IMG/VR virus record: IMGVR_UViG_3300047548_001236 | Location: 124,001-188,000 of that record | DNA length: 64,000 nt | Source of the DNA: a virus | Direction: 5' to 3' (one strand) | In this document: piece after piece, positions 1-64,000 of the stretch | Layout: every line of letters starts with the position of its first letter | Position numbering within the stretch: the stretch's first letter is position 1 | Translations under genes and position numbers: made by a program | Notes under the pieces: model-generated | What the model was told of the DNA's origin: nothing | What the model saw: the letters and a program-made list of their open reading frames with translations, nothing else | Databases searched by the model: none

Positions 1-1859
1 CTCTGACATACAGAGCTTACAACTTCTCGATTCAATCCACAGACCTAACGATATCAACGAGAACGCAAGAATACTCTATAGCAACCACTAGCACTGAAAG
101 AACAGTAACAGACCGTGTAGTGATTCCTCCACGCAACGACGGTAACGATGGTGGTGGTGGCAATGACCCACTTGCTCAGACGTTCTTCATCAAGAGCAAT
201 ATGGCACCAAAGTCAAACTGCATCTATGTATCGAAGATAGACCTATACTTTAAACGTAAGAGCACTGTCAACGGTGTTACAGTTATGATCCGTGAGGTCG
301 TTAACGGATATCCAGCACCACAAGTGCTGCCTTTCTCTAAGGTTCATTTGAAGCCTTCTCAAGTGAATGTTTCGGAAAATGGAAGTGTTCCAACAACAGT
401 CGTGTTCAAGAGCCCTGTACGTCTTGATGCAGAAAAGGAATACTCATTCGTTATTCAACCAGACGCATTGGATCCAGACTATCTCGTATTCACGTCTAAA
501 GTTGGCGGAAACGATCTCGTCTCAAACATAGCTGTAACTCAAGACGCGTTCGACGGTGTTCTGTTCACGTCGACGAACGATAGAGCGTGGACATCGTACC
601 AGGATGAAGATGTTAAGTTTACCCTGTACCGCTATGCGTTCAACACAGGACAAGGGACGATCACTCTACAAACAGATGCTCCTGAATTCCTGACGTTGAA
701 TGACTGGTCAGGAAATTTCAGAAAAGGTGAACTGATTTACGCACTGAAATCTAACACGATCAGTGTAACTATTACCCGAGGTTCCAATATCGTGTCTGCA
801 ACTGACATCGGAACTGTGTTCCAAGTGGGTGACTACATCTACGTCCAAAATAATGCAGGTGTGAAAGACCTGCTAAGAGTAGCTTCGGTTGCTGGTAACA
901 ACGATTCTCTGACCACAGAAGACGTTGCTAAGTTTAGTGGAACGTTTAATGCAAGATCTGCTGTTGCTGGTAAGGTCGTATACTACAACAGATCTCGCCC
1001 TCAAACCATCTACCTCGAAAACTCGTCCGCACGTTCTGGAAGAGTATTTGCTGCGAATGATAATATATTTGGCCTGCGTTCTAACGCAACTGGTACGATT
1101 GGAACAATTGATAATGTTGAGTTGAGTTTCATACGTCCATCGATTGAACGAATCACTGGCAGAGGCAATGACATTAAAATGGCTGTCAAGGCTGTCAATC
1201 CTGACGCTCCAGAGGATACGCCATACACTAGAAATATACCGTTCAACGATAAAACAGTGTTCAACCAGAAGGGCAGCATTGTTTACAGTAAGTCGAATGA
1301 TGTCGGTGAAGCTAAGGGTCTTCAACTGGTGCTAACGCTCAATAACGATGCTGATACCGCTACACCAGTTGTTGACGTTGAAAACGCTCTTGTTCATATC
1401 AATAGATACCGTATCAACAATACGAGTGGTGATAACGCATCAGCTGTTTATATATCAAAGGTTGTTACTCTTGCAGAAGGATTTGATGCCGAGGATTTCA
1501 GACTATATGTGACTGGCTACCGTCCAAATGATACGAACATTAAAACATACATCCGTATTCAGAACTCGTCTGACCCTCAATCCATTGAAGATAACCCCTG
1601 GATTCCAATGTCGATGGTTGAAGGCAATGGTGTATTTTGCTCGACGACCAACATCAACGATTTCCGTGAATATGTGTATGAAATCACGAAGACGAACGGT
1701 TCGAACTACGGAAGAACCGCCGATGGTGTTGTGTACTACACGAACGCAACAGGTAAATATGTCGGATACAAAACCTTCCAAATCAAGATTGAAATGACAT
1801 CGTCTAACATAGGAGTCGTTCCAAGACTTCTTGATTATAGAGGAGTTGCTCTTGAATGA
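1..1859 (+). CDS. Virion structural protein, baseplate/fibre-attachment type (5' partial)
   Basis: The frame is open from position 3, so the true start lies before the window; 618 residues are visible. After about 40 residues comes a Gly/Asn-rich linker (NDGGGGNDPLAQTFF), then a beta-rich domain with the pattern KIDLYFKRKS and MIREVVNGYPAP. I associate this pattern with large structural proteins of T4-type cyanophage-like genomes. The stop codon overlaps the start of the next small gene (ATGA), as in a tightly coupled late operon. A baseplate or appendage role is inferred from the neighbouring fibre genes. An internal GTG at 120 is not preferred as start because homologous-looking sequence continues upstream of it. 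Confidence 0.75.
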   Translation, partial: LTYRAYNFSIQSTDLTISTRTQEYSIATTSTERTVTDRVVIPPRNDGNDGGGGNDPLAQTFFIKSNMAPKSNCIYVSKIDLYFKRKSTVNGVTVMIREVVNGYPAPQVLPFSKVHLKPSQVNVSENGSVPTTVVFKSPVRLDAEKEYSFVIQPDALDPDYLVFTSKVGGNDLVSNIAVTQDAFDGVLFTSTNDRAWTSYQDEDVKFTLYRYAFNTGQGTITLQTDAPEFLTLNDWSGNFRKGELIYALKSNTISVTITRGSNIVSATDIGTVFQVGDYIYVQNNAGVKDLLRVASVAGNNDSLTTEDVAKFSGTFNARSAVAGKVVYYNRSRPQTIYLENSSARSGRVFAANDNIFGLRSNATGTIGTIDNVELSFIRPSIERITGRGNDIKMAVKAVNPDAPEDTPYTRNIPFNDKTVFNQKGSIVYSKSNDVGEAKGLQLVLTLNNDADTATPVVDVENALVHINRYRINNTSGDNASAVYISKVVTLAEGFDAEDFRLYVTGYRPNDTNIKTYIRIQNSSDPQSIEDNPWIPMSMVEGNGVFCSTTNINDFREYVYEITKTNGSNYGRTADGVVYYTNATGKYVGYKTFQIKIEMTSSNIGVVPRLLDYRGVALE

Positions 1860-2035
1860 TAAGAGATACGAATTCAAAAGCTGTCCTATCCACGGATAGG
1901 GCAGCCCTTGATAAATACCGCATGGAGAAGCAGCGTGTTCGTCAGATCGAACAACTGCGGAAAGATGTGGCAGATCTGCAGCAAACAGTCCTGAACATCT
2001 GCAAAATCATTGACAAAATCACGGAAGAGAAGTAA
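1856..2035 (+). CDS. Small coiled-coil protein between fibre genes
   Basis: This 59-residue gene starts at the ATG that overlaps the upstream stop (ATGA) and ends 3 bases before the next ATG, so it fits the operon exactly. It begins MIRDTNSKAVLSTDRAALDK and is then rich in Lys, Arg, Glu and Leu with a heptad-like pattern (QIEQLRKDVADLQQTVLNI), which suggests a short coiled coil. Similar small helical proteins occur between structural genes in T4-type cyanophages (recalled, not searched). No catalytic motif is visible. A structural or assembly-factor role is an inference. The tight spacing argues strongly that it is a real gene. Confidence 0.7.
   Translation: MIRDTNSKAVLSTDRAALDKYRMEKQRVRQIEQLRKDVADLQQTVLNICKIIDKITEEK
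1910..1917 (+). promoter_or_regulatory. Possible late promoter GATAAATA (intragenic)
   Basis: One mismatch to the T4 late consensus TATAAATA, lying inside the small coiled-coil gene about 120 bases before the S74 fibre gene. The site is weak because it is intragenic and mismatched. Confidence 0.3.
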
Positions 2036-2038
2036 CAT

Positions 2039-3520
2039 ATGTCCAGGAACCTTAACCAGATCAACACGACAGATACCTTCCAGGTGTGGCTGCAAAGAAC
2101 CAATGAGTTGGTATCCGAACTAGGAACGACTGTTGTGACTGCATCGGCGCTAGGCGATACGACAGCCGGTAATGCAACTCTGATTGGATCGTTCACGGCA
2201 AACACAGTAACAGCTATAACTCAAGTGAGAACTAACCTGATCGATACGAAGGTTGGCAACACCAACCCTATCGAATTTCGAGGTATGGTGGACTTCACGT
2301 CGGTAGCAAGCCAGCTTCCGGTTACCATTAGAAACTCGCTGGGTCCTCGCATAAGAATTCAAAACAACAACATTGCTTGGCAAATGGGTCTGAGAGGTTC
2401 GTCTGGTACTGGGACGAACGCCCAGTTCGTCATAGGTGTCGAAGGTTCTGACTTTGCTCTGCGCATTGGCTCCGATGGTATTGTTAGAGCGAACACAATA
2501 TATGTTGACAGCGATTCCTCCAACGCATCTAGCGTTTTGAGAGCTGGTCGAACAATTACTACCAACAATGGCATCACTGGTGGTGGAGCTCTAACCAACG
2601 ATCTGACAATCGGGTTAACGGGTAACGCACTTGCTCTGCATCAACTGACCGATAACGGATTCGTGGCTCGAGTAGGTACAGGTTCAGTTGAAGCAAGAAC
2701 ACTTCAACCTGGTACTGGTATTTCCATATCAAACGGTAGCGGTGTTTCTGGAAATCCGTCTATTGCGGTTGATAGTACTGTTGTCAGAACAACGGGTAAC
2801 CAGGAGATCGGAGGAATAAAAACTTTCTCGTCTGATATCCTCGTAGGTAATACAGCCGGCTCGCAAGTCCTATATGGTGAAATTGAGATAGCATGTTCTC
2901 CTTATCACGAATCAAACGAGAGCATGAGAATCAATTACACGAGTCCTAGCAACCAGTATTTCAGATCGCTTAATATATTCAACGGAAAAACAGAGCTGAT
3001 TGCTGAATTCGATGGTCCAACGTCTTCTATTCTTGTTGGTCCAGGCGTACTTAAAACACAGATCAAGTCCAACCAAATAAACGCATCTCCAAGTGATGGT
3101 AGCGTCAGAGCTCTTGCCCTCAACTTCACTACATCTACAAACGCATTTAGAAACGTTGACATCTATGATGGTAAGGAATTCCTGTTTGCTAGATTTGTCG
3201 GCTCGTCACGAACTCTCGAAGTGATTGGTGATATTACTGCATTTAGTACTGCTATCGCATCAGATATACGCTTGAAAAGCAACGTGCGTACGATTGACAA
3301 CGCTCTTAATAAAGTGTTGAATCTAAGAGGCGTCCACTTTGAGATGGAAGGCAAATCGCAAATAGGTGTAATTGCACAAGAAGTCGAAACTGTAATTCCA
3401 GAAGTCGTAAGCAATAGCGGCGACTACAAGACCGTAGCGTATGCCAACCTAGTCGGTCTGCTTATTGAAGCTGTCAAGGAGCTTAGCAAGCAAGTTGAAG
3501 AACTCAAAGCTAAAAGCTGA
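2039..3520 (+). CDS. Tail fibre protein with C-terminal S74 intramolecular chaperone
   Basis: 493 residues. The body is low-complexity and beta-rich, rich in Asn, Thr, Ser and Gly as expected of a trimeric fibre, with a typical head-fibre phrase (GGALTNDLTIGLTG). From about residue 408 the C-terminus is a peptidase S74 / endosialidase-type intramolecular chaperone. It opens with the SDIRLKSNV motif, whose Ser-Asp pair performs self-cleavage in this family, and continues with GVIAQEVETVIPEV, VAYANLVGLLIEAV and a terminal coiled coil (KELSKQVEELKAKS). In the family this domain trimerises the fibre and is then released autocatalytically. It is the first of three S74 proteins in the window. Confidence 0.85.
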   Translation: MSRNLNQINTTDTFQVWLQRTNELVSELGTTVVTASALGDTTAGNATLIGSFTANTVTAITQVRTNLIDTKVGNTNPIEFRGMVDFTSVASQLPVTIRNSLGPRIRIQNNNIAWQMGLRGSSGTGTNAQFVIGVEGSDFALRIGSDGIVRANTIYVDSDSSNASSVLRAGRTITTNNGITGGGALTNDLTIGLTGNALALHQLTDNGFVARVGTGSVEARTLQPGTGISISNGSGVSGNPSIAVDSTVVRTTGNQEIGGIKTFSSDILVGNTAGSQVLYGEIEIACSPYHESNESMRINYTSPSNQYFRSLNIFNGKTELIAEFDGPTSSILVGPGVLKTQIKSNQINASPSDGSVRALALNFTTSTNAFRNVDIYDGKEFLFARFVGSSRTLEVIGDITAFSTAIASDIRLKSNVRTIDNALNKVLNLRGVHFEMEGKSQIGVIAQEVETVIPEVVSNSGDYKTVAYANLVGLLIEAVKELSKQVEELKAKS

Positions 3521-3528
3521 CATAAATA
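3521..3528 (+). promoter_or_regulatory. Late promoter CATAAATA
   Basis: One mismatch to TATAAATA, 23 bases before the ATG at 3552 and just after the preceding stop codon. This is the spacing expected of a T4-type late promoter driving the beta-helix gene. Confidence 0.55.
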
Positions 3529-3551
3529 CAACAAAACAGAAGGCACGTTAA

Positions 3552-6395
3552 ATGACCATTTGGACACTGATAACCTCCAATACAAACGCTGCATCGGGTG
3601 ACGATCTTCTTGTCAACGCTTCAAATCAGGCGATATACATTACGTTACCTACATCTCCCGTTGCTGGAGATCAAGTTCAGCTTGCTGATGGTTCAGCGAA
3701 TACAAGCTACCTTGTAAGTGTTTCAGCAGGAAGCTCGACAATTGAAGGGAGTGGAAATACACTCGCTCTCACACAAAACGGATATCAAATTAGCCTGATA
3801 TACAACGGCTCGTTGTGGAAGCGGTATAATCTCGCTTTACCACAGGTTAAGGTTTCTGAGCTCAGTGAGATTCTGTCACCATCAGTGTCAAACAACGATC
3901 TTATGTTGTTTGTCGATGCGGAGACACAAGAATCAAATAAAATCAAGCTATCGACACTAAAAGGCAACTTCAACGCTGGTCTTTATAGCAATACAAACGT
4001 CACGGCATTAATAAACGATCTTAATGCATATACGACTGCAAATACTCTTCCACGTTTGAATACTCGATCATTCGACGGTAGATTGTCGTCGTTCTACTTG
4101 AATTATACGAACCTTACGAACAAACCGACAATACCAACAAAAACAAGCCAGCTTACCAACGACGGTAACGTTGCTAATGGCGCTCCATATATAACAGGTT
4201 TGAGCACTTTCACTACCGATCAGTTGGCTGAGGGTATCAACAATTTCTACTTCACAGACACTAGATTTGATGCGAGGCTGGATGCTAGGTTCCCCGAGCT
4301 TTACAGACTGTATTCCAATGAATTTGAAGAAGCGCAGGTTATCGACTCGGAAGTAGCAATAAGTGCTGAGCCGACGACTGTGTTCACAGCAACAAACGCT
4401 ATTCAAGTAAGTTTGTCGGATATCACCAAGTTTGCTGTCGGACAACAGTATAGAATTTTTGGCGCAAACGTTGAAAATACGCCAATCACAGCAACACCCA
4501 CAATCGTCGGAACAACAAAGAGTGGTTTAACTGGTTCGTCTGGTAACACTGTTGCTTACAAACTGGCTCAGTTTGATACAACAACAGGAAAGATATCTCC
4601 CGCATCAGCCACATCTACAACAATTCTTATCGGCACTAACACACTCGACAGCTTTAACAACACTAACAACATTGAGTTGACGTTCAACAAATCGTCGGGC
4701 AACTACGGTATTCTTGTCTATAGAAGCTACAACGGCGGTGCTTACAGCTTGATTGATGTACTTGGACCTAAAGATCTTGGCCCATCGACAACGACAAATA
4801 TCAAATACAAAGACTTCGGTAATTTCAACAACAACCCGTGGACCCGCAAAAACGCCAACGGTGAATACGTCGCTGGTACAGGAATTATCCACATGCCTTT
4901 GACAGCACCTAACTCCGCCTCGAAGGGATGGGTTGACGCTGTCGTATCATCAGTACAGGATACAGTTGATCCGCCAAAGGTGATTTTCACAAGCTCCTAC
5001 AATATGAGCTCACAGGTCACATTGTGTCAAAACGATACCGCTGCTATTCAAGCTGCAATTAACGAAAGAATATCGGCTGGCGTGAACTCGCTGGTTCTTA
5101 ACGACAGACGTTACGTGGTATCTGCTGTGGAGCTGCCAAGCACAGGCAAATTTACATTGTCTGGTAAGGGCAGACAGACAACACTATACAAACTTCCATG
5201 GTCTACAGAAAGCCACAACAGAATGATTTACGCTCCTGGTGTGACCGCCGAGAACGTTTCAATTACAAACATGAACATTGACGGCAACATGCAGAATCAA
5301 TGGCTAAAGTATGACAGCGGCAACGACTCAGATGCGAATTACACAGTATCATTAATGGGAACGGGAATCAACCTGGATAAACTGTTTGTCAACAATATTA
5401 TTGGTGGTGGACTGTTCTCGTTCCAGCCATCGACACTAACAATCAACCTGTGTCGTTTTGAAAATTCTGGAATGTCGGACTATCATGCATTCTCGCCACT
5501 GTATGCTCCAGAAGGCGATGATTTGATTATCACCAACAACGTGTTCCGTAATTTCAGCGATTCGATAGACCTCAACACGACTGATAATGGAGTGTTTGCC
5601 GGTAACTTCGTTGAAAATACTGGCTCTGGTGTGCTGGTATTCGGTTCGAGGTTCTTTATATCGTCTCCAAACATCTTGAAAGGTCCTGCTGGCGAATTCA
5701 TTCCAACACCGGATGTGTTCAATTCTGAATATGACAGCGTCAATATCACGCTCGAAGCCAACACCACATTTACAAGCCCGATGTTCACATACCAAGAAAA
5801 TGGACAGACATTCGACCTGCTCGCAAATAGCGGTTCGTTAACTTACAAGATCGACAAACTCGGTAAGTTTGACAACCAAGAGGTTCTGTATGGAACTCTT
5901 CCAAATAATCTGATTGCAGATCAGGTTGGCCCCGACAAATCTCAGGGACAATTCAGATTCAACATTACCAAGGCAAATGTCGAGACGTTGATGACTACAT
6001 ACTCGTATCCAACATTGAAGGCTGCTAATACGGCACACGTTGGTCTCGTGTATCGTGCAATTCAAACAGAAATTGTGCCATCAGCGACAGTTATTGGAGC
6101 TGGTGAGGCAAACACTGGTGGAATTGGTAGCGATAAATACAGAGTAACAGTAGAAAACTACAGCAACCTGTCTGTTGGAAGAACCGTTTTGTTTGAAAAT
6201 CACGGCGGTGATATTGGAGCAGGTACGCTAAATAATACCGAGGGTGTGATTTTCAGTGTATCTGAAAACACAGGATCGAATCCTCCTCAAGCGTTTGTCA
6301 CCATCGACTATTCGGCTGCTGTAACGTCACCGGGAAGTGGTGGAACACTGCGAGTCAAAAACGAATTTATTCTTGTTAAGGGAAGAATACAGTAA
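3552..6395 (+). CDS. Tail spike/fibre protein with right-handed beta-helix domain
   Basis: 947 residues. The N-terminal part (about 1-250) resembles fibre-attachment modules; the middle holds a fibronectin-like, Thr/Ser-rich section. From about residue 490 to 720 the sequence reads as a pectate-lyase-like right-handed beta-helix: an entry segment with NDTAAIQAAIN, then rungs such as NVSITNMNIDGN, DLIITNNVFRNF and NTTDNGVFAGNFVENTGSG. Such folds in phage spikes often bind or cut surface polysaccharide. No catalytic residues can be assigned by eye, so depolymerase activity is only a possibility. The stop overlaps the next start (TAATG). Confidence 0.75.
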   Translation: MTIWTLITSNTNAASGDDLLVNASNQAIYITLPTSPVAGDQVQLADGSANTSYLVSVSAGSSTIEGSGNTLALTQNGYQISLIYNGSLWKRYNLALPQVKVSELSEILSPSVSNNDLMLFVDAETQESNKIKLSTLKGNFNAGLYSNTNVTALINDLNAYTTANTLPRLNTRSFDGRLSSFYLNYTNLTNKPTIPTKTSQLTNDGNVANGAPYITGLSTFTTDQLAEGINNFYFTDTRFDARLDARFPELYRLYSNEFEEAQVIDSEVAISAEPTTVFTATNAIQVSLSDITKFAVGQQYRIFGANVENTPITATPTIVGTTKSGLTGSSGNTVAYKLAQFDTTTGKISPASATSTTILIGTNTLDSFNNTNNIELTFNKSSGNYGILVYRSYNGGAYSLIDVLGPKDLGPSTTTNIKYKDFGNFNNNPWTRKNANGEYVAGTGIIHMPLTAPNSASKGWVDAVVSSVQDTVDPPKVIFTSSYNMSSQVTLCQNDTAAIQAAINERISAGVNSLVLNDRRYVVSAVELPSTGKFTLSGKGRQTTLYKLPWSTESHNRMIYAPGVTAENVSITNMNIDGNMQNQWLKYDSGNDSDANYTVSLMGTGINLDKLFVNNIIGGGLFSFQPSTLTINLCRFENSGMSDYHAFSPLYAPEGDDLIITNNVFRNFSDSIDLNTTDNGVFAGNFVENTGSGVLVFGSRFFISSPNILKGPAGEFIPTPDVFNSEYDSVNITLEANTTFTSPMFTYQENGQTFDLLANSGSLTYKIDKLGKFDNQEVLYGTLPNNLIADQVGPDKSQGQFRFNITKANVETLMTTYSYPTLKAANTAHVGLVYRAIQTEIVPSATVIGAGEANTGGIGSDKYRVTVENYSNLSVGRTVLFENHGGDIGAGTLNNTEGVIFSVSENTGSNPPQAFVTIDYSAAVTSPGSGGTLRVKNEFILVKGRIQ

Positions 6396-9300
6396 TGTCA
6401 AGTTTAACGAACATAAACAACAATGCATCTGTGGTGAACGTTGGTAGAACAACGCCAGTTACCCCAGGTGTCAAACCAGCTTCGCAATCTATCCCTGTCG
6501 TGATCGCAACTGACCAACCTGCAATACCTGTTATCGAACAACAGAAAATTCAGTCAGAAGTCGCTCTTTCGCTGCTTGGCATTCCTCGCGGTGAAGTTGC
6601 ACTTGGTATCTTTTCTGATGTTAACACGTACGATGTCAACCCTACAGAATGGTCTTCTTCGCCAGCAGAATACACTATCGGTCATGGCATTCAGCATAGA
6701 CCATCAGAGGCTGGCGCGCTTGTCCAAGCTGGTAAAGATAAAATGGCTGTGTTGTCGTCGAAGAGATTCTTCCGCTATCAGCCAGGTCGTGTTTCTGCTG
6801 CTACGTTTGGTGTCAAGAGTTCTGTTAGCCCTACACCTGTCGATCCCGAAGACACGGTAATTGAAGGTGAAAAGTTCGATAGAAACCCTGCAATTCGCAA
6901 GTATGGTATCTTTGATAACTTTGACGGATATTATTGGGAATCTAGAGGGGATGGTAAGGGTGATAACTTTGCAACCATCAGAAGAACACAGTCGCTTAAC
7001 CGTTACAACCCTCTTCCGTTTACAAGTGATATCGGCGGACAGATCAAAGACTATCGTATTGTCGGAAAGCAAGCTGACGACCCTTCGGACGAGCCGAACG
7101 CGGAACCAAACGCAATTCAGGTAATCCAAGACAGCCGCTTTGCTATCATCGATAGTGCATACAATGCTGCTGTCGCAGTATATAGCGCAAACACAAGTAG
7201 CACTGAATATATTCACCTAACAACCAACGCAGACAAGTGTAAACGAGATGCGTCGTTTGCTATCGACGCGTATGTTCTCGATATTCAATATGGTGGAACG
7301 GGTCACACAGTGACTAACGCAACCACGTACAGAACGGCTTTGTTGGGTTCAGGAGACGCGTTGAAGCAGGCTGCTGAACAGCAACTACATACTCAGTTGA
7401 GAGCAACTCTCAAGACATATTTGTCTGGCTTCTCCACCTTGAACACCGTAGCAAGAAATACCCGTATTGACACTCTAACGCAATACATCATCAACGCTGT
7501 AGGTGGAACTCAACCGACTAGCGAATTGACAAGCACAAGCACATCGATATGGGCTCGTAACAAAATCCTGACCATATTTGCTATCTACAAAAGATACCTT
7601 GGCTACCTGGTTTCTGAGAGCTTTGTGCAAACGAACTACACGACACCTATAAAATACAAGTGCTACAGAGACATCGGTTACATTGTCGATGGGTATGCTC
7701 GTGACCTTGCTTACGGTGGTAACTCTGCCACTGTCTACAACATGAAGAACTTCTACTTCAACGATGTTCGTCAAGTTACCACAAACTTTGGTACGGGCAA
7801 CGGCGTTGTTGCGTTCCACCAAAGAGCACACACGCTTCTCAAGCAACTGATCTCAAAATCGACTAACGTGACGACGGCTGACGATCCAGATGCTGGTAGC
7901 TCGCCATGGGACCTGACGAGAGCAATCTTGAAAGGAGCTTCTGCTTCTGGCTTCACCTCTGTGTTCACTCTGTTTGGTCTTGCCAACGTCACAGCTGTCA
8001 AGTCAACGAAGACGATTAAAGACAAATTTGATCAAGATCTGTTTACACCTCTCTATGATAACTTCACAACAGAATATAATGGATTGATGGAGTTTGGTTC
8101 GGGTCCTCAGTTTGGGGATCTGATCACACTACGTGATGGCTTGATTCACATTCATGCTGGTGTGTACGACCCGTCTCTTTTGAAAAAGGTCGCGCCAATT
8201 CGTGTCAATGTCGATCCCACTGCAAACACGATCGAAGCATCTACAGGTGAATTCGTCGTCAACCAGTTCATCACATTTAAAGGCGATGCTGGTGGTCTAG
8301 TAGACGGAAAGATATATGGTGTTGCGTCTGTTTCTGGTCCACGTAATAACGTGATTACACTATACGATCCAGCTGTCAACAACGAAATGTATCAAACAAA
8401 AACCGTTATTGATATTACCTCTGTCGGATCGGCTAACAACTATATTGAGATCGGCACTCCGTTTGTATTCCCCCGTCACTACTTTGTAGGACCACAGCCC
8501 GGAACCAACAACAACTACACACGCTATGACGGTATGTTCCCATACATGTATGCAAAACCAGAAGGAAATGCTGTTGATGGTTCTCTAGGTGATCTTCCTG
8601 CTGCAAACCCAGATCCAAACACGGGTTCGGAATACACGACAAACTTCATTAACAGAGTTGGTTACATCAACACTAGCTACGATCTTTCTGGCGGTACAGA
8701 CAATCTAAAGCGAGAAATCGACTATATCAACTATCTGTATAACAACTGGATCAAGCAGAACGTCGATCCTAAGTACTACGCCGTTTATGAGTATCGTGTA
8801 CCAAGATCTCGTTTCAGTGCTGACAAACTCGATGCTATTCCTGACCGCAATGTCGTGTATAGTGACGTAGCATTTGGAGAGTTGGAAGATGGAAACATCG
8901 CAACAGTGCGTCCTGGTCTGAACGTATACTCCGATGGTAACCAGACACTATCGACAAGCGTTTGGAGCCTCGATCCAGAAAACGTAGCCATGTTGAAGAT
9001 AGAATTCTCGTGGTACGGTGCTGTGGGTGCGCTATTCCTTGCATACGTTCCAGTTGGAAATGGTGAAGCCCGTTGGGTTCGTGTTCACCACATGAGAGCA
9101 TCTAACCAGTTGAAGGTTGCATCTCTTGGTAACGCAACGCTACCAATCACTTACCTGACATATGGCGGTGGTTCAGAAAACAAGCTGGGTATCATCGACA
9201 CGATCTCAAAAGGATACGATTCGACATCCGATCACATCGTGAAGTACGGTGCTTCGTACTACATCGATGGTGGCGACCGAGGAACAGTCAGACTGTACAG

Positions 9301-10330
9301 CCATACAAATAACACCAATACAAAGACGTATGGTAAGATATACGATGTGGGCACAGTTACAACAACAGTCAACACGTCGTTTGAAACAGCGTTTATAACG
9401 ATTCCATCAAACGTTGGACCGGCTGATAAAACGTTCTTTATGAAGTCTCAGGTAGTCACAGGTTCTGTACAGGATCAAAACGTCAGAGTTGAATGGGTTG
9501 ATGGTAACAAGTTGTACATCAACAAAAACGCGCTTGTTTCGACAAACAACGTGAAGATAATTTCCGAGCGTCCTTCTGTCGCGTTCGGTCTGAAAGCCAA
9601 GCAAAACATTTTGAACTCGGTTGGATTTGGTGTTCGCAACAGAGTTCAGGTGTATCCAACAAAACTTTCGACTGCAAACTTCGGATCTATTCCTGTCAAG
9701 ATGGATGTCGTGAAGACTCCTCTGTTCCAACCCAACGTTACGACAAACGGTTCATTCGTTCTGACTGCACAGTACTCAATAACTAGCGATAACCTACCTC
9801 TTCCAACATCATCAACAAGCTACATGTCGAAAGATGAAGACTTTGTGTATGGTTGGTTCAGAGCTCGCATTGGAACAGTGCAGGGAACAGTGTTCGGAAG
9901 ACTATACAGAGACAACGGCGGGTTGTACTACTTCGAAATGAAGGATGTATTCTCTGCCCCTGTAACACTATTCTCTGGCGCTGATTATCCGTTCCTAAAA
10001 GACGGAAGATTTGATTTCCAAGGAAATACCATACCAAATGGCACGCTAACCGATTCGTCTGTCGAAAAGGAAAGACTGAGCTCTGTGTTCATAAATAACA
10101 CTATTCAGTCGCCAGTTCCTCAGACAGGAATTGTGAATGCTTCGTTCTTCTTGAAACCAGGATCAGACCAATTTGATCTGTTGTCGTATTTCGACTACAA
10201 TAAAGATTATCTGTCGTATCCTTTGACTGATGAGGTGTCGAGCATCTATTTGATGTCTTCAAGTATAAGTGAAGCAAATTCAACACCAGCTGCTGAAATA
10301 AACGTGGGTATGACTTGGGAAGAACAGTAA
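6395..10330 (+). CDS. Large virion structural protein, paralogue of the next gene
   Basis: 1311 residues with no recognisable enzymatic motif. It shares several blocks in the same order with the following gene: LLGIPRGEV, SDVNTYDVNPTEW, FRYQPGRVSAATFGVKS, KIEFSWYGAVGALFLAYVPVGNGEARWV and YGASYYIDGGDRG. The WYGAVG...AYVPVG...WV core is one I recall from large structural proteins in cyanophage-type genomes. It therefore looks like a tail or appendage protein made of repeated beta-modules. A segment around residues 230-560, rich in helices and Tyr, is absent from the paralogue and looks like an insertion. The ATG is fused to the previous stop. Confidence 0.7.
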   Translation: MSSLTNINNNASVVNVGRTTPVTPGVKPASQSIPVVIATDQPAIPVIEQQKIQSEVALSLLGIPRGEVALGIFSDVNTYDVNPTEWSSSPAEYTIGHGIQHRPSEAGALVQAGKDKMAVLSSKRFFRYQPGRVSAATFGVKSSVSPTPVDPEDTVIEGEKFDRNPAIRKYGIFDNFDGYYWESRGDGKGDNFATIRRTQSLNRYNPLPFTSDIGGQIKDYRIVGKQADDPSDEPNAEPNAIQVIQDSRFAIIDSAYNAAVAVYSANTSSTEYIHLTTNADKCKRDASFAIDAYVLDIQYGGTGHTVTNATTYRTALLGSGDALKQAAEQQLHTQLRATLKTYLSGFSTLNTVARNTRIDTLTQYIINAVGGTQPTSELTSTSTSIWARNKILTIFAIYKRYLGYLVSESFVQTNYTTPIKYKCYRDIGYIVDGYARDLAYGGNSATVYNMKNFYFNDVRQVTTNFGTGNGVVAFHQRAHTLLKQLISKSTNVTTADDPDAGSSPWDLTRAILKGASASGFTSVFTLFGLANVTAVKSTKTIKDKFDQDLFTPLYDNFTTEYNGLMEFGSGPQFGDLITLRDGLIHIHAGVYDPSLLKKVAPIRVNVDPTANTIEASTGEFVVNQFITFKGDAGGLVDGKIYGVASVSGPRNNVITLYDPAVNNEMYQTKTVIDITSVGSANNYIEIGTPFVFPRHYFVGPQPGTNNNYTRYDGMFPYMYAKPEGNAVDGSLGDLPAANPDPNTGSEYTTNFINRVGYINTSYDLSGGTDNLKREIDYINYLYNNWIKQNVDPKYYAVYEYRVPRSRFSADKLDAIPDRNVVYSDVAFGELEDGNIATVRPGLNVYSDGNQTLSTSVWSLDPENVAMLKIEFSWYGAVGALFLAYVPVGNGEARWVRVHHMRASNQLKVASLGNATLPITYLTYGGGSENKLGIIDTISKGYDSTSDHIVKYGASYYIDGGDRGTVRLYSHTNNTNTKTYGKIYDVGTVTTTVNTSFETAFITIPSNVGPADKTFFMKSQVVTGSVQDQNVRVEWVDGNKLYINKNALVSTNNVKIISERPSVAFGLKAKQNILNSVGFGVRNRVQVYPTKLSTANFGSIPVKMDVVKTPLFQPNVTTNGSFVLTAQYSITSDNLPLPTSSTSYMSKDEDFVYGWFRARIGTVQGTVFGRLYRDNGGLYYFEMKDVFSAPVTLFSGADYPFLKDGRFDFQGNTIPNGTLTDSSVEKERLSSVFINNTIQSPVPQTGIVNASFFLKPGSDQFDLLSYFDYNKDYLSYPLTDEVSSIYLMSSSISEANSTPAAEINVGMTWEEQ

Positions 10331-10333
10331 ACT

Positions 10334-13300
10334 ATGCCAAAACAGATAAAGTTAGGATTCGACAAGGGAGCGACCAGATCCATTGAAACAGATCAGGTTC
10401 TCGTGGATATTCGCGGGAACCTGCTAAGAGACGATGCTGGTAATTTCCTGTACACGAAGACCAATGTTCAGCTTCCTGGATTCTTGTATGCTAGGAAAGC
10501 CACGTCGATCGTTGTCAACAACAAGGGTGGCGTGACAGTTTCTCCTGGCGGTTCAATCTCTGTTGAAGAACAGTTCCCAGAGATTTCGCAGGTGTCCACA
10601 TCGCTACTTGGTATTCCTCGTAAAAACGTGCAGCAGTCTCTTCTTGCTGATGTTTCTGTATACGGCATCGACACTAATACATGGGAATTCTATCGCAATC
10701 CCGTTCCATACAATCCACCGGAATGGACAACCAGATTCAATAGTGTATATGGAAACAGGTATTACCCTAGGATAGCCGAAAAACCCGATCAACAAGCTCT
10801 TGCAATTGAAGCTTTTCCGGTTCCTTGGACCTTCCCCTTTGGACCTTTGTTTGGTGATCAAGGAAACAGATATAACCCAACTATCTTCCCCTTCTACGTT
10901 AACTTTATCCAGATGGGTAACGACCTTTACCAATATTACATGGGGTTGGGTCTCACTGACTTCGCGCAGCGGTATTTCCTTCCACGAGCGATTGACGGCG
11001 GTGCAAACGTCCTTGTAGGTCCACCCGACGATGTCGAATATAACGAATCTTTCGAAGTCTCAATGGCAAATATCGAAAGATGGACGCTAACGTGGATGGA
11101 TATCAGAGATGGGAAGCTTCGGGATCCTCGCAACATCGACGAAGGTCTACGTGTTCTTACATTCTCGCGTATACAGGCTAACCTAGGTGTCAACTATGAT
11201 CAGTCGAATACAAGACCAGGAATCCAGTCCTCAGTCTACACATACGCACAACTACAAAGTAGAGAGGCGTTTAGATATCAACCTGGTGCGATAAGTGGAT
11301 TTACGTTTGGTGTCAAGATCCAGTTTGATGAAACAAGTTTGAACAACAAGATTGAATGGGGCTGTGCTAACGACACAGACCAATATATGTTCCAGGTTGC
11401 TGGTTCACAGTTTAACATTGTCAGAAGAAGTACTGTACCGTTTACTGCAGAGGCCCAGGTTGAAAACAACATACCCGTTTCTCCTCAGACGCCAACACTG
11501 TCGCCTAATCCTTTTGAACGTCCTGGATCGGAACAACTTGGTGGACCATCTAATCCTGTAAACCAACTACCTCGTTATGAAACAGTGATTCGACAAGATC
11601 AGTTCAACGGCGATAGTCTCGACGGATCAGGTCCATCGGGATACACTATATCGTTTGAAGAAGTGACAATGTACAAGATTGAGTACTCCTGGTATGGGGC
11701 CATTGGTGCTAAATTCTATGCATACATTCCTGTTGGACACGGTGAATGCCGTTGGGTGCTATTGCATACGTTGATCATTGAAAACACGCTGCCTTATCCA
11801 TCGCTTAGAAATCCGTATATGCATTTCCGTTACACGATGGTAATACAAGACACAAGTGGTCTTCGAGCTCCGATATACATCTACAAATATGGTGCATCGT
11901 ATTACATCGACGGTGCAGATGAGGGTTCATATGTGTACAACACATTCGGCGTTGAATCCAAACCTGTTTCATCTACCCAAAGCGTTCCTATCATTGGCTT
12001 CCAAACAAAAGACGCAATTTTGAACAGCGAGGGTGTTGCAACTCCAAACCAGAAAAACGTATACGTAGAAAAAATCACAGCATCATCTAACAGAAACGTT
12101 AGAGTGGACTTCGTCGAGTGTGAGGGATGTCAAGGTGGTTTTGGACATTTTTACAGTACGAGCCTGGTGAACGGTAGTTCAGCTCAACCTGCTGAATTCC
12201 GTCTGAGGGATGGTTCGACGATTGAATATGCCAACAACGAGATTATGTTCACAGAAGCAGATGTCGGGAAGAAGGTAATAGCACCGGGTATTTTTAGCAC
12301 CTATATATTCCCTAACGATCCTGAGGATATGTCTAAAGCTGCTATTAAGAGACGTGTAGGCGTTTCAACTGACAATAACGAACCGATTACACAAAATTAT
12401 GCAGTAACAGCAACAGCAATTGTTAACGGTCAGACAATTGGTCTATACAACACTTCCGAAGACGGTTTAGTGTTCACAGGTAAGTTGTATGGGTTCGATG
12501 ACGTCGCAGCTTGCGTAACTCCTTTCACAAAAGCAAACATCGATTTCCGATTCCTGAATCCCGTATCAAGAGAAACGACTTCGCACTTCCGTGAATTTCG
12601 TATTGGCGTGACTTCTAAACAGCCTTCGCTTGATGTAGAAGGTAACCTCGTCTTCGATGATGCGCCTCTTGATCAATCGTCTGAATTGTTCCTCGAATTT
12701 TCACAACTCCAAGCGTCGAAAAACCCTGCTGGAGCGGAAATTGGAGAGCACGAAACACGTGTTGGTTATGTTATGGAAGATGATTACCGTCTTCCACGAC
12801 CAAAAGGAGCAAACTCAGGCGAGTGCTCAACTGTATCAATTACTGTATCAAACAATGAAGTTCCTGCTTCATACAGTGCTATCAATCCTTCAAACGGAGC
12901 GCCTGGTAATTTCATCATATTTACACAAGGCGACCCAGGTATATCTGTTCTGGGAGGAGAGATTGGTGTGCTTGATGTAAATGGCAACATTTACTCTGCA
13001 GCAAAGTACAACAACGTGAATGTAGTGTTTACCTCCAACCCTATAACATACTCAGACCCCGAGGGCGTTGTCACTGTATATGCAGAAATTTCCGATCCAA
13101 TCACAAGCATACCACAGTCGAAGATATCGTTTAAAATTGTCAGTATGAAAGCACGACACGTTCAAAAGAGCGTCGTGCGTGAGTTTGACGTGTTCCCATT
13201 GTACGTATTCGTATCAATGCACGATAATGCTCGTATCAACAACATTGTGATAAAAGAGTATGACGTCAACAGTTCCTTATCATACTCACCCACGTGGTTG

Positions 13301-13714
13301 ATTGGTGCTGAGTCCAACATCACCATGCAAGAGATTGGAAATGCAAATCCACCGTCAAGTATCACAGATGTAGTTGGCACAAACGAATACCTTGGTACCG
13401 ATGGTCTGTTTTATATGGGTGGTCAGAGCACAGCTGGAAATCCTCCTGCAAACTTTGCTGAAAAATTCTACCTAAACGCTGCAGTCGCTGACCCTCAACT
13501 ATCTCAACCGCTGAGACCAGGATCCATCAAATACACTTTCTTTGTTGGTGCAAACGAAACTGTTGATGTCAATACTAACCACGTGTTTGGAATCGATAGA
13601 TATAAGATCACCAAAGGTGCGCTTAATAATCGTAGTGTGTACATAAATAGTAGAGTACTGGATGCGCAACAGACAGGAACATTAAGTGTGAATGTTCTCA
13701 CTAAGGAGCAGTAA
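10334..13714 (+). CDS. Large virion structural protein, paralogue of the preceding gene
   Basis: 1126 residues. It repeats the block order of the gene before it: STSLLGIPRKNV, DVSVYGIDTNTWEF, FRYQPGAISGFTFGVKI, KIEYSWYGAIGAKFYAYIPVGHGECRWV and YGASYYIDGADEG, while linkers and termini differ. This is the picture of an old tandem duplication followed by divergence. A mid-section CEGCQGG (around residue 597) is Cys-rich and could bind a metal, but this is only seen once. Function is unassigned beyond virion structure. The stop codon overlaps the start of the next gene (TAATG), so translation is probably coupled. Confidence 0.7.
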   Translation: MPKQIKLGFDKGATRSIETDQVLVDIRGNLLRDDAGNFLYTKTNVQLPGFLYARKATSIVVNNKGGVTVSPGGSISVEEQFPEISQVSTSLLGIPRKNVQQSLLADVSVYGIDTNTWEFYRNPVPYNPPEWTTRFNSVYGNRYYPRIAEKPDQQALAIEAFPVPWTFPFGPLFGDQGNRYNPTIFPFYVNFIQMGNDLYQYYMGLGLTDFAQRYFLPRAIDGGANVLVGPPDDVEYNESFEVSMANIERWTLTWMDIRDGKLRDPRNIDEGLRVLTFSRIQANLGVNYDQSNTRPGIQSSVYTYAQLQSREAFRYQPGAISGFTFGVKIQFDETSLNNKIEWGCANDTDQYMFQVAGSQFNIVRRSTVPFTAEAQVENNIPVSPQTPTLSPNPFERPGSEQLGGPSNPVNQLPRYETVIRQDQFNGDSLDGSGPSGYTISFEEVTMYKIEYSWYGAIGAKFYAYIPVGHGECRWVLLHTLIIENTLPYPSLRNPYMHFRYTMVIQDTSGLRAPIYIYKYGASYYIDGADEGSYVYNTFGVESKPVSSTQSVPIIGFQTKDAILNSEGVATPNQKNVYVEKITASSNRNVRVDFVECEGCQGGFGHFYSTSLVNGSSAQPAEFRLRDGSTIEYANNEIMFTEADVGKKVIAPGIFSTYIFPNDPEDMSKAAIKRRVGVSTDNNEPITQNYAVTATAIVNGQTIGLYNTSEDGLVFTGKLYGFDDVAACVTPFTKANIDFRFLNPVSRETTSHFREFRIGVTSKQPSLDVEGNLVFDDAPLDQSSELFLEFSQLQASKNPAGAEIGEHETRVGYVMEDDYRLPRPKGANSGECSTVSITVSNNEVPASYSAINPSNGAPGNFIIFTQGDPGISVLGGEIGVLDVNGNIYSAAKYNNVNVVFTSNPITYSDPEGVVTVYAEISDPITSIPQSKISFKIVSMKARHVQKSVVREFDVFPLYVFVSMHDNARINNIVIKEYDVNSSLSYSPTWLIGAESNITMQEIGNANPPSSITDVVGTNEYLGTDGLFYMGGQSTAGNPPANFAEKFYLNAAVADPQLSQPLRPGSIKYTFFVGANETVDVNTNHVFGIDRYKITKGALNNRSVYINSRVLDAQQTGTLSVNVLTKEQ

Positions 13715-16059
13715 TGGTTACCCCTATACAAGGCCTCAGGGTCACCCTAAGAGCTGCAGATATAGCCGATTCTGTCGAAGCTCTCAAGAACCTCAACATC
13801 AATATTCTCGACCTGGATAGGATCCGTGGAATTGCGGAGGCAGGTGTTCTACCCGAAGATATACGTACGATCAGTGGTCTGACAAGCGACCTTGAAAAAG
13901 AACTGATAGGTATATACGATGAAATTCGGAATTATCCGAACTTTCTCTCTGCCGTCAACGACGGCCGTGTTGCTATTAATGGTAACATGACCGCTAACGC
14001 TTCTGTGATCGCTTCGTCGTTCAAGTTTAACGCTCTTGCTGCTAATAACACTGTTGTCAGCTCAGAACTTTCAACGTCGAGAGTTTCAGCTTGGTCAACG
14101 ATTGGTGATTCTCTCTACTATGGGTCAAAAGTTACTGTTGGAGGTAGCGTCGAGCTTTCCAAGTTGACTATCGACCGTCCTATTAGACAGAGACGCTTTG
14201 AATCAGAAATACCAACACACAAAATCCGTATGCGTATTGACGGTTCAGATTATGACGTATACGCGATGAAGAACATACCTGCATCCTTTACGGGTTATTT
14301 TTCAACAGCTCGCAACTTGTTCATGACGGTGACGAATGCAGGGACGACGACGTGGATACGTCCATCGTGGGTCGTTACAGACCTCGATACAGGCGGTTCC
14401 ATCACATTCCAAAATAGAATTTCGGGAGCGGCAACTAACCCAACGAGAAGTTCCTTTGTTACGATCCTTGGGTCAAGAGCTAAGGAGAGAAGGATTGATT
14501 TCTACTATCCGGTTGCGAATATAACGGCAATGTCTTTGCCTAACATCAAACTGTACGATATACCTGAGGTTGTATTTCCATCGCTAACGACAGCAACGCT
14601 GTTCAATTCCGATTTCAAGGAAATGCCAAACTTCAGAAAATACATGCCAAATCTGACGACGCTTGATGTCTCGTCAACTAACTTGATGAGGTCGGACAAT
14701 CCTGATTTGAGACTGTTTAACGACTCAGTTGTTGCAAGACTCCCTACTACTCTAACAAGACTGACGATGACTAACTGCTTTGCAGGTGTTTCGTCAGCAA
14801 ACCTTGCTGTGTTGGATGATCTTACATACTTTGTTGCATCAGGAAGCACGGTAACAAATCGTAGGATGACAGGCGTATCTCCTGCTGTTAACCCCGCAAA
14901 AATTGACACGTATATAATTAACGCCAATCTGTTTGACAGTATTCATCCATCTGTAAGAGAATCTGACACACTTCGAATATTGAACATATCATACAATAGT
15001 CTTCCTGCAACAGCAAATACGGAACTGTCACCAACTAACCAAGTAATAGAAGAGATCTATAACAACGCTAACAGGAGTCCGTTTATAAACGTAAACGGAA
15101 AGACCTCTTTGAAAGTCTACCACAGAGTAGATTCACCAGCTACTGGAATCATCACAACGCTGTTTACTGGTTGTACTAACCTTACCGACATTCGTGTAAA
15201 TGCTACAAGCATTACAGGAGCCTTACCGTCTTTTGATACGAACAGATCACTTGCAATATTTAACGCTGCATCAACCAGAATACAGCCCGCAGATAGCACA
15301 TATGCTATCAACAATGCAACCTTTGGCGCAATCAACGGTGGTTGCAGAAGCACTCTTCGCGAGTTTACTCTATCGTCTCCTTTACTTACAGGTCAGATTG
15401 AGACAAATGCAATGGATGGGTTGACTGCTTTGGTCACTGTTGTGATAAACTCAACATCGAATGGCATTTCAGGTCCCATTCCTGAGTTTAGACAATCTCC
15501 TGCATTGAGGTCTGTTAATTTGAGGTTGAACAACTTCACGGGATCGCTTCATCAATTCAACGCCAATCCAAACCTCTTGACAATGAACATCAGCGCTAAC
15601 AAGTTGTCAGGAGCGGTTCCTGGACTAAGACTTCCGTCATTGGTTTCGTTGATATTAAACAACAATCAGTTTACCTCTGTTGGTGTTCTCCAATGCCAGT
15701 CTCTGCGTGATTTGGATCTATCCGTCAACTCGATAACGACTATTCCCGATTTCAGTGGTTGTCAGGCTCTTCAAGCTATTATTATGAACTCTAACCCAAT
15801 GACGGGTACAACTCCGTATACTGCGGGCACTTTTGTTAATCTTACAGCGTTAAGAAACCTAAACCTATCAAATTGTGGTTTAAATAGAGCAGCTGTTGAT
15901 CAGATTCTCATCGACCTCGGAAAAAACTACGATTTAAGCCCAAGATCGAGGGTAGAAATAAATCTCGTAGGTAACGCGTCACCTTCACCAGGCGATGAAA
16001 TCCAAACCTTTGTTATTGCACGACTGCGTAGTGCAGGATGGACCATAAGGGTATCGTAA
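13714..16059 (+). CDS. Leucine-rich-repeat tail-cluster protein
   Basis: 781 residues. The first 100 or so form an N-terminal module (LKNLNINILDLDRIRGIAE) shared in outline with two neighbouring genes, probably for attachment to the virion. From about residue 270 to 760 there are many leucine-rich repeats: MPNLTTLDVSSTNL, DTLRILNISYNSL, PALRSVNLRLNNFTG, NLLTMNISANKLSGAVPGL, SLVSLILNNNQFTSV, SLRDLDLSVNSITTI and LRNLNLSNCGLN. The LxxLxLxxNxLxG pattern is that of plant-type or bacterial LRR solenoids used for protein or glycan binding. Its place among fibre genes suggests a surface-binding adhesin. The fold call is strong; the role is inferred. Confidence 0.85.
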   Translation: MVTPIQGLRVTLRAADIADSVEALKNLNINILDLDRIRGIAEAGVLPEDIRTISGLTSDLEKELIGIYDEIRNYPNFLSAVNDGRVAINGNMTANASVIASSFKFNALAANNTVVSSELSTSRVSAWSTIGDSLYYGSKVTVGGSVELSKLTIDRPIRQRRFESEIPTHKIRMRIDGSDYDVYAMKNIPASFTGYFSTARNLFMTVTNAGTTTWIRPSWVVTDLDTGGSITFQNRISGAATNPTRSSFVTILGSRAKERRIDFYYPVANITAMSLPNIKLYDIPEVVFPSLTTATLFNSDFKEMPNFRKYMPNLTTLDVSSTNLMRSDNPDLRLFNDSVVARLPTTLTRLTMTNCFAGVSSANLAVLDDLTYFVASGSTVTNRRMTGVSPAVNPAKIDTYIINANLFDSIHPSVRESDTLRILNISYNSLPATANTELSPTNQVIEEIYNNANRSPFINVNGKTSLKVYHRVDSPATGIITTLFTGCTNLTDIRVNATSITGALPSFDTNRSLAIFNAASTRIQPADSTYAINNATFGAINGGCRSTLREFTLSSPLLTGQIETNAMDGLTALVTVVINSTSNGISGPIPEFRQSPALRSVNLRLNNFTGSLHQFNANPNLLTMNISANKLSGAVPGLRLPSLVSLILNNNQFTSVGVLQCQSLRDLDLSVNSITTIPDFSGCQALQAIIMNSNPMTGTTPYTAGTFVNLTALRNLNLSNCGLNRAAVDQILIDLGKNYDLSPRSRVEINLVGNASPSPGDEIQTFVIARLRSAGWTIRVS

Positions 16060-16060
16060 A

Positions 16061-17059
16061 ATGGCTTCACAGTTTCAAGGATTCAATATTGTTCTCAACC
16101 TATCTGAATCAGATCAACCTGATTCAGATAGGAATATCATCAACAACCTTGGTGGTGGAACTATCGCAGATGATTTACTGACGCTTTACAACAACCTTCG
16201 CAACTTCTCGGTAATAACCGTAGAGTCGACAGACATTTCTGGCAGTCAGATAACAAAAGAAGATGCGCAGTTTGTATACACAAATGGCACGAAGGTGACA
16301 GTTGGTAGCACTGTTTACTACGTAAAAGACTCAGACGGCAAAACACATTTTAAACTGTCGACGTTACCCAACCTTTCAACAACGGTCGCAAGTCCTCCAA
16401 CAGGTGATTACATTCGTTCTGATGCAATTGCACTAGAAAACTTCGACAATCTCGTTGTTCAACGACCACGAACGATCGAAGACTTCTCAAGATCGAGGTT
16501 GTATGATAACTACTCAAGTCTGTCTAACGACGAATTGTATCAGCTTTCCACATCACTAGTAGCCATGGTTGCTGCTGCTGACGTCGGCGATTTTCCTTCC
16601 AGAACCTCAGGATATCTTACAAGCGTCAATACGCTAGTCGACAATTACGAACTCGTATCAGATAAAGCAATTGTTAGAAATGAAGATTTCTTCATTTCGA
16701 CTCCTATCACGTTGAATGGTTCGCTGGAAGTTGTCGATACTGCAAATACAAACGCGACGATCCTACCCCCATCAAGCAATCCAGGTTTGTTCATCCTCAA
16801 TCCTAAAACGGGCGCGTTCGCCAGAGCGTTTTCTTCGAGTGAGAATGTATGGGAACAGGTAGGATCTGATCTCGTCGTCGATTCGCCAAATATTATTATG
16901 GGCGATCTATCGTTCACGGGTCCAAATGGTATAAACCTAATCTCGAAAGACTCGGCAATTCTTGTAGAGCCTGTAGTCCCCTCAGCAAACCTAGCCTTCA
17001 CACACACCGTTGATGTGTCCATCAACGGTGAGACATATTCATTGTGTCTATTTACGTGA
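16061..17059 (+). CDS. Virion structural protein, short relative of the LRR protein's N-terminus
   Basis: 332 residues. The N-terminal part (NNLGGGTIADDLLTLYNNLRN, then TKVTVGSTVYYVKDS) resembles the non-repeat head of the preceding LRR protein (LIGIYDEIRNYPNF, SKVTVGGSVELSK). The C-terminus is a beta-rich fibre-like tail ending HTVDVSINGETYSLCLFT. The pair may share a docking module and differ in the tip. The last 8 bases overlap the 3' end of the convergent minus-strand gene. No enzymatic motif is seen. Confidence 0.65.
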   Translation: MASQFQGFNIVLNLSESDQPDSDRNIINNLGGGTIADDLLTLYNNLRNFSVITVESTDISGSQITKEDAQFVYTNGTKVTVGSTVYYVKDSDGKTHFKLSTLPNLSTTVASPPTGDYIRSDAIALENFDNLVVQRPRTIEDFSRSRLYDNYSSLSNDELYQLSTSLVAMVAAADVGDFPSRTSGYLTSVNTLVDNYELVSDKAIVRNEDFFISTPITLNGSLEVVDTANTNATILPPSSNPGLFILNPKTGAFARAFSSSENVWEQVGSDLVVDSPNIIMGDLSFTGPNGINLISKDSAILVEPVVPSANLAFTHTVDVSINGETYSLCLFT

Positions 17060-19241
17060 TCGCTCTTGCTTTGATCTTGTAGGTGCCATTAATAATCACG
17101 TATGAGTTAAACACGTCTGATGTGTTGGCTGTGGTAACAACGGTTGTATTCGAGCTCAAAGTCAGTACACTCACGTCGAGGTTTGCACTCGGCACACCTT
17201 TTATAGAACGACCTCCTGTGTCAAGACCATAATCCTTTCCGATAAAAGGCGGAGATAGGTCTAGAGGAATGACACACTGTTGCTTATCACCAGTAGATGA
17301 ACCAGGAGCAAAGGTGATCGTAGCACCTGGCTCAATAGTCGTTGATAGTTGGACGTTTATGGTGACCTGATTTCCGGATATGTTCGTGATTTCAGCTTCT
17401 GACACGGGTTCGATGCTTCCACTATATTGGACGCGCATTCCATTGGTCAAACCCACTGTCGAGTTCAATGTCAATGTTGTCGATCCTGCAGCAGCTTGTG
17501 CTGTGAGCAATCTTCCTACAACACCTTGACAGAATAGCAATTTGCTCGAATCGACTAATCCTGAATCGGAATATACAAACAGATAGTTGTTGGACGAAAG
17601 ACCAACAGATCCATCAACGAAGAAGGTTGTAGTGTTTGCAACGCCTGTTATTCTTCTGTATGTCGGTCCTGTGAAGTTTGTGATACACACCATTCCCGTC
17701 TTCAACTTCGATGTGTTATTTACAACAATCATTGTGTTTGATGTTGAGGTGACAAAATAATCAACCAGCCCGTTATGATCGACTACTTTGATAGAAACGT
17801 TAGCGGAGCTGTTGAGAGGAGCTGTCAACACGCGAGTGTTTGAAAACACATTGTCGCTAGGTATTCGTTTGATTCTCGTGTTTTTTGGAATCACATTAAA
17901 CGACGGAGTCGAGTGAATAATAATGTTACCTATAGAGGTCTGAGCCATCAACGTTGGTGATGTGGCAGTTATGAAAGATCTTCCTTGAAGGATTGAAACC
18001 GTTGTGGCTGTGTTGCTACCAAATTTGTTAATTGCTGAGAACGTTGATGGAGGAGTGTATGTACTTCTCAATACACCATTCGTTTGAAAAGTTCTGTACG
18101 ACCCTCGGTCTCCATACACTGGCTGATAGCTGGTGACAGCTTTATCAAGCAGCGCTGTAATCTCATATGGGCCTGTTGTATAGCTTTCCGTCGTTGAGAA
18201 TTGAGAGAACAACACATATTGATCTGCTCTAGTCAGCAACATATATCTATCCTCAGGATCTCCGACACTGTCGGGATACCACCAGGCTATTCTCATCTTG
18301 AGACGTTCGCCAATGTCAAAAGTCGATTCGAGGTCGAATGTATCGGTTATCGTATCACTTCCAACGTTAAACTCAAAGGTTAAGGGTTGATCTTTAACAG
18401 CTGTGATCGGGGCAGATAGGGTTAATGCTTCACGAGTCACACTTATGATTGTGATCTCGTTGTTCGTTGTCAACTTGTCGCCGATTGCTACATACTTGTA
18501 TTCGTTTCCAGCAATTTCTACAGTTGCACTTGTGTTATTGTTAGCGGCAACGATTATAGTTCTTTCTGGTGTATATATCGATTTGTACGATTCCCAGCTT
18601 CCTGTATTGAATCTATCAACCTCAACGTGGAACATCCCTGTCGTTACAAACCTCATCTGGTTTGATGAGGTCGAGTAGTCTGGAATGTAGAACCCTTCCC
18701 ACACTATACCACCCTTCCCATCGACGAACGTCGGATGAAAGTTGTTGTTGAGGTAGAATTCACCTATCGCCCAAAAATCTGTTCGCTCTTGAAATGCTGC
18801 TTTATTGGTGGAAAAATTAGGAATGAGACTGTCTATCAAATCGCCTTTAGATGGGGTTGCATCAAAAGATGCAACCGGAATAGCCCAGGCATTTGGACCA
18901 TAACCAGAACCCTGCTTACCTGCATTACCCGTAATGGCACGATACGTGTTGACTCGGTCTTGTAGCCTTACAAACGGTCTGACGAAATCCTCCTGTGGAC
19001 CCAAAGTGTTAGCAAACGAGAAAGTAGGAGCTGCAGAAGCAAACTCCACGAGAGTTGAAGGGAATACTTCCGTATTACGAATCCCTCTAATAGCGTCCAA
19101 GTCTGCAGATATGAACGACTCGCTCGGTCTGATTTGCAGATCGTTCAAAAGGTTTGTCAACGCCTGATCAGGGTCAGCAACGTCCGAAAAGTTGTTCAGT
19201 CTTCGGATACCGTAGCTTCTATATTTTCTGGAAATGGTCAT
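17052..19241 (-). CDS. Virion structural protein on the opposite strand within the fibre cluster
   Basis: 729 residues from the ATG at 19241, which has a GAGAG ribosome-binding site 5 bases upstream and begins MTISRKYRSYGIRR. A longer frame reaches 19559, but its extra 106 residues look like antisense and intergenic sequence. The N-terminus carries the DLDAIRGIRNTEVFPSTL motif, related to DLDRIRGIAEAGVLPEDI in the LRR gene, then beta-rich modules (NTSKLKTGMVCI, STVGLTNGMRVQYSG). It therefore belongs to the same structural family although it is the only minus-strand gene in the first 52 kb. A palindromic late promoter lies 35-42 bases upstream of its start. A tail or baseplate role is inferred. 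Confidence 0.75.
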   Translation of the reverse strand: MTISRKYRSYGIRRLNNFSDVADPDQALTNLLNDLQIRPSESFISADLDAIRGIRNTEVFPSTLVEFASAAPTFSFANTLGPQEDFVRPFVRLQDRVNTYRAITGNAGKQGSGYGPNAWAIPVASFDATPSKGDLIDSLIPNFSTNKAAFQERTDFWAIGEFYLNNNFHPTFVDGKGGIVWEGFYIPDYSTSSNQMRFVTTGMFHVEVDRFNTGSWESYKSIYTPERTIIVAANNNTSATVEIAGNEYKYVAIGDKLTTNNEITIISVTREALTLSAPITAVKDQPLTFEFNVGSDTITDTFDLESTFDIGERLKMRIAWWYPDSVGDPEDRYMLLTRADQYVLFSQFSTTESYTTGPYEITALLDKAVTSYQPVYGDRGSYRTFQTNGVLRSTYTPPSTFSAINKFGSNTATTVSILQGRSFITATSPTLMAQTSIGNIIIHSTPSFNVIPKNTRIKRIPSDNVFSNTRVLTAPLNSSANVSIKVVDHNGLVDYFVTSTSNTMIVVNNTSKLKTGMVCITNFTGPTYRRITGVANTTTFFVDGSVGLSSNNYLFVYSDSGLVDSSKLLFCQGVVGRLLTAQAAAGSTTLTLNSTVGLTNGMRVQYSGSIEPVSEAEITNISGNQVTINVQLSTTIEPGATITFAPGSSTGDKQQCVIPLDLSPPFIGKDYGLDTGGRSIKGVPSANLDVSVLTLSSNTTVVTTANTSDVFNSYVIINGTYKIKARAIT

Positions 19242-19275
19242 ATGTCTCTCATCCAATGGAATGTAATGCTGACGG

Positions 19276-19283
19276 TATTTATA
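19276..19283 (-). promoter_or_regulatory. Late promoter TATAAATA, minus-strand half of a palindrome
   Basis: Exact match to the T4 late consensus on the minus strand, directed at the structural gene starting at 19241. It overlaps the plus-strand site by 4 bases inside the perfect 16-base palindrome 19274-19289. Confidence 0.7.
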
Positions 19284-19287
19284 AATA
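19280..19287 (+). promoter_or_regulatory. Late promoter TATAAATA, plus-strand half of a palindrome
   Basis: Exact late consensus on the plus strand, within the palindrome 19274-19289 (GGTATTTATAAATACC). It would drive the genes from 19403 onward. Divergent genes lie on either side, so one DNA element could serve both directions. Confidence 0.65.
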
Positions 19288-19372
19288 CCACAGAAGAATT
19301 CTATCATATTTTGTGAGAGGTATCTCATCATACATCCAGTTATGGTGACGGACAACGGAAATCTCAACGCAT

Positions 19373-19380
19373 GATAAATA
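19373..19380 (+). promoter_or_regulatory. Possible late promoter GATAAATA
   Basis: One mismatch to consensus, 23 bases upstream of the ATG at 19403. This is the usual distance of late promoters in this window, and it may back up the palindromic site. Confidence 0.45.
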
Positions 19381-19402
19381 ACAATAAACAAGAAGAGTGG
19401 AC

Positions 19403-19747
19403 ATGACAGCAAGAGCCAACCTCTACATAGATCAAGGAACAGACTTTTCCGTCGACTTGGATATCTTCTCAGACGACGGTGAAGACTTGCCAATCTCGAA
19501 TTACACGTTTCAGGGAGATGTGAAGAAGGTATTCTCCACATCTGGACCTGTATTTTCATTCGATGTTGTATACGTTCCTAACTCGGTAAACAAAGTCGAA
19601 ATCTCACTAGGGGCTAATACATCCGCCGACATCGATCCTGGTAAGTACCAGTATGACATTGTCATGACGTCTCCATCCAACGTCAGGACAAAGATACTAG
19701 AGGGGCTTGTGTTTATCGTAGCCACGATGACAGATACAGGTGCGTAA
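19403..19747 (+). CDS. Small beta-rich structural protein
   Basis: 114 residues from the ATG at 19403, preceded by AGAAGAG; a GTG two codons earlier is possible but lacks a better site. It begins MTARANLYIDQGTDFSVDLD and contains NYTFQGDVKKVFST and GKYQYDIVMTSPSN. This layout matches small immunoglobulin-like structural proteins I recall from T4-type cyanophages, where the gene also precedes fibre genes. It abuts the next gene with no gap. A fibre-connector or decoration role is inferred. Confidence 0.7.
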   Translation: MTARANLYIDQGTDFSVDLDIFSDDGEDLPISNYTFQGDVKKVFSTSGPVFSFDVVYVPNSVNKVEISLGANTSADIDPGKYQYDIVMTSPSNVRTKILEGLVFIVATMTDTGA

Positions 19748-19975
19748 ATGAAAGTTGTCGTTAATCCCAAGAACAACTTGACGGCTACTGTACAGGGTAA
19801 GAATTCTGTACTCGTCAACCAGTCGGGTCAGGTGATCCGTAGGTTGAGCGATTTGGCTGACGTTGATTTGACGGGTCTAGAAGATGGTTCTCTGTTGATA
19901 TATAGCACAACATCAGAAAAATTTGAAGCATCAAGATTACTAGAAAAACAAAACATTAACGGAGGACATTTCTGA
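19748..19975 (+). CDS. Small structural-cluster protein
   Basis: 75 residues, starting immediately after the previous stop and ending in a TGATG overlap with the following fibre gene. It begins MKVVVNPKNNLTATVQGKN and carries RRLSDLADVDLTGLEDGSLL and IYSTTSEKF. The phrase LxDLxDVDxxGxxDGxxLxY is common at the start of phage fibre proteins (as in modules that display tips), so it is probably a short fibre-base or adaptor protein. It always appears paired with the previous gene in genomes I recall. No other evidence of function is visible. Confidence 0.7.
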   Translation: MKVVVNPKNNLTATVQGKNSVLVNQSGQVIRRLSDLADVDLTGLEDGSLLIYSTTSEKFEASRLLEKQNINGGHF

Positions 19976-22854
19976 TGGCATCAACAATCAGAATTAAAAG
20001 GTCGGGAAGTACAGTTTCGCCAACGACTCTCGCGTCGGGCGAACTTGCATACTCCTGGGCAGCAGGAGCCGGGGGTAAACTATACCTAGGTACTGGAAGT
20101 GAAATCATTGCAGGTCAGGCACCTAACATCGATGTCATCGGTGGTAAGTTCTTCACTGACATGCTGGACCATACGGCTGGTACGCTAACAGCAAGCTCGG
20201 CAATTATTGTCGATGCAAATAGCAAAATTAATCAGCTGTTCGTCGATAACATCTCTGTCGACGGTAACACAATCACGACAACAGACCTGAACGGTAACTT
20301 GGTATTCAATACCAACGGAACGGGTGTATTTGACTTCTCGGGAAAGAGACTGACAAATCTCGCCGCTCCAGTTAATAGTGGTGACGCCGTCACACTAGGA
20401 TATCTGACGACTTCCTTTTCTAGCGCTCTCAACATAACGGGCGATACTGGCTCTGATTCAATATCGCTATTGTCTGAAACGCTAGACTTTAACGGTGGTA
20501 CAGGAATCTCTACTGCTGTCACGGCAAACACGGTAACGTTCAATCTGACCAATACCGGTGTAGCGGCTGGATCGTATGGATCTGCGACAGCAATTCCAAC
20601 ATTCACCGTCAACGCTCAAGGCCGTCTGACTGCAGCCGCTAACGTCAGCATTGCTATTCCTTCGACGCAGATCACTGATTTCACTGAGGCAGTGCAAGAC
20701 GTTGCTGGCGGAATGGTTAGCGGATCTACCCAAAATGGTATTTCTGTCACCTACGACGACAACACCGGTAAACTGAACTTTGACGTTAATGATCCAGTAA
20801 TTACGCTGTCGGGTGACGTTGCTGGTTCTGCGACAATGACCAATCTTGGTAACGTTACTATCACGACAACAATCCAAGCCAACTCCGTTGCTCTGGGTGT
20901 CGATACAACTGGTAACTATGTTGCCAGCCTGACGCAAGGGACAGGAGTATTCATCACAGGTGGTACTGGCGAAGGTTCTACTCCAACGATTGCAATTGGG
21001 CAAGACGTATCACCAACCGCAAACGTCGTGTTTGCTGGTGTTAACGTAACTGGTTCAATGTTGATTGACGGAAACCTGACTGTTTCAGGTAACACGTTCG
21101 TTGTCTCAACACAAACACTCGCTGTCCAAGACAACTTGATTTATTTGAACGAGGCGTCCACTGAAACTATCATCAACGCTGTAGGTGATGGGGATGATGT
21201 CGTTTATACCGTTTCAGGTGTCAATACGTTCAAAACTGGACAAAGTGTCACTGTCACGGGCGTTTCACCTTCGCAATATAACGTCAACAATGCTATCATC
21301 GCATTTTCTAACACCACAGCTTTCTCGGTTGCAAGTACAGCGACGGGAACATACGTGTCTGGTGGTACTGCATTCGCAAGAACAGCAGCAAACCCTGATC
21401 TTGGTTTTGTAGGTGGTTACGATGATGGAACCTACGCACATGCCGGTTTCTTTAGAGATGCGACCGACAACCGTTTCAAGGTGTTCACTGGTTATACTCT
21501 CGAACCAGAAGTTTTCATTGATACAGCAGATCCGTCGTTCAAACTTGCAGATATGCAAGCAAACACGTTCTACGGCGCTCTGTCTGGTAATGCATCTAGC
21601 GCATCGAAGCTGGAAACAGCTAGAACCATTTCACTCGGAGGAGATCTCAGCGGATCGACCTCGTTTGACGGTTCGACCAACGTTACGATCACAGCGTCCA
21701 TAAACGCCAACACGATCACCAACGCTGACATTGCTTCCAACGCTGCGATTGCGATCACGAAGCTGGCCGCTTCAACGATTTCGGGAATCTCCCTTGGCAA
21801 CAACCTGAACTCTGTAACGTTTAACAACAGCGGAACGGGAGCTGCTTCCGGTTCTACGTATAACGGTAGCACAGCCGTAACAATTTCACACAACACCATT
21901 GGCGCATCGCCTTTGGCAGGTTCGTCTTCGATAACAACAGTCGGTACGATCACTTCTGGTACATGGAACGGTTCGATTATCAGTCCGACGTATGGTGGCA
22001 CTGGTGTAAACAACGGTTCCAACACTCTTACCATCAACACTGCAAACGTCGCATTTACTGCTGCGGCTGGTGGCTCCTCATTAACACTGCCTGCAACTGG
22101 CACACTTGCTACGCTTGAAGGTAACGAAACGTTTACCGGGCAGAAGGCATTCAGCAGCGCCATAACCATGTCGACCACGACAGGAACCTTGTCGCTTGGT
22201 ACAAGCCAAACGACCGGCGTGTTCACCATGGGTGGCGTTTCTCAGACAGGTACGATCACGCTTGGACGTTCCACGGTTACTCAGACTGTTGACATCGCAG
22301 TTGGTGCAACGTCTACGGGCAACACCAAGACTGTCAACATCGGTACAAATGGAACTGCTGGATCCACGACCAACATCAACATCGGTTCGACCGCTGGCGG
22401 TACGACCGCAATCAGCAGCCCAACACTGACTGCAAACAACATTACTGCATCTGGAACCATAACAGGGACTCTTAGTGGCAACGCTACAACAGCATCTCGT
22501 CTGCAAACTGCACGTACGATTGCTCTGGCCGGAGATGTTGCAGGTTCTGTGTCGTTTGATGGATCGGCCAACGTTTCGATCACAACAACGATTCAGCCAA
22601 ACTCAGTTGCTCTGGGCACAGATACCACAGGCGACTATGTAGCGTTTGTTGCCAACACAGCTGGTTCGGGTGTTCTGGTTACAGGAACGGCTGGTGAAGG
22701 TGCAACCTTCACTGTATCTGGTATCAACGCAACGTTGACTGTCAAGGGTGTGGCATCGTTTGGCGGTTATGCTGACGACGCAAATACAGTGCGACAGTTC
22801 GCTGTGACAGGCGGAGACGTTTCGATAATTAACCTTGACGGCGGTTCGTTCTAA
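19975..22854 (+). CDS. Long tail fibre protein
   Basis: 959 residues of repetitive beta-rich sequence, rich in Thr, Gly, Asn and Ser. It opens with the fibre-start phrase IRIKRSGSTVSPTTLASGELAYSW, which links fibres to the virion in many T4-type phages. Repeated modules follow: DLSGSTSFDGSTNVTITASI near 555 and a second copy DVAGSVSFDGSANVSITTTI near 855, each followed by related text. SGNTFVVSTQTLAVQDNLIYLNEA near 370 is another recurrent fibre module. No chaperone domain is present, so trimerisation may rely on another protein. Clean GC-balanced codon use resembles the capsid genes. Confidence 0.8.
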   Translation: MASTIRIKRSGSTVSPTTLASGELAYSWAAGAGGKLYLGTGSEIIAGQAPNIDVIGGKFFTDMLDHTAGTLTASSAIIVDANSKINQLFVDNISVDGNTITTTDLNGNLVFNTNGTGVFDFSGKRLTNLAAPVNSGDAVTLGYLTTSFSSALNITGDTGSDSISLLSETLDFNGGTGISTAVTANTVTFNLTNTGVAAGSYGSATAIPTFTVNAQGRLTAAANVSIAIPSTQITDFTEAVQDVAGGMVSGSTQNGISVTYDDNTGKLNFDVNDPVITLSGDVAGSATMTNLGNVTITTTIQANSVALGVDTTGNYVASLTQGTGVFITGGTGEGSTPTIAIGQDVSPTANVVFAGVNVTGSMLIDGNLTVSGNTFVVSTQTLAVQDNLIYLNEASTETIINAVGDGDDVVYTVSGVNTFKTGQSVTVTGVSPSQYNVNNAIIAFSNTTAFSVASTATGTYVSGGTAFARTAANPDLGFVGGYDDGTYAHAGFFRDATDNRFKVFTGYTLEPEVFIDTADPSFKLADMQANTFYGALSGNASSASKLETARTISLGGDLSGSTSFDGSTNVTITASINANTITNADIASNAAIAITKLAASTISGISLGNNLNSVTFNNSGTGAASGSTYNGSTAVTISHNTIGASPLAGSSSITTVGTITSGTWNGSIISPTYGGTGVNNGSNTLTINTANVAFTAAAGGSSLTLPATGTLATLEGNETFTGQKAFSSAITMSTTTGTLSLGTSQTTGVFTMGGVSQTGTITLGRSTVTQTVDIAVGATSTGNTKTVNIGTNGTAGSTTNINIGSTAGGTTAISSPTLTANNITASGTITGTLSGNATTASRLQTARTIALAGDVAGSVSFDGSANVSITTTIQPNSVALGTDTTGDYVAFVANTAGSGVLVTGTAGEGATFTVSGINATLTVKGVASFGGYADDANTVRQFAVTGGDVSIINLDGGSF

Positions 22855-22865
22855 GGAGCAAGCAA

Positions 22866-23177
22866 ATGGCGATAGTATACACCTGGAAGATACTTCAAAT
22901 GGATAGAAACGTAGCTGACGACGGTGTTGTCGTTGCCCATTGGAGCTGCTTAGGTAAAGACGAAGTAACGGAAAATACAGACAGGGTGTACGGTTCTGTA
23001 TCGTTCACCCCAAATCCTGAAAGTCCCGATTTCATCCCATACGAAAACCTCACAGAAGAAATTGTTCTAGGATGGTTGTGGAACGGTAAAATCGACAAGC
23101 AGGAATATGAAAATGTTGTTGCTGCAACAATCCAAACGCTGAACAACCCTCCAACCGTATCAGGGCTCCCCTGGTAA
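22866..23177 (+). CDS. Small fibre-associated protein
   Basis: 103 residues, preceded by AAGGAG at a good distance. It begins MAIVYTWKILQMDRNVADDG and ends NPPTVSGLPW. The combination WxIxQxDR ... HWxC ... YGSVSFTP ... ending NPxxxxGLPW is a family I recall from cyanophage and other T4-type fibre clusters, of unknown function. It sits directly after the long fibre gene and before a hairpin terminator, so it probably acts with that fibre as an assembly factor or minor component. Confidence 0.7.
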   Translation: MAIVYTWKILQMDRNVADDGVVVAHWSCLGKDEVTENTDRVYGSVSFTPNPESPDFIPYENLTEEIVLGWLWNGKIDKQEYENVVAATIQTLNNPPTVSGLPW

Positions 23178-23192
23178 GTCCTACATAATCAC

Positions 23193-23212
23193 AAAAGCGT
23201 ATATACGCTTTT
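23193..23212. terminator. Palindromic hairpin with T-rich end
   Basis: A perfect 20-base palindrome (AAAAGCGTATATACGCTTTT) in the 62-base gap between two fibre genes. A-tract on one side and T-tract on the other allow termination in either direction. It fits a rho-independent terminator, although the stem is AU-rich in the centre. Confidence 0.55.
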
Positions 23213-23239
23213 CAAGTTATATAACAAACGTGAGGTCAC

Positions 23240-24511
23240 ATGACGGATACACTTATCAAACTGCGTAGAAGCGCAGTTCCTGGAAAAATACCATCAGATG
23301 CACAACTGCAGCTGGGTGAGGTCGCCATCAACACATATGATGGTAAGATGTTCTTCAAGCAATCGTCGACGTCGAACACAATCCTCCAAGTCGCAACAAC
23401 GTCTCTAAATTTAAGCGATTTTGCAAGCACCACCTCTGCACAGCTTGCTAGTATCATCAGCGATGAGATCGGTACTGGATCTCTCGTTTTTTCAAATGCA
23501 CCCACGCTAGTAACACCTGTCATTAACGGTAACACAACATTCGACAGTGGAACGCTGTTTATTGATTCGGTCAATAATAGAGTCGGTGTTGGAACTATAT
23601 CTCCCACACAACAATTTGAAGCGACTACCGGTAAATTTTCCAACGTCATCCTTGGTACAGACAGCGCTGATGCAAGCAAACGGTTGTCGATATTTTATGA
23701 TCCTGGTGTTCCCGGTGCAGTAATAGACGCTCCCAGCAACAGATTATTGATTCGTACGTTCGGTTCTGAAAGAATGAGAGTCGAGCAGACCGGATTCGTT
23801 GGAATAGGTAACACGGCACCGTCTGAAAGACTTCATGTTGACGGTAATATCAGACTTTCGGGAGCTGTTGTTGATTATGTCGGTTCTAAAGGAACGCTAG
23901 GACAGGTCCTCACATCTGACGGTTCAAAATCATACTGGGCTGACCCAACTGGCGGTGGTAGCGGTGGTATTGCTACAGCTTCACAATCAATTGTTCGCGA
24001 TATATTTACTGGCAACTCTGCTGCTTCGAGCTACACTCTTTCTACTACACCAATAGCAGAACGTTTTGTTATAGTTACCATAAACGGTATTGTTCAGCAA
24101 GATGCTGCATATAGTGTTGCAGGGACTTCGCTTGTTTTCGATGAGCCGCTTGCAAACACAGACGTGGTCGAGGCAAGAACGTTTGTTCCATACAACCCAT
24201 TTATGACGGATGCGTCTGCGACATTTGCCAACACATCGCCTAGTCAAGTTTTAGATACCTTTGACTCAACTTTGTATAGAACAGCTAAGTACCTGGTACA
24301 AATCGCCAACACGTCTTCCTATCAAGCGGCTGAGGTGTTGTTGATTCACGATGGTTCACAGGTATTCATTACTGAATATGCTCAACTGGCAACAGGAACG
24401 TCTCTTGGTGTAATCGACGCCGACATATCAGGTGGAAATGTCAGACTGCTTGTCAACCCATCATTTCCAAACGTCACGGCAAAATCAATCCGTTATAGCA
24501 TAGGTGTATGA
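23240..24511 (+). CDS. Tail fibre protein adjacent to the DGR target
   Basis: 423 residues. It starts with the fibre-base phrase TLIKLRRSAVPGKIPSDAQL and LGEVAINTYDGKMFFK, a well-known module at the N-terminus of phage fibres. The middle contains GVGTISPTQQFEATTGKF and ERLHVDGNIRLSG. The C-terminus (residues 250-423) resembles a beta-rich carrier domain with FVIVTINGIVQQDAAYSV. Its stop codon is one base before the ATG of the first DGR variable protein. The two are therefore probably translated together, and this fibre may carry the variable tip. That pairing is inferred. Confidence 0.75.
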   Translation: MTDTLIKLRRSAVPGKIPSDAQLQLGEVAINTYDGKMFFKQSSTSNTILQVATTSLNLSDFASTTSAQLASIISDEIGTGSLVFSNAPTLVTPVINGNTTFDSGTLFIDSVNNRVGVGTISPTQQFEATTGKFSNVILGTDSADASKRLSIFYDPGVPGAVIDAPSNRLLIRTFGSERMRVEQTGFVGIGNTAPSERLHVDGNIRLSGAVVDYVGSKGTLGQVLTSDGSKSYWADPTGGGSGGIATASQSIVRDIFTGNSAASSYTLSTTPIAERFVIVTINGIVQQDAAYSVAGTSLVFDEPLANTDVVEARTFVPYNPFMTDASATFANTSPSQVLDTFDSTLYRTAKYLVQIANTSSYQAAEVLLIHDGSQVFITEYAQLATGTSLGVIDADISGGNVRLLVNPSFPNVTAKSIRYSIGV

Positions 24512-24512
24512 C

Positions 24513-25484
24513 ATGACTACAAAAGTTAAACTAAGCAACTTGTCTCAAGAAGTGCTCGCAGGAGTTGGAGGTGGATCTGGCGGAAACGGAACATCTTCTG
24601 TAGACTTCCATAATATCGGCGGTGGCGTTGAAGTTACACACCGCTACATCGGAGCATATGACGCTTGTTTTTGGGATGCTACAGACGGGCTTTATAAAAG
24701 CGGGTTAAACTTAGATAATGCTACTAGTTTATTCAATACTGCTGAAGATCGACTAGCAAGCGTAAGTGGTATTTACCCTATTGTTGGCTTAACAAGAAAC
24801 GAAGCAAGGTTGATGGCAGCAAATAACGGGACAGGATGGAGACAGTTAGATTTTACACTAGCATCTGCCATTCAGCTACTTTATCTCGTAGAGTATCAAA
24901 CATTCTTTAGTCAAAATGTGTTAGGAGCAGGTAACACTAATGGAAGTTATATAGCAAGCAGTAGCAACCAAACAGACAGTCCACACACTATAGCAGGCGC
25001 TGGAAATGTGTTGGGTAACAGCAGTACCAATATTACAACAGGCGCAGGTGTAAATGCTAAACCTGGTACAAGTTTTATGAAGTATCGTGGAATCGAGAAC
25101 TTTTACGGTAATTGTTGGAATTGGGTTGACGGTCTAAACATTAATATAGGGACAGCCGGTACAGCATTCTATACCAACAATAGAGCAGATTTTATTGATG
25201 ACGTTTCAACAAATATGATTCTGTTAGCAAACAATATTGCAACCTCTTCTGGATTTATTCGCAATATTAATACAGGCAATCTGGGATTCTTACCGACTGA
25301 CACTGTGGGTGCGTCAAGTACAACTTATATAACTGATCAAGCATTTTTGACAACTTCATTAAACCGTGTCGCCCATCTCGGTGGTCTTGCGAATTCTGGT
25401 GTGGATGCTGGGGTTTTCTGCTGGGATCTGTCTAATGATTCGTCGCTTCGGCTTCGGTGTTTCGGTGCACGCGCCTGCTTCTAA
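24513..25484 (+). CDS. DGR variable target protein 1 (C-type-lectin/FGE-like tail adhesin)
   Basis: 323 residues from the ATG at 24513; a GTG 9 bases upstream overlaps the previous gene and is less likely. A Gly-rich hinge (GVGGGSGGNG, about 20-30) precedes a formylglycine-enzyme/C-type-lectin-like domain: RYIGAYDACFWDA, NGTGWRQLDFTLASAIQLL, YRGIENFYGNCWNWVDG. The last 36 residues are the variable region (GVDAGVFCW ... GARACF), the layout of Mtd-type DGR targets. The matching DNA (25369-25475) aligns to the template at 27111-27217 with changes almost only at template adenines. It is a paralogue of the protein at 25801. Role: receptor binding at a fibre tip (inferred). Confidence 0.9.
   Translation: MTTKVKLSNLSQEVLAGVGGGSGGNGTSSVDFHNIGGGVEVTHRYIGAYDACFWDATDGLYKSGLNLDNATSLFNTAEDRLASVSGIYPIVGLTRNEARLMAANNGTGWRQLDFTLASAIQLLYLVEYQTFFSQNVLGAGNTNGSYIASSSNQTDSPHTIAGAGNVLGNSSTNITTGAGVNAKPGTSFMKYRGIENFYGNCWNWVDGLNINIGTAGTAFYTNNRADFIDDVSTNMILLANNIATSSGFIRNINTGNLGFLPTDTVGASSTTYITDQAFLTTSLNRVAHLGGLANSGVDAGVFCWDLSNDSSLRLRCFGARACF
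25369..25475 (+). repeat. DGR variable repeat VR1
   Basis: 107 bases at the 3' end of target 1, aligned without gaps to the template 27111-27217. Of the template's 27 adenines, 18 are replaced here. Of 80 non-adenine positions only one differs (C to T). The strong adenine bias is the hallmark of DGR mutagenic retrohoming. Identity with the template ends at GCC, 25473-25475, where a hairpin region begins. Confidence 0.93.
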
Positions 25485-25533
25485 ACAGATGCAGACAACG
25501 ATCTGAAAGATCGTTGTCCGTGTATAGAAGCAG
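25475..25533 (+). repeat. Nested inverted repeat downstream of VR1
   Basis: Outer arms CTGCTTCTA (25475-25483) and TAGAAGCAG (25525-25533) enclose an inner stem of 11 bp (25494-25504 with 25508-25518) and a GAA loop. The outer arm includes the last codons and the stop of target 1. Known DGRs (Bordetella phage BPP-1) need a hairpin just after the variable repeat for target recognition; this is its likely counterpart. Confidence 0.85.
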
Positions 25534-25540
25534 ATAAATA
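25533..25540 (+). promoter_or_regulatory. Late promoter GATAAATA after VR1
   Basis: One mismatch to TATAAATA, touching the end of the nested inverted repeat and 12 bases before the ATG at 25553. It would start transcription of the small protein and target 2. Confidence 0.5.
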
Positions 25541-25552
25541 AAAGGAAAACAA

Positions 25553-25804
25553 ATGAAAAGCTACAGTCTACATCAACAACCAACATACAGCCCAAGTGGC
25601 AAGGAACTTAGGATTAATTTCAACCATCAATTAGTTGAAACAAGTAATGAATGGGAAGAAACATCGAGTATGCGGGTTTGTGATCAGATTCTGTTGTCTG
25701 TTACTGCTACTAGAGAACAGATTATAGACGCAATCAACCTAATCGATCCATCACAAGCCGAAACATTAGCAGACGGTTGGTTTAGACAAGAGGAAAAATT
25801 ATGA
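25553..25804 (+). CDS. Small DGR-linked protein A
   Basis: 83 residues, with AAAGGA before the ATG. Its stop overlaps the start of target 2 (ATGA), so it is translationally coupled to the variable protein. It is a distant paralogue of the 78-residue protein at 28374. Both share NHxxVE, a middle W/V..(A/C)D(Q/E)I segment, a TREQIIDAI-like helix and a final Trp-containing tail (DGWFRQEEKL here). It does not look like the helical accessory protein Avd of known DGRs. It may be a chaperone or subunit of the variable tail protein; the function is unknown. Confidence 0.75.
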   Translation: MKSYSLHQQPTYSPSGKELRINFNHQLVETSNEWEETSSMRVCDQILLSVTATREQIIDAINLIDPSQAETLADGWFRQEEKL

Positions 25805-26991
25805 ATGTAAGAATAGGCCCAGAAAATCGAACCCTTCTTAATCTAGGTTGGAATCAAGTAAACGATACCTATACACCAACAACAACTAGAAATACAGTGA
25901 GTGCAGTTCATCTCAGAATGCGCCGTTGTTTGCTCAATTTGAATGGTACAGTCAACTACTATCTTGATCCAAATGATAGTACCAAGAAAGCTGACGGGAC
26001 ACCTTCTGTTCTCACGGGTGCTGATGGATATGTGATGGTGGAAATACCCAAGTTTTCATTCAAATACACATACGCCGCAGGGCAGTATTTCTGGGAAGTA
26101 GTGATCGGTAAACGAGATGGCTACACACTTCACCCGGCATTCATAAAGGATGGGGTTGAAGTAGAGAACCGTTATATCGGTGCCTATGATGCCTGCGTAT
26201 GGGATGCGACTACCGATACATATATCAGCGGTCTAAACTTAGATAACTCAGATACATTGATTGACATTGCTGTTGATAGATTGGCAAGTGTATCCGGTGT
26301 TTATCCAATGGTTGGTCAGACTCGAGCAAGATTTAGATCACTTGCTGATAACAATGGTACGGGTTGGAGGCAGTTAGATTTTTGGCTAGCGAGCGCTGTT
26401 CAGCTCCTCTATCTGATTGAGTATGATACTTTTAAAAGCCAGCAAGTGTTAGGATTGGGTAATGTCAGTTCATCATATTTGACGTCTAGCAGCAATCAGT
26501 CGGATAGCCCTCACACTATCGCTGGTGCATCAAATGCGTTAGGTAATCGATCTACCAACGGAACGCAACCAAGCGCTGGTGCAAGACCTGGGATTGCTTA
26601 TATGAGTTATCGTGGAATCGAGAACTTTTACGGTAATTGTTGGAATTGGGTTGACGGGTTTAACCTGATTAATTTTGTAGCTTGGGTCACTAACAATAGA
26701 ACAAACTTTGTCGATGATGTAACAACAAATATGACTAATATCGGTACACTCGCAAGCACATCTGGATTTGCAACAGATATTGTCAATTATGGTGGTACAT
26801 TTTTACCGAGTACCGTGGGTGGGTCATCTACTACACGATTGACAGACCAACTATTTGTATCTTCTGGTAACCGTGTCGCCCGTCTCGGTGGTAGTGCGAA
26901 TCTTGGTGTGGATGCTGGGGTCTTCTGCTGGGCTCTGAATGATGATTCGTCGTATCGGAATCGGCCGATCGGTGCGCGCGCCTGCTTCTAA
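25801..26991 (+). CDS. DGR variable target protein 2 (C-type-lectin/FGE-like tail adhesin)
   Basis: 396 residues. It has its own N-terminal domain (1-120; MNVRIGPENRTLLNLGWNQV ... YYLDPNDSTKKADG) instead of the Gly hinge of target 1. From about residue 122 it aligns along its length with target 1: RYIGAYDACVWDA, NGTGWRQLDFWLASAVQLL, YRGIENFYGNCWNWVDG, then the variable C-terminus GVDAGVFCW ... GARACF. This is a C-type-lectin-like fold with a surface-exposed variable face, as known for Mtd and TvpA. The DNA from 26876 to 26982 is the second variable repeat. It is followed by the same nested hairpin as target 1. Probably a second diversifiable receptor-binding protein. Confidence 0.9.
   Translation: MNVRIGPENRTLLNLGWNQVNDTYTPTTTRNTVSAVHLRMRRCLLNLNGTVNYYLDPNDSTKKADGTPSVLTGADGYVMVEIPKFSFKYTYAAGQYFWEVVIGKRDGYTLHPAFIKDGVEVENRYIGAYDACVWDATTDTYISGLNLDNSDTLIDIAVDRLASVSGVYPMVGQTRARFRSLADNNGTGWRQLDFWLASAVQLLYLIEYDTFKSQQVLGLGNVSSSYLTSSSNQSDSPHTIAGASNALGNRSTNGTQPSAGARPGIAYMSYRGIENFYGNCWNWVDGFNLINFVAWVTNNRTNFVDDVTTNMTNIGTLASTSGFATDIVNYGGTFLPSTVGGSSTTRLTDQLFVSSGNRVARLGGSANLGVDAGVFCWALNDDSSYRNRPIGARACF
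26876..26982 (+). repeat. DGR variable repeat VR2
   Basis: 107 bases aligned without gaps to the template 27111-27217. 15 of 27 template adenines are changed and only one of 80 other positions differs (T to G). Apart from four shared A-to-G changes, the altered positions and bases differ from VR1, so the two repeats were rewritten independently. Confidence 0.93.
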
Positions 26992-27040
26992 ACAGATGCA
27001 GTCAACGATCTGAAAGATCGTTGTCCGTGTATAGAAGCAG
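26982..27040 (+). repeat. Nested inverted repeat downstream of VR2
   Basis: Same element as after VR1, with one base difference over about 60 bases. Outer arms are 26982-26990 and 27032-27040; the inner stem is 27003-27011 with 27015-27023 around a GAA loop. The template lacks it. Conservation at both targets and absence at the template is what a target-recognition element should show. Confidence 0.85.
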
Positions 27041-27048
27041 TATAAATA
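27041..27048 (+). promoter_or_regulatory. Late promoter TATAAATA upstream of the DGR template and RT
   Basis: Exact T4 late consensus directly after the VR2 hairpin and 63 bases before the template repeat. Transcripts from it would contain the template and the reverse transcriptase, tying the DGR to late infection. Confidence 0.75.
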
Positions 27049-27110
27049 AAACATGTGAAAGGAGAATACACTAATGATTAGAATAGGGGTGCAGTATCAA
27101 TGCCCAGTAT

Positions 27111-27217
27111 TCACCCATCTCGGTGGTAATGCGAATAATGGTGTGAATGCTGGGGTCTTCTACTGGAATCTGAATAATGATTCGTCGAATCGGAATCGGA
27201 ATATCGGTGCACACGCC
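27111..27217 (+). repeat. DGR template repeat TR
   Basis: 107-base donor copy of the two variable repeats. In the frame of the targets it has ten AAT codons (for example GVNAGVFYW, SSNRNRNIGAH). AAT can mutate at its adenines into many residues but never into a stop. It lacks the downstream nested hairpin and the target stop codon. A short frame runs through it from 27074 with a start resembling that of target 2 (MIRIG against MNVRIG), so it probably arose from a third, internally deleted target copy. It lies 110 bases before the RT gene, the usual order. Confidence 0.93.
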
Positions 27218-27327
27218 AATCCCCAAAGCAATGCTGTAAAGATACTGACTCCTCACCTCTTGGTGAAATCTGTCGCCACAAAAAGTTTGGTAGGGAAACC
27301 GAAGAACTTGGCTGGGGGATGCAGGAA
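27218..27327 (+). ncRNA. TR-RT spacer, probable 3' part of the DGR template RNA
   Basis: No gene fits this 110-base spacer. In known DGRs the RNA after the template is needed for cDNA priming. Visible structure includes a short hairpin (CACC/GGTG near 27256-27267) and a possible long-range pairing of ATCCCC (27219-27224) with GGGGAT (27315-27320). The latter would close the region and cover the first possible RT start. Structure and function are inferred. Confidence 0.45.
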
Positions 27328-28377
27328 ATGAAACGATACGGGAATCTATTTGAAAAAATCTGCGACTTAGATAATCTTCTACTTGCACATCAGAACGCTA
27401 GATTAGGAAAATCTAGCTATAAAGAAGTTCAAATGGTAGACAAAAATCCACGTTATTATGCTGAAAAACTAAGACATCTTTTACAATCTAAGACGTTTAC
27501 AACAAGTAAGTATCAAATATTCTGGAAAGATTGTGGAACTAAACAGAGATACATCTACAAGTTACCTTACTGGCCAGATAGAATAGTTCAACATGCTCTG
27601 ATGCAAATTGTAGAACCGATATTCACAAGGACTTTAATCCGTGATACTTTCCAGTCGATAAAAGAGAGAGGTACACACGATTGTAGAAAACGGCTTCAAA
27701 AAGCAATAGAAAATATCAAAGAAGACTCATATGTTTTAAACTTTGACATTAAGCAGTTTTACCCATCTGTCGACAATCAACTACTAAAAGTGTTAGTGAG
27801 ACGTAAAATCAAATGTAAAGATACACTTTGGTTGCTTGATGATATTATTGACTCAACAAAAGGTCTCCCTGTAGGAAACTACAGTAGCCAGATTTTAGGT
27901 AATTTATACTTATCTGCTATGGATCACTATGCAAAAGAAACTCTAGGAATCAAACACTATTTTAGATATTGCGATGATATAGTTATTCTCGCTGACACAA
28001 AAGAGCAATGTAATTTATATAAGAAAAAACTATTTAATATAGTCGATCGGTTAAAGTTAACTGTGAAAAGCAACTGGCAGGTTTTCCCGTTTTCAACAAG
28101 AGCGGTAGATTTTATTGGTTGGGTATTTTCGAAAAGCCGGGTGCGGCTTAGAAAGAGAACTGCGCGTAGATTCACAAATAAAGTTATGATGATAAAGAAG
28201 AATCACAGGCGAATATCACCGGCTCATGCTGTATGCTCTATTATGTCCTACTGGGGTCAGTTTAAACACATTAATTCAAAAAGACTCTGGAAACAGCACA
28301 TAGATAAAGAATTTATGAATAAGACAGATAAATTTTTCGATAAACAAAATCTATTTAGAGAGGTGATCTGCAAATGA
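27328..28377 (+). CDS. DGR-type reverse transcriptase
   Basis: 349 residues from the ATG at 27328 (MKRYGNLFEKICDLDN is the typical DGR-RT opening; an ATG 9 bases earlier is also possible). RT motifs in order: NFDIKQFYPS with the first catalytic Asp (138-147), LPVGNYSSQ (180-188), which fits the DGR-specific GxxxSQ motif 4, and the catalytic YCDD box (214-217), then FIGWVFSKSRVRLRK as the thumb start. Length and motifs fit group-II-intron-related DGR RTs that copy template RNA with errors at adenines. It looks more AT-rich than the capsid genes. The stop overlaps the next start (ATGA). No Avd gene is recognisable nearby. Confidence 0.93.
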   Translation: MKRYGNLFEKICDLDNLLLAHQNARLGKSSYKEVQMVDKNPRYYAEKLRHLLQSKTFTTSKYQIFWKDCGTKQRYIYKLPYWPDRIVQHALMQIVEPIFTRTLIRDTFQSIKERGTHDCRKRLQKAIENIKEDSYVLNFDIKQFYPSVDNQLLKVLVRRKIKCKDTLWLLDDIIDSTKGLPVGNYSSQILGNLYLSAMDHYAKETLGIKHYFRYCDDIVILADTKEQCNLYKKKLFNIVDRLKLTVKSNWQVFPFSTRAVDFIGWVFSKSRVRLRKRTARRFTNKVMMIKKNHRRISPAHAVCSIMSYWGQFKHINSKRLWKQHIDKEFMNKTDKFFDKQNLFREVICK

Positions 28378-28610
28378 TTAAAGTTCATTCAGACAACAAG
28401 CTAGAAACATTTCAAATACTAGGACCAATCATCCGAGTTCATTGGAACCACGAACAAGTTGAACAAGAAGAAATGGATAATGGTAAAAGAGTGACTTGGA
28501 TTGCCGATGAGATAGTTGTACCGTCAGATATCTCTACAGAAGAGTTGATAAAAACACTCGAGCAATACAATGCTCCTGTGAATGAAATAATGCAAGAGTG
28601 GAATAAATAA
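28374..28610 (+). CDS. Small DGR-linked protein B
   Basis: 78 residues, start overlapping the RT stop (ATGA). It shares the pattern NHxxVE ... W(I)ADEIVV ... STEELIKTLEQY ... W with the 83-residue protein beside target 2, so the two are paralogues. The cassette thus holds two copies, one next to a target and one next to the RT. It is shorter than known Avd proteins, and the predicted mix of strand and helix differs from the Avd four-helix bundle. A chaperone, fibre-assembly or DGR accessory role is possible; none is shown. Confidence 0.72.
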   Translation: MIKVHSDNKLETFQILGPIIRVHWNHEQVEQEEMDNGKRVTWIADEIVVPSDISTEELIKTLEQYNAPVNEIMQEWNK

Positions 28611-28639
28611 ACAAAAGGCGCCATTAGGGAGAGTGATCT

Positions 28640-31600
28640 ATGGCAAACGATAAAAGATTTGTAGCCAAGAATGGTCTAACTACTCAAAATATTTTGTTTG
28701 TAGATAATATCCAGTCTGCAAATAACACCGTTTTGATAGAAATGAAACCAACGAACGAGTTAGTCGTCGCTACAGATGAGCAAGCACTGGTTGTGTCAAA
28801 TACACCAGGTTCTATCCTCACAGTCAACGATTCTACTGGCATACCTACTATTCAGGTAACCGATTACGGTAATATTCTTGTTGGTGATCTTGTAGATAAC
28901 GGTGTAGATAAAATCCAAGCTAGTGGGAGTTTGTTTTCTGAAACCATAAAAACTTCCAAACTATCATTCAAGACTCAGCAAGGTTCAGATGTAATATCAT
29001 CTGAACTAACTAGTAACACTGAAGTTACGTTTATTGGTGATAGCAACGATATACTGTCAATGGGATTAGACCCTAATAGTTCACTTTTTACAGTCAACGA
29101 TATTTCTGGTGTGCCTTCGATTGAAGTTGTTGACGATGGTACTGTAAGATTAGCAGAAATTATCGGGAATGTCGGCGTTGGATTAGCGTCGCCGTCAGAA
29201 AAATTGCATGTGCAAGGAAATGTAAGAGCAACGTCGTTGATGGCTGCTAACGGTTCTGCTGCTTCCCCAGCCTTTGATTTTGCTGCTGACCCTAACACTG
29301 GTATGTTTTCTGCTGGAGCTGATACGATTGGGTTCTCTACGAACGGCACGATAGCGGCAGCTATTACATCGACAGGTAACCTGCGTCTGTTCAACACTGC
29401 CGGAACCTTCTACACGGAAATCTCCAACCAACCGACAGCTAATAACACTCTGACACTACCGGCCACAGGCAACGTGACCCTTGTGTCGGGAACGATGGTT
29501 CCAACTACTGGTACTGGCGCGACTGGAACGTGGGGTATCTCAGTAACTGGTAATGCGGCAACTGCAACCACATTACAAACCTCAAGAAATATCAATGGTA
29601 CACTTTTCAACGGTTCTGCTGATATTACGATACCGCGTGTAAGAGCAGCTGACGATCGTACTGTCGCACCGTCGGATTTCTTAACAGCGTATACTACTTT
29701 TGGATTTGGTTCATGGAATAACAATAATACCTCCCCCTATAGCGATTATTTAGTACTTCGCAACTATACAGACTCTACTGGCGGAAATGATAATATGCTA
29801 TCGTTCCGTAAAGATACGTTAGGCATAAGACTGTGGCAAGCACCATATGGCAATAACTCACCTTTCTCAACTTTTAAAGATGTAGCTTGGACAGACGGTA
29901 CTAATGCAACAGGCACTTGGAACATTAGCGTTTCTACGGCAAACAATGCTACCAATCTCAACGGGCAATCAGCTTCATATTATCTTGATTGGACCAATGT
30001 AACCAATAAGCCAGATCCTGTAATAACCCTGGCGGGCGATCTTACTGGTTCTGTTACTTTGACTGATTTAGGATCAGGCACACTCACTGCAACAATTGCC
30101 GCTAATTCAGTTGCTCTTGGCGCAGATACTACAGGTAATTATGTTGCTTCCCTTATACAGGGAACTGGTGTAACTATTACAAATAATACGGGTGAATCAG
30201 CTACACCGACGATTGCTATTGGACAAGACGTAAGTATATCTGCAAATGTCCAATTTGCAAATATGATTGTTTCTGGTGATCTAACAGTTAACGGTACGAC
30301 TACAACAATCAACACCACAAATCTTACCACAAAAGATACACTGATTGAACTTAACAGTGGAGCAAATACTAGTATCAATGATTCTGGTATTCTAATCAAT
30401 CGAGGATCCACTGGGGCTAATGCTTTTATTGGTTGGAATGAAACAACAGATAAATTTGTTGTAGGTACGACAACCGCAACTGGGAATACAACAGGTAACC
30501 TAGCTGTAACAGCTGGAACCTTAGTAGCTGCGTCATTTGAAGGTTCTTTGAGTGGTAATGCAACCACCTCAACTACCGCCAATAATATCGCTGGTGGAGT
30601 CGCTGGAGGGGTCCCTTATCAAAGTGGAGTTGGAACAACCGCTATAACAGCCGCAGGTACTGCCGGCCAGGTTTTTGTTTCTGCGGGTTCAAGTGCCCCA
30701 TCATGGCAGACGTTGACTCTTGAGAATATTCCTGATGCGTGGGTTAAACGTAGTGTCAAAGCAGCCACGACTGCAAATATTACTTTATCGGGTGCACAAA
30801 CTATCGACGGTGTTTCGGTAGTCGCAGGGGATAGAGTTCTTGTAAAGAACCAAACTGCTGCCGCTGAAAATGGTATCTATGTCGTAGCAGCGGGTGCTTG
30901 GACAAGAGCAGCTGATGCTAATATTTCATCAGAATTAGCAGCAGCAACTGTAGGTATTGACCAAGGTACTACAAACGGCGGTAAAACTTATGATACCGAT
31001 TTTAAGGGCACTGATACTCTTGGTACAACTGCAATGTCTTGGTACAGAGTATTAGATGCTGCTTCTATAGGTTCCGAAGTTCAAGCATATGATGCCGGTC
31101 TGCAATCCATTGCAGGTCTAACCACCGCGGCAGATCGTATGATATATACAACTGCAGCAGATACATATGCTGTTACTACATTAACAGCTGCTGGTAGAGC
31201 AATTCTAGACGATGCTGATGCTGCAGCCCAGCGCACTACACTTGGACTTGGAACGGCCAATAACGTCACCTTTGCAACTGTAACAGCTACAACATCTTTG
31301 ACTTCTCCATTACTGACTAATGCTGGTACTCTATCACTTTCAGCTACTGGTTCAAACGTCATTGCTGCATCAACAAATGGTTCAGAACGTTTACGTATTA
31401 CAGACACCGGTAGAGTAGGTATTGGCACTACAATTCCTACAACATCACTTCATGTAACTGCGACTCCCCCAGCAAGCATCCCTACTGCTGGGGCTGCTTC
31501 TTCACACGTAGCCATCGGAACAAATTCTTATGGGACGTCGATTGGTACCCTATCAAGCGGCAGAGGTTATATCCAGCAACAAAGATTTGATGGTAATACG

Positions 31601-31999
31601 GCTGTTTATGATCTTTTGCTCAATCCGAACGGCGGTAACGTAGGTATTGGCACAACAAATCCTTCGACAATTCTTCACGCAAATGGCGAAATAACTGCTA
31701 CGGACTTTAATACAACATCAGACCTAAATGTCAAAGAAAATATTGAAATTATACCAGATGCTGTTGTAAAAGTTTCTCAAATAAATGGTGTGACATTTAA
31801 TTTTAAAGCCGATAATACCAAGCAGAGACACGCAGGTGTTATTGCACAGGATGTAGAAAAGGTACTTCCTGAAGCCGTTAAAGAAATGTCGGATGGAATT
31901 AAACACGTTGCTTACGGAAACTTGATAGGTCTGCTTGTAGAAGCCATAAAAGATCAACAAAAACAAATAGATGAGCTAAAAGCTCTTATCAATAAATAA
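28640..31999 (+). CDS. Long tail fibre with S74 chaperone domain
   Basis: 1119 residues, with GGAGAG before the ATG. It is built of fibre modules: SEKLHVQGNVRATSL and DPNTGMFSAGADTIGF (residues 185-250, shared with the next gene), VNGTTTTINTTNLTTKDTLI (about 555-580), and a phage tail repeat with KNQTAAAENGIYVV (about 735). The C-terminus from about residue 1027 is an S74 intramolecular chaperone: SDLNVKENIE, HAGVIAQDVEKVLPEAV, VAYGNLIGLLVEAI and a terminal coiled coil. It uses more AT-rich codons than the fibre at 19975, suggesting a different recent origin. Probably a trimeric receptor-binding fibre, self-cleaved after folding. Confidence 0.83.
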   Translation: MANDKRFVAKNGLTTQNILFVDNIQSANNTVLIEMKPTNELVVATDEQALVVSNTPGSILTVNDSTGIPTIQVTDYGNILVGDLVDNGVDKIQASGSLFSETIKTSKLSFKTQQGSDVISSELTSNTEVTFIGDSNDILSMGLDPNSSLFTVNDISGVPSIEVVDDGTVRLAEIIGNVGVGLASPSEKLHVQGNVRATSLMAANGSAASPAFDFAADPNTGMFSAGADTIGFSTNGTIAAAITSTGNLRLFNTAGTFYTEISNQPTANNTLTLPATGNVTLVSGTMVPTTGTGATGTWGISVTGNAATATTLQTSRNINGTLFNGSADITIPRVRAADDRTVAPSDFLTAYTTFGFGSWNNNNTSPYSDYLVLRNYTDSTGGNDNMLSFRKDTLGIRLWQAPYGNNSPFSTFKDVAWTDGTNATGTWNISVSTANNATNLNGQSASYYLDWTNVTNKPDPVITLAGDLTGSVTLTDLGSGTLTATIAANSVALGADTTGNYVASLIQGTGVTITNNTGESATPTIAIGQDVSISANVQFANMIVSGDLTVNGTTTTINTTNLTTKDTLIELNSGANTSINDSGILINRGSTGANAFIGWNETTDKFVVGTTTATGNTTGNLAVTAGTLVAASFEGSLSGNATTSTTANNIAGGVAGGVPYQSGVGTTAITAAGTAGQVFVSAGSSAPSWQTLTLENIPDAWVKRSVKAATTANITLSGAQTIDGVSVVAGDRVLVKNQTAAAENGIYVVAAGAWTRAADANISSELAAATVGIDQGTTNGGKTYDTDFKGTDTLGTTAMSWYRVLDAASIGSEVQAYDAGLQSIAGLTTAADRMIYTTAADTYAVTTLTAAGRAILDDADAAAQRTTLGLGTANNVTFATVTATTSLTSPLLTNAGTLSLSATGSNVIAASTNGSERLRITDTGRVGIGTTIPTTSLHVTATPPASIPTAGAASSHVAIGTNSYGTSIGTLSSGRGYIQQQRFDGNTAVYDLLLNPNGGNVGIGTTNPSTILHANGEITATDFNTTSDLNVKENIEIIPDAVVKVSQINGVTFNFKADNTKQRHAGVIAQDVEKVLPEAVKEMSDGIKHVAYGNLIGLLVEAIKDQQKQIDELKALINK
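31991..31998 (+). promoter_or_regulatory. Possible late promoter AATAAATA
   Basis: One mismatch to consensus at the stop codon of the preceding fibre gene, 35 bases before the next ATG. It could be chance, as it overlaps the Asn-Lys-stop codons. Confidence 0.3.
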
Positions 32000-32033
32000 T
32001 AGAAAAGCCGAGTACTCAAAGGAGAGCGCGAAG

Positions 32034-35000
32034 ATGGCAATTAAGATTCAAGGCACAACAATACTTGACGATAACAGGAATTTGTTGTCGGGAAACACAA
32101 TCACAGCAACCTCGTTTGTGGGGCCGCTGGCCGGTAATGCTAACACTGTCACCAATGGCGTGTACACCATTGGTGACCAATCAATTGGCGGCGTAAAGAC
32201 ATTCACGGGTATTCCAGCTTTTAATGGTGGTGTTAGTGGTACAAGTGCCCCATTCACAGTTGATAGTACAACAGTTGTCACAAACCTGAATGCGGATTTA
32301 CTTGATGGACAAAATCTTGTGAGCACAGCTTCAACAGTAAATACTGTAGCTGGGCGCGATGGCGCAGGTGATATATATGCAAGGTTGATCAGAACAACGT
32401 ATACGGAAGATGGTGGCATTACATCGACGGCAGGCGTGCATATGCGAGTCAACGCGAATACTGACAACTATTCGCGCATAGTTACAGGCACGGGATTTGT
32501 AAACTGGCTTGAAAATTATGATGGCGCAGGATCAGGGCTTGACGCAGACTTACTTGATGGTGTACAGGGTGCAAGCTACCTCAGAAGCGATGCAGATGAC
32601 ACAGCATCGGGTCTAATAGCATTTGATAGAGGTGCTGCAAACTATACAGACGCTTTTGTAATACGAAGCGGAGCAGTAGCATCTGGGAATCCCGGACTAT
32701 TCTTCAAAAAGGCAGACTCAAATACGGTCCACATCACAATGTGGAACGGTTCTACAACGCAAGGGTCTTTGAGAGTAACTTCTACGACGACTGAAATAGA
32801 CTCATCAACTGCCATTTTCGGCGATGATGGTACTAACGGATACCTACAGCTAAACAGAGGAAATACAACAAATCCCGGTTACATTTCATTCCATACACCA
32901 AATAATGTAAGACGTTCATACATTGGATGGAACACTTCCAATAGAACCTCATTTGTTGCGGAAAATGGATGGGCCTGGAGCTTTACCGGTAATGTTAGTT
33001 TTGATAGCACTACTTTACATGTAGACTCCACTAACAACAGAGTTGGTATAGGGACACTAACACCAGCAGTATCATTAGATGTGTCTGGTAATATACGAGG
33101 CAGATCAACATTTGAGCTTGTCCCTGTTGGATCTGAAGATGCAGCAGTAGCAATTGGACAAGGTCGTAGTGCTAACGGATATGCGTATATCGATATGATA
33201 GGAGACACAACGTACACAGACTACGGGGTCCGTATAATACGAGGCAACACTGGTGCAAATGCATCTACTCAACTGATCCACAGAGGTACAGGGGGTTTCA
33301 GCTTCGAGGCTCTGGATGCGGGTCACCTGACATTCAAAACAACTAATATAGAGCGTGTGCGCATTAATAGCGCGGGCAATGTAGGTGTAGGTATTGATTC
33401 ACCGTCCGAAAGACTTCACGTTGAAGGTACTGCTCGTGCACTATCATTCGCATCAGCAAACGGCTCTGCCTCTACTCCTTCTTTCGATTTTGTCGCTGAT
33501 CCTAATACCGGTATGTATCTCGCTGCTGCTGACACAATTGGATTCGCTACAAATGGCACAACAGCTGCCCAATTTACGTCCACAGGCAATTTGAGACTTT
33601 TCAATTCCGCAGGCACTTTCTACACAGAACTAAGCAACTCTCCAACATCAAACACAACAGTGACGATCCCCGATATCAACGGGACAATGTCTATCATTAG
33701 ATCGGCAGCAACTGCTGGATATTTTGATACAAGCACGACAACGCCGACCGGCACGACACGTCTTAACTATGGTGGATATTTCTACCCAACGTTTATTAAC
33801 TTAGCCGGATCTGGTGATACTACTACTGCTGCCACACACTACTTTGTTGAAACCGGTACCGATGGATTCGTCAGACCAAAGACGCTTGCAAACGTTAGAA
33901 CTGAAATTGTGACAGGTGCTGCAATCAATGCCGGGCTTGGGACTGCATCGCCAGCAGCTATACTACACCCAACTCTCATCGACGCGGGTTCGAGCACAGC
34001 ACCAGCTGTACTTAGAATTGATCACCAAACAACTGGTACACCAACATCTGGTATTGGTGTTAGCATGCAATTCGGGGTAGAAACTGCAAGTACTCCAAAT
34101 CTGGAAGTGATAGGCGAAATCGCTGCAAGAACAACATCGGTATCTCCTGGCTTAGAAGACTCAGAATTGATATTCTACGGTATGCAAGGAGGTGTTCAAG
34201 ATGAGCGCTTTAGATCTAGATCAACTGGATTTACCATTGGTGGTATAGCACAGCCGCAAGCAACTTTGCATGTCCGTAATGCCATTGGTGGTGAATTTCA
34301 AGCTCCGACGCCACAACTCCGTCTTGAACAGAAATACATATCAGGCCGTGAGATTGGCGAAGGCCCCGCAATTGAATTTGCTGTGGAAGTGTCGGCGGGC
34401 AACATAAAACCAAGTGGACAAATTGCATCAGTAGCAAACGACCTTACACCTGGATCCGAAGTTTTCGATATGACATTCAGTACTCCGGGTACTGGTGCTC
34501 TACCATCCGAGAGTATGAGGATTACTGGAGGTGGTCGTGTACTCATAAATTCGACAGAAGCATATGGCAACATAGGTAGAGTACCTCGGCTTCAAGTTCA
34601 CACCGCAGGATTCATACGTGATTCACGTATTGGATCATTCAACTGGATTGACAACAACACAGGCGCAGGCATTGAATTTTATAAATCAAGATCAGGTACT
34701 AGAGGTACATTCGGAGTACTAACTTCTGGTGATATAATTGGCGAGTTACAATTTTATGGTGTTGATAGTGGGAATACATCCTTTTCAGAGGCGACGCGTA
34801 TTGTAACTCATGTCGATGCTGCACCAACGACAACAGGGGTACCAAGCCGTCTTTCATTCTTCACATCAGATACCACAGGTACACTTGCAGAGCGTATGAG
34901 AATTACATCTGGTGCAGAAGTCTGGATTGCTGGTACTACTGACCGCGGAGCATACAACCTTCAATGTAACGGCACCGGTGTTTGGGGTGCTGGTGCTTAT

Positions 35001-35321
35001 GTCAATGGTTCTGATGCTCGTATAAAAGACAACATTGAACCCATAGGATCATGTAAGGATGTTGTCAATGCGCTAAACCCAATAACCTTCCGTTATAAAC
35101 CAGACTTTTCTAACGATCAATCATTACAACCAGGTTTCATCGCGCAAGAATTGCAGGAAGCATTGAGCGATCAACCGTATCTCGAAGGGGTCGTTCAGGG
35201 TGGTCCAGAATATCTCAATGTGGCATATCAGACACTAATTCCAATTCTAACAAAAGCACTTCAAGAAGCAATGCAAGAAATTGCTGATCTCAAAGCACGA
35301 CTTGATGCTGCTAATCTTTGA
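32034..35321 (+). CDS. Long tail fibre with S74 chaperone domain
   Basis: 1095 residues, with AAAGGAGAG before the ATG. Features in order: an N-terminal fibre-attachment module (IKIQGTTILDDNRNLLSGNT), a DLLDGQNL-type module near residue 90 repeated near 170, the block SERLHVEGTARALSF ... DPNTGMYLAAADTIGF shared with the preceding gene (about 460-520), then beta-rich sections. From about residue 993 comes an S74 domain: SDARIKDNIEPIG, PGFIAQELQEAL, NVAYQTLIPILTKAL and a terminal coiled coil. Third S74 protein of the window and clearly a mosaic of exchangeable modules. Probably a side or tail fibre. Confidence 0.83.
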   Translation: MAIKIQGTTILDDNRNLLSGNTITATSFVGPLAGNANTVTNGVYTIGDQSIGGVKTFTGIPAFNGGVSGTSAPFTVDSTTVVTNLNADLLDGQNLVSTASTVNTVAGRDGAGDIYARLIRTTYTEDGGITSTAGVHMRVNANTDNYSRIVTGTGFVNWLENYDGAGSGLDADLLDGVQGASYLRSDADDTASGLIAFDRGAANYTDAFVIRSGAVASGNPGLFFKKADSNTVHITMWNGSTTQGSLRVTSTTTEIDSSTAIFGDDGTNGYLQLNRGNTTNPGYISFHTPNNVRRSYIGWNTSNRTSFVAENGWAWSFTGNVSFDSTTLHVDSTNNRVGIGTLTPAVSLDVSGNIRGRSTFELVPVGSEDAAVAIGQGRSANGYAYIDMIGDTTYTDYGVRIIRGNTGANASTQLIHRGTGGFSFEALDAGHLTFKTTNIERVRINSAGNVGVGIDSPSERLHVEGTARALSFASANGSASTPSFDFVADPNTGMYLAAADTIGFATNGTTAAQFTSTGNLRLFNSAGTFYTELSNSPTSNTTVTIPDINGTMSIIRSAATAGYFDTSTTTPTGTTRLNYGGYFYPTFINLAGSGDTTTAATHYFVETGTDGFVRPKTLANVRTEIVTGAAINAGLGTASPAAILHPTLIDAGSSTAPAVLRIDHQTTGTPTSGIGVSMQFGVETASTPNLEVIGEIAARTTSVSPGLEDSELIFYGMQGGVQDERFRSRSTGFTIGGIAQPQATLHVRNAIGGEFQAPTPQLRLEQKYISGREIGEGPAIEFAVEVSAGNIKPSGQIASVANDLTPGSEVFDMTFSTPGTGALPSESMRITGGGRVLINSTEAYGNIGRVPRLQVHTAGFIRDSRIGSFNWIDNNTGAGIEFYKSRSGTRGTFGVLTSGDIIGELQFYGVDSGNTSFSEATRIVTHVDAAPTTTGVPSRLSFFTSDTTGTLAERMRITSGAEVWIAGTTDRGAYNLQCNGTGVWGAGAYVNGSDARIKDNIEPIGSCKDVVNALNPITFRYKPDFSNDQSLQPGFIAQELQEALSDQPYLEGVVQGGPEYLNVAYQTLIPILTKALQEAMQEIADLKARLDAANL

Positions 35322-35337
35322 AATAAGGAACGAACAC

Positions 35338-35754
35338 ATGCAAATAGATGAAGCACTTCAAACCCTCAATGCTAAATTCAAATACAAGAATGATACTTTT
35401 CGTTGGCTAGATTACTGGCGAATAATGGCAAATGACGGAGATAAGTGGGAAGGTGATTGTGAAGATTATTCTTTGACCTTAGCATGGCTAGTATCAGATA
35501 AGGATATTCTCAAATTTTTATGGAATTTGATTTCTTTCAGATTTTTGATTTGGTACGTAAAGTCTCCGAATGGCGAAGGTCATGCTATTATAAAAATAGA
35601 TGGTCTTTATTATGATAATATCCAGAAAAAAGGTGTTGAAAAAAGCATACTAAAAGAGAAGGGATACAAATTTGTATATCCCTTTGTATTACCTCTCTTT
35701 TTGATAAAGATGATCTTAGCCTCTATATTCGGAGTTTTTATTAAGAGGCAGTAA
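35338..35754 (+). CDS. Transglutaminase-like cysteine peptidase-like protein with membrane segment
   Basis: 138 residues from the ATG at 35338, with AAGGA upstream; an earlier in-frame start would overlap the fibre gene. The motif WEGDCEDYSLTLAWL (Cys41), followed by GEGHAIIKIDGLYYDN (His82, Asp93), fits the Cys-His-Asp triad of bacterial transglutaminase-like cysteine proteinases (BTLCP). Residues 113-135 are a hydrophobic, probable membrane-spanning segment (VLPLFLIKMILASIFGVFI). Standing between fibre and neck genes, it may process a surface component or be a virion-associated hydrolase. The catalytic call is moderately sure; substrate unknown. Confidence 0.65.
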   Translation: MQIDEALQTLNAKFKYKNDTFRWLDYWRIMANDGDKWEGDCEDYSLTLAWLVSDKDILKFLWNLISFRFLIWYVKSPNGEGHAIIKIDGLYYDNIQKKGVEKSILKEKGYKFVYPFVLPLFLIKMILASIFGVFIKRQ

Positions 35755-35778
35755 CATTTTTATGAATGTAATTCAATT

Positions 35779-35823
35779 ATACCATACGAGCCACGATTGT
35801 CAACTCAAAAGTTCGTGTGGTAT
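35779..35823 (+). repeat. Imperfect inverted repeat before the neck operon
   Basis: ATACCATACGA (35779-35789) pairs with TCGTGTGGTAT (35813-35823) with one mismatch and a 23-base loop. It ends at the late promoter. The 103-base gap holds no gene. It may be a terminator of the fibre transcript or a control element. Confidence 0.4.
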
Positions 35824-35830
35824 ATAAATA
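35823..35830 (+). promoter_or_regulatory. Late promoter TATAAATA for the neck operon
   Basis: Exact consensus, 27 bases before the ATG of the gp13 gene, at the boundary between fibre cluster and morphogenesis block. Confidence 0.75.
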
Positions 35831-35857
35831 AAACAGATTTAATCAACAGGTGGCAGA

Positions 35858-36601
35858 ATGGCAAAACCTACAAATAGACAAGAATTTAAAGAATACTGCC
35901 TTCGTAAACTAGGGCATCCTGTTATCCAGATTAACGTATCTGATGAACAGATTGAAGATCGTATAGACGAAGCGTTTAGCTTTTTCAGTGATTATCACTA
36001 TAACGGCTCGGAGCATGTTTATTTAAAGCATGTCATAACACAGCAAGATATTGATCGTGGTTATATCGAGGCTCCGCCAAGATTACTAGGTGTTACTCGT
36101 ATCTTTGATCTCAGTTCGTCCATTTCTTCGGGCACTGGCATGTTCAACGTCACCTATCAATTCGTACTGAACAACCTCCAAGACCTGACCGGATATTCTA
36201 TCCAGAACTATTATATGACAATGCAGAGCCTGAGGTTCATTCAGGAGTGGCTTGTTGGCTGGCCCATGATTCGATATAACCGCCTAGTCAACAAGGTATA
36301 TTTGGATATGAACGTATCCAAACTGACGCCAGGCAACTACATTATTATCGAAGCATATGACATCATCGATCCCCAGCTTTACACAGATCTGTGGGCTGAT
36401 AGGTTCTTTCAGAACTACGCAACAGCTCTGATTCAGGAACAATGGGGACGCAACCTGACCAAGTTCGTCGGCATGCAATTGGTAGGTGGTGTTCAGTTTA
36501 ATGGTGAGCAGATCCTTTCAGATGCTATGAATACAAGACAATCAATGGAACAAGAAGCAAAGAGTTCGTTGCAGCCACTTATATACAACTTTACAGGATA
36601 A
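35858..36601 (+). CDS. gp13: Neck protein gp13
   Basis: 247 residues. It matches the T4/cyanophage gp13 pattern: an N-terminal EFKEYCLRKLGHPVIQINVS, then DRIDEAFSFFSDYHY, VYLKHVITQQDID, a central beta section and the C-terminal FMQLVGG-like stretch (KFVGMQLVGGVQFNGE). In T4, gp13 and gp14 form the neck that seals the filled head and accepts the tail. Position directly before gp14 and the order through gp23 support the call. Somewhat shorter than T4 gp13 (309 residues), like cyanophage versions. Confidence 0.9.
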   Translation: MAKPTNRQEFKEYCLRKLGHPVIQINVSDEQIEDRIDEAFSFFSDYHYNGSEHVYLKHVITQQDIDRGYIEAPPRLLGVTRIFDLSSSISSGTGMFNVTYQFVLNNLQDLTGYSIQNYYMTMQSLRFIQEWLVGWPMIRYNRLVNKVYLDMNVSKLTPGNYIIIEAYDIIDPQLYTDLWADRFFQNYATALIQEQWGRNLTKFVGMQLVGGVQFNGEQILSDAMNTRQSMEQEAKSSLQPLIYNFTG

Positions 36602-36603
36602 TC

Positions 36604-37344
36604 ATGGCTACCAACGTATTCTTTCGTAACTACGATTTCTTCAACGAACAACAGTTGATCGACGATCTGGTGATCGAATCGATCCAGATTTACGGTGTCG
36701 ATACGTACTACATCACCAAGAACTCATCTCCAATAGATGAGCTACAGAACGAAGTTCCGTTGGCAATATTTGATGCTGCCTACCACATCGACATGTATGT
36801 GAAGTCTGTAGATGGATTCCAGGGCGAGGGAGATTTCCTGTCGAAATTTGGTTTGCAGATTCGAGACCAGGTGACGTTCACTGTTGCAAATAGAACGTTC
36901 GAAAGATTCGTTACTCGCAACAAGCCTGCATGGGTTCGTCCAAAAGAAGGCGATCTAATTTACATGCCGATGAACCAGAAGTTCTTCAAAGTGACGTTCG
37001 TCGAACACGAATCCGTGTTCTATCAAACAGGAGCACTGCAAGTTTTTGATCTGAAATGCGAGTTGTACGAATACTCCAATGAGCGCTTTGAGACTGGCGT
37101 GGCTTTGGTCGATACAGCGTTCAATGCATACAAGACCACAAATGTCAGCAACCTAACCGAACTTCAAAATGTCGATCCAATCGCCAAGAACATCGTCTAC
37201 GAAACGGAAGGGGATGTGTTCATTGACTTTAGCGAGATTGACCCGTTCAGCGAAAACATCACGCGTCCTACCAATTATTCTGTCACATCGGATCAGACGG
37301 TATACACCGCAGATTCGACCGATTACACAGCGGATACCATATAA
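36604..37344 (+). CDS. gp14: Neck protein gp14
   Basis: 246 residues, starting 2 bases after the gp13 stop. Typical gp14 text: FFRNYDFFNEQQLIDDLVIE, IQIYGVDTYYI, FLSKFGLQIRDQVTFTVA and EGDLIYMPMNQKFFKVTFVE, then VFDLKCELYEYSNERFETG. Partner of gp13 in the head-tail connector of T4. The identification rests on these motifs and on gene order. Confidence 0.92.
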   Translation: MATNVFFRNYDFFNEQQLIDDLVIESIQIYGVDTYYITKNSSPIDELQNEVPLAIFDAAYHIDMYVKSVDGFQGEGDFLSKFGLQIRDQVTFTVANRTFERFVTRNKPAWVRPKEGDLIYMPMNQKFFKVTFVEHESVFYQTGALQVFDLKCELYEYSNERFETGVALVDTAFNAYKTTNVSNLTELQNVDPIAKNIVYETEGDVFIDFSEIDPFSENITRPTNYSVTSDQTVYTADSTDYTADTI

Positions 37345-37356
37345 GGGCTAACAGAC

Positions 37357-38253
37357 ATGACCAGACAAGCAATCAACGTAGGTGCAGCAGCAAACGACAG
37401 AACAGGCGACGCTCTGCGGACAGCCTTTCAGAAGACCAACTCAAACTTTGTTGAATTGTATGATCGTGTTGGCACACTCGAGACTTCTGGAGGAAACGGA
37501 GACAGGTCGTGGGAAGATGTATCCACAAACCAAACGTATAACGTCGTTGAGTGGAACAGCGGTAAGACTGTCACAGTAACAAGCACACCAACTGAAACCT
37601 ATACCCTAACAACATACGATGCAAGATCAAATTCGCCATATATTTACTTTGTGTGGGACCAACAATTCATCACTAACGTTTGGGAAGGCTACAACCACCC
37701 GTTCGGAGGCGGTGAAGCATATGAGCTTTCGCTTGACGGCGGTCAGACGTGGTTTGCTGTTGAACAAAGTGGATACAATGGTGGCACGTTCCTTTATTTT
37801 TCTGTCGCTTACGCATACGAGGGACAATACACATTCACGTATCTTCAAGGTGTAAACGTTCAGCTTAGATTCAATCGAGGTAGTCTACCTACGCCTTGGT
37901 TTGATTTGGCAGATGCTCCAGTAAACGCCAACTCAATCATAACCGTCAGCATGGATGTTGTTGCCAACCCAAGAATGGTCGGAGCTGGTAACACTGTTTT
38001 CCAAGCAACGTCGTTCAAGTCAAACCTTGTATTCTCTAATGTGTTGTATAACGACAACACAAGCGAAGGATCGGTATCAACAGGGTCAACGACCTACTCT
38101 GGAAACAATTCCATAAACAGCGATATGAATATGGAAATTCGTTTGAGCAGCAACACGGCTGTTGACGCTGGAAGACTTTACTGCGACTTTGACAATGGAA
38201 GAGTCGGAACAATTTCTTTCTACTGGAACGCTAAGTTGTTCACGAGGTCTTAA
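37357..38253 (+). CDS. Structural protein inserted between gp14 and gp15
   Basis: 298 residues. The N-terminus (QAINVGAAANDRTGDALRTA, then FQKTNSNFVELYDRV) is a common virion-attachment module of phage fibre, whisker and appendage proteins. The rest is a beta-rich domain (HPFGGGEAYELSLDGGQTWF; NARLYC-like end RLYCDFDNGRVGTISFYW) without an enzymatic motif. T4 has no gene at this point between 14 and 15, so this is an accessory. The position suggests a neck-attached fibre or decoration. Its stop overlaps the gp15 start (TTAATG). Confidence 0.65.
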   Translation: MTRQAINVGAAANDRTGDALRTAFQKTNSNFVELYDRVGTLETSGGNGDRSWEDVSTNQTYNVVEWNSGKTVTVTSTPTETYTLTTYDARSNSPYIYFVWDQQFITNVWEGYNHPFGGGEAYELSLDGGQTWFAVEQSGYNGGTFLYFSVAYAYEGQYTFTYLQGVNVQLRFNRGSLPTPWFDLADAPVNANSIITVSMDVVANPRMVGAGNTVFQATSFKSNLVFSNVLYNDNTSEGSVSTGSTTYSGNNSINSDMNMEIRLSSNTAVDAGRLYCDFDNGRVGTISFYWNAKLFTRS

Positions 38254-39059
38254 TGTCAATAGCAAACTACTTCTACAATCAGACAACGCGAAAGTATATA
38301 GCTTTATTTGGAACTCTTTTCAACAAGATTTCCATTGCAAGATATGACCACACTACCAATACGGAAGTGCAGCGTATGATTGTTCCTATATCATACGGTC
38401 CTTATCAGAAGTATTTGGCGCGTATCCTACAAGATCCCAACATCGATCGCAAGACTGCAATTACACTGCCGAGAATGGCGTTTGAGATTGACAACTTGCA
38501 ATACGATGGAAGCCGTAAAATCAACTCAATTAAAAAGCTGAGAAACGACAACGGTGAAACGGACTTCCTATATGCCCCAGCGCCGTACAATATAAATTTC
38601 ACGCTATACATAATGGTCAAATATGCAGAAGACGGTGTGCAGATCTTCGAGCAAATAGCGCCGTTTTTTAAGCCGGAATGGACAACGACGGTTTCGCTTA
38701 TAGATGGCATCGAGCCTTTGGATATTCCATTGGTTTTGAACAATGTGACAACAGAAGATATATATGAGGGAGACTTCACCACAAGACGTAGCATCTTGTG
38801 GACGTTAAACTTCACGATGAAGGCTTGGTATTTCGGTCCTGTGAGACAGAAGGGCATTATCAAGTTCGTTGACGTGAGAATGTTTGACAACACGACAGCA
38901 AACACAGTGTTTATGAGCCAGGTAAATGTTCACCCTGGATTGACAGCAAACGGACAACCAACATCATATGCCAACAACTCTATCCCATGGGAGCAAATTG
39001 AGATTGATGATGATTGGGGTGTCGTGACTATTATTAGAGATGAGTTAATAGAGCCATGA
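38253..39059 (+). CDS. gp15: Tail completion and sheath stabiliser gp15
   Basis: 268 residues. Begins MSIANYFYNQTTRKYIALFG; contains ALFGTLFNKISIARYD, IVPISYGPYQKYLARILQDP, LPRMAFEIDNLQYD and KLRNDNGETDFLYAPAPYNI, then FTLYIMVKYAEDGVQIFEQI. These are hallmark segments of gp15, which caps the tail tube and sheath at the head-proximal end. Length is close to T4 gp15 (272). The stop region overlaps the gp16 start by 4 bases. Confidence 0.93.
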   Translation: MSIANYFYNQTTRKYIALFGTLFNKISIARYDHTTNTEVQRMIVPISYGPYQKYLARILQDPNIDRKTAITLPRMAFEIDNLQYDGSRKINSIKKLRNDNGETDFLYAPAPYNINFTLYIMVKYAEDGVQIFEQIAPFFKPEWTTTVSLIDGIEPLDIPLVLNNVTTEDIYEGDFTTRRSILWTLNFTMKAWYFGPVRQKGIIKFVDVRMFDNTTANTVFMSQVNVHPGLTANGQPTSYANNSIPWEQIEIDDDWGVVTIIRDELIEP

Positions 39060-39493
39060 ATGAAAAGAAAATAGCAGAGGTATTGGGACTGAGACCTCTT
39101 GATGAAGTGCCTCAAGAAGAAGCCAGTGTTCCCACTGTGGTTGAAATAATTGACGCCCCGCCCACTCCACTGGCCACGGCCCAGGAAGAGGTGATTGATG
39201 ATATTGAACTGGCGAAGCAGAACATATCAGAGCTGATGACTAAAGGGGTTGAATCGCTGGATGAACTCATGGCTGTTGCCAAGCAATCCCAGAATCCTCG
39301 TGCGTATGAAGTTGTATCAACTTTGATGAAAACTCTAATTGATGCCAATAAAGAATTTGTGGGCATGTCTGAGAAGAAGAAATATGCGAAAGAGGACCAT
39401 CCGGCAGGTCAGGCCACAACTAATGTGACAAATAACAACTTGATTCTGTCCACGACAGACATGTTGAAAATGATAAAGGGAGATATGGAGTGA
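39056..39493 (+). CDS. gp16: Small terminase subunit gp16
   Basis: 145 residues, overlapping gp15 by 4 bases and the next gene by 4 bases. The N-terminus is acidic and Pro-rich; the centre is helical (DDIELAKQNISELMTKGVES, SLDELMAVAKQSQNPRAYEV, VSTLMKTLIDANKEFVGM), which is the coiled-coil/HTH core of T4-type small terminases. The tail (TNNNLILSTTDMLKMIKGD) matches the common end of gp16 homologues. It regulates DNA recognition and packaging by the large terminase. Confidence 0.9.
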   Translation: MNEKKIAEVLGLRPLDEVPQEEASVPTVVEIIDAPPTPLATAQEEVIDDIELAKQNISELMTKGVESLDELMAVAKQSQNPRAYEVVSTLMKTLIDANKEFVGMSEKKKYAKEDHPAGQATTNVTNNNLILSTTDMLKMIKGDME

Positions 39494-40098
39494 ATTACAG
39501 TATAGAGCAGATAGCTGAAGTGATGAAGTGCAGTGAAGACGTCGAATACTTTGCCGACAACTACATCAAATTCTCAAACCCCAACGGCGTTGTCCTGGCC
39601 AAATTGAATGATTTTCAACGCAGTGTGATCAGTAATTATAGAGACAACAAGGTCTTTTTCATGCCTGCAGGGCGGCAAGAAGGCAAGTCGACTGTTGCTG
39701 CTATTATACTACTACACCAAGCTCTTTTCACAGAGCAGAGAGTCAGTCTAGTCTTTGCACGCACCAAGTCTCAGAGCAGTTCAATTATTGAGATCGTCAC
39801 CGAAATGTATGAACGTCTGCCCGAGTTTTTCTCAATGTGTTCCAAAATGACCGCCCGCAGCAAGTCAAAGGTGGAATTTGGCAACGGGTGCTCCATCATC
39901 AGTGCAGGGTCAGACATTAATTACGGTAGAGGTAGAGCCATCTCGACCATCTATATTGACGAGTCAGAATGGTTTGATAAACTCGAGGATGTGTTGACCT
40001 CGTTATATCCTTGTATGGCCGCAATACCCTATTCTAAACTGTTTGCCCTATCGTCAACGTTTACAGGTGATTCATTTAGAAGACTGAGGGTGACCTAA
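39490..40098 (+). CDS. ATPase-only paralogue of the large terminase
   Basis: 202 residues starting at a GTG that overlaps the gp16 stop, and ending in a 1-base overlap with the true large terminase start (TAATG). It has a TerL-like ATPase: adenine/lead region DFQRSVISNYRDNKVFFMPA, Walker A GRQEGKST, then FARTKSQSSSIIEIVTEMY, Walker B TIYIDESEWF, and a motif III-like LSSTFTG. It stops there and has no nuclease domain. The next gene holds a second, complete ATPase domain, so this is not simply a broken piece of it. It could be a regulatory ATPase or a decaying duplicate. All visible ATPase motifs are intact, which argues for function. Confidence 0.75.
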   Translation: MNYSIEQIAEVMKCSEDVEYFADNYIKFSNPNGVVLAKLNDFQRSVISNYRDNKVFFMPAGRQEGKSTVAAIILLHQALFTEQRVSLVFARTKSQSSSIIEIVTEMYERLPEFFSMCSKMTARSKSKVEFGNGCSIISAGSDINYGRGRAISTIYIDESEWFDKLEDVLTSLYPCMAAIPYSKLFALSSTFTGDSFRRLRVT

Positions 40099-40979
40099 TG
40101 ACTGAAGGCTATCTTGGTAACCAGCACCTCAAGAAGACCGGTGTCCCAATTGAGTGGACGCCAGAACTCATTCGAGAGTATGCAAAATGCGCTGCGGATC
40201 CTGTTTATTTTGCTAAGAAGTATATCAAGATTGTCCATGTGGATAGAGGACTTGTACCCTTTGAGATGTACCCCTATCAGGAAAAGATTGCACGTGAGAT
40301 AACAGACAACAGACGTGTTGCTGTTCTTACTGCTCGTCAGAGCGGAAAGACCACAACTGCAATGGCAATCATCCTGCATTATATCCTTTTCAATGAATTT
40401 AAGACGGTGGCCATACTTGCCAACAAGGGTGACTCAGCTCGAGAAGTTCTATCCAGAGTCCAATTGGCCTATGAATCACTCCCCAAGTGGTTGCAGCAGG
40501 GTATCCTGGAATGGAACAAGGGTTCAATTGAGCTTGAGAATGGATGCAAGATATACGCAGGAACTACTTCATCGTCTGCAATTCGTGGTAAATCTATTTC
40601 ATTCCTCTATTTGGATGAGGTGGCCTTTATTGAAGGTTATGATGATTTCTTTGCGTCGGTCTACCCCACAATTTCATCGGGTGAAAGCACTAAACTGTTG
40701 ATGACATCAACACCAAATGGACTGAATCACTTTTACAAGACGTGTGTTGGCGCGGAAGAGGGAACAAATGGATATAGATTCGTCAAAGTCATGTGGTACG
40801 ATGTCCCTGGTCGTGATGAGCGGTGGAGACAAGAAACCCTTGCAGCTCTTGATCATGACCTTGAGAAGTTCAAACAAGAATACGAATGTGTCGCGGGAGA
40901 AACAACCGTTACTATACGTGATAAAGTCACCGGACAAATAATGACTATGGCAATTTCCGAGCTATATGATATAGTGTGA
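40098..40979 (+). CDS. gp17: Large terminase gp17, ATPase half fused to split-intein N-fragment
   Basis: 293 residues. Residues 1-263 are the TerL ATPase domain: lead DPVYFAKKYIKIVHVDRG, Walker A ARQSGKTT (79-86), Walker B FLYLDE (169-174), motif III MTSTPNGLNHFY (202-213). The extein stops at FKQEYE. Residues 264-293 begin CVAGETTV, a classical intein block A with nucleophile Cys1, and end ELYDIV before a TGA: a 30-residue intein N-fragment. The missing intein part and the nuclease domain lie at 41731. This resembles the atypically split TerL intein known from Ace Lake metagenomes (AceL-TerL). The product should trans-splice. Confidence 0.93.
   Translation: MTEGYLGNQHLKKTGVPIEWTPELIREYAKCAADPVYFAKKYIKIVHVDRGLVPFEMYPYQEKIAREITDNRRVAVLTARQSGKTTTAMAIILHYILFNEFKTVAILANKGDSAREVLSRVQLAYESLPKWLQQGILEWNKGSIELENGCKIYAGTTSSSAIRGKSISFLYLDEVAFIEGYDDFFASVYPTISSGESTKLLMTSTPNGLNHFYKTCVGAEEGTNGYRFVKVMWYDVPGRDERWRQETLAALDHDLEKFKQEYECVAGETTVTIRDKVTGQIMTMAISELYDIV
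40887..40976 (+). other. Split intein N-fragment (IntN), 30 residues
   Basis: Coding for Cys1-Val-Ala-Gly-Glu-Thr ... ELYDIV. Block A is present and nothing else, so the break lies far upstream of the usual split-intein site near the endonuclease insertion point. Cys1 and the downstream +1 Cys of the C-extein are both present. Confidence 0.88.
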
Positions 40980-40991
40980 ATTCCTTGGATT

Positions 40992-40999
40992 TATAAATA
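40992..40999 (+). promoter_or_regulatory. Late promoter TATAAATA for the GIY-YIG gene
   Basis: Exact consensus between the terminase N-half and the endonuclease gene. The expected start point falls about where the CCTCC arm of a ribosome-site-blocking hairpin (41000-41004) ends, so late transcripts would lack that arm. Confidence 0.75.
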
Positions 41000-41029
41000 C
41001 CTCCGCTAGTATATACCGAGGAGGGGTAT
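40997..41029 (+). promoter_or_regulatory. Hairpin covering the ribosome-binding site of the GIY-YIG gene
   Basis: ATACCTCC (40997-41004) can pair with GGA(GG)GGTAT (41020-41029, two-base bulge), hiding the GAGGAGGGG ribosome site. Read-through RNA from the terminase genes would fold this way, and RNA from the late promoter would not. T4 I-TevI and some other T4 genes are controlled by the same device; application here is inferred. Confidence 0.55.
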
Positions 41030-41030
41030 C

Positions 41031-41750
41031 ATGACGACTTATGTTTACTTGTTAACTCGTAAAGATGGGTTAAAGTATGTGGGAATCACCGTAAATTTGA
41101 AGAGAAGAGTTAAAGAACACACAAAGACAAAACGATTTGAGCAAGGAATAACAAGTGTCGAAGTGTTGGCTGAATGCAACACATATGCTGAGGCAGAAGC
41201 ACTCGAAGAGATTTTCATACGACGTTATGATACGTTTACCTCGGGTTTGAATGTAACGCGCACAGGCAAAGGTAAAAACGATACAGATAAGTTCAACACC
41301 TATGGTTACATATATTCGGACACGTCTAAGCAGAAAATGCGAGACAGTCATTGGTCAAAACGGGGTGGAAAACCGTGGAACCGAGGAAGACAAAACGTGT
41401 ATAGCGAGCAAACAAAACTTCAGTGGTCGGGGAAGAGGTCAGGGAAATGTTGGGGAAAAAGAATAATCGATCCTGACACAGCAAAAGATATCCTCAATGC
41501 CTACAACCAGAACACAATTGTTTTTAACTGTGAATTTTTGAAGACTCTCGTAAAGAAAACACAGGTTCCTATTATACATGAACTCACTCTCGATGATCTA
41601 ATAGGATCGAATGGAAAACCGCTCAGTAAAATCGTATTGTATAGCCATTATTTTTCGAAAAAATATGGTGTAACTCCTACGACTATAAGAAATATCATAA
41701 CGGGTAAAACCAAGCTAGCGATGGGACACGATGAACAAATTTCAAACTAA
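41031..41750 (+). CDS. Free-standing GIY-YIG homing endonuclease inside the split terminase locus
   Basis: 239 residues. The N-terminal nuclease reads VYLLTRKDGLKYVGIT (GIY-YIG variant YLL...YVG), with the family Arg in NLKRRVKEH and the metal-binding Glu in AEAEALEEIFIRRYD. Residues 100-150 contain NUMOD3-like DNA-binding repeats (KQKMRDSHWSKRGGKPWNRG), and the end holds a helix-turn-helix-like segment (KKYGVTPTTIRNIITGKTKL). It overlaps the start of the terminase C-half by 20 bases in another frame. It probably cuts intein-less or unsplit terminase alleles and so spreads the arrangement; target not visible. Confidence 0.88.
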   Translation: MTTYVYLLTRKDGLKYVGITVNLKRRVKEHTKTKRFEQGITSVEVLAECNTYAEAEALEEIFIRRYDTFTSGLNVTRTGKGKNDTDKFNTYGYIYSDTSKQKMRDSHWSKRGGKPWNRGRQNVYSEQTKLQWSGKRSGKCWGKRIIDPDTAKDILNAYNQNTIVFNCEFLKTLVKKTQVPIIHELTLDDLIGSNGKPLSKIVLYSHYFSKKYGVTPTTIRNIITGKTKLAMGHDEQISN

Positions 41751-42057
41751 ATACGAGGTTCTTACCCCTAGCGGGTGGGTGGATTTTGATGGAATCAAAA
41801 AAACGACCTCGTCGAACATTATACGGTTGGTTACTGATAGTGGAAAAGAACTATCGTGCACTGATGGGCATCGAATATCTTGTGACGCTGGTTTTGTGTT
41901 TGCTCGAGATATGAAGACAGGCGATTTTATCCACACAGAGGACGGTCTCGAACGAGTCGTGCACATAGAAAACGCATATGAAAAAACGGACGTGTACGAC
42001 CTTCTTGATGTTAAGAATGGAAATGTGTATTTCACCAACGGTGTTGTGAGCCACAAT
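41731..42057 (+). other. Split intein C-fragment (IntC), 109 residues
   Basis: Carries block B (TDGH), block F and the terminal His-Asn. It has no endonuclease domain. All residues needed for trans-splicing are visible between the two fragments. Confidence 0.88.
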
Positions 42058-42879
42058 TGCGAATTCCTCGGATCGTCGGGCACACTTATCTCTGGTGAAA
42101 GACTAAAGACTCTCAAGGATCTCAAGCCTACTGTTCAATCAGGATCTGTCAAACAATACGTTCCTCCTATTGAAGGTCACGTGTACGCATTGATTGCAGA
42201 CGTATCAAGAGGAAAAGGGCTCGACTACTCAACGTTTTCGATAATTGATGTGACAGAAATGCCCTACAAACAAGTGTGTGTATATCGAGACAATGCGATC
42301 GGACCCGGTGATTATGCGAGCATAATATATCGTTTAGGTAAGATGTATAATGAAGCTCACACACTAATCGAAATAAACGATAGTGGCGGTCAGGTTGCTG
42401 ACACTCTTTTCTTCGAGTTTGGATATGAGAACATGCTGTTTACAGAGCATGGCGGAAGATCTGGAAAGAGGATTTCCGGTGGATTTGGCAAAGGAGTCGA
42501 CAGAGGCATACGTACTTCAAAGAGTGTCAAATCAATCGGTTGCTCTATCCTCAAACTGCTCATTGAACAACAGCAGCTAATCGTCAATGATTTTGATACA
42601 ATCGAAGAGCTCAAGCACTTTTCCCGTAAAGGTGCTTCATATGAAGCTGAATCGGGATGGCATGATGATATGGTTATGACGTTGGTGCTATTTGCATGGC
42701 TAACTGATCAGAACTACTTTAAGGACGTGACCGATATAAATACGCTGATGACGTTGAGACAACTATCCGACGATCAGATTGAGGAGGATTTGCTTCCTTT
42801 TGGTTTCATTATGAGTGGCAATGAAGAAAAACCCGTGAAGTTTGTGGATGCCCAAGGGGATGTGTGGATGGAAGTGTGA
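41731..42879 (+). CDS. gp17: Split-intein C-fragment fused to large terminase nuclease half
   Basis: 382 residues. Residues 1-109 are the intein remainder: TPSGWVDFDGIKKT, block B KELSCTDGHRIS with the TxxH motif, block F VYDLLDVKNGNVYFTNG, and block G VVSHN with the penultimate His and terminal Asn. Residue 110 is the +1 Cys, and CEFLGSSGTLISGERL resumes the TerL sequence exactly where the ATPase half stops. The RNase H-like nuclease follows, with acidic residues in LIADVSRGKG, TLIEINDSGG and WHDDMVM. Splicing would yield about 536 residues, usual for T4-type TerL in cyanophage-like phages. Starts inside the endonuclease gene. Confidence 0.93.
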   Translation: MNKFQTKYEVLTPSGWVDFDGIKKTTSSNIIRLVTDSGKELSCTDGHRISCDAGFVFARDMKTGDFIHTEDGLERVVHIENAYEKTDVYDLLDVKNGNVYFTNGVVSHNCEFLGSSGTLISGERLKTLKDLKPTVQSGSVKQYVPPIEGHVYALIADVSRGKGLDYSTFSIIDVTEMPYKQVCVYRDNAIGPGDYASIIYRLGKMYNEAHTLIEINDSGGQVADTLFFEFGYENMLFTEHGGRSGKRISGGFGKGVDRGIRTSKSVKSIGCSILKLLIEQQQLIVNDFDTIEELKHFSRKGASYEAESGWHDDMVMTLVLFAWLTDQNYFKDVTDINTLMTLRQLSDDQIEEDLLPFGFIMSGNEEKPVKFVDAQGDVWMEV

Positions 42880-42891
42880 GAGTGGGTTTGA

Positions 42892-42899
42892 TATAAATA
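42892..42899 (+). promoter_or_regulatory. Late promoter TATAAATA for the sheath gene
   Basis: Exact consensus 13 bases after the terminase stop and 56 bases before the sheath ATG; followed by an AAGGAG ribosome site. Confidence 0.78.
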
Positions 42900-42955
42900 G
42901 AAAGAACATATACTCCAACTCTTTCAATACGGCATAACACAAAGGAGAAAAAAAC

Positions 42956-44812
42956 ATGGTTTTTTCTGTAAGCCCATCAGTTACAGTTCGTGAGGTTGAC
43001 CTTACCTCGAACATTCCTGCAATTGCTTCCAACCAAGGCGCGATAGCGGGTGTTTTCAATTGGGGTCCCGTTGGTGAAGTAACGTTTATCACGTCAGAGA
43101 CAGAACTCGTCGAAGTTTTTGGTAAGCCAAACGACAACAACTACGAGACGTTTTTCACAGCAGCCGATTTCCTTGCATACTCAAACCAGCTGTTTGTTGT
43201 ACGTGCAGATAACGGTGCCGTTAAGTCGGAAGCTACGCTTGTAGCATCTAACGTTGCCTCGTATGACTTTGAAGCCAAGTACCCTGGTTCGATCGGCGAC
43301 TCGATTCGTGTAGCATACGTAACCGGTTCTACTGAGTATTCACAAGACTTGTTCGCTGTGGGTCAGCTTGATGACGCATCCAACAACGACATCTTCAACG
43401 AAAGCACAATCACCTTCATCGCAGACGTCAACTATGACGACGTGATTAACGAAGGTGACATCATTGTCCTTGGAAACGACTCTGTAGGCTACCAAAATCT
43501 TGTTCTCGCTTCTAAGAATATTCAACCTTCTTCCAACGCAACGTATGAGTATACGCTGACATTCAACAGCAAGTACACGCTGGCCGAATCGTCCATCGCC
43601 AATCTCAAGCTGTCTCGTCGCTGGGCATATAGCTACATCGTCGAAAAAGCTCCAACGGCTGGTGCAATGCACCTGGTCGTCGTTGACGGCGACGGTGCAA
43701 TATCTGGAGTCGCTGGTACGATTCTGGAAAGATACACCGACATTTCGCTTTCACCAACCGGCACGACAATTGACGGTGTTCCCAACTACTACAGAACTAT
43801 CATCAACGATAGCTCTAACTGGATTGCAATTCCTGATACTTCGGCCGATATTGTTGCAAACCAAATTGGTTACCTATCGTTCTCTGGTGGTAGCGACGGA
43901 TCATCCGAGTCGACTGTCAACTTTGGTAGCATGGCTCTTGCATATGACTTGTTCAAGGATACAGAACAGTTTGACATTGCGTTCATCATGCAGGGTAAGG
44001 CAATCAACGATACCAACCTTGCAAACTACATCATCAGCAACGTGATCGAAGCTCGTAAAGACTCTGTCTTGTTCATCTCGCCAGACAAGAGCTTGATTCT
44101 GTCCGGTAACAATATTCGCGCAAGCAGAAATGAAATCGTCACGGACATCATTAATTTTAGAGGCAGGCTGCAGTCTTCGTCCTACTGGTTCATGGACACG
44201 GGCTATAAGTACCGCTTCGATAAGTACAACAACACGTTCCGTTGGGTCCCTCTCAACGGCGATATGGCAGGTCTTGCTGCTAGAATCGATCCGTGGGAGT
44301 CGCCAGCTGGATACAAGCGTGGCATTATCAAAAATGTTACCAAACTGGCTTTCAATCCTAACAAGGCTGAAAGAGATCGTCTGTACGGTCGTGACATCAA
44401 CTCTGTGATAAGCCAGGCTGGACAGGGAACGCTGCTGTTTGGAGACAAGACAGGTCTGGGTCGTTCTAGTGCATTTGATAGAATCAACGTACGTCGTCTG
44501 TTCATCGTGATTGAAAAGGCCATCGCGACTGTTTCAGCTTCGCTGCTGTTCGACTTTAACGATGAGTTCACGCAGACCGAATTCAACAACCTTGTTGATC
44601 CTCTCCTGAGGGATATCAAGGGCAGAAGAGGTATCACTGATTTCCGCGTGATTAGTGATGGAAGAGTCAACACTCCTGACATCATCGACCGCAATATTTT
44701 CAGAGCTAACATCTTCATCAAGCCTGCAAGAACCATCAACTACATTGAGCTGACCTTCATCGCTACCAGAACCGGTATCTCGTTCGAAGAGCTCATTGGA
44801 CAACAGTTCTAA
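42956..44812 (+). CDS. gp18: Tail sheath protein gp18
   Basis: 618 residues with AAAGGAG upstream. Opens with SPSVTVREVDLTSNIPAIAS, then GAIAGVFNWGPVGEVTFITS, ELVEVFGKPNDNNYETFFTA, and FLAYSNQLFVVRA, the conserved start of myovirus sheath proteins. The C-terminal domain has GLAARIDPWESPAGYKRG, AFNPNKAERDRLYG and GQGTLLFGDKTG, diagnostic of contractile sheaths. Polymerises around the tube and contracts on infection. Length is near T4 gp18 (659). Codon use is GC-balanced, as in other abundant virion genes here. Confidence 0.97.
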   Translation: MVFSVSPSVTVREVDLTSNIPAIASNQGAIAGVFNWGPVGEVTFITSETELVEVFGKPNDNNYETFFTAADFLAYSNQLFVVRADNGAVKSEATLVASNVASYDFEAKYPGSIGDSIRVAYVTGSTEYSQDLFAVGQLDDASNNDIFNESTITFIADVNYDDVINEGDIIVLGNDSVGYQNLVLASKNIQPSSNATYEYTLTFNSKYTLAESSIANLKLSRRWAYSYIVEKAPTAGAMHLVVVDGDGAISGVAGTILERYTDISLSPTGTTIDGVPNYYRTIINDSSNWIAIPDTSADIVANQIGYLSFSGGSDGSSESTVNFGSMALAYDLFKDTEQFDIAFIMQGKAINDTNLANYIISNVIEARKDSVLFISPDKSLILSGNNIRASRNEIVTDIINFRGRLQSSSYWFMDTGYKYRFDKYNNTFRWVPLNGDMAGLAARIDPWESPAGYKRGIIKNVTKLAFNPNKAERDRLYGRDINSVISQAGQGTLLFGDKTGLGRSSAFDRINVRRLFIVIEKAIATVSASLLFDFNDEFTQTEFNNLVDPLLRDIKGRRGITDFRVISDGRVNTPDIIDRNIFRANIFIKPARTINYIELTFIATRTGISFEELIGQQF

Positions 44813-44832
44813 TCTTACGGGAGTAACAGAAA

Positions 44833-45414
44833 ATGGCATTTAGCATAGATCAATTCAAATCAGCTCTGGCGCTTGGTGGCGCCAGACCATCCCTCTTTGA
44901 GGTACAATTCACATTCAACCCAGGAAACGACATAATTACAGAGGGTCTTGCAAAAGCTCCATTCATGGTTCGCTCAGCAAACATCCCTGCTTCGAACCTC
45001 GGTTCGTTCCCTGTACCATACTTTGGACGTCAAATCAAGCTGGCAGGCGATAGAACATTCGATGACTGGCAGGTCGTTGTGATCAACGATGAAGACTTTG
45101 CCGTAAGAGCTGCTTTCGAAGAGTGGTCCAAACTGATCAACTCGCACGAACCAAACCTGGCTTCGCTGAGACCAGGACGTGGCGTTGTTGGTGGTCCAAC
45201 TGGGTACAAAGCGAACGCTGTTGTAAGACAGTATTCTAAGCTCGGTGGCGCTCCAATCAGAACATATCAATTCATTGGTATGTATCCAACTGTCATCTCC
45301 GATATTCCACTGGGATGGGGTGAAGTTGACCAGATTGAAGAGTTTGCTGTTCAGTTTGCATATGACTATTGGGAATTGGTTGATTCGACAGCACCCATCG
45401 CAATAACAGAATAA
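44833..45414 (+). CDS. gp19: Tail tube protein gp19
   Basis: 193 residues. It begins MAFSIDQFKSALALGGARPS and contains PFMVRSANIPASNLGSFPVP, YFGRQIKLAGDRTFDDWQVV and VINDEDFAVRAAFEEWSKLI, then PTVISDIPLGWGEVDQIEEF: the full run of gp19 signature segments. It forms the inner tube through which DNA passes. Twenty bases after the sheath gene, same operon; length close to T4 gp19 (163) with cyanophage-like extension. Confidence 0.97.
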   Translation: MAFSIDQFKSALALGGARPSLFEVQFTFNPGNDIITEGLAKAPFMVRSANIPASNLGSFPVPYFGRQIKLAGDRTFDDWQVVVINDEDFAVRAAFEEWSKLINSHEPNLASLRPGRGVVGGPTGYKANAVVRQYSKLGGAPIRTYQFIGMYPTVISDIPLGWGEVDQIEEFAVQFAYDYWELVDSTAPIAITE

Positions 45415-45432
45415 TATTTAAAGGATTTGCAA

Positions 45433-47106
45433 GTGAGATTATTTGGTTTTGAAATCAAGAGGCTCGAGGACGGCGTTACTAACCAGTTGCCGTCGTTCGC
45501 CGAGCCTCAAAATGACGATGGAGCTCTTAACTTAGGATCTGTTGTAGGCGGATCCTATGGTATGCTGTGGGATATTGAAGGAACAGCAAAATCAGAAGCC
45601 GAGCTTGTTACAAGATATCGCGGCATGATGCTGAACCCTGAAATCCAACAAGCAGTCGATGAAATAGTCAACGAGGCAATCAACGTCGATTCACATGATG
45701 AAGTAATTAAAATCGTGCTCGATGATACTGGATTGCCTGACAGAGTCAAGGACCGTGTAACAGAAGAGTTTCAAAACGTACTTGAGCTTCTCGATTTTTC
45801 AAACCAAGCATATGATATATTCTCTAAATTCTACGTTGATGGGCGACTCAACTATCATGTGATTATCGATGAGAAGGATCTTCGTCGAGGTATTCTCGAA
45901 CTGAGATACCTCGACCCTCGTAAGATTCGTCTTGTCCGTGAAATGGATGATAAGCCTATTCCTGGACAAGGTAGTCAAGCTGCGACTCTAAAACAGATTC
46001 GCAAAGAGTATTACATCTACTCAGAAAGTGGCTTTGGCACGTCTTCTGTGACCAACTACACAACATCGATAAGCGGTCTCAAGATTGCAAGAGATTCTAT
46101 TGTCAGAGTGACATCAGGCATCGTCAACGAATCAAACACGGTCGTTCTCTCACACCTTCACAGAGCTATCAAGTCGCTCAACCAATTGAGGATGCTAGAG
46201 GACGCAACTGTGATTTATACGATCACAAGAGCTCCTGAACGTCGCATCTTTTACGTTGACGTAGGCAACTTGCCTAAAGCGAAGGCTGAGCAGTATCTTC
46301 ATGATATGATGGCACGGCACAAGAACCGCGTTACATACGACCCTGCTACAGGTGAAATTCGTGACGACCGTAAGATGATGACAATGACCGAAGACTATTG
46401 GTTCCCACGCCGTGAAGGAAACCGCTCGACGGAAGTGGAACAGCTTCAAGCTGGTGGCGGTCTTGGAGAAGATCGCAACCTACCGTACTTCCAAAACAAA
46501 CTGTATAAATCGTTGAACGTTCCAGTCGCTCGTTTGCAACCTGAAACAATGTATTCTTTTGGTAGAGGATCGGAAATCACTCGCGAAGAACTGAAGTTCA
46601 GTAAGTTCATCAAGAGACTACGTGCGAGATTCTCCATTCTATTCGATAGATGCCTTGAGCGCCAACTCGTGTTGAAAGGTGTTATGTCACCAGAGGACTG
46701 GGCTTCCATACAGAACAAAATTCGATACGATTTCGTCAAAGACAACTTCTTTGAAGAGCTCAAGGAAACAGAAATTCTTCGTGAAAAGCTCAACACACTG
46801 AATGAAGTAGAGCCGCTAGTGGGCAAATACTTCTCGAGAGAGTGGGTCGTTAAACGCGTTCTGTTTATGTCTGATGATGAAATGCGTCAGATGCAAAAAG
46901 AAATGGACGCTGAGCGAATGGCTGGATACTACGGCGACTTTGTTCCTCAGGGACAAGGTGATTACGAGCAGATTCCTGCCGATCAAGTCCCACAACAGAT
47001 GCCTCCTGAGCAGCAGCTTCGACAGTCTGTATCCGATCCAGTAGACGGTTTGACAATTATAAATACAAATAGGTTCAAATCTCAGCAAAGGACAACAAGA
47101 AGATGA
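45433..47106 (+). CDS. gp20: Portal protein gp20
   Basis: 557 residues from the GTG at 45433, seven bases after AAAGGA; a TTG six bases earlier is less well placed. Key segments: MLWDIEGTAKSEAELVTRYR, MMLNPEIQQAVDEIVNEAI, LDPRKIRLVREM, APERRIFYVDVGNLPKAKAE, VTYDPATGEIRDDRK and DYWFPRREGNRSTEVEQL, as in T4 gp20. Forms the 12-fold ring for packaging and initiates head assembly. Non-ATG start is unusual in this block. The last codons overlap the core protein start by 4 bases. Confidence 0.96.
   Translation: MRLFGFEIKRLEDGVTNQLPSFAEPQNDDGALNLGSVVGGSYGMLWDIEGTAKSEAELVTRYRGMMLNPEIQQAVDEIVNEAINVDSHDEVIKIVLDDTGLPDRVKDRVTEEFQNVLELLDFSNQAYDIFSKFYVDGRLNYHVIIDEKDLRRGILELRYLDPRKIRLVREMDDKPIPGQGSQAATLKQIRKEYYIYSESGFGTSSVTNYTTSISGLKIARDSIVRVTSGIVNESNTVVLSHLHRAIKSLNQLRMLEDATVIYTITRAPERRIFYVDVGNLPKAKAEQYLHDMMARHKNRVTYDPATGEIRDDRKMMTMTEDYWFPRREGNRSTEVEQLQAGGGLGEDRNLPYFQNKLYKSLNVPVARLQPETMYSFGRGSEITREELKFSKFIKRLRARFSILFDRCLERQLVLKGVMSPEDWASIQNKIRYDFVKDNFFEELKETEILREKLNTLNEVEPLVGKYFSREWVVKRVLFMSDDEMRQMQKEMDAERMAGYYGDFVPQGQGDYEQIPADQVPQQMPPEQQLRQSVSDPVDGLTIINTNRFKSQQRTTRR
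47058..47065 (+). promoter_or_regulatory. Late promoter TATAAATA inside the end of gp20
   Basis: Exact consensus within the last codons of the portal gene, 38 bases before the core gene ATG. Could give extra transcription of the prohead-core and protease genes. Confidence 0.55.
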
Positions 47107-48611
47107 AAAAATTTCGCCAGATAATCTCCGAGGTTGCACAACCCACAGCAGGAGACGAGATTAACTTCAAAGAGAAGCACATTATCGATCATATTTTGGA
47201 CCCAAACTCCGAAGAAGACCAGTTTACTGCTGACAAGATCAAGAAATTCGCAAACCGCGCCGACTACAAGAAAGGCGAGGACATGGCCGTGTATGAAGGT
47301 GTGACACTGTCACGTAGAGATGTTCCAGGCCAGGAAGATGAAGACATTGATAACGACGGTCAAAGAACCAAAGCAGACGCCCAGCTGAGATACCGTAGAC
47401 ATGCTCAGATTAAGAGCAAGATCATTGACGAAGCTGCCGACAAACTGAAAGCAGCCAATCGCAGACTGGATAAGACAATCGTCAAAGATGAAAAGGGCGA
47501 CGCTGATTCGTTCCTGTTTGATGGCAGCCGCAAAGGCAACGTCAAAGGAAAGCAGCTTGCCAATATGGACGAAGCAAAGATGTCTGCCGCTGAGATGAAA
47601 AAGCGCGAAGAGATCGTCATGTCCATGAAGAAAAACGCTGCTGATTTGAAAAAGCGTTATGGTAAGGATTGGGAAAGCGTCATGTACGCCATTGCTACCA
47701 AGCAAGCGATGAATGAATCCAACCATGAGTGGGAAACAGATTCTGCGAAAGTCAAAAAGTCCAACGATCCAAAGTTCATCTCGAAGATGATAGAAAAGTG
47801 GGGATCGAGAGGCGGTGCGTGGTTGAATCATCCAGCGCTAACCGAAGCTCTAGACCCTGTTGGTAAAGAAGATGAAGACGTCGACAACGATGGAAAAATC
47901 ACCAAGTCGGACGCATATCTACGCGCCCGTCGTAAGGCTATTGCTAAAAAACTACAGCAGGAAGGTCTACTCCAGCAAGAAAGTCTAATGGACGTTTTGC
48001 AACCAGTTGGCGGTGAGTATGGCGACGAAGAAAAATCCCATGTTGCCTACAAGAAGAAGAATCAGACCAATCCCGAGCATCACGGTGAACCTGTCGAGGT
48101 CAAGGAAGAATCTGATCTACACGAAGTCTCCAAGAAGACTCTTGGAAGATACATCAAGTCTGCTGGACCAGACAGAGAGCGTTTGATGAAGCGTGCGCAA
48201 CAAACCTCCCAGTTGGGTCACGACTTCAAGTCTACGGGTGATACAAAGAAAGCACAAGAATTGTTCTACAAGGCAGGCGGTGATGTTCTTAAAGCAGCAA
48301 ACCGAAAGGCTGGCATTAACAAGGCTGTCGACAAGCTGACGAAAGAAGATGTGTCGCTTGCAAAACCTAAAACTGGAATGCGTGTATACTCAGGTAAGAC
48401 AAAACAGGCTCAAATTTCTGAAATGGTTGAGCACAAGGTAATCGATTTTGCTGACGGCTCGTCTATGAGACTGACCGCTGAACAGGCTGAGACAATCGAC
48501 AGCCTCTTATTTGCTCTTGATGAAAGCAATGCTCACAGAATGGCTGTGATCATGACTTCGGGTAAAGAAGGTTTTAATGAGATTATGAAGTTTGCCAAGG
48601 AGGTATTGTAA
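47103..48611 (+). CDS. Prohead core-type protein with two EF-hand-like loops
   Basis: 502 residues, charged and helical. It occupies the place where T4 has the core genes 67 and 68, between portal and protease, but is several times longer. Two loops match the EF-hand calcium pattern: DIDNDGQRTKAD (81-92) and DVDNDGKITKSD (259-270), each followed by an Arg-rich helix. Between them lies KKRYGKDWESVMYAIATKQA, a segment I recall from cyanophage-type homologues. It also has many LxE/IxE-type sites like those cut by the prohead protease. Probably a scaffold/core protein digested at maturation; calcium binding is inferred. Confidence 0.72.
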   Translation: MKKFRQIISEVAQPTAGDEINFKEKHIIDHILDPNSEEDQFTADKIKKFANRADYKKGEDMAVYEGVTLSRRDVPGQEDEDIDNDGQRTKADAQLRYRRHAQIKSKIIDEAADKLKAANRRLDKTIVKDEKGDADSFLFDGSRKGNVKGKQLANMDEAKMSAAEMKKREEIVMSMKKNAADLKKRYGKDWESVMYAIATKQAMNESNHEWETDSAKVKKSNDPKFISKMIEKWGSRGGAWLNHPALTEALDPVGKEDEDVDNDGKITKSDAYLRARRKAIAKKLQQEGLLQQESLMDVLQPVGGEYGDEEKSHVAYKKKNQTNPEHHGEPVEVKEESDLHEVSKKTLGRYIKSAGPDRERLMKRAQQTSQLGHDFKSTGDTKKAQELFYKAGGDVLKAANRKAGINKAVDKLTKEDVSLAKPKTGMRVYSGKTKQAQISEMVEHKVIDFADGSSMRLTAEQAETIDSLLFALDESNAHRMAVIMTSGKEGFNEIMKFAKEVL

Positions 48612-48868
48612 TGGTTGATATAGTCATTAAGTTGACAAAGCCAGAGATATCTGTCACCACAGCCAACACTGTATACGACAGCGCTCTGTTCAGAGTCTAC
48701 ACACCCTCTGGAGGATCTGATGCTTTAATCACTGTTAGAAGCGCTAACGGTGCCGTGATCGGATCGATGACTCAACCTGCTGGTTTCGTGGAGGTTATGA
48801 ACAAAAATCCGTCGGACACTGTTGAATCGAATACTGCTGTGTTGTGTTCCCCGGTCGCATGGAAGTGA
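48611..48868 (+). CDS. Small beta-rich protein before the prohead protease
   Basis: 85 residues, ATG overlapping the core protein stop (TAATG). Sequence MVDIVIKLTKPEISVTTANT ... FVEVMNKNPSDTVESNTAVL is beta-rich, ending VAWK, and similar small proteins of unknown function sit near head genes of T4-type cyanophages. It contains no catalytic motif. Could be a minor head or decoration component. Followed by the late promoter for the protease. Confidence 0.68.
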   Translation: MVDIVIKLTKPEISVTTANTVYDSALFRVYTPSGGSDALITVRSANGAVIGSMTQPAGFVEVMNKNPSDTVESNTAVLCSPVAWK

Positions 48869-48882
48869 CAGATTGTCATTTG

Positions 48883-48890
48883 TATAAATA
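48883..48890 (+). promoter_or_regulatory. Late promoter TATAAATA for the prohead protease
   Basis: Exact consensus, 18 bases before the gp21 ATG, followed by AAAGAAAGG as ribosome site. Confidence 0.78.
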
Positions 48891-48908
48891 GAAAGAAAGG
48901 GACAAAAC

Positions 48909-49583
48909 ATGAAACTAATCACAGAAGTAACAGAAGAGTGCTCAGTCGTAACCGAGTCGACAGAGAGCGGCAAGAAAGGATACTTCATCGAAGGTATCTT
49001 CATGCAGGGTGATGTTAAGAATCGCAATGGACGAATATACCCTTCTCCAATCTTGGAGAAGGAGATGCAGCGGTATAACAAAGATTTCATCAAGACAAAA
49101 AGAGCTCTTGGTGAACTCGGACATCCTAACGGCCCTCAGATCAACGGCGATCGCGTTTCGCACCTAATTACTGAGATGACAAGGGACGATTCTAACTTCG
49201 TTGGTAAGGCAAAGATCCTTTCTACTCCAATGGGTGAAATCGTCAAGACGTTTATTGACGAAGGCGTAAAGATTGGCGTTTCTACTCGCGGTCTTGGTTC
49301 TGTGAAGCCCACGAACGAAGGGATCATGGAAGTGCAGGACGATTTCCATCTTGCTACCGTTGACATTGTTACTGATCCTTCGGGGCCAAACTGCTTTGTG
49401 AAGGGCATCATGGAAAACACAGAATACTACTATGATATCGCTTCGGGCAACTGGAGAGTGATGGAAAAACTTGAAGAAACAGTCAAAGAGTTGAAGAAAG
49501 AGTACAAGCCTGCAACAATCCGTAAGATCGATGAAGCCAAAGCCCTGAGAATTTTCGAGAATTTCATATCATCTCTCAAGTGA
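48909..49583 (+). CDS. gp21: Prohead protease gp21
   Basis: 224 residues. Serine protease of the herpesvirus-assemblin-like S77 family: QGDVKNRNGRIYPSPILEKE, then ELGHPNGP with the catalytic His72, and KIGVSTRGLGS with the nucleophile Ser125. After these come DFHLATVDIVTDPSGPNCFV and a helical tail. It cuts scaffold, core and capsid precursors after prohead assembly, as in T4. Located between core and scaffold genes as expected; length close to T4 gp21 (212). Confidence 0.96.
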   Translation: MKLITEVTEECSVVTESTESGKKGYFIEGIFMQGDVKNRNGRIYPSPILEKEMQRYNKDFIKTKRALGELGHPNGPQINGDRVSHLITEMTRDDSNFVGKAKILSTPMGEIVKTFIDEGVKIGVSTRGLGSVKPTNEGIMEVQDDFHLATVDIVTDPSGPNCFVKGIMENTEYYYDIASGNWRVMEKLEETVKELKKEYKPATIRKIDEAKALRIFENFISSLK

Positions 49584-49598
49584 CAAAATCTCGGTTTA

Positions 49599-49606
49599 TA
49601 TAAATA
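49599..49606 (+). promoter_or_regulatory. Late promoter TATAAATA for the scaffold gene
   Basis: Exact consensus, 40 bases before the gp22 ATG; AAAAAGGAGAG follows as a strong ribosome site. Confidence 0.78.
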
Positions 49607-49645
49607 AAATGATGACAAACGAATCCCATTAAAAAGGAGAGTAAA

Positions 49646-50626
49646 ATGGTAAAGAGAAATCTACAGGAGTTCAAGGCTGACCACGAGGGCGGTGACGTCG
49701 TTCAGGGTGGAGAAGTCATGGAACCAACAGATGCAGTAGGTGGCCCTATCCAGAAGCGCCTTGCAGACATTATGGCTCCAGTCGATCCCGAAGCTGACGA
49801 AGTCGAAGTTGTAGCTCCAGGTAACGCTGCCGTCAAGGTAGTGAAAGAAGACCAGGATGCTGACGCTGCTTTCACATCGCTGTTTGAAGGTATGGACGTT
49901 TCTGCTGACTTCAAAGGCAAGGTAAAGCTTGTTTTTGAGGCTGCTGTTAACGAAGCTGCTGAGACTAAGATCGCAGAAGCTGTCGAAGAAATGGAAGCCA
50001 AGACGGCTGCCCTAACCGAGGAGCTTGAAGTCAAGTTCCAAGGCCAGCTCGACGAAGCTGTTAATGAAGCTGTCAACGGTATTGTCGAAAACCTCGACGC
50101 ATATCTTGACTATGTCGTTGCAGAATGGATGGAAGAGAACAAGGTCGCTATCGAAGCTGGCATTAAGGTTGAAATGGCCGAATCGCTTCTGAACAGCCTC
50201 AAGACCGTGTTCTACGAGCACAACGTTCAGATCGACGAAGAAACAATCGACGTCGTTGCAGACCTCGAAGAGCAAATTGCTGAGCTGGAAGCCAAGGCTA
50301 ACCAGGCTATCAATGAGAGCATCGAGCTTGCAGAAGAAGTCAAGGCTCTTCGCGCTGAAACTATCTTCAACGAAGTAGCAGAAGGTTTGACTACAACTCA
50401 GGCTGAGCGTCTTCGCGTTCTGTCTGAAAAGCTGAACTTCGATGACTCCGACAACTACAAGCAAGACCTGATGACTTTGAAAGAGTCGTTCTTCAAGGCT
50501 AAGGCTGTAGTCAAAGAAGAAGTCGAAGAGATGCTGACCGAAGAGACAGCTCCTAAGAAGACTGTTTCCCAATATGATTCTGTAAATGCACTCGCCGCAG
50601 CTATCAGCTCGATTAAGATTAAGTGA
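49646..50626 (+). CDS. gp22: Prohead scaffold protein gp22
   Basis: 326 residues, very acidic and helical, with long coiled-coil stretches (IAEAVEEMEAKTAALTEELE; DLEEQIAELEAKANQAINES). The segment VNGIVENLDAYLDYVVAEWM, followed by EENKVAIEAGIKVEMAE, is diagnostic of T4-type gp22. It builds the inner core around which the capsid assembles and is then degraded by gp21. The final SQYDSVNALAAAISSIKIK, which may bind the capsid, is typical. Confidence 0.95.
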   Translation: MVKRNLQEFKADHEGGDVVQGGEVMEPTDAVGGPIQKRLADIMAPVDPEADEVEVVAPGNAAVKVVKEDQDADAAFTSLFEGMDVSADFKGKVKLVFEAAVNEAAETKIAEAVEEMEAKTAALTEELEVKFQGQLDEAVNEAVNGIVENLDAYLDYVVAEWMEENKVAIEAGIKVEMAESLLNSLKTVFYEHNVQIDEETIDVVADLEEQIAELEAKANQAINESIELAEEVKALRAETIFNEVAEGLTTTQAERLRVLSEKLNFDDSDNYKQDLMTLKESFFKAKAVVKEEVEEMLTEETAPKKTVSQYDSVNALAAAISSIKIK

Positions 50627-50638
50627 AATTCAGAAATT

Positions 50639-50646
50639 GATAAATA
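50639..50646 (+). promoter_or_regulatory. Late promoter GATAAATA for the major capsid gene
   Basis: One mismatch to consensus, 38 bases before the capsid ATG, followed by AAGGAGAG. Confidence 0.6.
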
Positions 50647-50683
50647 ATCTCATAGAACAACAACCAAACAAGGAGAGATACAA

Positions 50684-52006
50684 ATGAGTCAATCTACTCG
50701 TGATCTAGTAGCAAAGTGGGGCCCAATTCTGGAGCATGCCAATTTTGCTCCCATCAAGGACGAACAGAAGAGAGCCATCACTGCTCAGATCCTGGAGAAC
50801 ACAGAGCGTAACCTGAGAGAAGACAGCACCGCTGTTTCGCTTTCCTCGCTTCTGATGGAAACCCCAACAAACGCAGCCGGTACTCTTGGCTTCACTTCAT
50901 CTGCATCCGCAGCTGGTCCTGTCGCTGGTTACGACCCTGTTCTGATCAGCCTGGTTCGTCGTGCAATGCCTAACCTGATCGCATACGACATCGCTGGCGT
51001 TCAGCCAATGACTGGCCCAACCGGCCTGATCTTCGCTATGCGTTCGAAGTACAACGCAATGTCGGGCAACACCTCGGTTGAAGCCTTCTACGGCGAAGCC
51101 GACACCGACTTCTCCGGTACCGGTACTCACGCTGGTGGCCTGAATGGTGACACCGCTGGTGTAACCTACGGTACAGGTCTGCAGACCGCTGCTGCCGAAG
51201 CTCTCGGCTCGACTGGCAACGCTTTTGCTGAAATGGCCTTCTCAATCGAGAAAGTTGCTGTGGAAGCTAAGAGCCGCGCTCTGAAAGCTGAATACACCAC
51301 TGAACTCGCACAGGACCTGAAAGCTGTTCACGGTCTTGATGCTGAGACGGAACTCGCCAACATCCTCCAATCGGAGATCCTGGCCGAGATCAACCGTGAA
51401 GTGGTTCGTACAATCTATCTGACTGCAACCGCTGGTGCTAACAACACTTCGGTTCAGGGAACCTTCGACCTCGACGTCGATGCAAACGGCCGTTGGTCGG
51501 TTGAAAAGTTCAAGGGTCTGATGTTCCAGATCGAACGCGAAGCTAACCAGATCGCAAAAGACACCCGTAGAGGCAAGGGTAACATCGTTATCTGCTCTTC
51601 GGACGTTGCTTCCGCTCTGCAGATGGCTGGTGTTCTGGACTACACCCCTGCTCTTAACTCCAACGCTCTGAACGTTGACGACACCGGCAACACCTTCGCT
51701 GGTGTTCTGAATGGTCGCTTCCGCGTGTACATCGACCCATATGCTACCGGCAACTACCTGGTTGTAGGCTATAAGGGTGCTTCGTCCTTCGACGCTGGCC
51801 TCTTCTACTGCCCATACGTTCCGCTGCAAATGGTCCGTGCTATCGGTCAAGACAGCTTCCAACCGAAGATCGGCTTCAAAACCCGTTACGGTATGGTTGC
51901 TAACCCATTCGCCAAGGGTGCAACTGCATTCGCTGGTTCGGGTTCGGGTCTTGATGCAAACAGCAACAAGTACTACCGCAGAATCAAGGTTACGAACCTC
52001 CTGTAA
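50684..52006 (+). CDS. gp23: Major capsid protein gp23
   Basis: 440 residues. Signature segments: LVAKWGPILEHANFAPIKDE, PVLISLVRRAMPNLIAYDIA, GVQPMTGPTGLIFAMRSKY, FAEMAFSIEKVAVEAKSRAL, KAEYTTELAQDLKAVHGLDA, then NIVICSSDVASALQMAGVLD. These are the conserved blocks of T4-type capsid proteins. The N-terminal 59 residues probably form the cleaved peptide, with LME (57-59) as the LxE-type protease site. Codons are strongly biased to C- and G-ending forms, as expected of the most abundant protein. Followed by a strong terminator. Confidence 0.97.
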   Translation: MSQSTRDLVAKWGPILEHANFAPIKDEQKRAITAQILENTERNLREDSTAVSLSSLLMETPTNAAGTLGFTSSASAAGPVAGYDPVLISLVRRAMPNLIAYDIAGVQPMTGPTGLIFAMRSKYNAMSGNTSVEAFYGEADTDFSGTGTHAGGLNGDTAGVTYGTGLQTAAAEALGSTGNAFAEMAFSIEKVAVEAKSRALKAEYTTELAQDLKAVHGLDAETELANILQSEILAEINREVVRTIYLTATAGANNTSVQGTFDLDVDANGRWSVEKFKGLMFQIEREANQIAKDTRRGKGNIVICSSDVASALQMAGVLDYTPALNSNALNVDDTGNTFAGVLNGRFRVYIDPYATGNYLVVGYKGASSFDAGLFYCPYVPLQMVRAIGQDSFQPKIGFKTRYGMVANPFAKGATAFAGSGSGLDANSNKYYRRIKVTNLL

Positions 52007-52042
52007 TCTATATAAAAGAGCCTGGAACCAACCAGGCCAACT

Positions 52043-52069
52043 AGGAGGACCGAAAGGTCCTCCTTTTTT
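52043..52069 (+). terminator. Rho-independent terminator after the capsid gene
   Basis: Stem AGGAGGACC (52043-52051) and GGTCCTCCT (52056-52064), GAAA tetraloop, then T-run. It closes the late morphogenesis transcript. Confidence 0.9.
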
Positions 52070-52070
52070 G

Positions 52071-52099
52071 TTGTCTGTTTGTTCGTTAGTCTATATACT
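52071..52099 (+). promoter_or_regulatory. Sigma70-like promoter for the Vsr-like endonuclease gene
   Basis: TTGTCT (52071-52076), 17-base spacer, TATACT (52094-52099), 25 bases before the ATG and right after the terminator. It matches the type of promoter used by the minus-strand genes. Confidence 0.45.
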
Positions 52100-52123
52100 A
52101 CATCCATTTGGTGAGAGCGACAC

Positions 52124-53509
52124 ATGTCAAACAAAATTCCCATACCACCCAGAGAAGAATTAGTAGAGTTGTATCAGCAGCCAGCGATTTCAATTTCTGA
52201 AATTGCTCGGAGATATAATACAAGCCAACCGACTGTACGCAAGTGGCTTATCGACTATCAAATTTCTAGGAAAACACAACGAGATGCTTCTCGTGAAGTC
52301 AATGCAGCTAAGCGGCCCAACCTACCTGATTTTGAGACGTTTGAAACAGATTTCTATACACTATCCATCGACGAATTAGAAAAGAAGTATGTCACGGGAC
52401 AATCAACACTATATCAATGGTGCGATGTTTTTGGGATGGAACCAAAAAACCACAGTCAAAGCTGTATTTTAGGTAAAGCGAAACAGTTTCAGCACATAAG
52501 GTATTCCACAGAAGTAGTAGAGACGACTTACAACGAATCGGGCAATCTATCTATTGCTGCTGAAAAGTTGGGCGTCTCATACGGATATATGAGGTTTCTT
52601 TGTAAACAGCATGGGATTGAAGTATTAAACCCTAAACGGTCCAAGCGAGAAAACGACCTTTATGAAAAGTGCGTCAGCATCGCTCCAAAAGACCAGTGGA
52701 AAATCGGCGATCGATCTGCAATAGCCCCTTTCGAGCTCGATATATATAATATCGATAAAGGACTCGCCGTTGAATATTGTGGGAGTTACTGGCACTCCGA
52801 AACGTATGGAAAGAAAGACCGCAACTACCACGCACGTAAACTACAAATGTGTAGAGAAAAAGGGGTCAAACTCATCACCGTGTTCGAGTTCGATGATATG
52901 GAGAAAATAACCGACCTCCTCCGTACCTTGCTTGGTGTCTCTTTGCCGCTTAATGCACGAGAAGCTAGAGTTGTCGACGTTGAACCGTCAGCCGCTGCAG
53001 CTTTCTATCAACGCCACCATCTATCGGGTTCCGTCGGAGCTTCCACACATTTAGGATTGGTTTACGACAAAACAAACGAGATTGTAATGATGGCGTCGTT
53101 TGGCAAAGCCAGAAACGGAAAACACACGTACGAGTGTATGAGAATGGCATCGGACGGTCGTTATAGGGTGAGGGGCGGAGCTTCCAAATTGTTCCACCAC
53201 TTTGATCGACGTATGAACGTTGGCGATACGTTGATCACATACGCAGACCTTCGCTTTGGAGAGGGTAATACATATCTGCACTGCGGATTTGAACGAGCTG
53301 CAGATACGAAGCCAAACTACTGGTATTTCCACAAGAATGCACCGCACATCAAACACTCGCGTGTGGCGTTTCAGAAGCATAAATTACCAAACGTGCTTAG
53401 TCGGTATGACGACAACCTTAGCGAGTACGATAATATGCTACTGAACGGGTATGATCGCATATGGGACTGTGGCAATGCAGTCTACATAAAACAAAAGGGG
53501 AGCATTTAG
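52124..53509 (+). CDS. Vsr-like (PD-(D/E)XK) homing endonuclease, Hef type
   Basis: 461 residues. Three helix-turn-helix repeats come first: ISISEIARRYNTSQPTVRKW (about 18-37), SIDELEKKYVTGQSTLYQW (about 79-97) and SIAAEKLGVSYGYMRFLCKQ (about 144-163). A very-short-patch-repair-like nuclease core follows: FELDIYNIDKGLAVEYCG with the catalytic Asp/Glu, SYWHSE, and REKGVKLITVFEFD. The last 170 residues (FYQRHHLSGSVGASTHLGLV, RVRGGASKLF, DLRFGEGNTYLHCGFE) resemble the acyltransferase-like domain found in similar phage endonucleases. It sits alone between two terminators after the capsid gene, a frequent homing site. Probably selfish; its target is unknown. Confidence 0.85.
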   Translation: MSNKIPIPPREELVELYQQPAISISEIARRYNTSQPTVRKWLIDYQISRKTQRDASREVNAAKRPNLPDFETFETDFYTLSIDELEKKYVTGQSTLYQWCDVFGMEPKNHSQSCILGKAKQFQHIRYSTEVVETTYNESGNLSIAAEKLGVSYGYMRFLCKQHGIEVLNPKRSKRENDLYEKCVSIAPKDQWKIGDRSAIAPFELDIYNIDKGLAVEYCGSYWHSETYGKKDRNYHARKLQMCREKGVKLITVFEFDDMEKITDLLRTLLGVSLPLNAREARVVDVEPSAAAAFYQRHHLSGSVGASTHLGLVYDKTNEIVMMASFGKARNGKHTYECMRMASDGRYRVRGGASKLFHHFDRRMNVGDTLITYADLRFGEGNTYLHCGFERAADTKPNYWYFHKNAPHIKHSRVAFQKHKLPNVLSRYDDNLSEYDNMLLNGYDRIWDCGNAVYIKQKGSI

Positions 53510-53520
53510 CTCCCCTTTTT
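53493..53520. terminator. Bidirectional terminator between convergent genes
   Basis: Perfect 11-bp stem AAAAGGGGAGC (53493-53503) / GCTCCCCTTTT (53509-53519) with an ATTTA loop. It serves the plus-strand endonuclease and the minus-strand early block. Confidence 0.9.
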
Positions 53521-53737
53521 ATTTGATGATACAACCACGCTTCATTGCATCGTTCTTAGCTTCTTCACCGTACCGAATTTCAATAAAATCCAGTACGGTA
53601 GTCAATGTGCTCTCAAGCACGCCCACCATATACGATTGTTGCAACATACGTGAATACGCACTCGTGTCATCGTATTCCATACTGATTTGTTGTTGTTTTC
53701 GGGCGATAAATGTTTGGACTGCAGTTGCGGTATTCAT
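53519..53737 (-). CDS. Small hypothetical protein
   Basis: 72 residues, beginning MNTATAVQTFIARKQQQISM and ending AMKRGCIIK. AAGGAG lies upstream of its ATG, and the stop codon lies in the terminator stem's T-run. It is mostly helical, with MLQQSYMVGVLESTLTTVLD. I do not recognise a family. It is the last gene of a minus-strand unit that begins with the OB-like protein at 54360, 11 bases away, so it may be co-expressed with DNA-metabolism functions. Confidence 0.6.
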   Translation of the reverse strand: MNTATAVQTFIARKQQQISMEYDDTSAYSRMLQQSYMVGVLESTLTTVLDFIEIRYGEEAKNDAMKRGCIIK

Positions 53738-53748
53738 TGTTGTTCTCC

Positions 53749-54360
53749 TTACACCAGCTTCGGACGTTCGATGATCGTCTGCTTGACGCCTTCACGATCA
53801 CCATGCGATTTAATCTTGGCAGAGACGTTGATCTGCTCGCCCTTGTTGGCCAGACGCTTCGTGCCTTTATACACGATCACGTTGCCGACCAGATCTTTGA
53901 TCACGTGAATCCATGTGGTACCATAGAGCCCATCAAACCCCTTAACCATCTCGACCACACCTGCGAACGTGATCTTATCACCGACGTTACCAATGTGCTG
54001 CGACTTGACAGCATCGTGTGCACGAGTCTGAGCAATCAGCTCAGCGAAGACTGCAGCCCGCTGAGCACGAGTGCATTCCCAGGTGTGGACATTGCCTTCC
54101 AGATCGACGGCCGAAGGATTCATCGGCGAGCTACCCATCACACGGTAGTTGTCCTCGGGTTCGGTCATCGGCAGGAATTCACCAGCCTTGAACGTACGGC
54201 CAGTCAGTTCGCACTCATATCCATCGTACGGAGCATGAGCACGGCCGTTGGCATCGATCGTCGCTTCCGGATACACTTCCAGAACAACATCCTTCCACGG
54301 ACGCGGAGCTTTCGAGTTGTACACTTGGTTGACAGCGGCCAGGTTGGTGACGATCAGCAT
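53749..54360 (-). CDS. Phage protein with predicted OB-like C-terminal domain
   Basis: 203 residues. The C-terminal third reads TWIHVIKDLVGNVIVYKGTK, GEQINVSAKIKSHGDREGVK and QTIIERPKL, a five-strand pattern I recall from phage proteins with an OB-like, single-strand-binding-type fold. The N-terminal part (VYPEATIDANGRAHAPYDGY, YECELTGRTFKAGEFLP) has a Cys and acidic residues but no enzyme motif. The gene is preceded by a sigma70-like promoter with an inverted repeat. A role in nucleic-acid binding is inferred from fold impression only. Confidence 0.6.
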   Translation of the reverse strand: MLIVTNLAAVNQVYNSKAPRPWKDVVLEVYPEATIDANGRAHAPYDGYECELTGRTFKAGEFLPMTEPEDNYRVMGSSPMNPSAVDLEGNVHTWECTRAQRAAVFAELIAQTRAHDAVKSQHIGNVGDKITFAGVVEMVKGFDGLYGTTWIHVIKDLVGNVIVYKGTKRLANKGEQINVSAKIKSHGDREGVKQTIIERPKLV

Positions 54361-54393
54361 CTCAAGAGCTCCTATCAGCGTTCCGATAACAGA

Positions 54394-54422
54394 TATATAG
54401 GGAAAGCTGAGGAGTATGTCAA
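54394..54422 (-). promoter_or_regulatory. Early promoter TTGACA-N17-TATATA
   Basis: On the minus strand, -35 TTGACA at 54417-54422 and -10 TATATA at 54394-54399 with 17 bases between. It drives the OB-like gene starting at 54360. One of four such minus-strand promoters in this block. Confidence 0.7.
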
Positions 54423-54430
54423 CTCCTCAG
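54407..54430 (-). repeat. 9-bp inverted repeat overlapping an early promoter
   Basis: CTGAGGAGT (54407-54415) and ACTCCTCAG (54422-54430) around a six-base loop. It covers the -35 box and the last codons of the upstream gene. It could be a terminator for that gene, an operator, or both. Confidence 0.5.
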
Positions 54431-54660
54431 CCCTGCGTATCATCCGTTTTTCCTAATAATTTTGCCTGCATCTGTTCCCGAACATCCAACACACGTTCCT
54501 GCTCAATGATCTGAATGCACAGGTTAGTAACCTCAATGTCCTTCTTGAGAAAAAACATCTTCTGTTGAAGCTTTTCAAGCTCGCGCTGGTAGAACTCCAG
54601 CTCCTTCTCTTTTCTCAGCTTGGTTTCGATGATGTTAGTAAGAAGAATTACTTTCGTCAT
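54427..54660 (-). CDS. Small coiled-coil hypothetical protein
   Basis: 77 residues. Begins MTKVILLTNIIETKLRKEKE, then ELEFYQRELEKLQQKMFFLK and KDIEVTNLCIQIIEQERV. A regular spacing of Leu/Ile and abundant Lys/Glu points to a helical coiled coil. No family recognised. It follows the 107-residue gene by 9 bases and ends inside an inverted repeat that may terminate its transcript. Confidence 0.6.
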   Translation of the reverse strand: MTKVILLTNIIETKLRKEKELEFYQRELEKLQQKMFFLKKDIEVTNLCIQIIEQERVLDVREQMQAKLLGKTDDTQG

Positions 54661-54669
54661 TGTACAACC

Positions 54670-54993
54670 TCACATGTGGTTGACTGCTTTGATAAACGCT
54701 TCTGCATAAGCAAATGCCTGCTGCACCGTCATCTTGCCGTGCAGGTTGAGCGTGCAAATTACGTTGCCTTCACGATCGACTAGTGTGCCACCAGCACCGT
54801 GAGAAAGATCGCTAATCACAGGCTTTACCTGCTCGGAAGCTGGTGTCATTTGAAGGATCTTTCTCGCGATCTCACTTGCTGTTTTAATGCGAATTTCATC
54901 ATCGCCCATAGCAGGGTGACCGTGCGGTTCTAAGCCGCTGATCATGTCGTCAATCATCCCAAGGATTGCTTTACGTGACACATTGTCGCTCAT
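54670..54993 (-). CDS. Hypothetical early protein
   Basis: 107 residues from the ATG at 54993, with GGAGATAACG before it; an ATG 12 bases upstream lies in that ribosome site and is unlikely. Begins MSDNVSRKAILGMIDDMISG, has an Asp/His-rich stretch (EPHGHPAMGDDEIR), a helix and then a beta section GGTLVDREGNVICTLNLHGK. The end, TVQQAFAYAEAFIKAVNHM, is helical. No family recognised. Start is 2 bases after the stop of the SLOG-like gene. Confidence 0.6.
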   Translation of the reverse strand: MSDNVSRKAILGMIDDMISGLEPHGHPAMGDDEIRIKTASEIARKILQMTPASEQVKPVISDLSHGAGGTLVDREGNVICTLNLHGKMTVQQAFAYAEAFIKAVNHM

Positions 54994-54995
54994 CG

Positions 54996-55508
54996 TTATC
55001 TCCATGCGTTAGATGTGGTGATATACTGCCCTAGCAGATTCAGATCGTTGGGGCGTTTAAGATTGAATACTGGAATGTTCAAAGATTCTGCAATACGAAT
55101 AGCTTGGCCCGTTCCACCCGATGCTTTTCCATCCTTCGTCCAACACACGACAAAATCTACAGGCGATTTCAAGTCTGGACCCAGCACCTGATATGAGTTA
55201 CGACTCATCAGTTTCAAAGCACCTGGTTTAAGACGATCTCCTGCTGGATGGTAGAGCTTGACAAGATCCTCACGATATGGAGGAACGACGTACTGATCGC
55301 CATCAGCCTTCCTATTATTGAAGCCATCCCAAGGTAGGAAGATCCTCTTATTGGGGGATCCTATTTCAAACGCGTTGTCAGCGCCATCAGCTCCACCTGA
55401 GTAAAGAGTGTAGCTGAGGTTGCTTAGTTTTCTAGCAACCTCGGTCATGGTAGAGCATATCTCCGGAGGCGTCTCTCTCGAACCGATCCCAGCGTATGTG
55501 AAACGCAT
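54996..55508 (-). CDS. SLOG/DprA-like Rossmann protein
   Basis: 170 residues. Starts MRFTYAGIGSRETPPEICST; the run YAGIGSR, then YSGGADGADNAFE (about 41-53) and KRIFLPWDGFNNR fits the SLOG superfamily, which includes the DNA-processing protein DprA and nucleotide-binding LOG proteins. FVVCWTKDGKASGGTGQAIR (about 119-138) is the second nucleotide-binding loop. Phage members of this type are usually annotated DprA-like, but the DNA-binding part of true DprA is absent. It may bind nucleotides or signalling molecules; the exact ligand cannot be read here. Confidence 0.75.
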   Translation of the reverse strand: MRFTYAGIGSRETPPEICSTMTEVARKLSNLSYTLYSGGADGADNAFEIGSPNKRIFLPWDGFNNRKADGDQYVVPPYREDLVKLYHPAGDRLKPGALKLMSRNSYQVLGPDLKSPVDFVVCWTKDGKASGGTGQAIRIAESLNIPVFNLKRPNDLNLLGQYITTSNAWR

Positions 55509-55526
55509 GTTATATCACAACCTTTC

Positions 55527-55955
55527 TCAGACCCCGTAGAGCTCTGTGGCGATTGCACCAACTTGTTTCATGTCTGCCAGCGCACCCCAATGAGACTTCG
55601 CCCACTTCATGATCTCACCCTTGTTTTGCACTTGCTTGCCATTAAAGGCAAATACAAGAGCCGAACGGATGTCATCCTCGGAAGCCATCTGAGGCAGAAC
55701 CGATTGCAGGATCTGCTTTTCGAAGTTGAAAGCAACCTTGCGACCGTCGTCTGTCGCAACTTTCAGGTTTTCGTCGATCGTCGCAATCAGCTTTTGAACG
55801 ACCTTGATCGCTTCATCGTCAGTGGTTGCACGGTTGCCGTTGTTCTTACCGATCTTCTCAATCTCGCTAAGAGCAAACGTGATCGAAGCTGCAACAGGAT
55901 TTCGCTCTTTACGTAGCCGGAGCGACTCGGCTTTTAGTTTCTCAATCACACTCAT
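55527..55955 (-). CDS. GatB/YqeY-like protein
   Basis: 142 residues. The pattern SVIEKLKAESLRLRKERNPV, ITFALSEIEKIGKNNG, DDEAIKVVQKLIATIDENLK, EKQILQSVLPQMASEDDI and MKWAKSHWGALADMKQVGAI follows the YqeY family from end to end. That family carries the GatB tail domain associated with tRNA-dependent amidotransferases. In bacteria YqeY is of uncertain role, perhaps tRNA-related. Here a link to translation is suggested by a peptidyl-tRNA hydrolase-like gene 4 kb away, but it is not proven. Confidence 0.75.
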   Translation of the reverse strand: MSVIEKLKAESLRLRKERNPVAASITFALSEIEKIGKNNGNRATTDDEAIKVVQKLIATIDENLKVATDDGRKVAFNFEKQILQSVLPQMASEDDIRSALVFAFNGKQVQNKGEIMKWAKSHWGALADMKQVGAIATELYGV

Positions 55956-55967
55956 GTTGTATTTCCT

Positions 55968-56354
55968 TTATTTGATTTGAATCCGGTCAAACAATCGTCG
56001 AAAGACGTCGTGACATGTATGCCTATACTCATGCAGACTCATAGGTTTAGCAGGACCTAGATTTAGCCTGGTTTTATTGTAGCGTTCCCACGCTTCGCTC
56101 GTTTCATAAACGTAGTCTGCGTGCTGGAAGCGATTCAGGTTTTCTTGAGCTACGACATCCCAATCCACATCTTCTATTGGTATGTTGTTGTACTGACCAT
56201 CTGCGTATTGTTTGGGTTTAGTGCGCAACTGCTCAAAATTTGAGACGCCTCGAAGCCTCTCAATCATTCTTATTGCAGCCTCAGCTTCGGCTTCTGATGC
56301 ACCGTTTTGGACGGTCTTCAATGATAAAGCCCGGATTTTCTGCTCTATGCTCAT
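55968..56354 (-). CDS. Hypothetical protein with DUF2786-like N-terminus
   Basis: 128 residues. The N-terminus IEQKIRALSLKTVQNGASEA, then EAEAAIRMIERLRGV resembles the DUF2786 helix pair. The rest (EDVDWDVVAQENLNRFQHAD, ETSEAWERYNKTRLNL, YRHTCHDVFRRLFD) is helical with a His/Cys-containing end that I cannot place. It is separated by 12 bases from the YqeY-like gene, same unit. No function assigned. Confidence 0.6.
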   Translation of the reverse strand: MSIEQKIRALSLKTVQNGASEAEAEAAIRMIERLRGVSNFEQLRTKPKQYADGQYNNIPIEDVDWDVVAQENLNRFQHADYVYETSEAWERYNKTRLNLGPAKPMSLHEYRHTCHDVFRRLFDRIQIK

Positions 56355-56360
56355 AATACC

Positions 56361-56582
56361 TCACATTGTGTGAGCAGCACCGCGTTGTGCTAACTCGCGC
56401 CAAACCTCATGACCGACGACCATCATAGCCAACGCATTGTCATCCATATACTTAGATGCGATTAGTCGAAGTTGGTCGACTGGACCCACAGTACCTGTTT
56501 TCTCGAACAGCTCCATTTCATCAAAAATGTCCCAGAGCTCTTTGTTGGATAGGTTTCCGATGTGTTTTCTCACTTTGCTCAT
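56361..56582 (-). CDS. Small helical hypothetical protein
   Basis: 73 residues, MSKVRKHIGNLSNKELWDIF ... HEVWRELAQRGAAHTM. Overlaps the upstream membrane protein stop by 4 bases (ATGA coupling). Helical, with no recognised family. Likely real because of the coupling and tight packing. Confidence 0.6.
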   Translation of the reverse strand: MSKVRKHIGNLSNKELWDIFDEMELFEKTGTVGPVDQLRLIASKYMDDNALAMMVVGHEVWRELAQRGAAHTM

Positions 56583-56773
56583 ACTTCTTCTCCCATATCA
56601 CAACCAGGCTTTCCTTCAATCACAGTGGGAATGCCTCCAAACTTCACGCAGATCTCAGGATCACGTTTGTCGTAGAGTGCGGTATATAGAATGAGAACCA
56701 CGATCCCCATAACCATTACCGCACTCATGGCAGTCCCTAGAATTCGAGTCAGTCTCTCTGCATTGTACATCAT
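56579..56773 (-). CDS. Small single-pass membrane protein
   Basis: 64 residues from the first of two ATGs at 56773. One hydrophobic segment (GTAMSAVMVMGIVVLILYTA, about 13-32) followed by a polar, Cys-containing tail DPEICVKFGGIPTVIEGKPG. Probably anchored in the inner membrane. Its start is 2 bases after the stop of the phosphoesterase remnant. Before the endonuclease insertion it was therefore the gene directly downstream of the phosphoesterase. Confidence 0.62.
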   Translation of the reverse strand: MMYNAERLTRILGTAMSAVMVMGIVVLILYTALYDKRDPEICVKFGGIPTVIEGKPGCDMGEEV

Positions 56774-56775
56774 AT

Positions 56776-56868
56776 TACAACTCCACATCTACAAAATCAA
56801 GCTCTCCGATGCATTGAAAGATGGTCCGACCATACTTGTACTACATCGTATGATGCCAATGCCCAAAG
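56776..56868 (-). pseudogene. Orphan 3' fragment of the phosphoesterase gene
   Basis: Read on the minus strand this gives FGHWHHTM, a TAG stop, YKYGRTIFQCIGELDFVDVEL and a TAA. It matches residues 184-213 of the intact phosphoesterase at 57763-58449 (FGHWHHSMAYQFGRTVFVCLG), with point differences and one in-frame stop. The fragment sits on the other side of the GIY-YIG gene and has no upstream part. It looks like the displaced original 3' end of the gene, left behind when the endonuclease arrived with a replacement end. Confidence 0.82.
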
Positions 56869-56876
56869 TATAAATA
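56869..56876 (+). promoter_or_regulatory. Late promoter TATAAATA for the GIY-YIG gene
   Basis: Exact consensus abutting the phosphoesterase remnant, 32 bases before the TTG start. It gives a late plus-strand gene inside an early minus-strand block, showing that the element brought its own promoter. Confidence 0.7.
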
Positions 56877-56907
56877 CATTATACTAAACGCTCAAGGAGG
56901 GCAACTG

Positions 56908-57762
56908 TTGTTTTATCTATATGTAAAAACTCACAACATCACTGGTCTTAAATATTTGGGGCAAACATCGTCGACCAATCCTCACGCCTATAAGGGTTCG
57001 GGTGTGTTTTGGAGAAGGCATCTCCAAAAGTATGGGTCAGACTTTTCAACTCAAATTTTATTAGCAACAGATGACAAAGACGAATTAAAAGCAACAGGAG
57101 AGTTTTTCAGTAGACTGTGGGGAGTGGTTCGAAATAGACAGTGGGCTAACCTTAAAGAGGAATCAGGCGACGGTGGTTGGGATCACATTAACAACTTCCC
57201 AGATCTTTACAGAGAACAGCGCAAGAAAAATATGTCTGCTGTCGGTTCGCAAAACAAAGACACAGTTGCTATTGTTGATCAGTGTGGGTCGAAAAGACGT
57301 GTACCAGTAGATGTGTTCAGAGCAAATGTAGGGGACTTGAAAGGCCACACGACAGGTATGTTTGCAGCATATGATGAAAACGGCAATATGCATTACGTGT
57401 CGTCGTCCGATCCACTATTTTCCTCAGGTGTCTTAAAAAGTAACAATAAGGGAAAGATTTATATAACAGACGGGAATACCTACAAACTTGTCCATCCAAA
57501 CGATGGCATACCAGAGGGTTGGCACCTCGGTGAAAACAGAACACGTCCCAACAATAACAAGGTATGGGTAACTAACGCTCTAGGCGAATCAAAGATGGTG
57601 TTCCGGGATAAGATTGAAGACGGTTGGGTATTAGGCAGAAAGTATACACAAAAACACCCTCGTGCGAAAACAAAGTGGGTTAACGACGGAATACGCAATT
57701 ATCGGATACCCGCAGACCAAAAATTATATAACGGATGGTCTGCGGGTAAAATAAAGGGTTGA
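56908..57762 (+). CDS. GIY-YIG homing endonuclease, Seg-like
   Basis: 284 residues from a TTG at 56908, seven bases after AAGGAGG; no nearby ATG fits. The nuclease core reads FYLYVKTHNITGLKYLGQTS (GIY-YIG variant YLY...YLG), with RRHLQKYG and GEFFSRLWGVV supplying the Arg and Glu. The C-terminal half has three copies of a W-x-x-D/N-G ... GW-x-x-G module: IYITDGNTYKLV ... EGWHLGEN, VWVTNALGESKM ... GWVLGRK and KWVNDGIRNYRI ... GWSAGKI. Such short repeats occur in T4 Seg-type endonucleases as DNA-binding modules. It is inserted tail-to-tail against the phosphoesterase gene. Confidence 0.85.
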   Translation: MFYLYVKTHNITGLKYLGQTSSTNPHAYKGSGVFWRRHLQKYGSDFSTQILLATDDKDELKATGEFFSRLWGVVRNRQWANLKEESGDGGWDHINNFPDLYREQRKKNMSAVGSQNKDTVAIVDQCGSKRRVPVDVFRANVGDLKGHTTGMFAAYDENGNMHYVSSSDPLFSSGVLKSNNKGKIYITDGNTYKLVHPNDGIPEGWHLGENRTRPNNNKVWVTNALGESKMVFRDKIEDGWVLGRKYTQKHPRAKTKWVNDGIRNYRIPADQKLYNGWSAGKIKG

Positions 57763-58449
57763 TCAACCAAACTTACGTGTAATCGCGTCGTGGATCTGTT
57801 CAGAATCGCTTAAATCCACATCGATGTAGTCAAGTTCTCCGAGACACACAAACACAGTACGACCGAACTGATAAGCCATGCTGTGATGCCAATGACCAAA
57901 AAAATGAAAGTCGGGCTGGTGTGCATCAAACATAGCCTGAAACGCTTGACCAGTCCGCGTATTGATCTTCTTGGCGTTTGGACCACCGATTGCCAAACCT
58001 GTCTGCACGAACATTTCATACGTTACGTCTGTGGGACCGTCGTGTGTAATCATGACACGAGGTTGAACGGTAACATAGACGTCGTAAAGACGATTAAGCT
58101 GCTCAATAGACAGCTCTTCATCTCGCCACCAGTCGAACCCCTCACGGCGATAAGCCCAATCGATAGACCACGCACCACCAATGAACATTACGTCGTTTTC
58201 GATCGTACCGTCGTTGATAAACCCAGGCATCTGTTTGCATCGAGCTGGATTGTCGTGATTACCACGGATAAACCGATGCTGTGGATTTACCGTTTGCCAA
58301 TCTGTGACACTCTCGTGCCAGTAGTCGCCAGCAAAGCCAATTCCAAAGTCCCCTACCTGAATCGTGGGACCTTTGAAATCAGCAATACTGTAGGCCTGAT
58401 AATCATAAATCTTGCCGTGAATGTCGCCGATTAGTCTTGTCAGTTTCAT
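57763..58449 (-). CDS. Calcineurin-like metallophosphoesterase
   Basis: 228 residues. Full metal-ligand set of the family: GDIHG (8-12), GDFG (33-36), GNHD (63-66), ITHDGP (134-139) and GHWHH (185-189). It resembles phage and bacterial protein/nucleotide phosphatases of this superfamily; the substrate cannot be read from sequence. The stop codon abuts the stop of the endonuclease with no spacer. A second, degenerate copy of residues 184-213 lies beyond the endonuclease. The ATG overlaps the upstream gene by 4 bases. Confidence 0.88.
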   Translation of the reverse strand: MKLTRLIGDIHGKIYDYQAYSIADFKGPTIQVGDFGIGFAGDYWHESVTDWQTVNPQHRFIRGNHDNPARCKQMPGFINDGTIENDVMFIGGAWSIDWAYRREGFDWWRDEELSIEQLNRLYDVYVTVQPRVMITHDGPTDVTYEMFVQTGLAIGGPNAKKINTRTGQAFQAMFDAHQPDFHFFGHWHHSMAYQFGRTVFVCLGELDYIDVDLSDSEQIHDAITRKFG

Positions 58450-58664
58450 TTGTTTTTACTCAAACTCACGTTGACGACAAGACAGAATTCTGCCTTGTCA
58501 GATAGATTGTAGTAGTACTGGACATGATTGACCCAGCCACCTGCTTTATCTGAGTCGATGAATTCACCGACTCGTGGGATGTGTAGAGGGTCGTCGACAC
58601 AGAATTTGTTATTGGTCATCCCATATTGATCATTCTCGAAAATCCACATGCGTGTACGGGGCAT
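58446..58664 (-). CDS. Small hypothetical protein
   Basis: 72 residues, MPRTRMWIFENDQYGMTNNK ... AEFCLVVNVSLSKNK. Overlaps the phosphoesterase start by 4 bases and abuts the receiver-like gene. Beta-rich pattern with HIPRVGEFIDSDKAGGWVNH, common in small phage proteins of unknown role. No family recognised. Confidence 0.6.
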   Translation of the reverse strand: MPRTRMWIFENDQYGMTNNKFCVDDPLHIPRVGEFIDSDKAGGWVNHVQYYYNLSDKAEFCLVVNVSLSKNK

Positions 58665-59012
58665 TCAATTCCCCGTATGCTTGAGATAGTTGATCAGCAA
58701 GCCCTCAATGTTGCGCTTGCCAATCGGGTTCTTGCTGTGAACGGTGAACTGGAAATTCTCGGGAATCTTCCACTTTCCGTCCATATCACCTTCGACGATC
58801 TTCTGAACGATTTCGTAACCATTCAGAGTGACTTCCTCGGGGCCCAGATCATGATCGAAGCTGATGAACTCAGGCATACCGTAGGTTTCGATCAGGTTCA
58901 TGACCTCGGGCCAGTCACGAGCGACGAACCAATCGTCGCGGACGCCATACCAATCAGCCCACGTGGCATCCGACGGCCAGCGCTCATCATCGATAAACAG
59001 ATTGTACGACAT
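58665..59012 (-). CDS. Receiver-like domain protein (cyclic-phosphate-processing type)
   Basis: 115 residues from the ATG at 59012, with GGGAG upstream; a GTG 18 bases earlier lies before that site. It reads YNLFIDDERWPSDATWADWY, VARDWPEVMNLIETYGMPEF, ISFDHDLGPEEVTLNGYEIV, then FTVHSKNPIGKRNIEGLLIN. The DDER and SFDHDLG motifs match a stand-alone receiver-fold family described as cyclic-phosphate-processing receiver domains. Such proteins are common in phages, possibly acting on RNA ends or cyclic nucleotides. Activity here is inferred. Confidence 0.75.
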   Translation of the reverse strand: MSYNLFIDDERWPSDATWADWYGVRDDWFVARDWPEVMNLIETYGMPEFISFDHDLGPEEVTLNGYEIVQKIVEGDMDGKWKIPENFQFTVHSKNPIGKRNIEGLLINYLKHTGN

Positions 59013-59026
59013 TTCAGTTGTCTCCC

Positions 59027-59230
59027 TCACTTGCGCTTCTTGAGATCTTCGAACGTGAAGATCTTACCGTTGATCGTATGCTCACCACGGATCAACGTGG
59101 CGAACGCCATCGGCCACTGACCGATCGATTTGCAAGCACGCTCAGCAAAGTCTGCTGCGTGCTCAGCATTGTTGCCTTCAGCAACCTTGTACGAACCTTC
59201 TTTGAACATGGCGTAGACGTCGTAGGTCAT
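59027..59230 (-). CDS. Small hypothetical protein
   Basis: 67 residues from the second of two adjacent ATGs (59230), best spaced from AGGAG; the first ATG at 59233 adds one residue. Sequence MTYDVYAMFKEGSYKVAEGN, EHAADFAERACKSIGQWPMA, then a beta-hairpin with RGEHTINGKIFTFEDLKKRK. Short proteins of this layout are frequent in phage early regions; no function known. First gene after the early promoter at 59256-59284. Confidence 0.6.
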   Translation of the reverse strand: MTYDVYAMFKEGSYKVAEGNNAEHAADFAERACKSIGQWPMAFATLIRGEHTINGKIFTFEDLKKRK

Positions 59231-59255
59231 CATGATCTCCTGTTTCCGTGAACAA

Positions 59256-59284
59256 GATATAGTGCCTACGACGTCTACTGTCAA
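59256..59284 (-). promoter_or_regulatory. Early promoter TTGACA-N17-TATATC
   Basis: Minus strand: -35 TTGACA at 59279-59284, -10 TATATC at 59256-59261, exact 17-base spacer. It drives the run of genes from 59230 to 57763. Same box sequences as the promoters at 61711 and 62285. Confidence 0.75.
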
Positions 59285-59299
59285 CCAGCTTTGTTGGGA

Positions 59300-59554
59300 T
59301 TATTCCATCCCAAGAGCAGCCATGTACATGGTAAGGACCGCCTCTTCTTCTTGACGTGCTTCGCGGCTCTTCTTACGCAGAGCGACAATCTTACGCATCA
59401 CCTTGGTATCGTATCCACGACCTTTGGCTTCGGCCATCAGATCTTTTTGCTGCTCAGCAATGTCTGCTTTTTCCATGGCAAGCTGTTCATAGCGTTCGAT
59501 AAACTGAGCCAGCTCTTCGGCAGTCACATTATAGGCATCGGTAGAATCACTCAT
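59300..59554 (-). CDS. GapR/DUF2312-like DNA-binding protein
   Basis: 84 residues from the ATG at 59554 (AAAGGAG upstream; an ATG 6 bases earlier lies in that site). TAEELAQFIERYEQLAMEKA, IAEQQKDLMAEAKGRGYDTK, VMRKIVALRKKSREARQEEE and AVLTMYMAALGM follow the DUF2312 family from end to end. This family includes GapR, the alphaproteobacterial protein that binds overtwisted DNA ahead of replication forks. A phage copy could help its replication or transcription. It is the best indicator of an alphaproteobacterial host in the window. Confidence 0.88.
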   Translation of the reverse strand: MSDSTDAYNVTAEELAQFIERYEQLAMEKADIAEQQKDLMAEAKGRGYDTKVMRKIVALRKKSREARQEEEAVLTMYMAALGME

Positions 59555-59732
59555 TCTCATCTCCTTTAGTTATGTCATTGAGTTCGATCGTAGCAGAAAC
59601 AGCCGCATCTAGCTGTTCCCTAGTTTCAGAAAGCGCTACACAGCTCCACAGTTGTTCAAACGTCAAACCGCTAAAAAACGCATTGCCAATTGAACTGCCA
59701 ATGTAGTTGTAGTCTGTGATTTCATGTTCCAT
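59547..59732 (-). CDS. Small hypothetical protein
   Basis: 61 residues from the ATG at 59732, MEHEITDYNYIGSSIGNAFF, SGLTFEQLWSCVALSETREQ. Start overlaps the stop of the upstream 52-residue gene; its end overlaps the GapR-like start by 8 bases. A longer frame to 59762 is possible but starts well inside the upstream gene. No family recognised. Confidence 0.55.
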   Translation of the reverse strand: MEHEITDYNYIGSSIGNAFFSGLTFEQLWSCVALSETREQLDAAVSATIELNDITKGDENE

Positions 59733-59880
59733 TGTGGTAGTTTTTTCCTTTGAGAAACACATTCCAATGATGCCTTGCTAGCGCATCACACTCCCTTGCA
59801 TCTGATTGATTCTCACAATATCCAGACGCGTGTAACCACACAAACGCCCGAAATAGATGAGGAATACGGAATAACATCAT
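59722..59880 (-). CDS. Very small hypothetical protein
   Basis: 52 residues from the first of two ATGs at 59880 (MMLFRIPHLFRAFVWLHASG). The ATG overlaps the PTH2-like stop (ATGA) and the stop overlaps the next start, so it fits the operon. Pattern W.HASGY..N ... C.ALARHHW ... K is shared with small phage proteins I recall but cannot name. It may bind metal through its Cys and His residues; this is only a guess. Confidence 0.5.
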   Translation of the reverse strand: MMLFRIPHLFRAFVWLHASGYCENQSDARECDALARHHWNVFLKGKNYHNGT

Positions 59881-60320
59881 TTGTGAAGCGAGAACTTGCG
59901 TAGAAGAGCGTTGGCGTAGACGTCTTGTTCTTTGTTTGGCACAAAGATGTATGCACACGTGTCGAGAGGAATGTGATGAACGACTTCACCATCAACGATC
60001 GGATATGTCGGATCGTGAACAACAGAAGCAATATATCCCATTGCTTTGAAGATGTCGACGACAGGATAGAATTCCGTCATCCGACCTTCCAGCGTGAGAA
60101 CGGTTCCGAACCCTTGTGAGGTTTCACGTTCCCATTCGTTGAATGCGTTGATGGTCGTTACAGACTCTCCCATGTTGACAGGATTGCCGTTAACCTCCTG
60201 GCAAAACACGTTGTAGTGTTTGACGAATGCATTTGATGCATGAGATCCCTGTGCGATAGCTTTTCCAGCATTCATAGAAGCTAGATCGTTACGCATCAGG
60301 ATGTAAAGTACGTGAGTCAT
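59877..60320 (-). CDS. Peptidyl-tRNA hydrolase 2 (PTH2)-like protein
   Basis: 147 residues. Begins with a strand ending in the family motif MRNDLASMNAGKAIAQGSHA, which corresponds to the catalytic loop of PTH2 (VVRxDLxMxxGKxAAQxxHA). FGTVLTLEGRMTEFYPVVDI and DPTYP follow, and a C-terminal TCAYIFVPNKE is consistent. PTH2 frees tRNA from stalled peptidyl-tRNA. It overlaps both neighbours by 4 bases. Activity is likely but the central segment is longer than in cellular enzymes. Confidence 0.75.
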   Translation of the reverse strand: MTHVLYILMRNDLASMNAGKAIAQGSHASNAFVKHYNVFCQEVNGNPVNMGESVTTINAFNEWERETSQGFGTVLTLEGRMTEFYPVVDIFKAMGYIASVVHDPTYPIVDGEVVHHIPLDTCAYIFVPNKEQDVYANALLRKFSLHK

Positions 60321-60691
60321 GGTTGTTCCTTTTTGTTAGCAAGAGCTGTCATGATATTCGACCAAATGCTGACCATCAACATGAATGAGAAGAATCCAGC
60401 AAGAAAAACATATCCGTCCATGTAGATCTTGAACAAGAAAACGCCTGTAATAGCGTTAACAAGCGCTTGAAGCATGTGGTTGCGGTATGCTTCGGTATCC
60501 CTTTTGGTGCCATGGAACTTGTCTGGATTCAGTAAGACTCCTGCGGCCGCGATCATCATCAAAGCATTGAACCACAGGTAGGCGAAAGAAATGTAGACTA
60601 ACCACCAAAACCAAGCACTGCTAGCCGGGGCAAAGCCAATGGCCAAAGCAACGGCTGCAATCACATAACGCAAGTCTCTATTATCCAACAA
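60317..60691 (-). CDS. Multi-pass membrane protein
   Basis: About 124 residues from a TTG at 60691 (second TTG at 60688 is better spaced from AAGGAG and gives 123); there is no upstream ATG. Three to four hydrophobic segments: YVIAAVALAIGFA, WFWWLVYISFAYLWFNALMM, QALVNAITGVFLFKIY and VFLAGFFSFMLMVSIW. Inner-membrane location is expected. No known family. The non-ATG start may limit its level. Confidence 0.62.
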   Translation of the reverse strand: MLDNRDLRYVIAAVALAIGFAPASSAWFWWLVYISFAYLWFNALMMIAAAGVLLNPDKFHGTKRDTEAYRNHMLQALVNAITGVFLFKIYMDGYVFLAGFFSFMLMVSIWSNIMTALANKKEQP

Positions 60692-60708
60692 CTATCTCCT
60701 TAGGTATG

Positions 60709-60730
60709 GGAGGCTGCTTACGCAGCCTCC
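60709..60730 (-). terminator. Intercistronic hairpin with GTAA loop
   Basis: On the minus strand GGAGGCTGC (complement of 60722-60730), a GTAA tetraloop, then GCAGCCTCC (60709-60717). It spans the stop of the DUF932 gene. No T-run follows, so it may protect or process mRNA rather than terminate it. Confidence 0.55.
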
Positions 60731-61674
60731 GCCATTTCCACTGCCAGATTCAGAGCGTCCAGCTTCTTCTTTGCGCCTTGACCAAACCACGCGCTGGTCA
60801 TACGCGAGTCGTTCGAGCGACCCAGTTCGTGATCGACCGCATACGTGACAGCGTTGAACGCTTGCCACCAGCTGCCCTTCTGGAAGTCTGCACCAGGCTG
60901 AGTCTCAATCAGCTCCAGCATTTTCTCGCCCGTACGAGTCAGCTTCTTGTCTTCCTTCTTCGACTCACCAAACAGGTTGCCGTAGTAGGTTTCCAGATCA
61001 GGCTTGGTGAACTGCTTCGAGCCGAGGAATTCAGCAGCTTCCTTGAACGACTCCAGCTTGTTGTGCGACAGACCGAGCACCTTCTTGACCTGATTGGCGT
61101 CAAACTTGGTGCGGTGGTTAATCTTGACCGAAGGCTGACCCTTTTCGTTCAGCGCCACAGCGATCGTGTTGTTGCAGACCACACGAGTCAGTACGAACTT
61201 GACGTCGATCGAACGACCGTACTGGTGCGGGTTGGAGAACAGCAGATAGCCTTTCACTTCATCGCCGTTGAACAGGCTGAACCCATCCCGAACGTCTGCC
61301 AGCGCCCAAACGATCTGACCGTCTTTCAGCGATCCGGCGGTGTCCATGATCATGTCACCAGCCTTGACGAAATCGGTGAAGAAGTCGAACGCTTCGCTGT
61401 TCTGCACCGGATTCCAGCCAGGACCGACTTCGGTCAGAACCTTGCCGTCGGTTTCGCGAACCAGAGCCTGACGACCGGTTTCGACCATCTTACCGTTCCA
61501 TTCCAGGAACGTGTCGACTTTGACGACGTCCCAGTCAAGCCCAGCAGCTTTCATCATCTGTTCGGGAGTCATGTCGTCGCCGACCGGAGTGCCGAGACCG
61601 TGCCACGGCTTGCCCTTCGAAACGCGATAAGCCATCTGAGCTTGACCGTTGATGATTTCCAGTTCGTGTGCCAT
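60718..61674 (-). CDS. DUF932 phage/plasmid-like protein
   Basis: 318 residues from the ATG at 61674 with AGAGGAA upstream. The sequence MAHELEIINGQAQMAYRVSK, KPWHGLGTPVGDDMTPEQMM, ETGRQALVRETDGKVLTEVG, then FKAGDMIMDTAGSL-like text, DVKFVLTRVVCNNTIAVALN and KLTRTGEKMLELIE matches the DUF932/TIGR03299 family from end to end. It is widespread in phages and plasmids and of unknown biochemical role, often highly expressed early. Codons are strongly GC-biased here, suggesting high expression. Driven by the promoter at 61711-61739. Confidence 0.85.
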   Translation of the reverse strand: MAHELEIINGQAQMAYRVSKGKPWHGLGTPVGDDMTPEQMMKAAGLDWDVVKVDTFLEWNGKMVETGRQALVRETDGKVLTEVGPGWNPVQNSEAFDFFTDFVKAGDMIMDTAGSLKDGQIVWALADVRDGFSLFNGDEVKGYLLFSNPHQYGRSIDVKFVLTRVVCNNTIAVALNEKGQPSVKINHRTKFDANQVKKVLGLSHNKLESFKEAAEFLGSKQFTKPDLETYYGNLFGESKKEDKKLTRTGEKMLELIETQPGADFQKGSWWQAFNAVTYAVDHELGRSNDSRMTSAWFGQGAKKKLDALNLAVEMAEAA

Positions 61675-61710
61675 TTGTGTGTTCCTCTGTGTTTGATTTC
61701 TGATATGACT

Positions 61711-61739
61711 GATATAGCTGCTCACAAGCAGCAGGTCAA
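61711..61739 (-). promoter_or_regulatory. Early promoter TTGACC-N17-TATATC with inverted repeat in its spacer
   Basis: Minus strand: -35 TTGACC at 61734-61739, -10 TATATC at 61711-61716, 17-base spacer. GCTGCT and AGCAGC (61717-61722, 61727-61732) form an inverted repeat filling the spacer, a possible operator. It drives the DUF932 gene. Confidence 0.7.
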
Positions 61740-62260
61740 CTCCTATTCACAACATTTTTTGCAGCTTCGCGGAAGCTCATACCGTTTTTGTACAGAGCTT
61801 CGACTTGTGCAATCATCTTCTTCGCAACTGCAAGCGCAGGCGAAGGTTTGCCACACACTTTCAGAGCTTCGACGAGAGCTTCACGAGCGTTGTCGACGCG
61901 GTTCTTCGTATAGCCGTTTTCACCTGTGATGTCGTCCCAGTCGAGACCTTCGGCAGGATACTGCCACACGGGCATGTCCAGGTTCGCGACGAAGTCTTTG
62001 GCGACGTCGTCAAACGTCTTATCGATCACCATCTGATACACCTGATCGATAGTGAATGCTTTTGCGAACTCTTGCCCAACGAAAGCTGCATCACGTGCAT
62101 CATCGAAGCGAGCGATTGTCACCATCGAATAGATCCCCTTGCCACGAGTCGCCTGAGCATAGGCCGAGTAAGCCCGGATCTTCGGGTTGACAGCAGTGAA
62201 TTTATATGCATTCAGCGAGTCTTGGATCGGGGAAAGTTCGAGGCCATTACGGTCATACAT
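61736..62260 (-). CDS. Hypothetical early protein
   Basis: 174 residues with AAGGAG upstream. Begins MYDRNGLELSPIQDSLNAYK, contains FVANLDMPVWQYPAEGLDWD and the C-terminal helix-rich EALVEALKVCGKPSPALAVA. A family of similar length accompanies DUF932 genes in other phages as far as I recall. No motif identifies a function. It is separated from the DUF932 gene only by that gene's promoter. Confidence 0.62.
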   Translation of the reverse strand: MYDRNGLELSPIQDSLNAYKFTAVNPKIRAYSAYAQATRGKGIYSMVTIARFDDARDAAFVGQEFAKAFTIDQVYQMVIDKTFDDVAKDFVANLDMPVWQYPAEGLDWDDITGENGYTKNRVDNAREALVEALKVCGKPSPALAVAKKMIAQVEALYKNGMSFREAAKNVVNRS

Positions 62261-62284
62261 GTTAGATCTCCTTCTTGTGAGGAA

Positions 62285-62313
62285 GATATAGTACAGAGAG
62301 CACGTTTTGACAA
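62285..62313 (-). promoter_or_regulatory. Early promoter TTGTCA-N17-TATATC
   Basis: Minus strand: -35 TTGTCA at 62308-62313, -10 TATATC at 62285-62290, 17-base spacer, between the AbrB-like gene stop and the next gene. Fourth member of the set. Confidence 0.7.
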
Positions 62314-62490
62314 CTAGTCTTTTGATAAAATCAGACCAGATTCTGTTAGTTGAACACGAATGGTATCACCTTCTTGTAGACCGAGATACTGGACGATCTC
62401 GTCGGGAATAACCATGTTAACGTTATCGGGATCTCCAGGGATCTCCTGGAAGATCTCTTCGACCTTCCAGGATTTATTTTTCACGCTCAT
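62314..62490 (-). CDS. AbrB/MazE-like DNA-binding protein
   Basis: 58 residues from the ATG at 62490 (AGGTAA upstream); longer frames run into the LemA-like gene. Reading NVNMVIPDEIVQYLGLQEGD, then TIRVQLTESGLILSKD matches the swapped-hairpin AbrB/MazE/SpoVT fold (IPxEIxxxLGLxxGD). Such small proteins are transcriptional regulators or antitoxins. No toxin gene is adjacent, so a phage regulator is more likely. Start overlaps nothing but lies 2 bases from the LemA-like stop. Confidence 0.8.
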   Translation of the reverse strand: MSVKNKSWKVEEIFQEIPGDPDNVNMVIPDEIVQYLGLQEGDTIRVQLTESGLILSKD

Positions 62491-62491
62491 A

Positions 62492-63049
62492 TCAGTTACC
62501 TGCCGGACGGAGTTGCATGGGTTGTTCGATGCCGGTTTCAAACGCTTCATCAGCGCGGGCAGTCGACACGATTTGGTATTCATCAAGATCGATTCGCGGA
62601 TACCCAGCAACGCTCATCCATGTACCTTGCCAGAACGAACCGAGGGAGGTTTCGTAGATACGCTTCTGGTCAACCAGCTTGGTTTGAGCAGCAGCAAACT
62701 CAATGCGACCAGCTTCAATCATACGTTGCAGTTGAACGTAAACAGTCGAATCAATCTGAGGGTTTTGCTCTTGGATGAATTGGAACACAGCTCGCGATCC
62801 ATCTTTCCCATAGCGACCTTCCAAAGCAGCGGTGACAACAGCGGTCAGGTCATCACGTTGCATTGCTGGAACCTGAGCAGCTTCTGCTACACGATTACCA
62901 TATTGAGCAAGAATGTTGCGGTTGTTTTCATCCGTGGCAACGATCGACCGTTCCATGCGGTTTGCGGTATTGTAGGCTGAGATGTAGCTGACCGCACCAG
63001 TACCCACGAAGGCTCCGAGAACGATAGCAGCAATAAGACCAGTCTTCAT
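62492..63049 (-). CDS. LemA-like membrane-anchored protein
   Basis: 185 residues. N-terminal membrane anchor (LIAAIVLGAFVGTGAVSYIS, about 5-24) followed by a helical domain: RMERSIVATDENNRNILAQY, GNRVAEAAQVPAMQRDDLTA, and AAQTKLVDQKRIYETSLGSF. This fits the LemA fold seen in bacteria and large phages, with the helices on the outer side of the inner membrane. The end (IVSTARADEAFETGIEQPMQ) is polar. A role in envelope biology of infected cells is inferred. Confidence 0.72.
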   Translation of the reverse strand: MKTGLIAAIVLGAFVGTGAVSYISAYNTANRMERSIVATDENNRNILAQYGNRVAEAAQVPAMQRDDLTAVVTAALEGRYGKDGSRAVFQFIQEQNPQIDSTVYVQLQRMIEAGRIEFAAAQTKLVDQKRIYETSLGSFWQGTWMSVAGYPRIDLDEYQIVSTARADEAFETGIEQPMQLRPAGN

Positions 63050-63067
63050 TTTGTTTCTCCTTGATGA

Positions 63068-64000
63068 TCAATAACGGTTGTATCGGTTAAACGGCATCTT
63101 GCCGTCTCTGATGTCATTTCTGGTCAGAAAGATAGTAGTGACAGGAGTGATGATCAACAGAATAATACCAGCAATCACATACAGCCACGTCGGAGGAGGA
63201 ATATCATCAGCCAGGTATTCGAAGTCACTCATGTCTTGCATGACGAAGTGTTGAGTAACTGCGCTCTTAATTACATCGTTGATGCGAACGGGATCGATTG
63301 TACCGATCGCGAGAATCTCGTCGCGAATAACAATGTCGACCATCTCGTTCTCGCTCCAGCTACGAACATCGACCCATTGAATACGATTTTGTTCAACACC
63401 GATGGAAACGACCACATCGTTGATGTTGTGAGCGTCCCACGCCTGGGCGAGACCTTCTGCCCAGTTCTGATCCCCACTAACAACGTTAATGATCACATTT
63501 GCGCGGGTGTTGCGGATCTCTGAGTTCAGCACGGACAGATCTTCATTCCATTGTTCCACCGTTTCCGAGTCGGCTTGTACACCGAAGTAGATCACACGGC
63601 GAGACTTATAGTAGTCGTACGTGCTAGGATATGCAATCGGTGGGACGTCTTCCAGCTTTTGGTTGAACAGGGTATCTGCTGCACCTTTAATGTAGTTGGA
63701 ATACGACACTTCCATCGTAACAGGATCACCGAGTTCAATCTCTGCAAAGCGAGGAGGAGTGATTGTGCCCTGAGCATCGACTCGGCGAATCTCATATGAC
63801 GAAGGAATATCAGACGAAACGAAGTAGCGAATCTCCCACGGATAGACTGAACGATATTGAGTCTTATACCGCGGCGTGCACGTCCTTTTCCCTTTTGAAT
63901 CTGTTGTACATGTTTGACCATCCCGTACTTGACGGGTTTGTTGATTTGTACAGAAACTATCAGGCCAGTCACGCCAAAACTGGTTGCACGATTCCCGTTG
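63068..64000 (-). CDS. Membrane-anchored protein with Cys-rich N-terminal part (5' partial)
   Basis: The minus-strand frame is open to the window end, giving at least 310 residues; the true start is outside. An internal ATG at 63715 is not preferred because the reading continues with similar character upstream (VYPWEIRYFVSSDIPSSYEI). Several Cys residues lie in the first 60 visible residues. Near the C-terminus is a single membrane span, WLYVIAGIILLIITPVTTIF, then a basic tail (MPFNRYNRY). No family recognised. It adjoins the LemA-like gene, and the two may act together in the envelope. Confidence 0.6.
   Translation of the reverse strand, partial: QRESCNQFWRDWPDSFCTNQQTRQVRDGQTCTTDSKGKRTCTPRYKTQYRSVYPWEIRYFVSSDIPSSYEIRRVDAQGTITPPRFAEIELGDPVTMEVSYSNYIKGAADTLFNQKLEDVPPIAYPSTYDYYKSRRVIYFGVQADSETVEQWNEDLSVLNSEIRNTRANVIINVVSGDQNWAEGLAQAWDAHNINDVVVSIGVEQNRIQWVDVRSWSENEMVDIVIRDEILAIGTIDPVRINDVIKSAVTQHFVMQDMSDFEYLADDIPPPTWLYVIAGIILLIITPVTTIFLTRNDIRDGKMPFNRYNRY

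Follow-up and report, generated by a model that had tools for sequence, protein, structure and literature searches.

The cassette described here is very probably a diversity-generating retroelement (DGR) that uses one template to diversify two paralogous tail proteins at their C-type-lectin tips. It lies in a 64,000-nucleotide stretch (the window: IMGVR_UViG_3300047548_001236, positions 124001–188000; coordinates below are counted from its first base, and all features are on the + strand) of a 282,855-base metagenome contig. The original prediction, a two-target DGR in a T4-type phage, is supported by the repeats, the reverse transcriptase (RT), the fold of the targets and the type of genome. 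The sequence evidence consists of a template repeat (TR), two variable repeats (VR1 and VR2), an adenine bias, an intact RT, hairpins behind the VRs, a covarying spacer, a predicted target fold and a T4-type genome, and it indicates a genuine DGR that is probably working.

VR1 (25369–25475) and VR2 (26876–26982) are at the 3' ends of targets 1 and 2, and TR is at 27111–27217, within a short ORF (27074–27331) that has a ribosome-binding site and a start like that of target 2 (MIRIG/MNVRIG). The three repeats are in one codon phase. Over 107 positions, 27 of which are template adenines, TR and VR1 show 19 differences, 18 at adenines and one (C>T) among the 80 other positions, while TR and VR2 show 16, of which 15 are at adenines and one (T>G) elsewhere; alignment reproduced to the base the coordinates and difference counts first proposed for the three repeats. 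The hypergeometric probability of such an adenine bias is 7e-13 for VR1 and 3e-10 for VR2. An unbiased scan of the region from 20 to 33 kb for ungapped repeats differing at a single type of base detected the A-biased pairs of TR with VR1 and with VR2, plus a weak G-type match, which is the TR/VR2 pair in the opposite reading, and no one-base-biased ungapped repeat was found from 33 to 64 kb. When the A positions were left open, a pattern search of the entire 282,855-base record gave exactly three copies, TR, VR1 and VR2, and no copy of the reversed TR pattern. An A is present in 17 of the 35 TR codons, none of the possible A substitutions yields a stop codon, and about 10^15 protein variants could be made from TR by adenine substitution. 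VR1 and VR2 are nevertheless not fully independent draws, because several A>G changes are identical in both.

Target 1 (24504–25484, starting at GTG 24504 or ATG 24513, both of which are possible) has a glycine-rich N terminus, and target 2 (25801–26991) has an N-terminal beta domain. They are paralogues, 61% identical, and both fall in PHROG 5302 (tail protein; E 5e-50 for target 1). TR looks as if it were derived from a shortened third target gene, represented by ORF 27074–27331. The paralogy of the targets and the location of TR inside an ORF resembling a shortened target would fit a history in which a gene was duplicated in tandem and selection later acted on the lectin tips, while the RT had no relation to the repeats. 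However, duplication and selection would not restrict changes to the A positions of one copy with the probabilities given above, nor would they hold the synonymous repeat positions identical, and the A-biased layout recurs in about 50 relatives. The base-specific pattern thus refutes this reading, to which we give practically no credence, and a DGR acting on both targets remains the preferred one.

A profile of the target family (39 members) matches TaqVP, the variable protein encoded by the DGR of Thermus aquaticus (PDB 5vf4, E 4e-7; PMC6328139). With the AlphaFold2 model of target 2 (pLDDT 88.6), Foldseek also gave TaqVP as the best match (E 1e-10), followed by Mtd (1yu4, E 3e-3), and formylglycine-generating enzyme was found as well. 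A C-type-lectin fold of the targets is therefore supported, since sequence profile and structure model agree. The two targets had been described as lectin-like from sequence, and the comparison of the predicted structure of target 2 with Mtd-type folds, which ranks TaqVP first and Mtd second, bears out this description; we infer that they bind receptors.

Nested inverted repeats are present directly behind both VRs. Behind VR1 (25476–25532), an outer 8-bp stem (25476–25483/25525–25532) surrounds an inner 11-bp stem with a GAA loop (25494–25518), and behind VR2 (26983–27039) the outer stem (26983–26990/27032–27039) surrounds an inner 9-bp stem, again with a GAA loop (27003–27023). The outer stem is TGCTTCTA/TAGAAGCA at both sites, and no copy of the inner 21 bases exists in the whole record apart from those behind the two VRs. 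The predicted DNA folds have energies of -17.1 kcal/mol (z -7.0) behind VR1 and -14.3 kcal/mol (z -6.3) behind VR2. The 3' noncoding flanks of the VRs are near-identical over about 60 bp, whereas the upstream coding DNA is far more diverged, so either the site is kept by selection or it is homogenised. Efficient homing in BPP-1 depends on a hairpin at the corresponding position, and a change in loop size abolished its function; phage DGR hairpins have a stem of 7–10 bp and a 4-nt GRNA loop (PMC3240598). The hairpins of the window, with stems of 9–11 bp located 20–28 bases behind both VRs, fit BPP-1 and the other phage DGRs by their stem, but their loop is GAA or TGAAA, hence 3 (or 5) nt and not a 4-nt GRNA. 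A plain terminator was considered for these hairpins and rejected, as the + strand has no T run behind them; a T-rich tail is found on the - strand only, and at one copy.

The RT (27319–28377, alternative start 27328) is a full-length RVT_1 protein of 352 amino acids that matches PHROG 1423 (E 2e-99) and has the YCDD motif intact, together with VGNYSSQ, which corresponds to the GxxxSQ motif originally read there. Among solved proteins, the BPP-1 DGR RT comes first (PDB 8ub7, 119 bits) and a group II intron RT next (52 bits). In a tree of the window RT and 33 others, it is placed with the DGR RTs, on the DGR side of a 100/100 split from group II intron RTs, as expected from its initial assignment. 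Its nearest relatives are RTs of IMG/VR contigs, at most 52% identical.

No member of the Avd family (PF05635) was found in the whole 282,855-base record. An Avd profile built from four Avd proteins recovered Avd-like genes in two phages left out of its construction, but matched nothing in the window or among the IMG/VR relatives. Avd is common but not universal among DGRs (PMC10053308), and BPP-1 requires it (PMC12875486). These searches point to an Avd-less DGR lineage, to which the cassette would belong.

The spacer between TR and RT (27218–27328) contains a structured RNA. Two helices (27253–27257/27262–27266 and 27283–27287/27305–27309, with inner pairs 27293–27294/27299–27300) are common to the window and 21 relatives (22 sequences); 10 of 12 pairs show compensatory changes, and the window retains every pair. 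The covariation score is 0.78 compared with 0.24 after shuffling (0/500), and sliding the partners destroys the signal. The window spacer matches Rfam RT-17 over its full length with 22.4 bits, under the gathering threshold of 40.4, and in a relative (L042) RT-17 is found at the same place above this threshold (42.7 bits). The window spacer is thus apparently a diverged RT-17 RNA, and the DGRs of this lineage may have RT-17 as their spacer RNA; a search on RT-17 in the literature library used gave no relevant paper. The BPP-1 spacer folds and recruits the RT–Avd complex (PMC12875486) and, by analogy, the window spacer is likely to recruit the RT.

These elements suggest the following model. 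Transcription of the cassette would give an RNA containing TR followed by the folded spacer; the RT would bind the spacer and copy TR into a cDNA with random bases opposite adenines; and this cDNA would replace VR1 or VR2, with the 3' end common to the repeats and the DNA hairpin behind the VR as guides. Up to 17 residues in the lectin tips of the two paralogous tail proteins would change in this way, which would allow the phage population to explore many receptor variants. Points against a working DGR are the lack of Avd, the deviant hairpin loop and the A>G changes common to both VRs. A DGR in decay, which formerly diversified the targets and is now inactive or serves one VR only, would account for a loop that departs from the GRNA consensus, and loss does happen in the lineage, as four relatives that keep an A-biased TR/VR pair (L015, L040, L050 and L066) have a truncated RT or none in the interval from TR to the small ORF; these cassettes have either lost their RT or are served from elsewhere. 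Nevertheless, in the window the RT is full length with an intact YCDD and the spacer RNA retains all its pairs. In addition, each VR is identical to TR at 79 of the 80 non-A positions while the remainder of the targets has diverged, which requires recent homing into both VRs. We therefore regard decay as unlikely and favour an active DGR.

Two homologous small ORFs (E 5e-4) accompany the cassette. The first (83 aa, 25553–25804) lies between the two targets and the second (78 aa, 28374–28610) overlaps the RT stop. They define a conserved family with a core of about 76 aa, often longer, which had 50 matches in the loci first examined, and which is encoded behind 61 of the 83 distinct RTs in the lineage and directly after 11 of the 32 targets without a neighbouring RT. 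Members follow the RT or a target in L020, L038, L013 and others, and in L072 one lies between target and RT. The family has no Pfam match and almost no PHROG match. The model of the 78-aa protein (AF2 pLDDT 93.6) has a beta-rich predicted fold, with which a PDB fold search gave nothing below E 0.001 and a search of a viral structure library gave weak uncharacterised and DUF4376 matches. The two ORFs were also considered as Avd, which was rejected on the lack of any Pfam or Avd profile match and on the beta-rich predicted fold. The presence of the family directly after RT-less targets weakens the idea of a pure RT accessory, and the distribution of the genes suggests that the small protein acts as a target partner, possibly during tail assembly, and that TR and RT were inserted into its operon. 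A role like that of Avd is less probable, though possible. In particular, we find it rather improbable that the small protein is the missing partner of an Avd-less lineage, acting with RT and spacer RNA or coupling homing to the target.

The cassette is located in a tail-fibre cluster (19975–35754; PHROG tail-fibre and Peptidase_S74 matches) between baseplate genes and gp13. Homologues of gp13, gp14, gp15, gp17, gp18, gp20, gp21 and gp23 are present in T4-type order, and the closest isolates are Sinorhizobium phages phiN3 and phiM12 (gp23 66% and sheath 44% identical), the latter with the same order gp18-17-17.2-16-15-14-13-tail fibre. The gp13–gp20, gp21 and gp23 homologues, together with this synteny, confirm the assignment to the T4 type. 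In the region 39490–42879, the gene for the terminase large subunit is split around a homing endonuclease ORF (41031–41750), and a second terminase-like ORF (39490–40098) precedes the split terminase, as does gp17.2 in phiM12. A nucleotide search of phage isolates gave no match, and a search for close relatives among viral contigs, with the single RT protein and with the VR DNA pattern, found none. No tyrosine or serine recombinase (integrase PF00589, resolvase PF00239) was detected in the whole record, which is perhaps incomplete, with positive controls, in keeping with the lack of lysogeny genes first noted in the window. By this absence the record, incomplete as it may be, would fit a virulent, non-lysogenic phage.

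The source of the record, a metagenome contig of 282,855 bases, and the fact that none of the IMG/VR relatives checked is a T4-type record combining this RT with gp23, would be compatible with a misassembly that attached the cassette to a T4-type contig. Several observations argue against it: the cassette lies inside the tail-fibre cluster, with baseplate genes on one side and gp13 on the other, at the position of the phiM12 tail fibres; its neighbours are all on the same strand, with one gene overlap on each side of target 1 and of target 2; and another T4-type contig with gp23 (L031, record G017, 87 kb) carries a target relative near gp13 and gp14 homologues. We consider an artefact very unlikely, and take the cassette to be a resident of this genome. 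Record G017 has an orphan target and no RT, as does a similar contig (L022), and it is the only one with the T4-type capsid gene gp23 among 99 distinct records checked, a count that says little on rarity because many of these records are short fragments.

Related cassettes are frequent. Among 80 IMG/VR relatives of the target, an A-biased TR/VR pair of their own was found in about 50; in L020 and L051, which belong to these, one TR is matched by two VRs. Dozens of contigs share the target family, the TR/VR pair and the RT. The 152 phage records with an RT match are at most 137 kb among the matches listed, and target relatives are also found in bacterial and archaeal assemblies (L172–L204, e.g. 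Deltaproteobacteria, Bacteroidota and Methanoperedens), some of which are likely proviral. More than 30,000 DGRs are known from metagenomes, with three mainly viral clades (PMC8144416); DGRs on lytic phages have been published (PMC7981956), about 13% of DGRs have two targets (PMC10743442), and a survey of 224 jumbo phages reported no lectin domain of the kind that DGR targets have (PMC7824862). The novelty is thus lower than the original prediction implied, since lytic-phage DGRs, two-target DGRs and IMG/VR cassettes of the same lineage are known. The cassette represents a known DGR lineage, of a type common in environmental phages, in a less usual setting, that of a T4-type phage, with no Avd and with a small protein conserved in most cassettes; no earlier case of a DGR in a T4-type phage was found in this analysis.

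T4-type phages serve as the reference for work on tail fibres, and they are thought to alter their host range via recombination and point mutation. A DGR in a T4-type tail-fibre cluster suggests that some of them could search receptor space by directed hypermutation, with two adhesins and one template. The record is a good lead on DGR function in a virulent, large myophage, and it draws attention to a DGR lineage that lacks Avd and has a covarying spacer RNA together with a small protein so far undescribed.

Among known systems, phiM12, a member of the T4 superfamily, resembles the window by its gp23, its sheath and its gene order from gp18 to the tail fibre, but it has ordinary tail-fibre genes at the place of the cassette and no RT annotated there. 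The layout of the cassette recurs on L020 (IMGVR_UViG_3300018420_000858), in the order target, small ORF, target, TR, RT, small ORF, with two A-biased VRs and an RT in the same supported clade of the tree; in contrast with the window, L020 is an 8-kb contig whose other genes resemble those of a different, smaller phage, its targets are fused to tail domains, and no hairpin was found behind its VRs. The DGRs of crAss-like phages and of Psychrobacillus phage Perkons have RTs 38–44% identical to that of the window, target relatives upstream and an A-biased TR/VR pair, but a single target, and they belong to other phage groups, with sizes of at most 137 kb among the records listed. The Thermus aquaticus DGR shares the target fold, TaqVP being the best structural and profile match, whereas it has an avd gene (PMC6328139) and a single target, and is carried by a prophage. 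Finally, the window differs from the BPP-1 DGR (mtd, avd, TR, brt) by having two targets instead of one, no Avd, a GAA loop instead of GRNA and an RT only about 31% identical, in a T4-type phage devoid of integrase, yet the two have in common A-specific changes in a 3' VR, the type of RT, a C-type-lectin target, a hairpin behind the VR and a spacer between TR and RT.

Follow-up and report, generated by a model that had tools for sequence, protein, structure and literature searches.

A convergent GIY-YIG homing endonuclease gene and a left-over gene tail at a phage phosphoesterase locus: a probable counterpart of the tail-replacing mobile ORFs of fungal mitochondria

The systems closest to the locus described here are the mobile ORFs (mORFs) of fungal mitochondria and the free-standing homing endonuclease genes (HEGs) of T4-like phages. 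As described in excerpts of PMC3630166, the mORFs of Glomus atp6, atp9, cox2 and nad3 provide a foreign C-terminus that keeps the host gene whole, with an endonuclease ORF next to it, and the native C-terminus stays downstream, where it is nearer to that of element-free relatives than the inserted one; atp6 of Allomyces macrogynus is cited there as a similar case. Transcripts were examined for these systems, and mobility was tested in the Allomyces one. These excerpts bear out the statement, made in an initial sequence-only reading of the DNA analyzed here, that gene-tail replacement is known in fungal mitochondria. In T4, late promoters and co-conversion of free-standing HEGs have been described, and I-TevI represses its own late promoter via a target-like site (excerpts of PMC2988022). 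The excerpted parts of PMC2988022 and PMC10448857 deal with the insertion of HEGs, with genes that are split and with co-conversion, and mention no replaced gene end; no report of a phage HEG that brings a replacement gene end was found in the open-access literature, subscription papers lying mostly outside this search.

The stretch analyzed (the window) is 64,000 nt long and corresponds to positions 124,001 to 188,000 of the virus record IMGVR_UViG_3300047548_001236. The features of the locus, which is built around a phosphoesterase (PE) gene, are collected in Table 1. The stop codons of the HEG (57760-57762) and of PE (57763-57765) are directly adjacent, so the two genes do meet base to base, as the sequence-only reading had noticed. 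Equally correct was its finding of a PE fragment with an internal stop beyond the HEG (the orphan), whose translation is YFGHWHHTM-stop-YKYGRTIFQCIGELDFVDVEL-stop (56775-56870, minus strand). When the PE protein was compared with the entire 282,855-base virus record, two places were detected, the gene itself and the orphan, and the record holds one full-length PE copy. The orphan corresponds to PE residues 181-219, with 54% identity and E = 1.2e-13, so that the match is far beyond chance; its assignment to the same protein stands, and its extent is slightly wider than the residues 184-213 first given. The old stop of the orphan (TAA, 56775-56777) lies 1 base, and not 2 as first counted, ahead of the ATG of the next gene, up to whose start the orphan still holds the operon end. 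The PE product matched Pfam Metallophos (E=7.6e-5, above the cut-off) and phrog_1649 (E=7.3e-34). A group I intron or an intein was considered and rejected: the PE ORF is uninterrupted, and Rfam gave no match in 56300-58700 at E values of up to 1, so that no known intron is present.

Table 1. Features of the phosphoesterase locus (positions in the window)
Feature	Position	Strand	Remarks
PE, intact calcineurin-like metallophosphoesterase, host gene of the element	57763-58449	-	228 aa
GIY-YIG HEG	56908-57762	+	284 aa, TTG start, convergent to PE
Orphan old PE tail	56775-56870	-	31 codons + stop, one internal TAG (56841-56843)
Next operon gene, start MMYNAERL	56579-56773	-	ATG at 56773
Ribosome-binding-site-like AAGGAGG	56894-56900	+	7 nt 5′ of the HEG TTG start
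TATAAATA, T4-type late promoter box	56869-56876	+	Overlaps the first codon of the orphan, between HEG and orphan
Current PE tail, read as imported replacement end	57763-57918	-	Left limit by analogy with L001 and phiM19
23-nt block common to the window and L001 (both with HEG)	57896-57918	-	Encodes QPDFHFFG
His182 codon CAT, candidate immunity change	57904-57906	-	TGG (Trp) in 102/114 HEG-free relatives

The HEG product was assigned to the GIY-YIG catalytic family by a profile search, in which residues 1-112 matched the homing endonuclease family phrog_314 (E=7.2e-7); searches of Pfam and of PDB sequences gave no match, and NCBIfam no useful one. The N-terminal domain was modelled by AlphaFold with a pLDDT of about 92-98, and the top PDB match of this model was the catalytic domain of I-TevI (probability 0.98, TM 0.67 by target), but with E=0.21. 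Phage records annotated SegB or SegD were also matched, and the Seg-type GIY-YIG HEGs of T4-like phages belong to this same catalytic family. The C-terminal half (57430-57759, plus strand) is made of three repeats of ~37 aa ending in GWxxGK/R/E, which are likely DNA-binding modules. Similar repeats were observed in the HEG of another PE locus, L281, and the HEG of a further one, L090, is 48% identical to that of the window.

PE relatives were taken from phage records (36 records) and viral contigs. The alignment scans gave the best 80 of 355 and the best 80 of 295 relatives, named phages were added, and the 181 merged loci, labelled with L numbers, were reduced by the last 120 residues to 127 distinct PE genes, the window included. 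HEGs were detected in these loci with profiles built from GIY-YIG relatives and one HNH seed. To find second tails, all 181 loci were scanned outside PE for a degenerate DNA motif encoding GHWH, and the last 70 residues of each representative were compared by tblastn with up to 2.5 kb on each side, the flanks varying in length. By profile search a HEG abutted the PE stop in 12 of the 127 distinct loci, nine of them carrying a convergent GIY-YIG gene (the window, L001, L006 or Ochrobactrum phage vB_OspM_OC, L007 or Rhizobium phage RHph_I1_18, L083, L090, L274, L281 and L332) and three a codirectional HNH-type gene (phiM19, which is L008, L296 and L305). Five of the nine convergent loci have orphan tails: those of the window, L083 and L090 were found by motif and tblastn, and only the motif detected those of L001 and L006, this short motif being the sole support of the L006 orphan. 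When the flanks of L007, L274, L281 and L332 were read by eye, no tail remnant was seen. The orphans are nearly intact in L083 and L090, carry one stop in the window and have shrunk in L001 and L006, and none is visible in the other four loci. All five start at one place, 0 to about 6 nt ahead of the Gly codon of GHWH, and this fixed point is the main argument for an insertion at a cut site inside PE. A classical Seg insertion between genes, away from the cut site, does not fit, since the orphans put the insertion point inside PE.

A second PE tail in the same orientation could also be what remains of a second copy, if PE was formerly present as two tandem genes and the HEG inserted between them. 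However, with the GHWH motif and tblastn no second tail was found in any of the 118 distinct loci that lack a convergent HEG at the PE stop (flanks of varying length), which makes such a history unlikely; tandem PE genes in HEG-free relatives had been named beforehand as the observation that would overturn the insertion. Furthermore, the five orphans begin at the same codons, and past its HEG L001 runs straight into the counterpart of the gene next to PE in the HEG-free L034, which has a single PE: PE of L001 aligns with that of L034 through its stop, and on the far side of the HEG in L001 the alignment resumes with the last PE bases of L034 and its next gene. We regard the tandem origin as very improbable. 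In the alignment PE is a single uninterrupted gene in 114 HEG-free loci, L034 and phiN3 being near ones.

The box TATAAATA, which we take to be the T4 late promoter box, occurs 10 times on the plus strand of the window and once on the minus strand. Among 109 distinct related HEGs, 41 have it within 120 nt upstream, as compared with 3 antisense occurrences and 1.3 expected from shuffles. At the PE loci, a [TC]ATAAATA box lies near the GHWH stub in all five orphan-bearing cases and in none of the four convergent-HEG loci without an orphan. When the box and GHWH pattern was searched over all viral contigs, five stretches were obtained and no new case. Two belong to the L083 and L090 contigs already known, another is a distant PE that is intact, and the remaining two are copies of one chance match. 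A scan of genome contigs found no relative. RNA folding of the HEG leaders was better than shuffles in L006 (z = -5.2) and no better than shuffles in four others. The HEG leader GGTTCGCGGATTTCTTGGCAGGCATCCCAACCATTCTAGAAACA is near-identical in L083 (4725-4810) and L090 (4700-4790), two loci whose PE bodies share about 51% identity; a portion of this leader also lies beside the HEG start in L332, and its folding showed no unusual structure.

The comparison of old and new tails was done by sliding identity, 31-50 residues being too short for a tree. The orphan of the window matched the tails of HEG-free relatives (28/31 residues in L047, 27/31 in L059, and 26/31 in L035 and L048) better than the current tail of its own gene (20/31, rank 27 of 126), and tblastx against L047 gave 90.6% over 32 residues, as had been predicted for relatives that lack the insertion and have one PE. 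The L083 orphan likewise gave 26 matches with L105 and L078 and 23 with its own tail. Thus, the left-over tail is nearer to element-free relatives in the window and L083, but not in L090, where the orphan is matched best by the current tail of the same gene (26/31), with almost no difference in the first 16 codons. L090 either speaks against tail import at that locus or points to a later conversion, and its second tail may be a local duplication.

The current tails were then compared with the PE bodies that precede them. The body of L001 PE has 80-83% nucleotide identity with those of the HEG-free L042, L036, L034 and L031, and the tail 62-69% (tail minus body -0.18, -0.16, -0.14 and -0.17, respectively). 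The bodies of phiM19 and phiN3 are 94% and the tails 55% identical at the nucleotide level, a difference of -0.38. The HNH gene is absent from phiN3, and the sequence downstream of this gene in phiM19 is 99.2% identical in phiN3. phiM19 shows a swapped tail and no orphan. Over the same range, 40 HEG-free pairs gave a mean difference of -0.01 (SD 0.07), and phiM19 and three of the L001 comparisons fell below all 40, L001-L034 being equalled by 5%. The divergence begins at most about 20 codons before GHWH in L001, and somewhat earlier in phiM19. When the nine convergent-HEG loci were tested together for an excess of tail similarity, the result was not significant (p = 0.17), and only a post hoc subset reached significance (p = 0.0008). 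Among the HEG-free pairs, L043-L050 and L043-L054 have a tail drop near the weakest one of the HEG-bearing comparisons, and the drops in L043, L050, L054 and L055 (up to -0.15) are perhaps old tail swaps from which the HEG has since been lost.

If repair of the cut had copied the host's own tail and the copies had then diverged, nothing foreign would have been imported, and the mutual best matches of tail and orphan in L090, with their nearly identical start, are what such a duplication would leave. Against it as a general explanation, the orphans of the window and L083 fit the tails of other phages better than their own, and the tails of phiM19 and phiN3 differ as they do with the sequence intact, and presumably selected, in both phages; we consider it quite unlikely. 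The proposal that the element inserted with a new C-terminal end and left the old end as debris gains support from the shared orphan start and from the divergent tails in the two comparisons of loci with and without a HEG.

The codon two positions before the Phe of FGHWH encodes Trp in 102 of 114 HEG-free loci, and in the nine convergent-HEG loci it encodes His in six, Tyr in one and Trp in two. The alteration of this Trp in 7/9 convergent-HEG and 12/114 HEG-free loci gave a Fisher p = 2e-5, a value that overstates independence because the loci are related. The Trp codon is altered in all five orphan-bearing loci, and retained in L281, L332 and the three codirectional HNH loci; the nearest HEG-free relatives of L083 likewise have His there. 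At this site the window and L001 read CAGCCCGACTTTCATTTTTTTGG, 23 identical nucleotides, the rest of their PE bodies being only about 50-74% identical, and both encode QPDFHFFG where the relatives have mostly QPDEWYFG. The altered codon is a candidate immunity change, of the kind that a cleavage-immune tail would predict.

The orphan and the new tail could also be products of ordinary free-standing homing, in which the cut is remote, the tail swap is part of the conversion tract and the orphan is one illegitimate repair per lineage. Seg endonucleases of T4 act at a distance and co-convert their flanks (excerpts of PMC2988022), and the swap without an orphan in phiM19 agrees with such a course, but a remote cut does not predict five orphans that begin at one point inside a gene, nor the alteration of the adjoining Trp codon in seven of nine loci. 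This explanation appears unlikely to us. We therefore prefer, with a probability of roughly 0.8 and judging from sequence comparison, to read the locus in the window as an integrated element that left the old tail behind and has three parts: a new 3′ end for PE, a GIY-YIG HEG convergent to PE, and the late promoter of this HEG. The arrangement is real and recurrent, and is best read as the phage counterpart of the fungal tail-replacing mORFs.

A mechanism for the integrated element can be proposed. The endonuclease, made late, would cut HEG-free PE alleles of co-infecting phages just before the Gly-His-Trp-His codons. The break would be repaired from the HEG-bearing copy, the left end via PE homology, so that the donor tail and the HEG are copied in; divergent tails behind conserved bodies support this repair. 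The right end would be joined beside the old tail of the recipient, which is kept as the orphan in the arrangement that is seen. The new tail would keep the enzyme whole, and the changed target, in which the Trp codon is seen to be lost, would block recutting. The orphan would then decay and eventually be lost, as the series across the loci displays. The parts would presumably move as a unit. By analogy with I-TevI, one may speculate that the GHWH stub beside the promoter serves as an operator for self-repression of the HEG; such a role of the half-site would explain why in L001 and L006 the stub has outlasted the remainder of the orphan.

Two side observations concern the turnover of HEGs at this gene. 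The IMG/VR contigs L331 and L332 are 99.7% identical in the PE region, and a deletion removed nearly all of the HEG from L331, the PE of which now ends in leftover HEG antisense sequence, so that HEGs are also lost. In Rhizobium phage TM3_3_6 (L005, 1803-2501) a Seg-like HEG that ends at the PE start takes the place of a small hypothetical gene of RHph_Y65 (L014), which makes the 5′ flank of PE a HEG site as well.

Like sequence on both sides of a HEG was then searched for in 165 loci obtained by HEG-alignment scans. Two-sided similarity was found in 34 of them, and 11 were read in detail. One, L204 (a 224-kb contig), is a real case. Its PIN-PhoH gene (matching Pfam PhoH with E=1.1e-46) is convergent with a GIY-YIG HEG, and a 99-residue orphan tail is 86% identical to the resident tail of this gene. 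At the start of the two tails 9/11 codons differ (8/11 residues are the same), versus 32/88 after it (p = 0.007), a pattern that fits how a recoded target would look. With this PhoH as query, only itself and one distant relative were found in the viral contigs. L241 turned out to be a pair of paralogous genes, and the other nine two-sided matches were judged by eye to be tRNA-gene or low-specificity similarity; L109 and L110 are the contigs of L090 and L083, respectively. In Campylobacter phage IBB_35 (L350, 2450-4369) an intein-like insert lies in PhoH at the Walker B codons (DE/xQN), and in Campylobacter phage CJLB-12 (L352, 1998-3524) PhoH is broken between two ORFs at the Walker B codons; both break sites are near the start of the L204 orphan. 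As a tentative and rather doubtful generalization, phages might carry a natural class of home-and-rescue elements, in which a late-promoter HEG cassette would sit at a conserved active-site codon with a cleavage-immune gene end and with the old half-site as promoter operator, the end being made immune in PE by loss of the Trp codon, which has no synonym, and in PhoH by recoding.

If the preferred reading of the PE locus is true, a mechanism of fungal mitochondria extends to phages, and free-standing phage endonucleases can invade the interior of a conserved gene without breaking it. Phage gene ends could also be exchanged apart from gene bodies, a point to be considered in building trees and in annotation. 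Furthermore, phages would offer a tractable test of natural home-and-rescue drives, with a defined target codon and a readable decay series, and phages with and without the HEG are at hand in laboratory hosts, namely the Sinorhizobium phages phiM12, phiM7 and phiM19 versus phiN3.

Among phage systems, the free-standing HEGs of T4 are intergenic and cut at a distance of hundreds of bases or more (excerpts of PMC2988022), whereas the element in the window sits inside a gene, where the cut is presumed to lie, and the end of this gene is a new one. Aeh1 mobE in nrdA and T4 mobA in gene 60 are, as described in the same excerpts, free-standing HEGs in a critical region of a conserved gene, but their insertion divides the gene product into two polypeptides, whereas that of PE stays one because a new end came in. 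The HomeR drives, according to excerpts of PMC7968924, also target a 3′ coding end and carry a re-coded rescue end; they are synthetic CRISPR drives in flies and the element in the window is natural; the likeness is an analogy only. With the fungal mORFs, as excerpted from PMC3630166, the locus shares a complete host gene with an endonuclease ORF directly after it, and a native tail on the far side of the endonuclease. The two differ in that the DNA is phage DNA here and mitochondrial there, that the fungal ORFs are mostly LAGLIDADG (GIY-YIG in atp9) and the HEG of the window is GIY-YIG, and that the case in the window is known from sequence alone. They also differ in orientation: the fungal ORF has the same sense as its host gene, in phase or cotranscribed, whereas the HEG in the window, with its own late promoter, and the HEGs in the eight other loci are convergent. 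Because of this orientation, the element in the window is taken to work like an mORF and is not filed as a member of that class.
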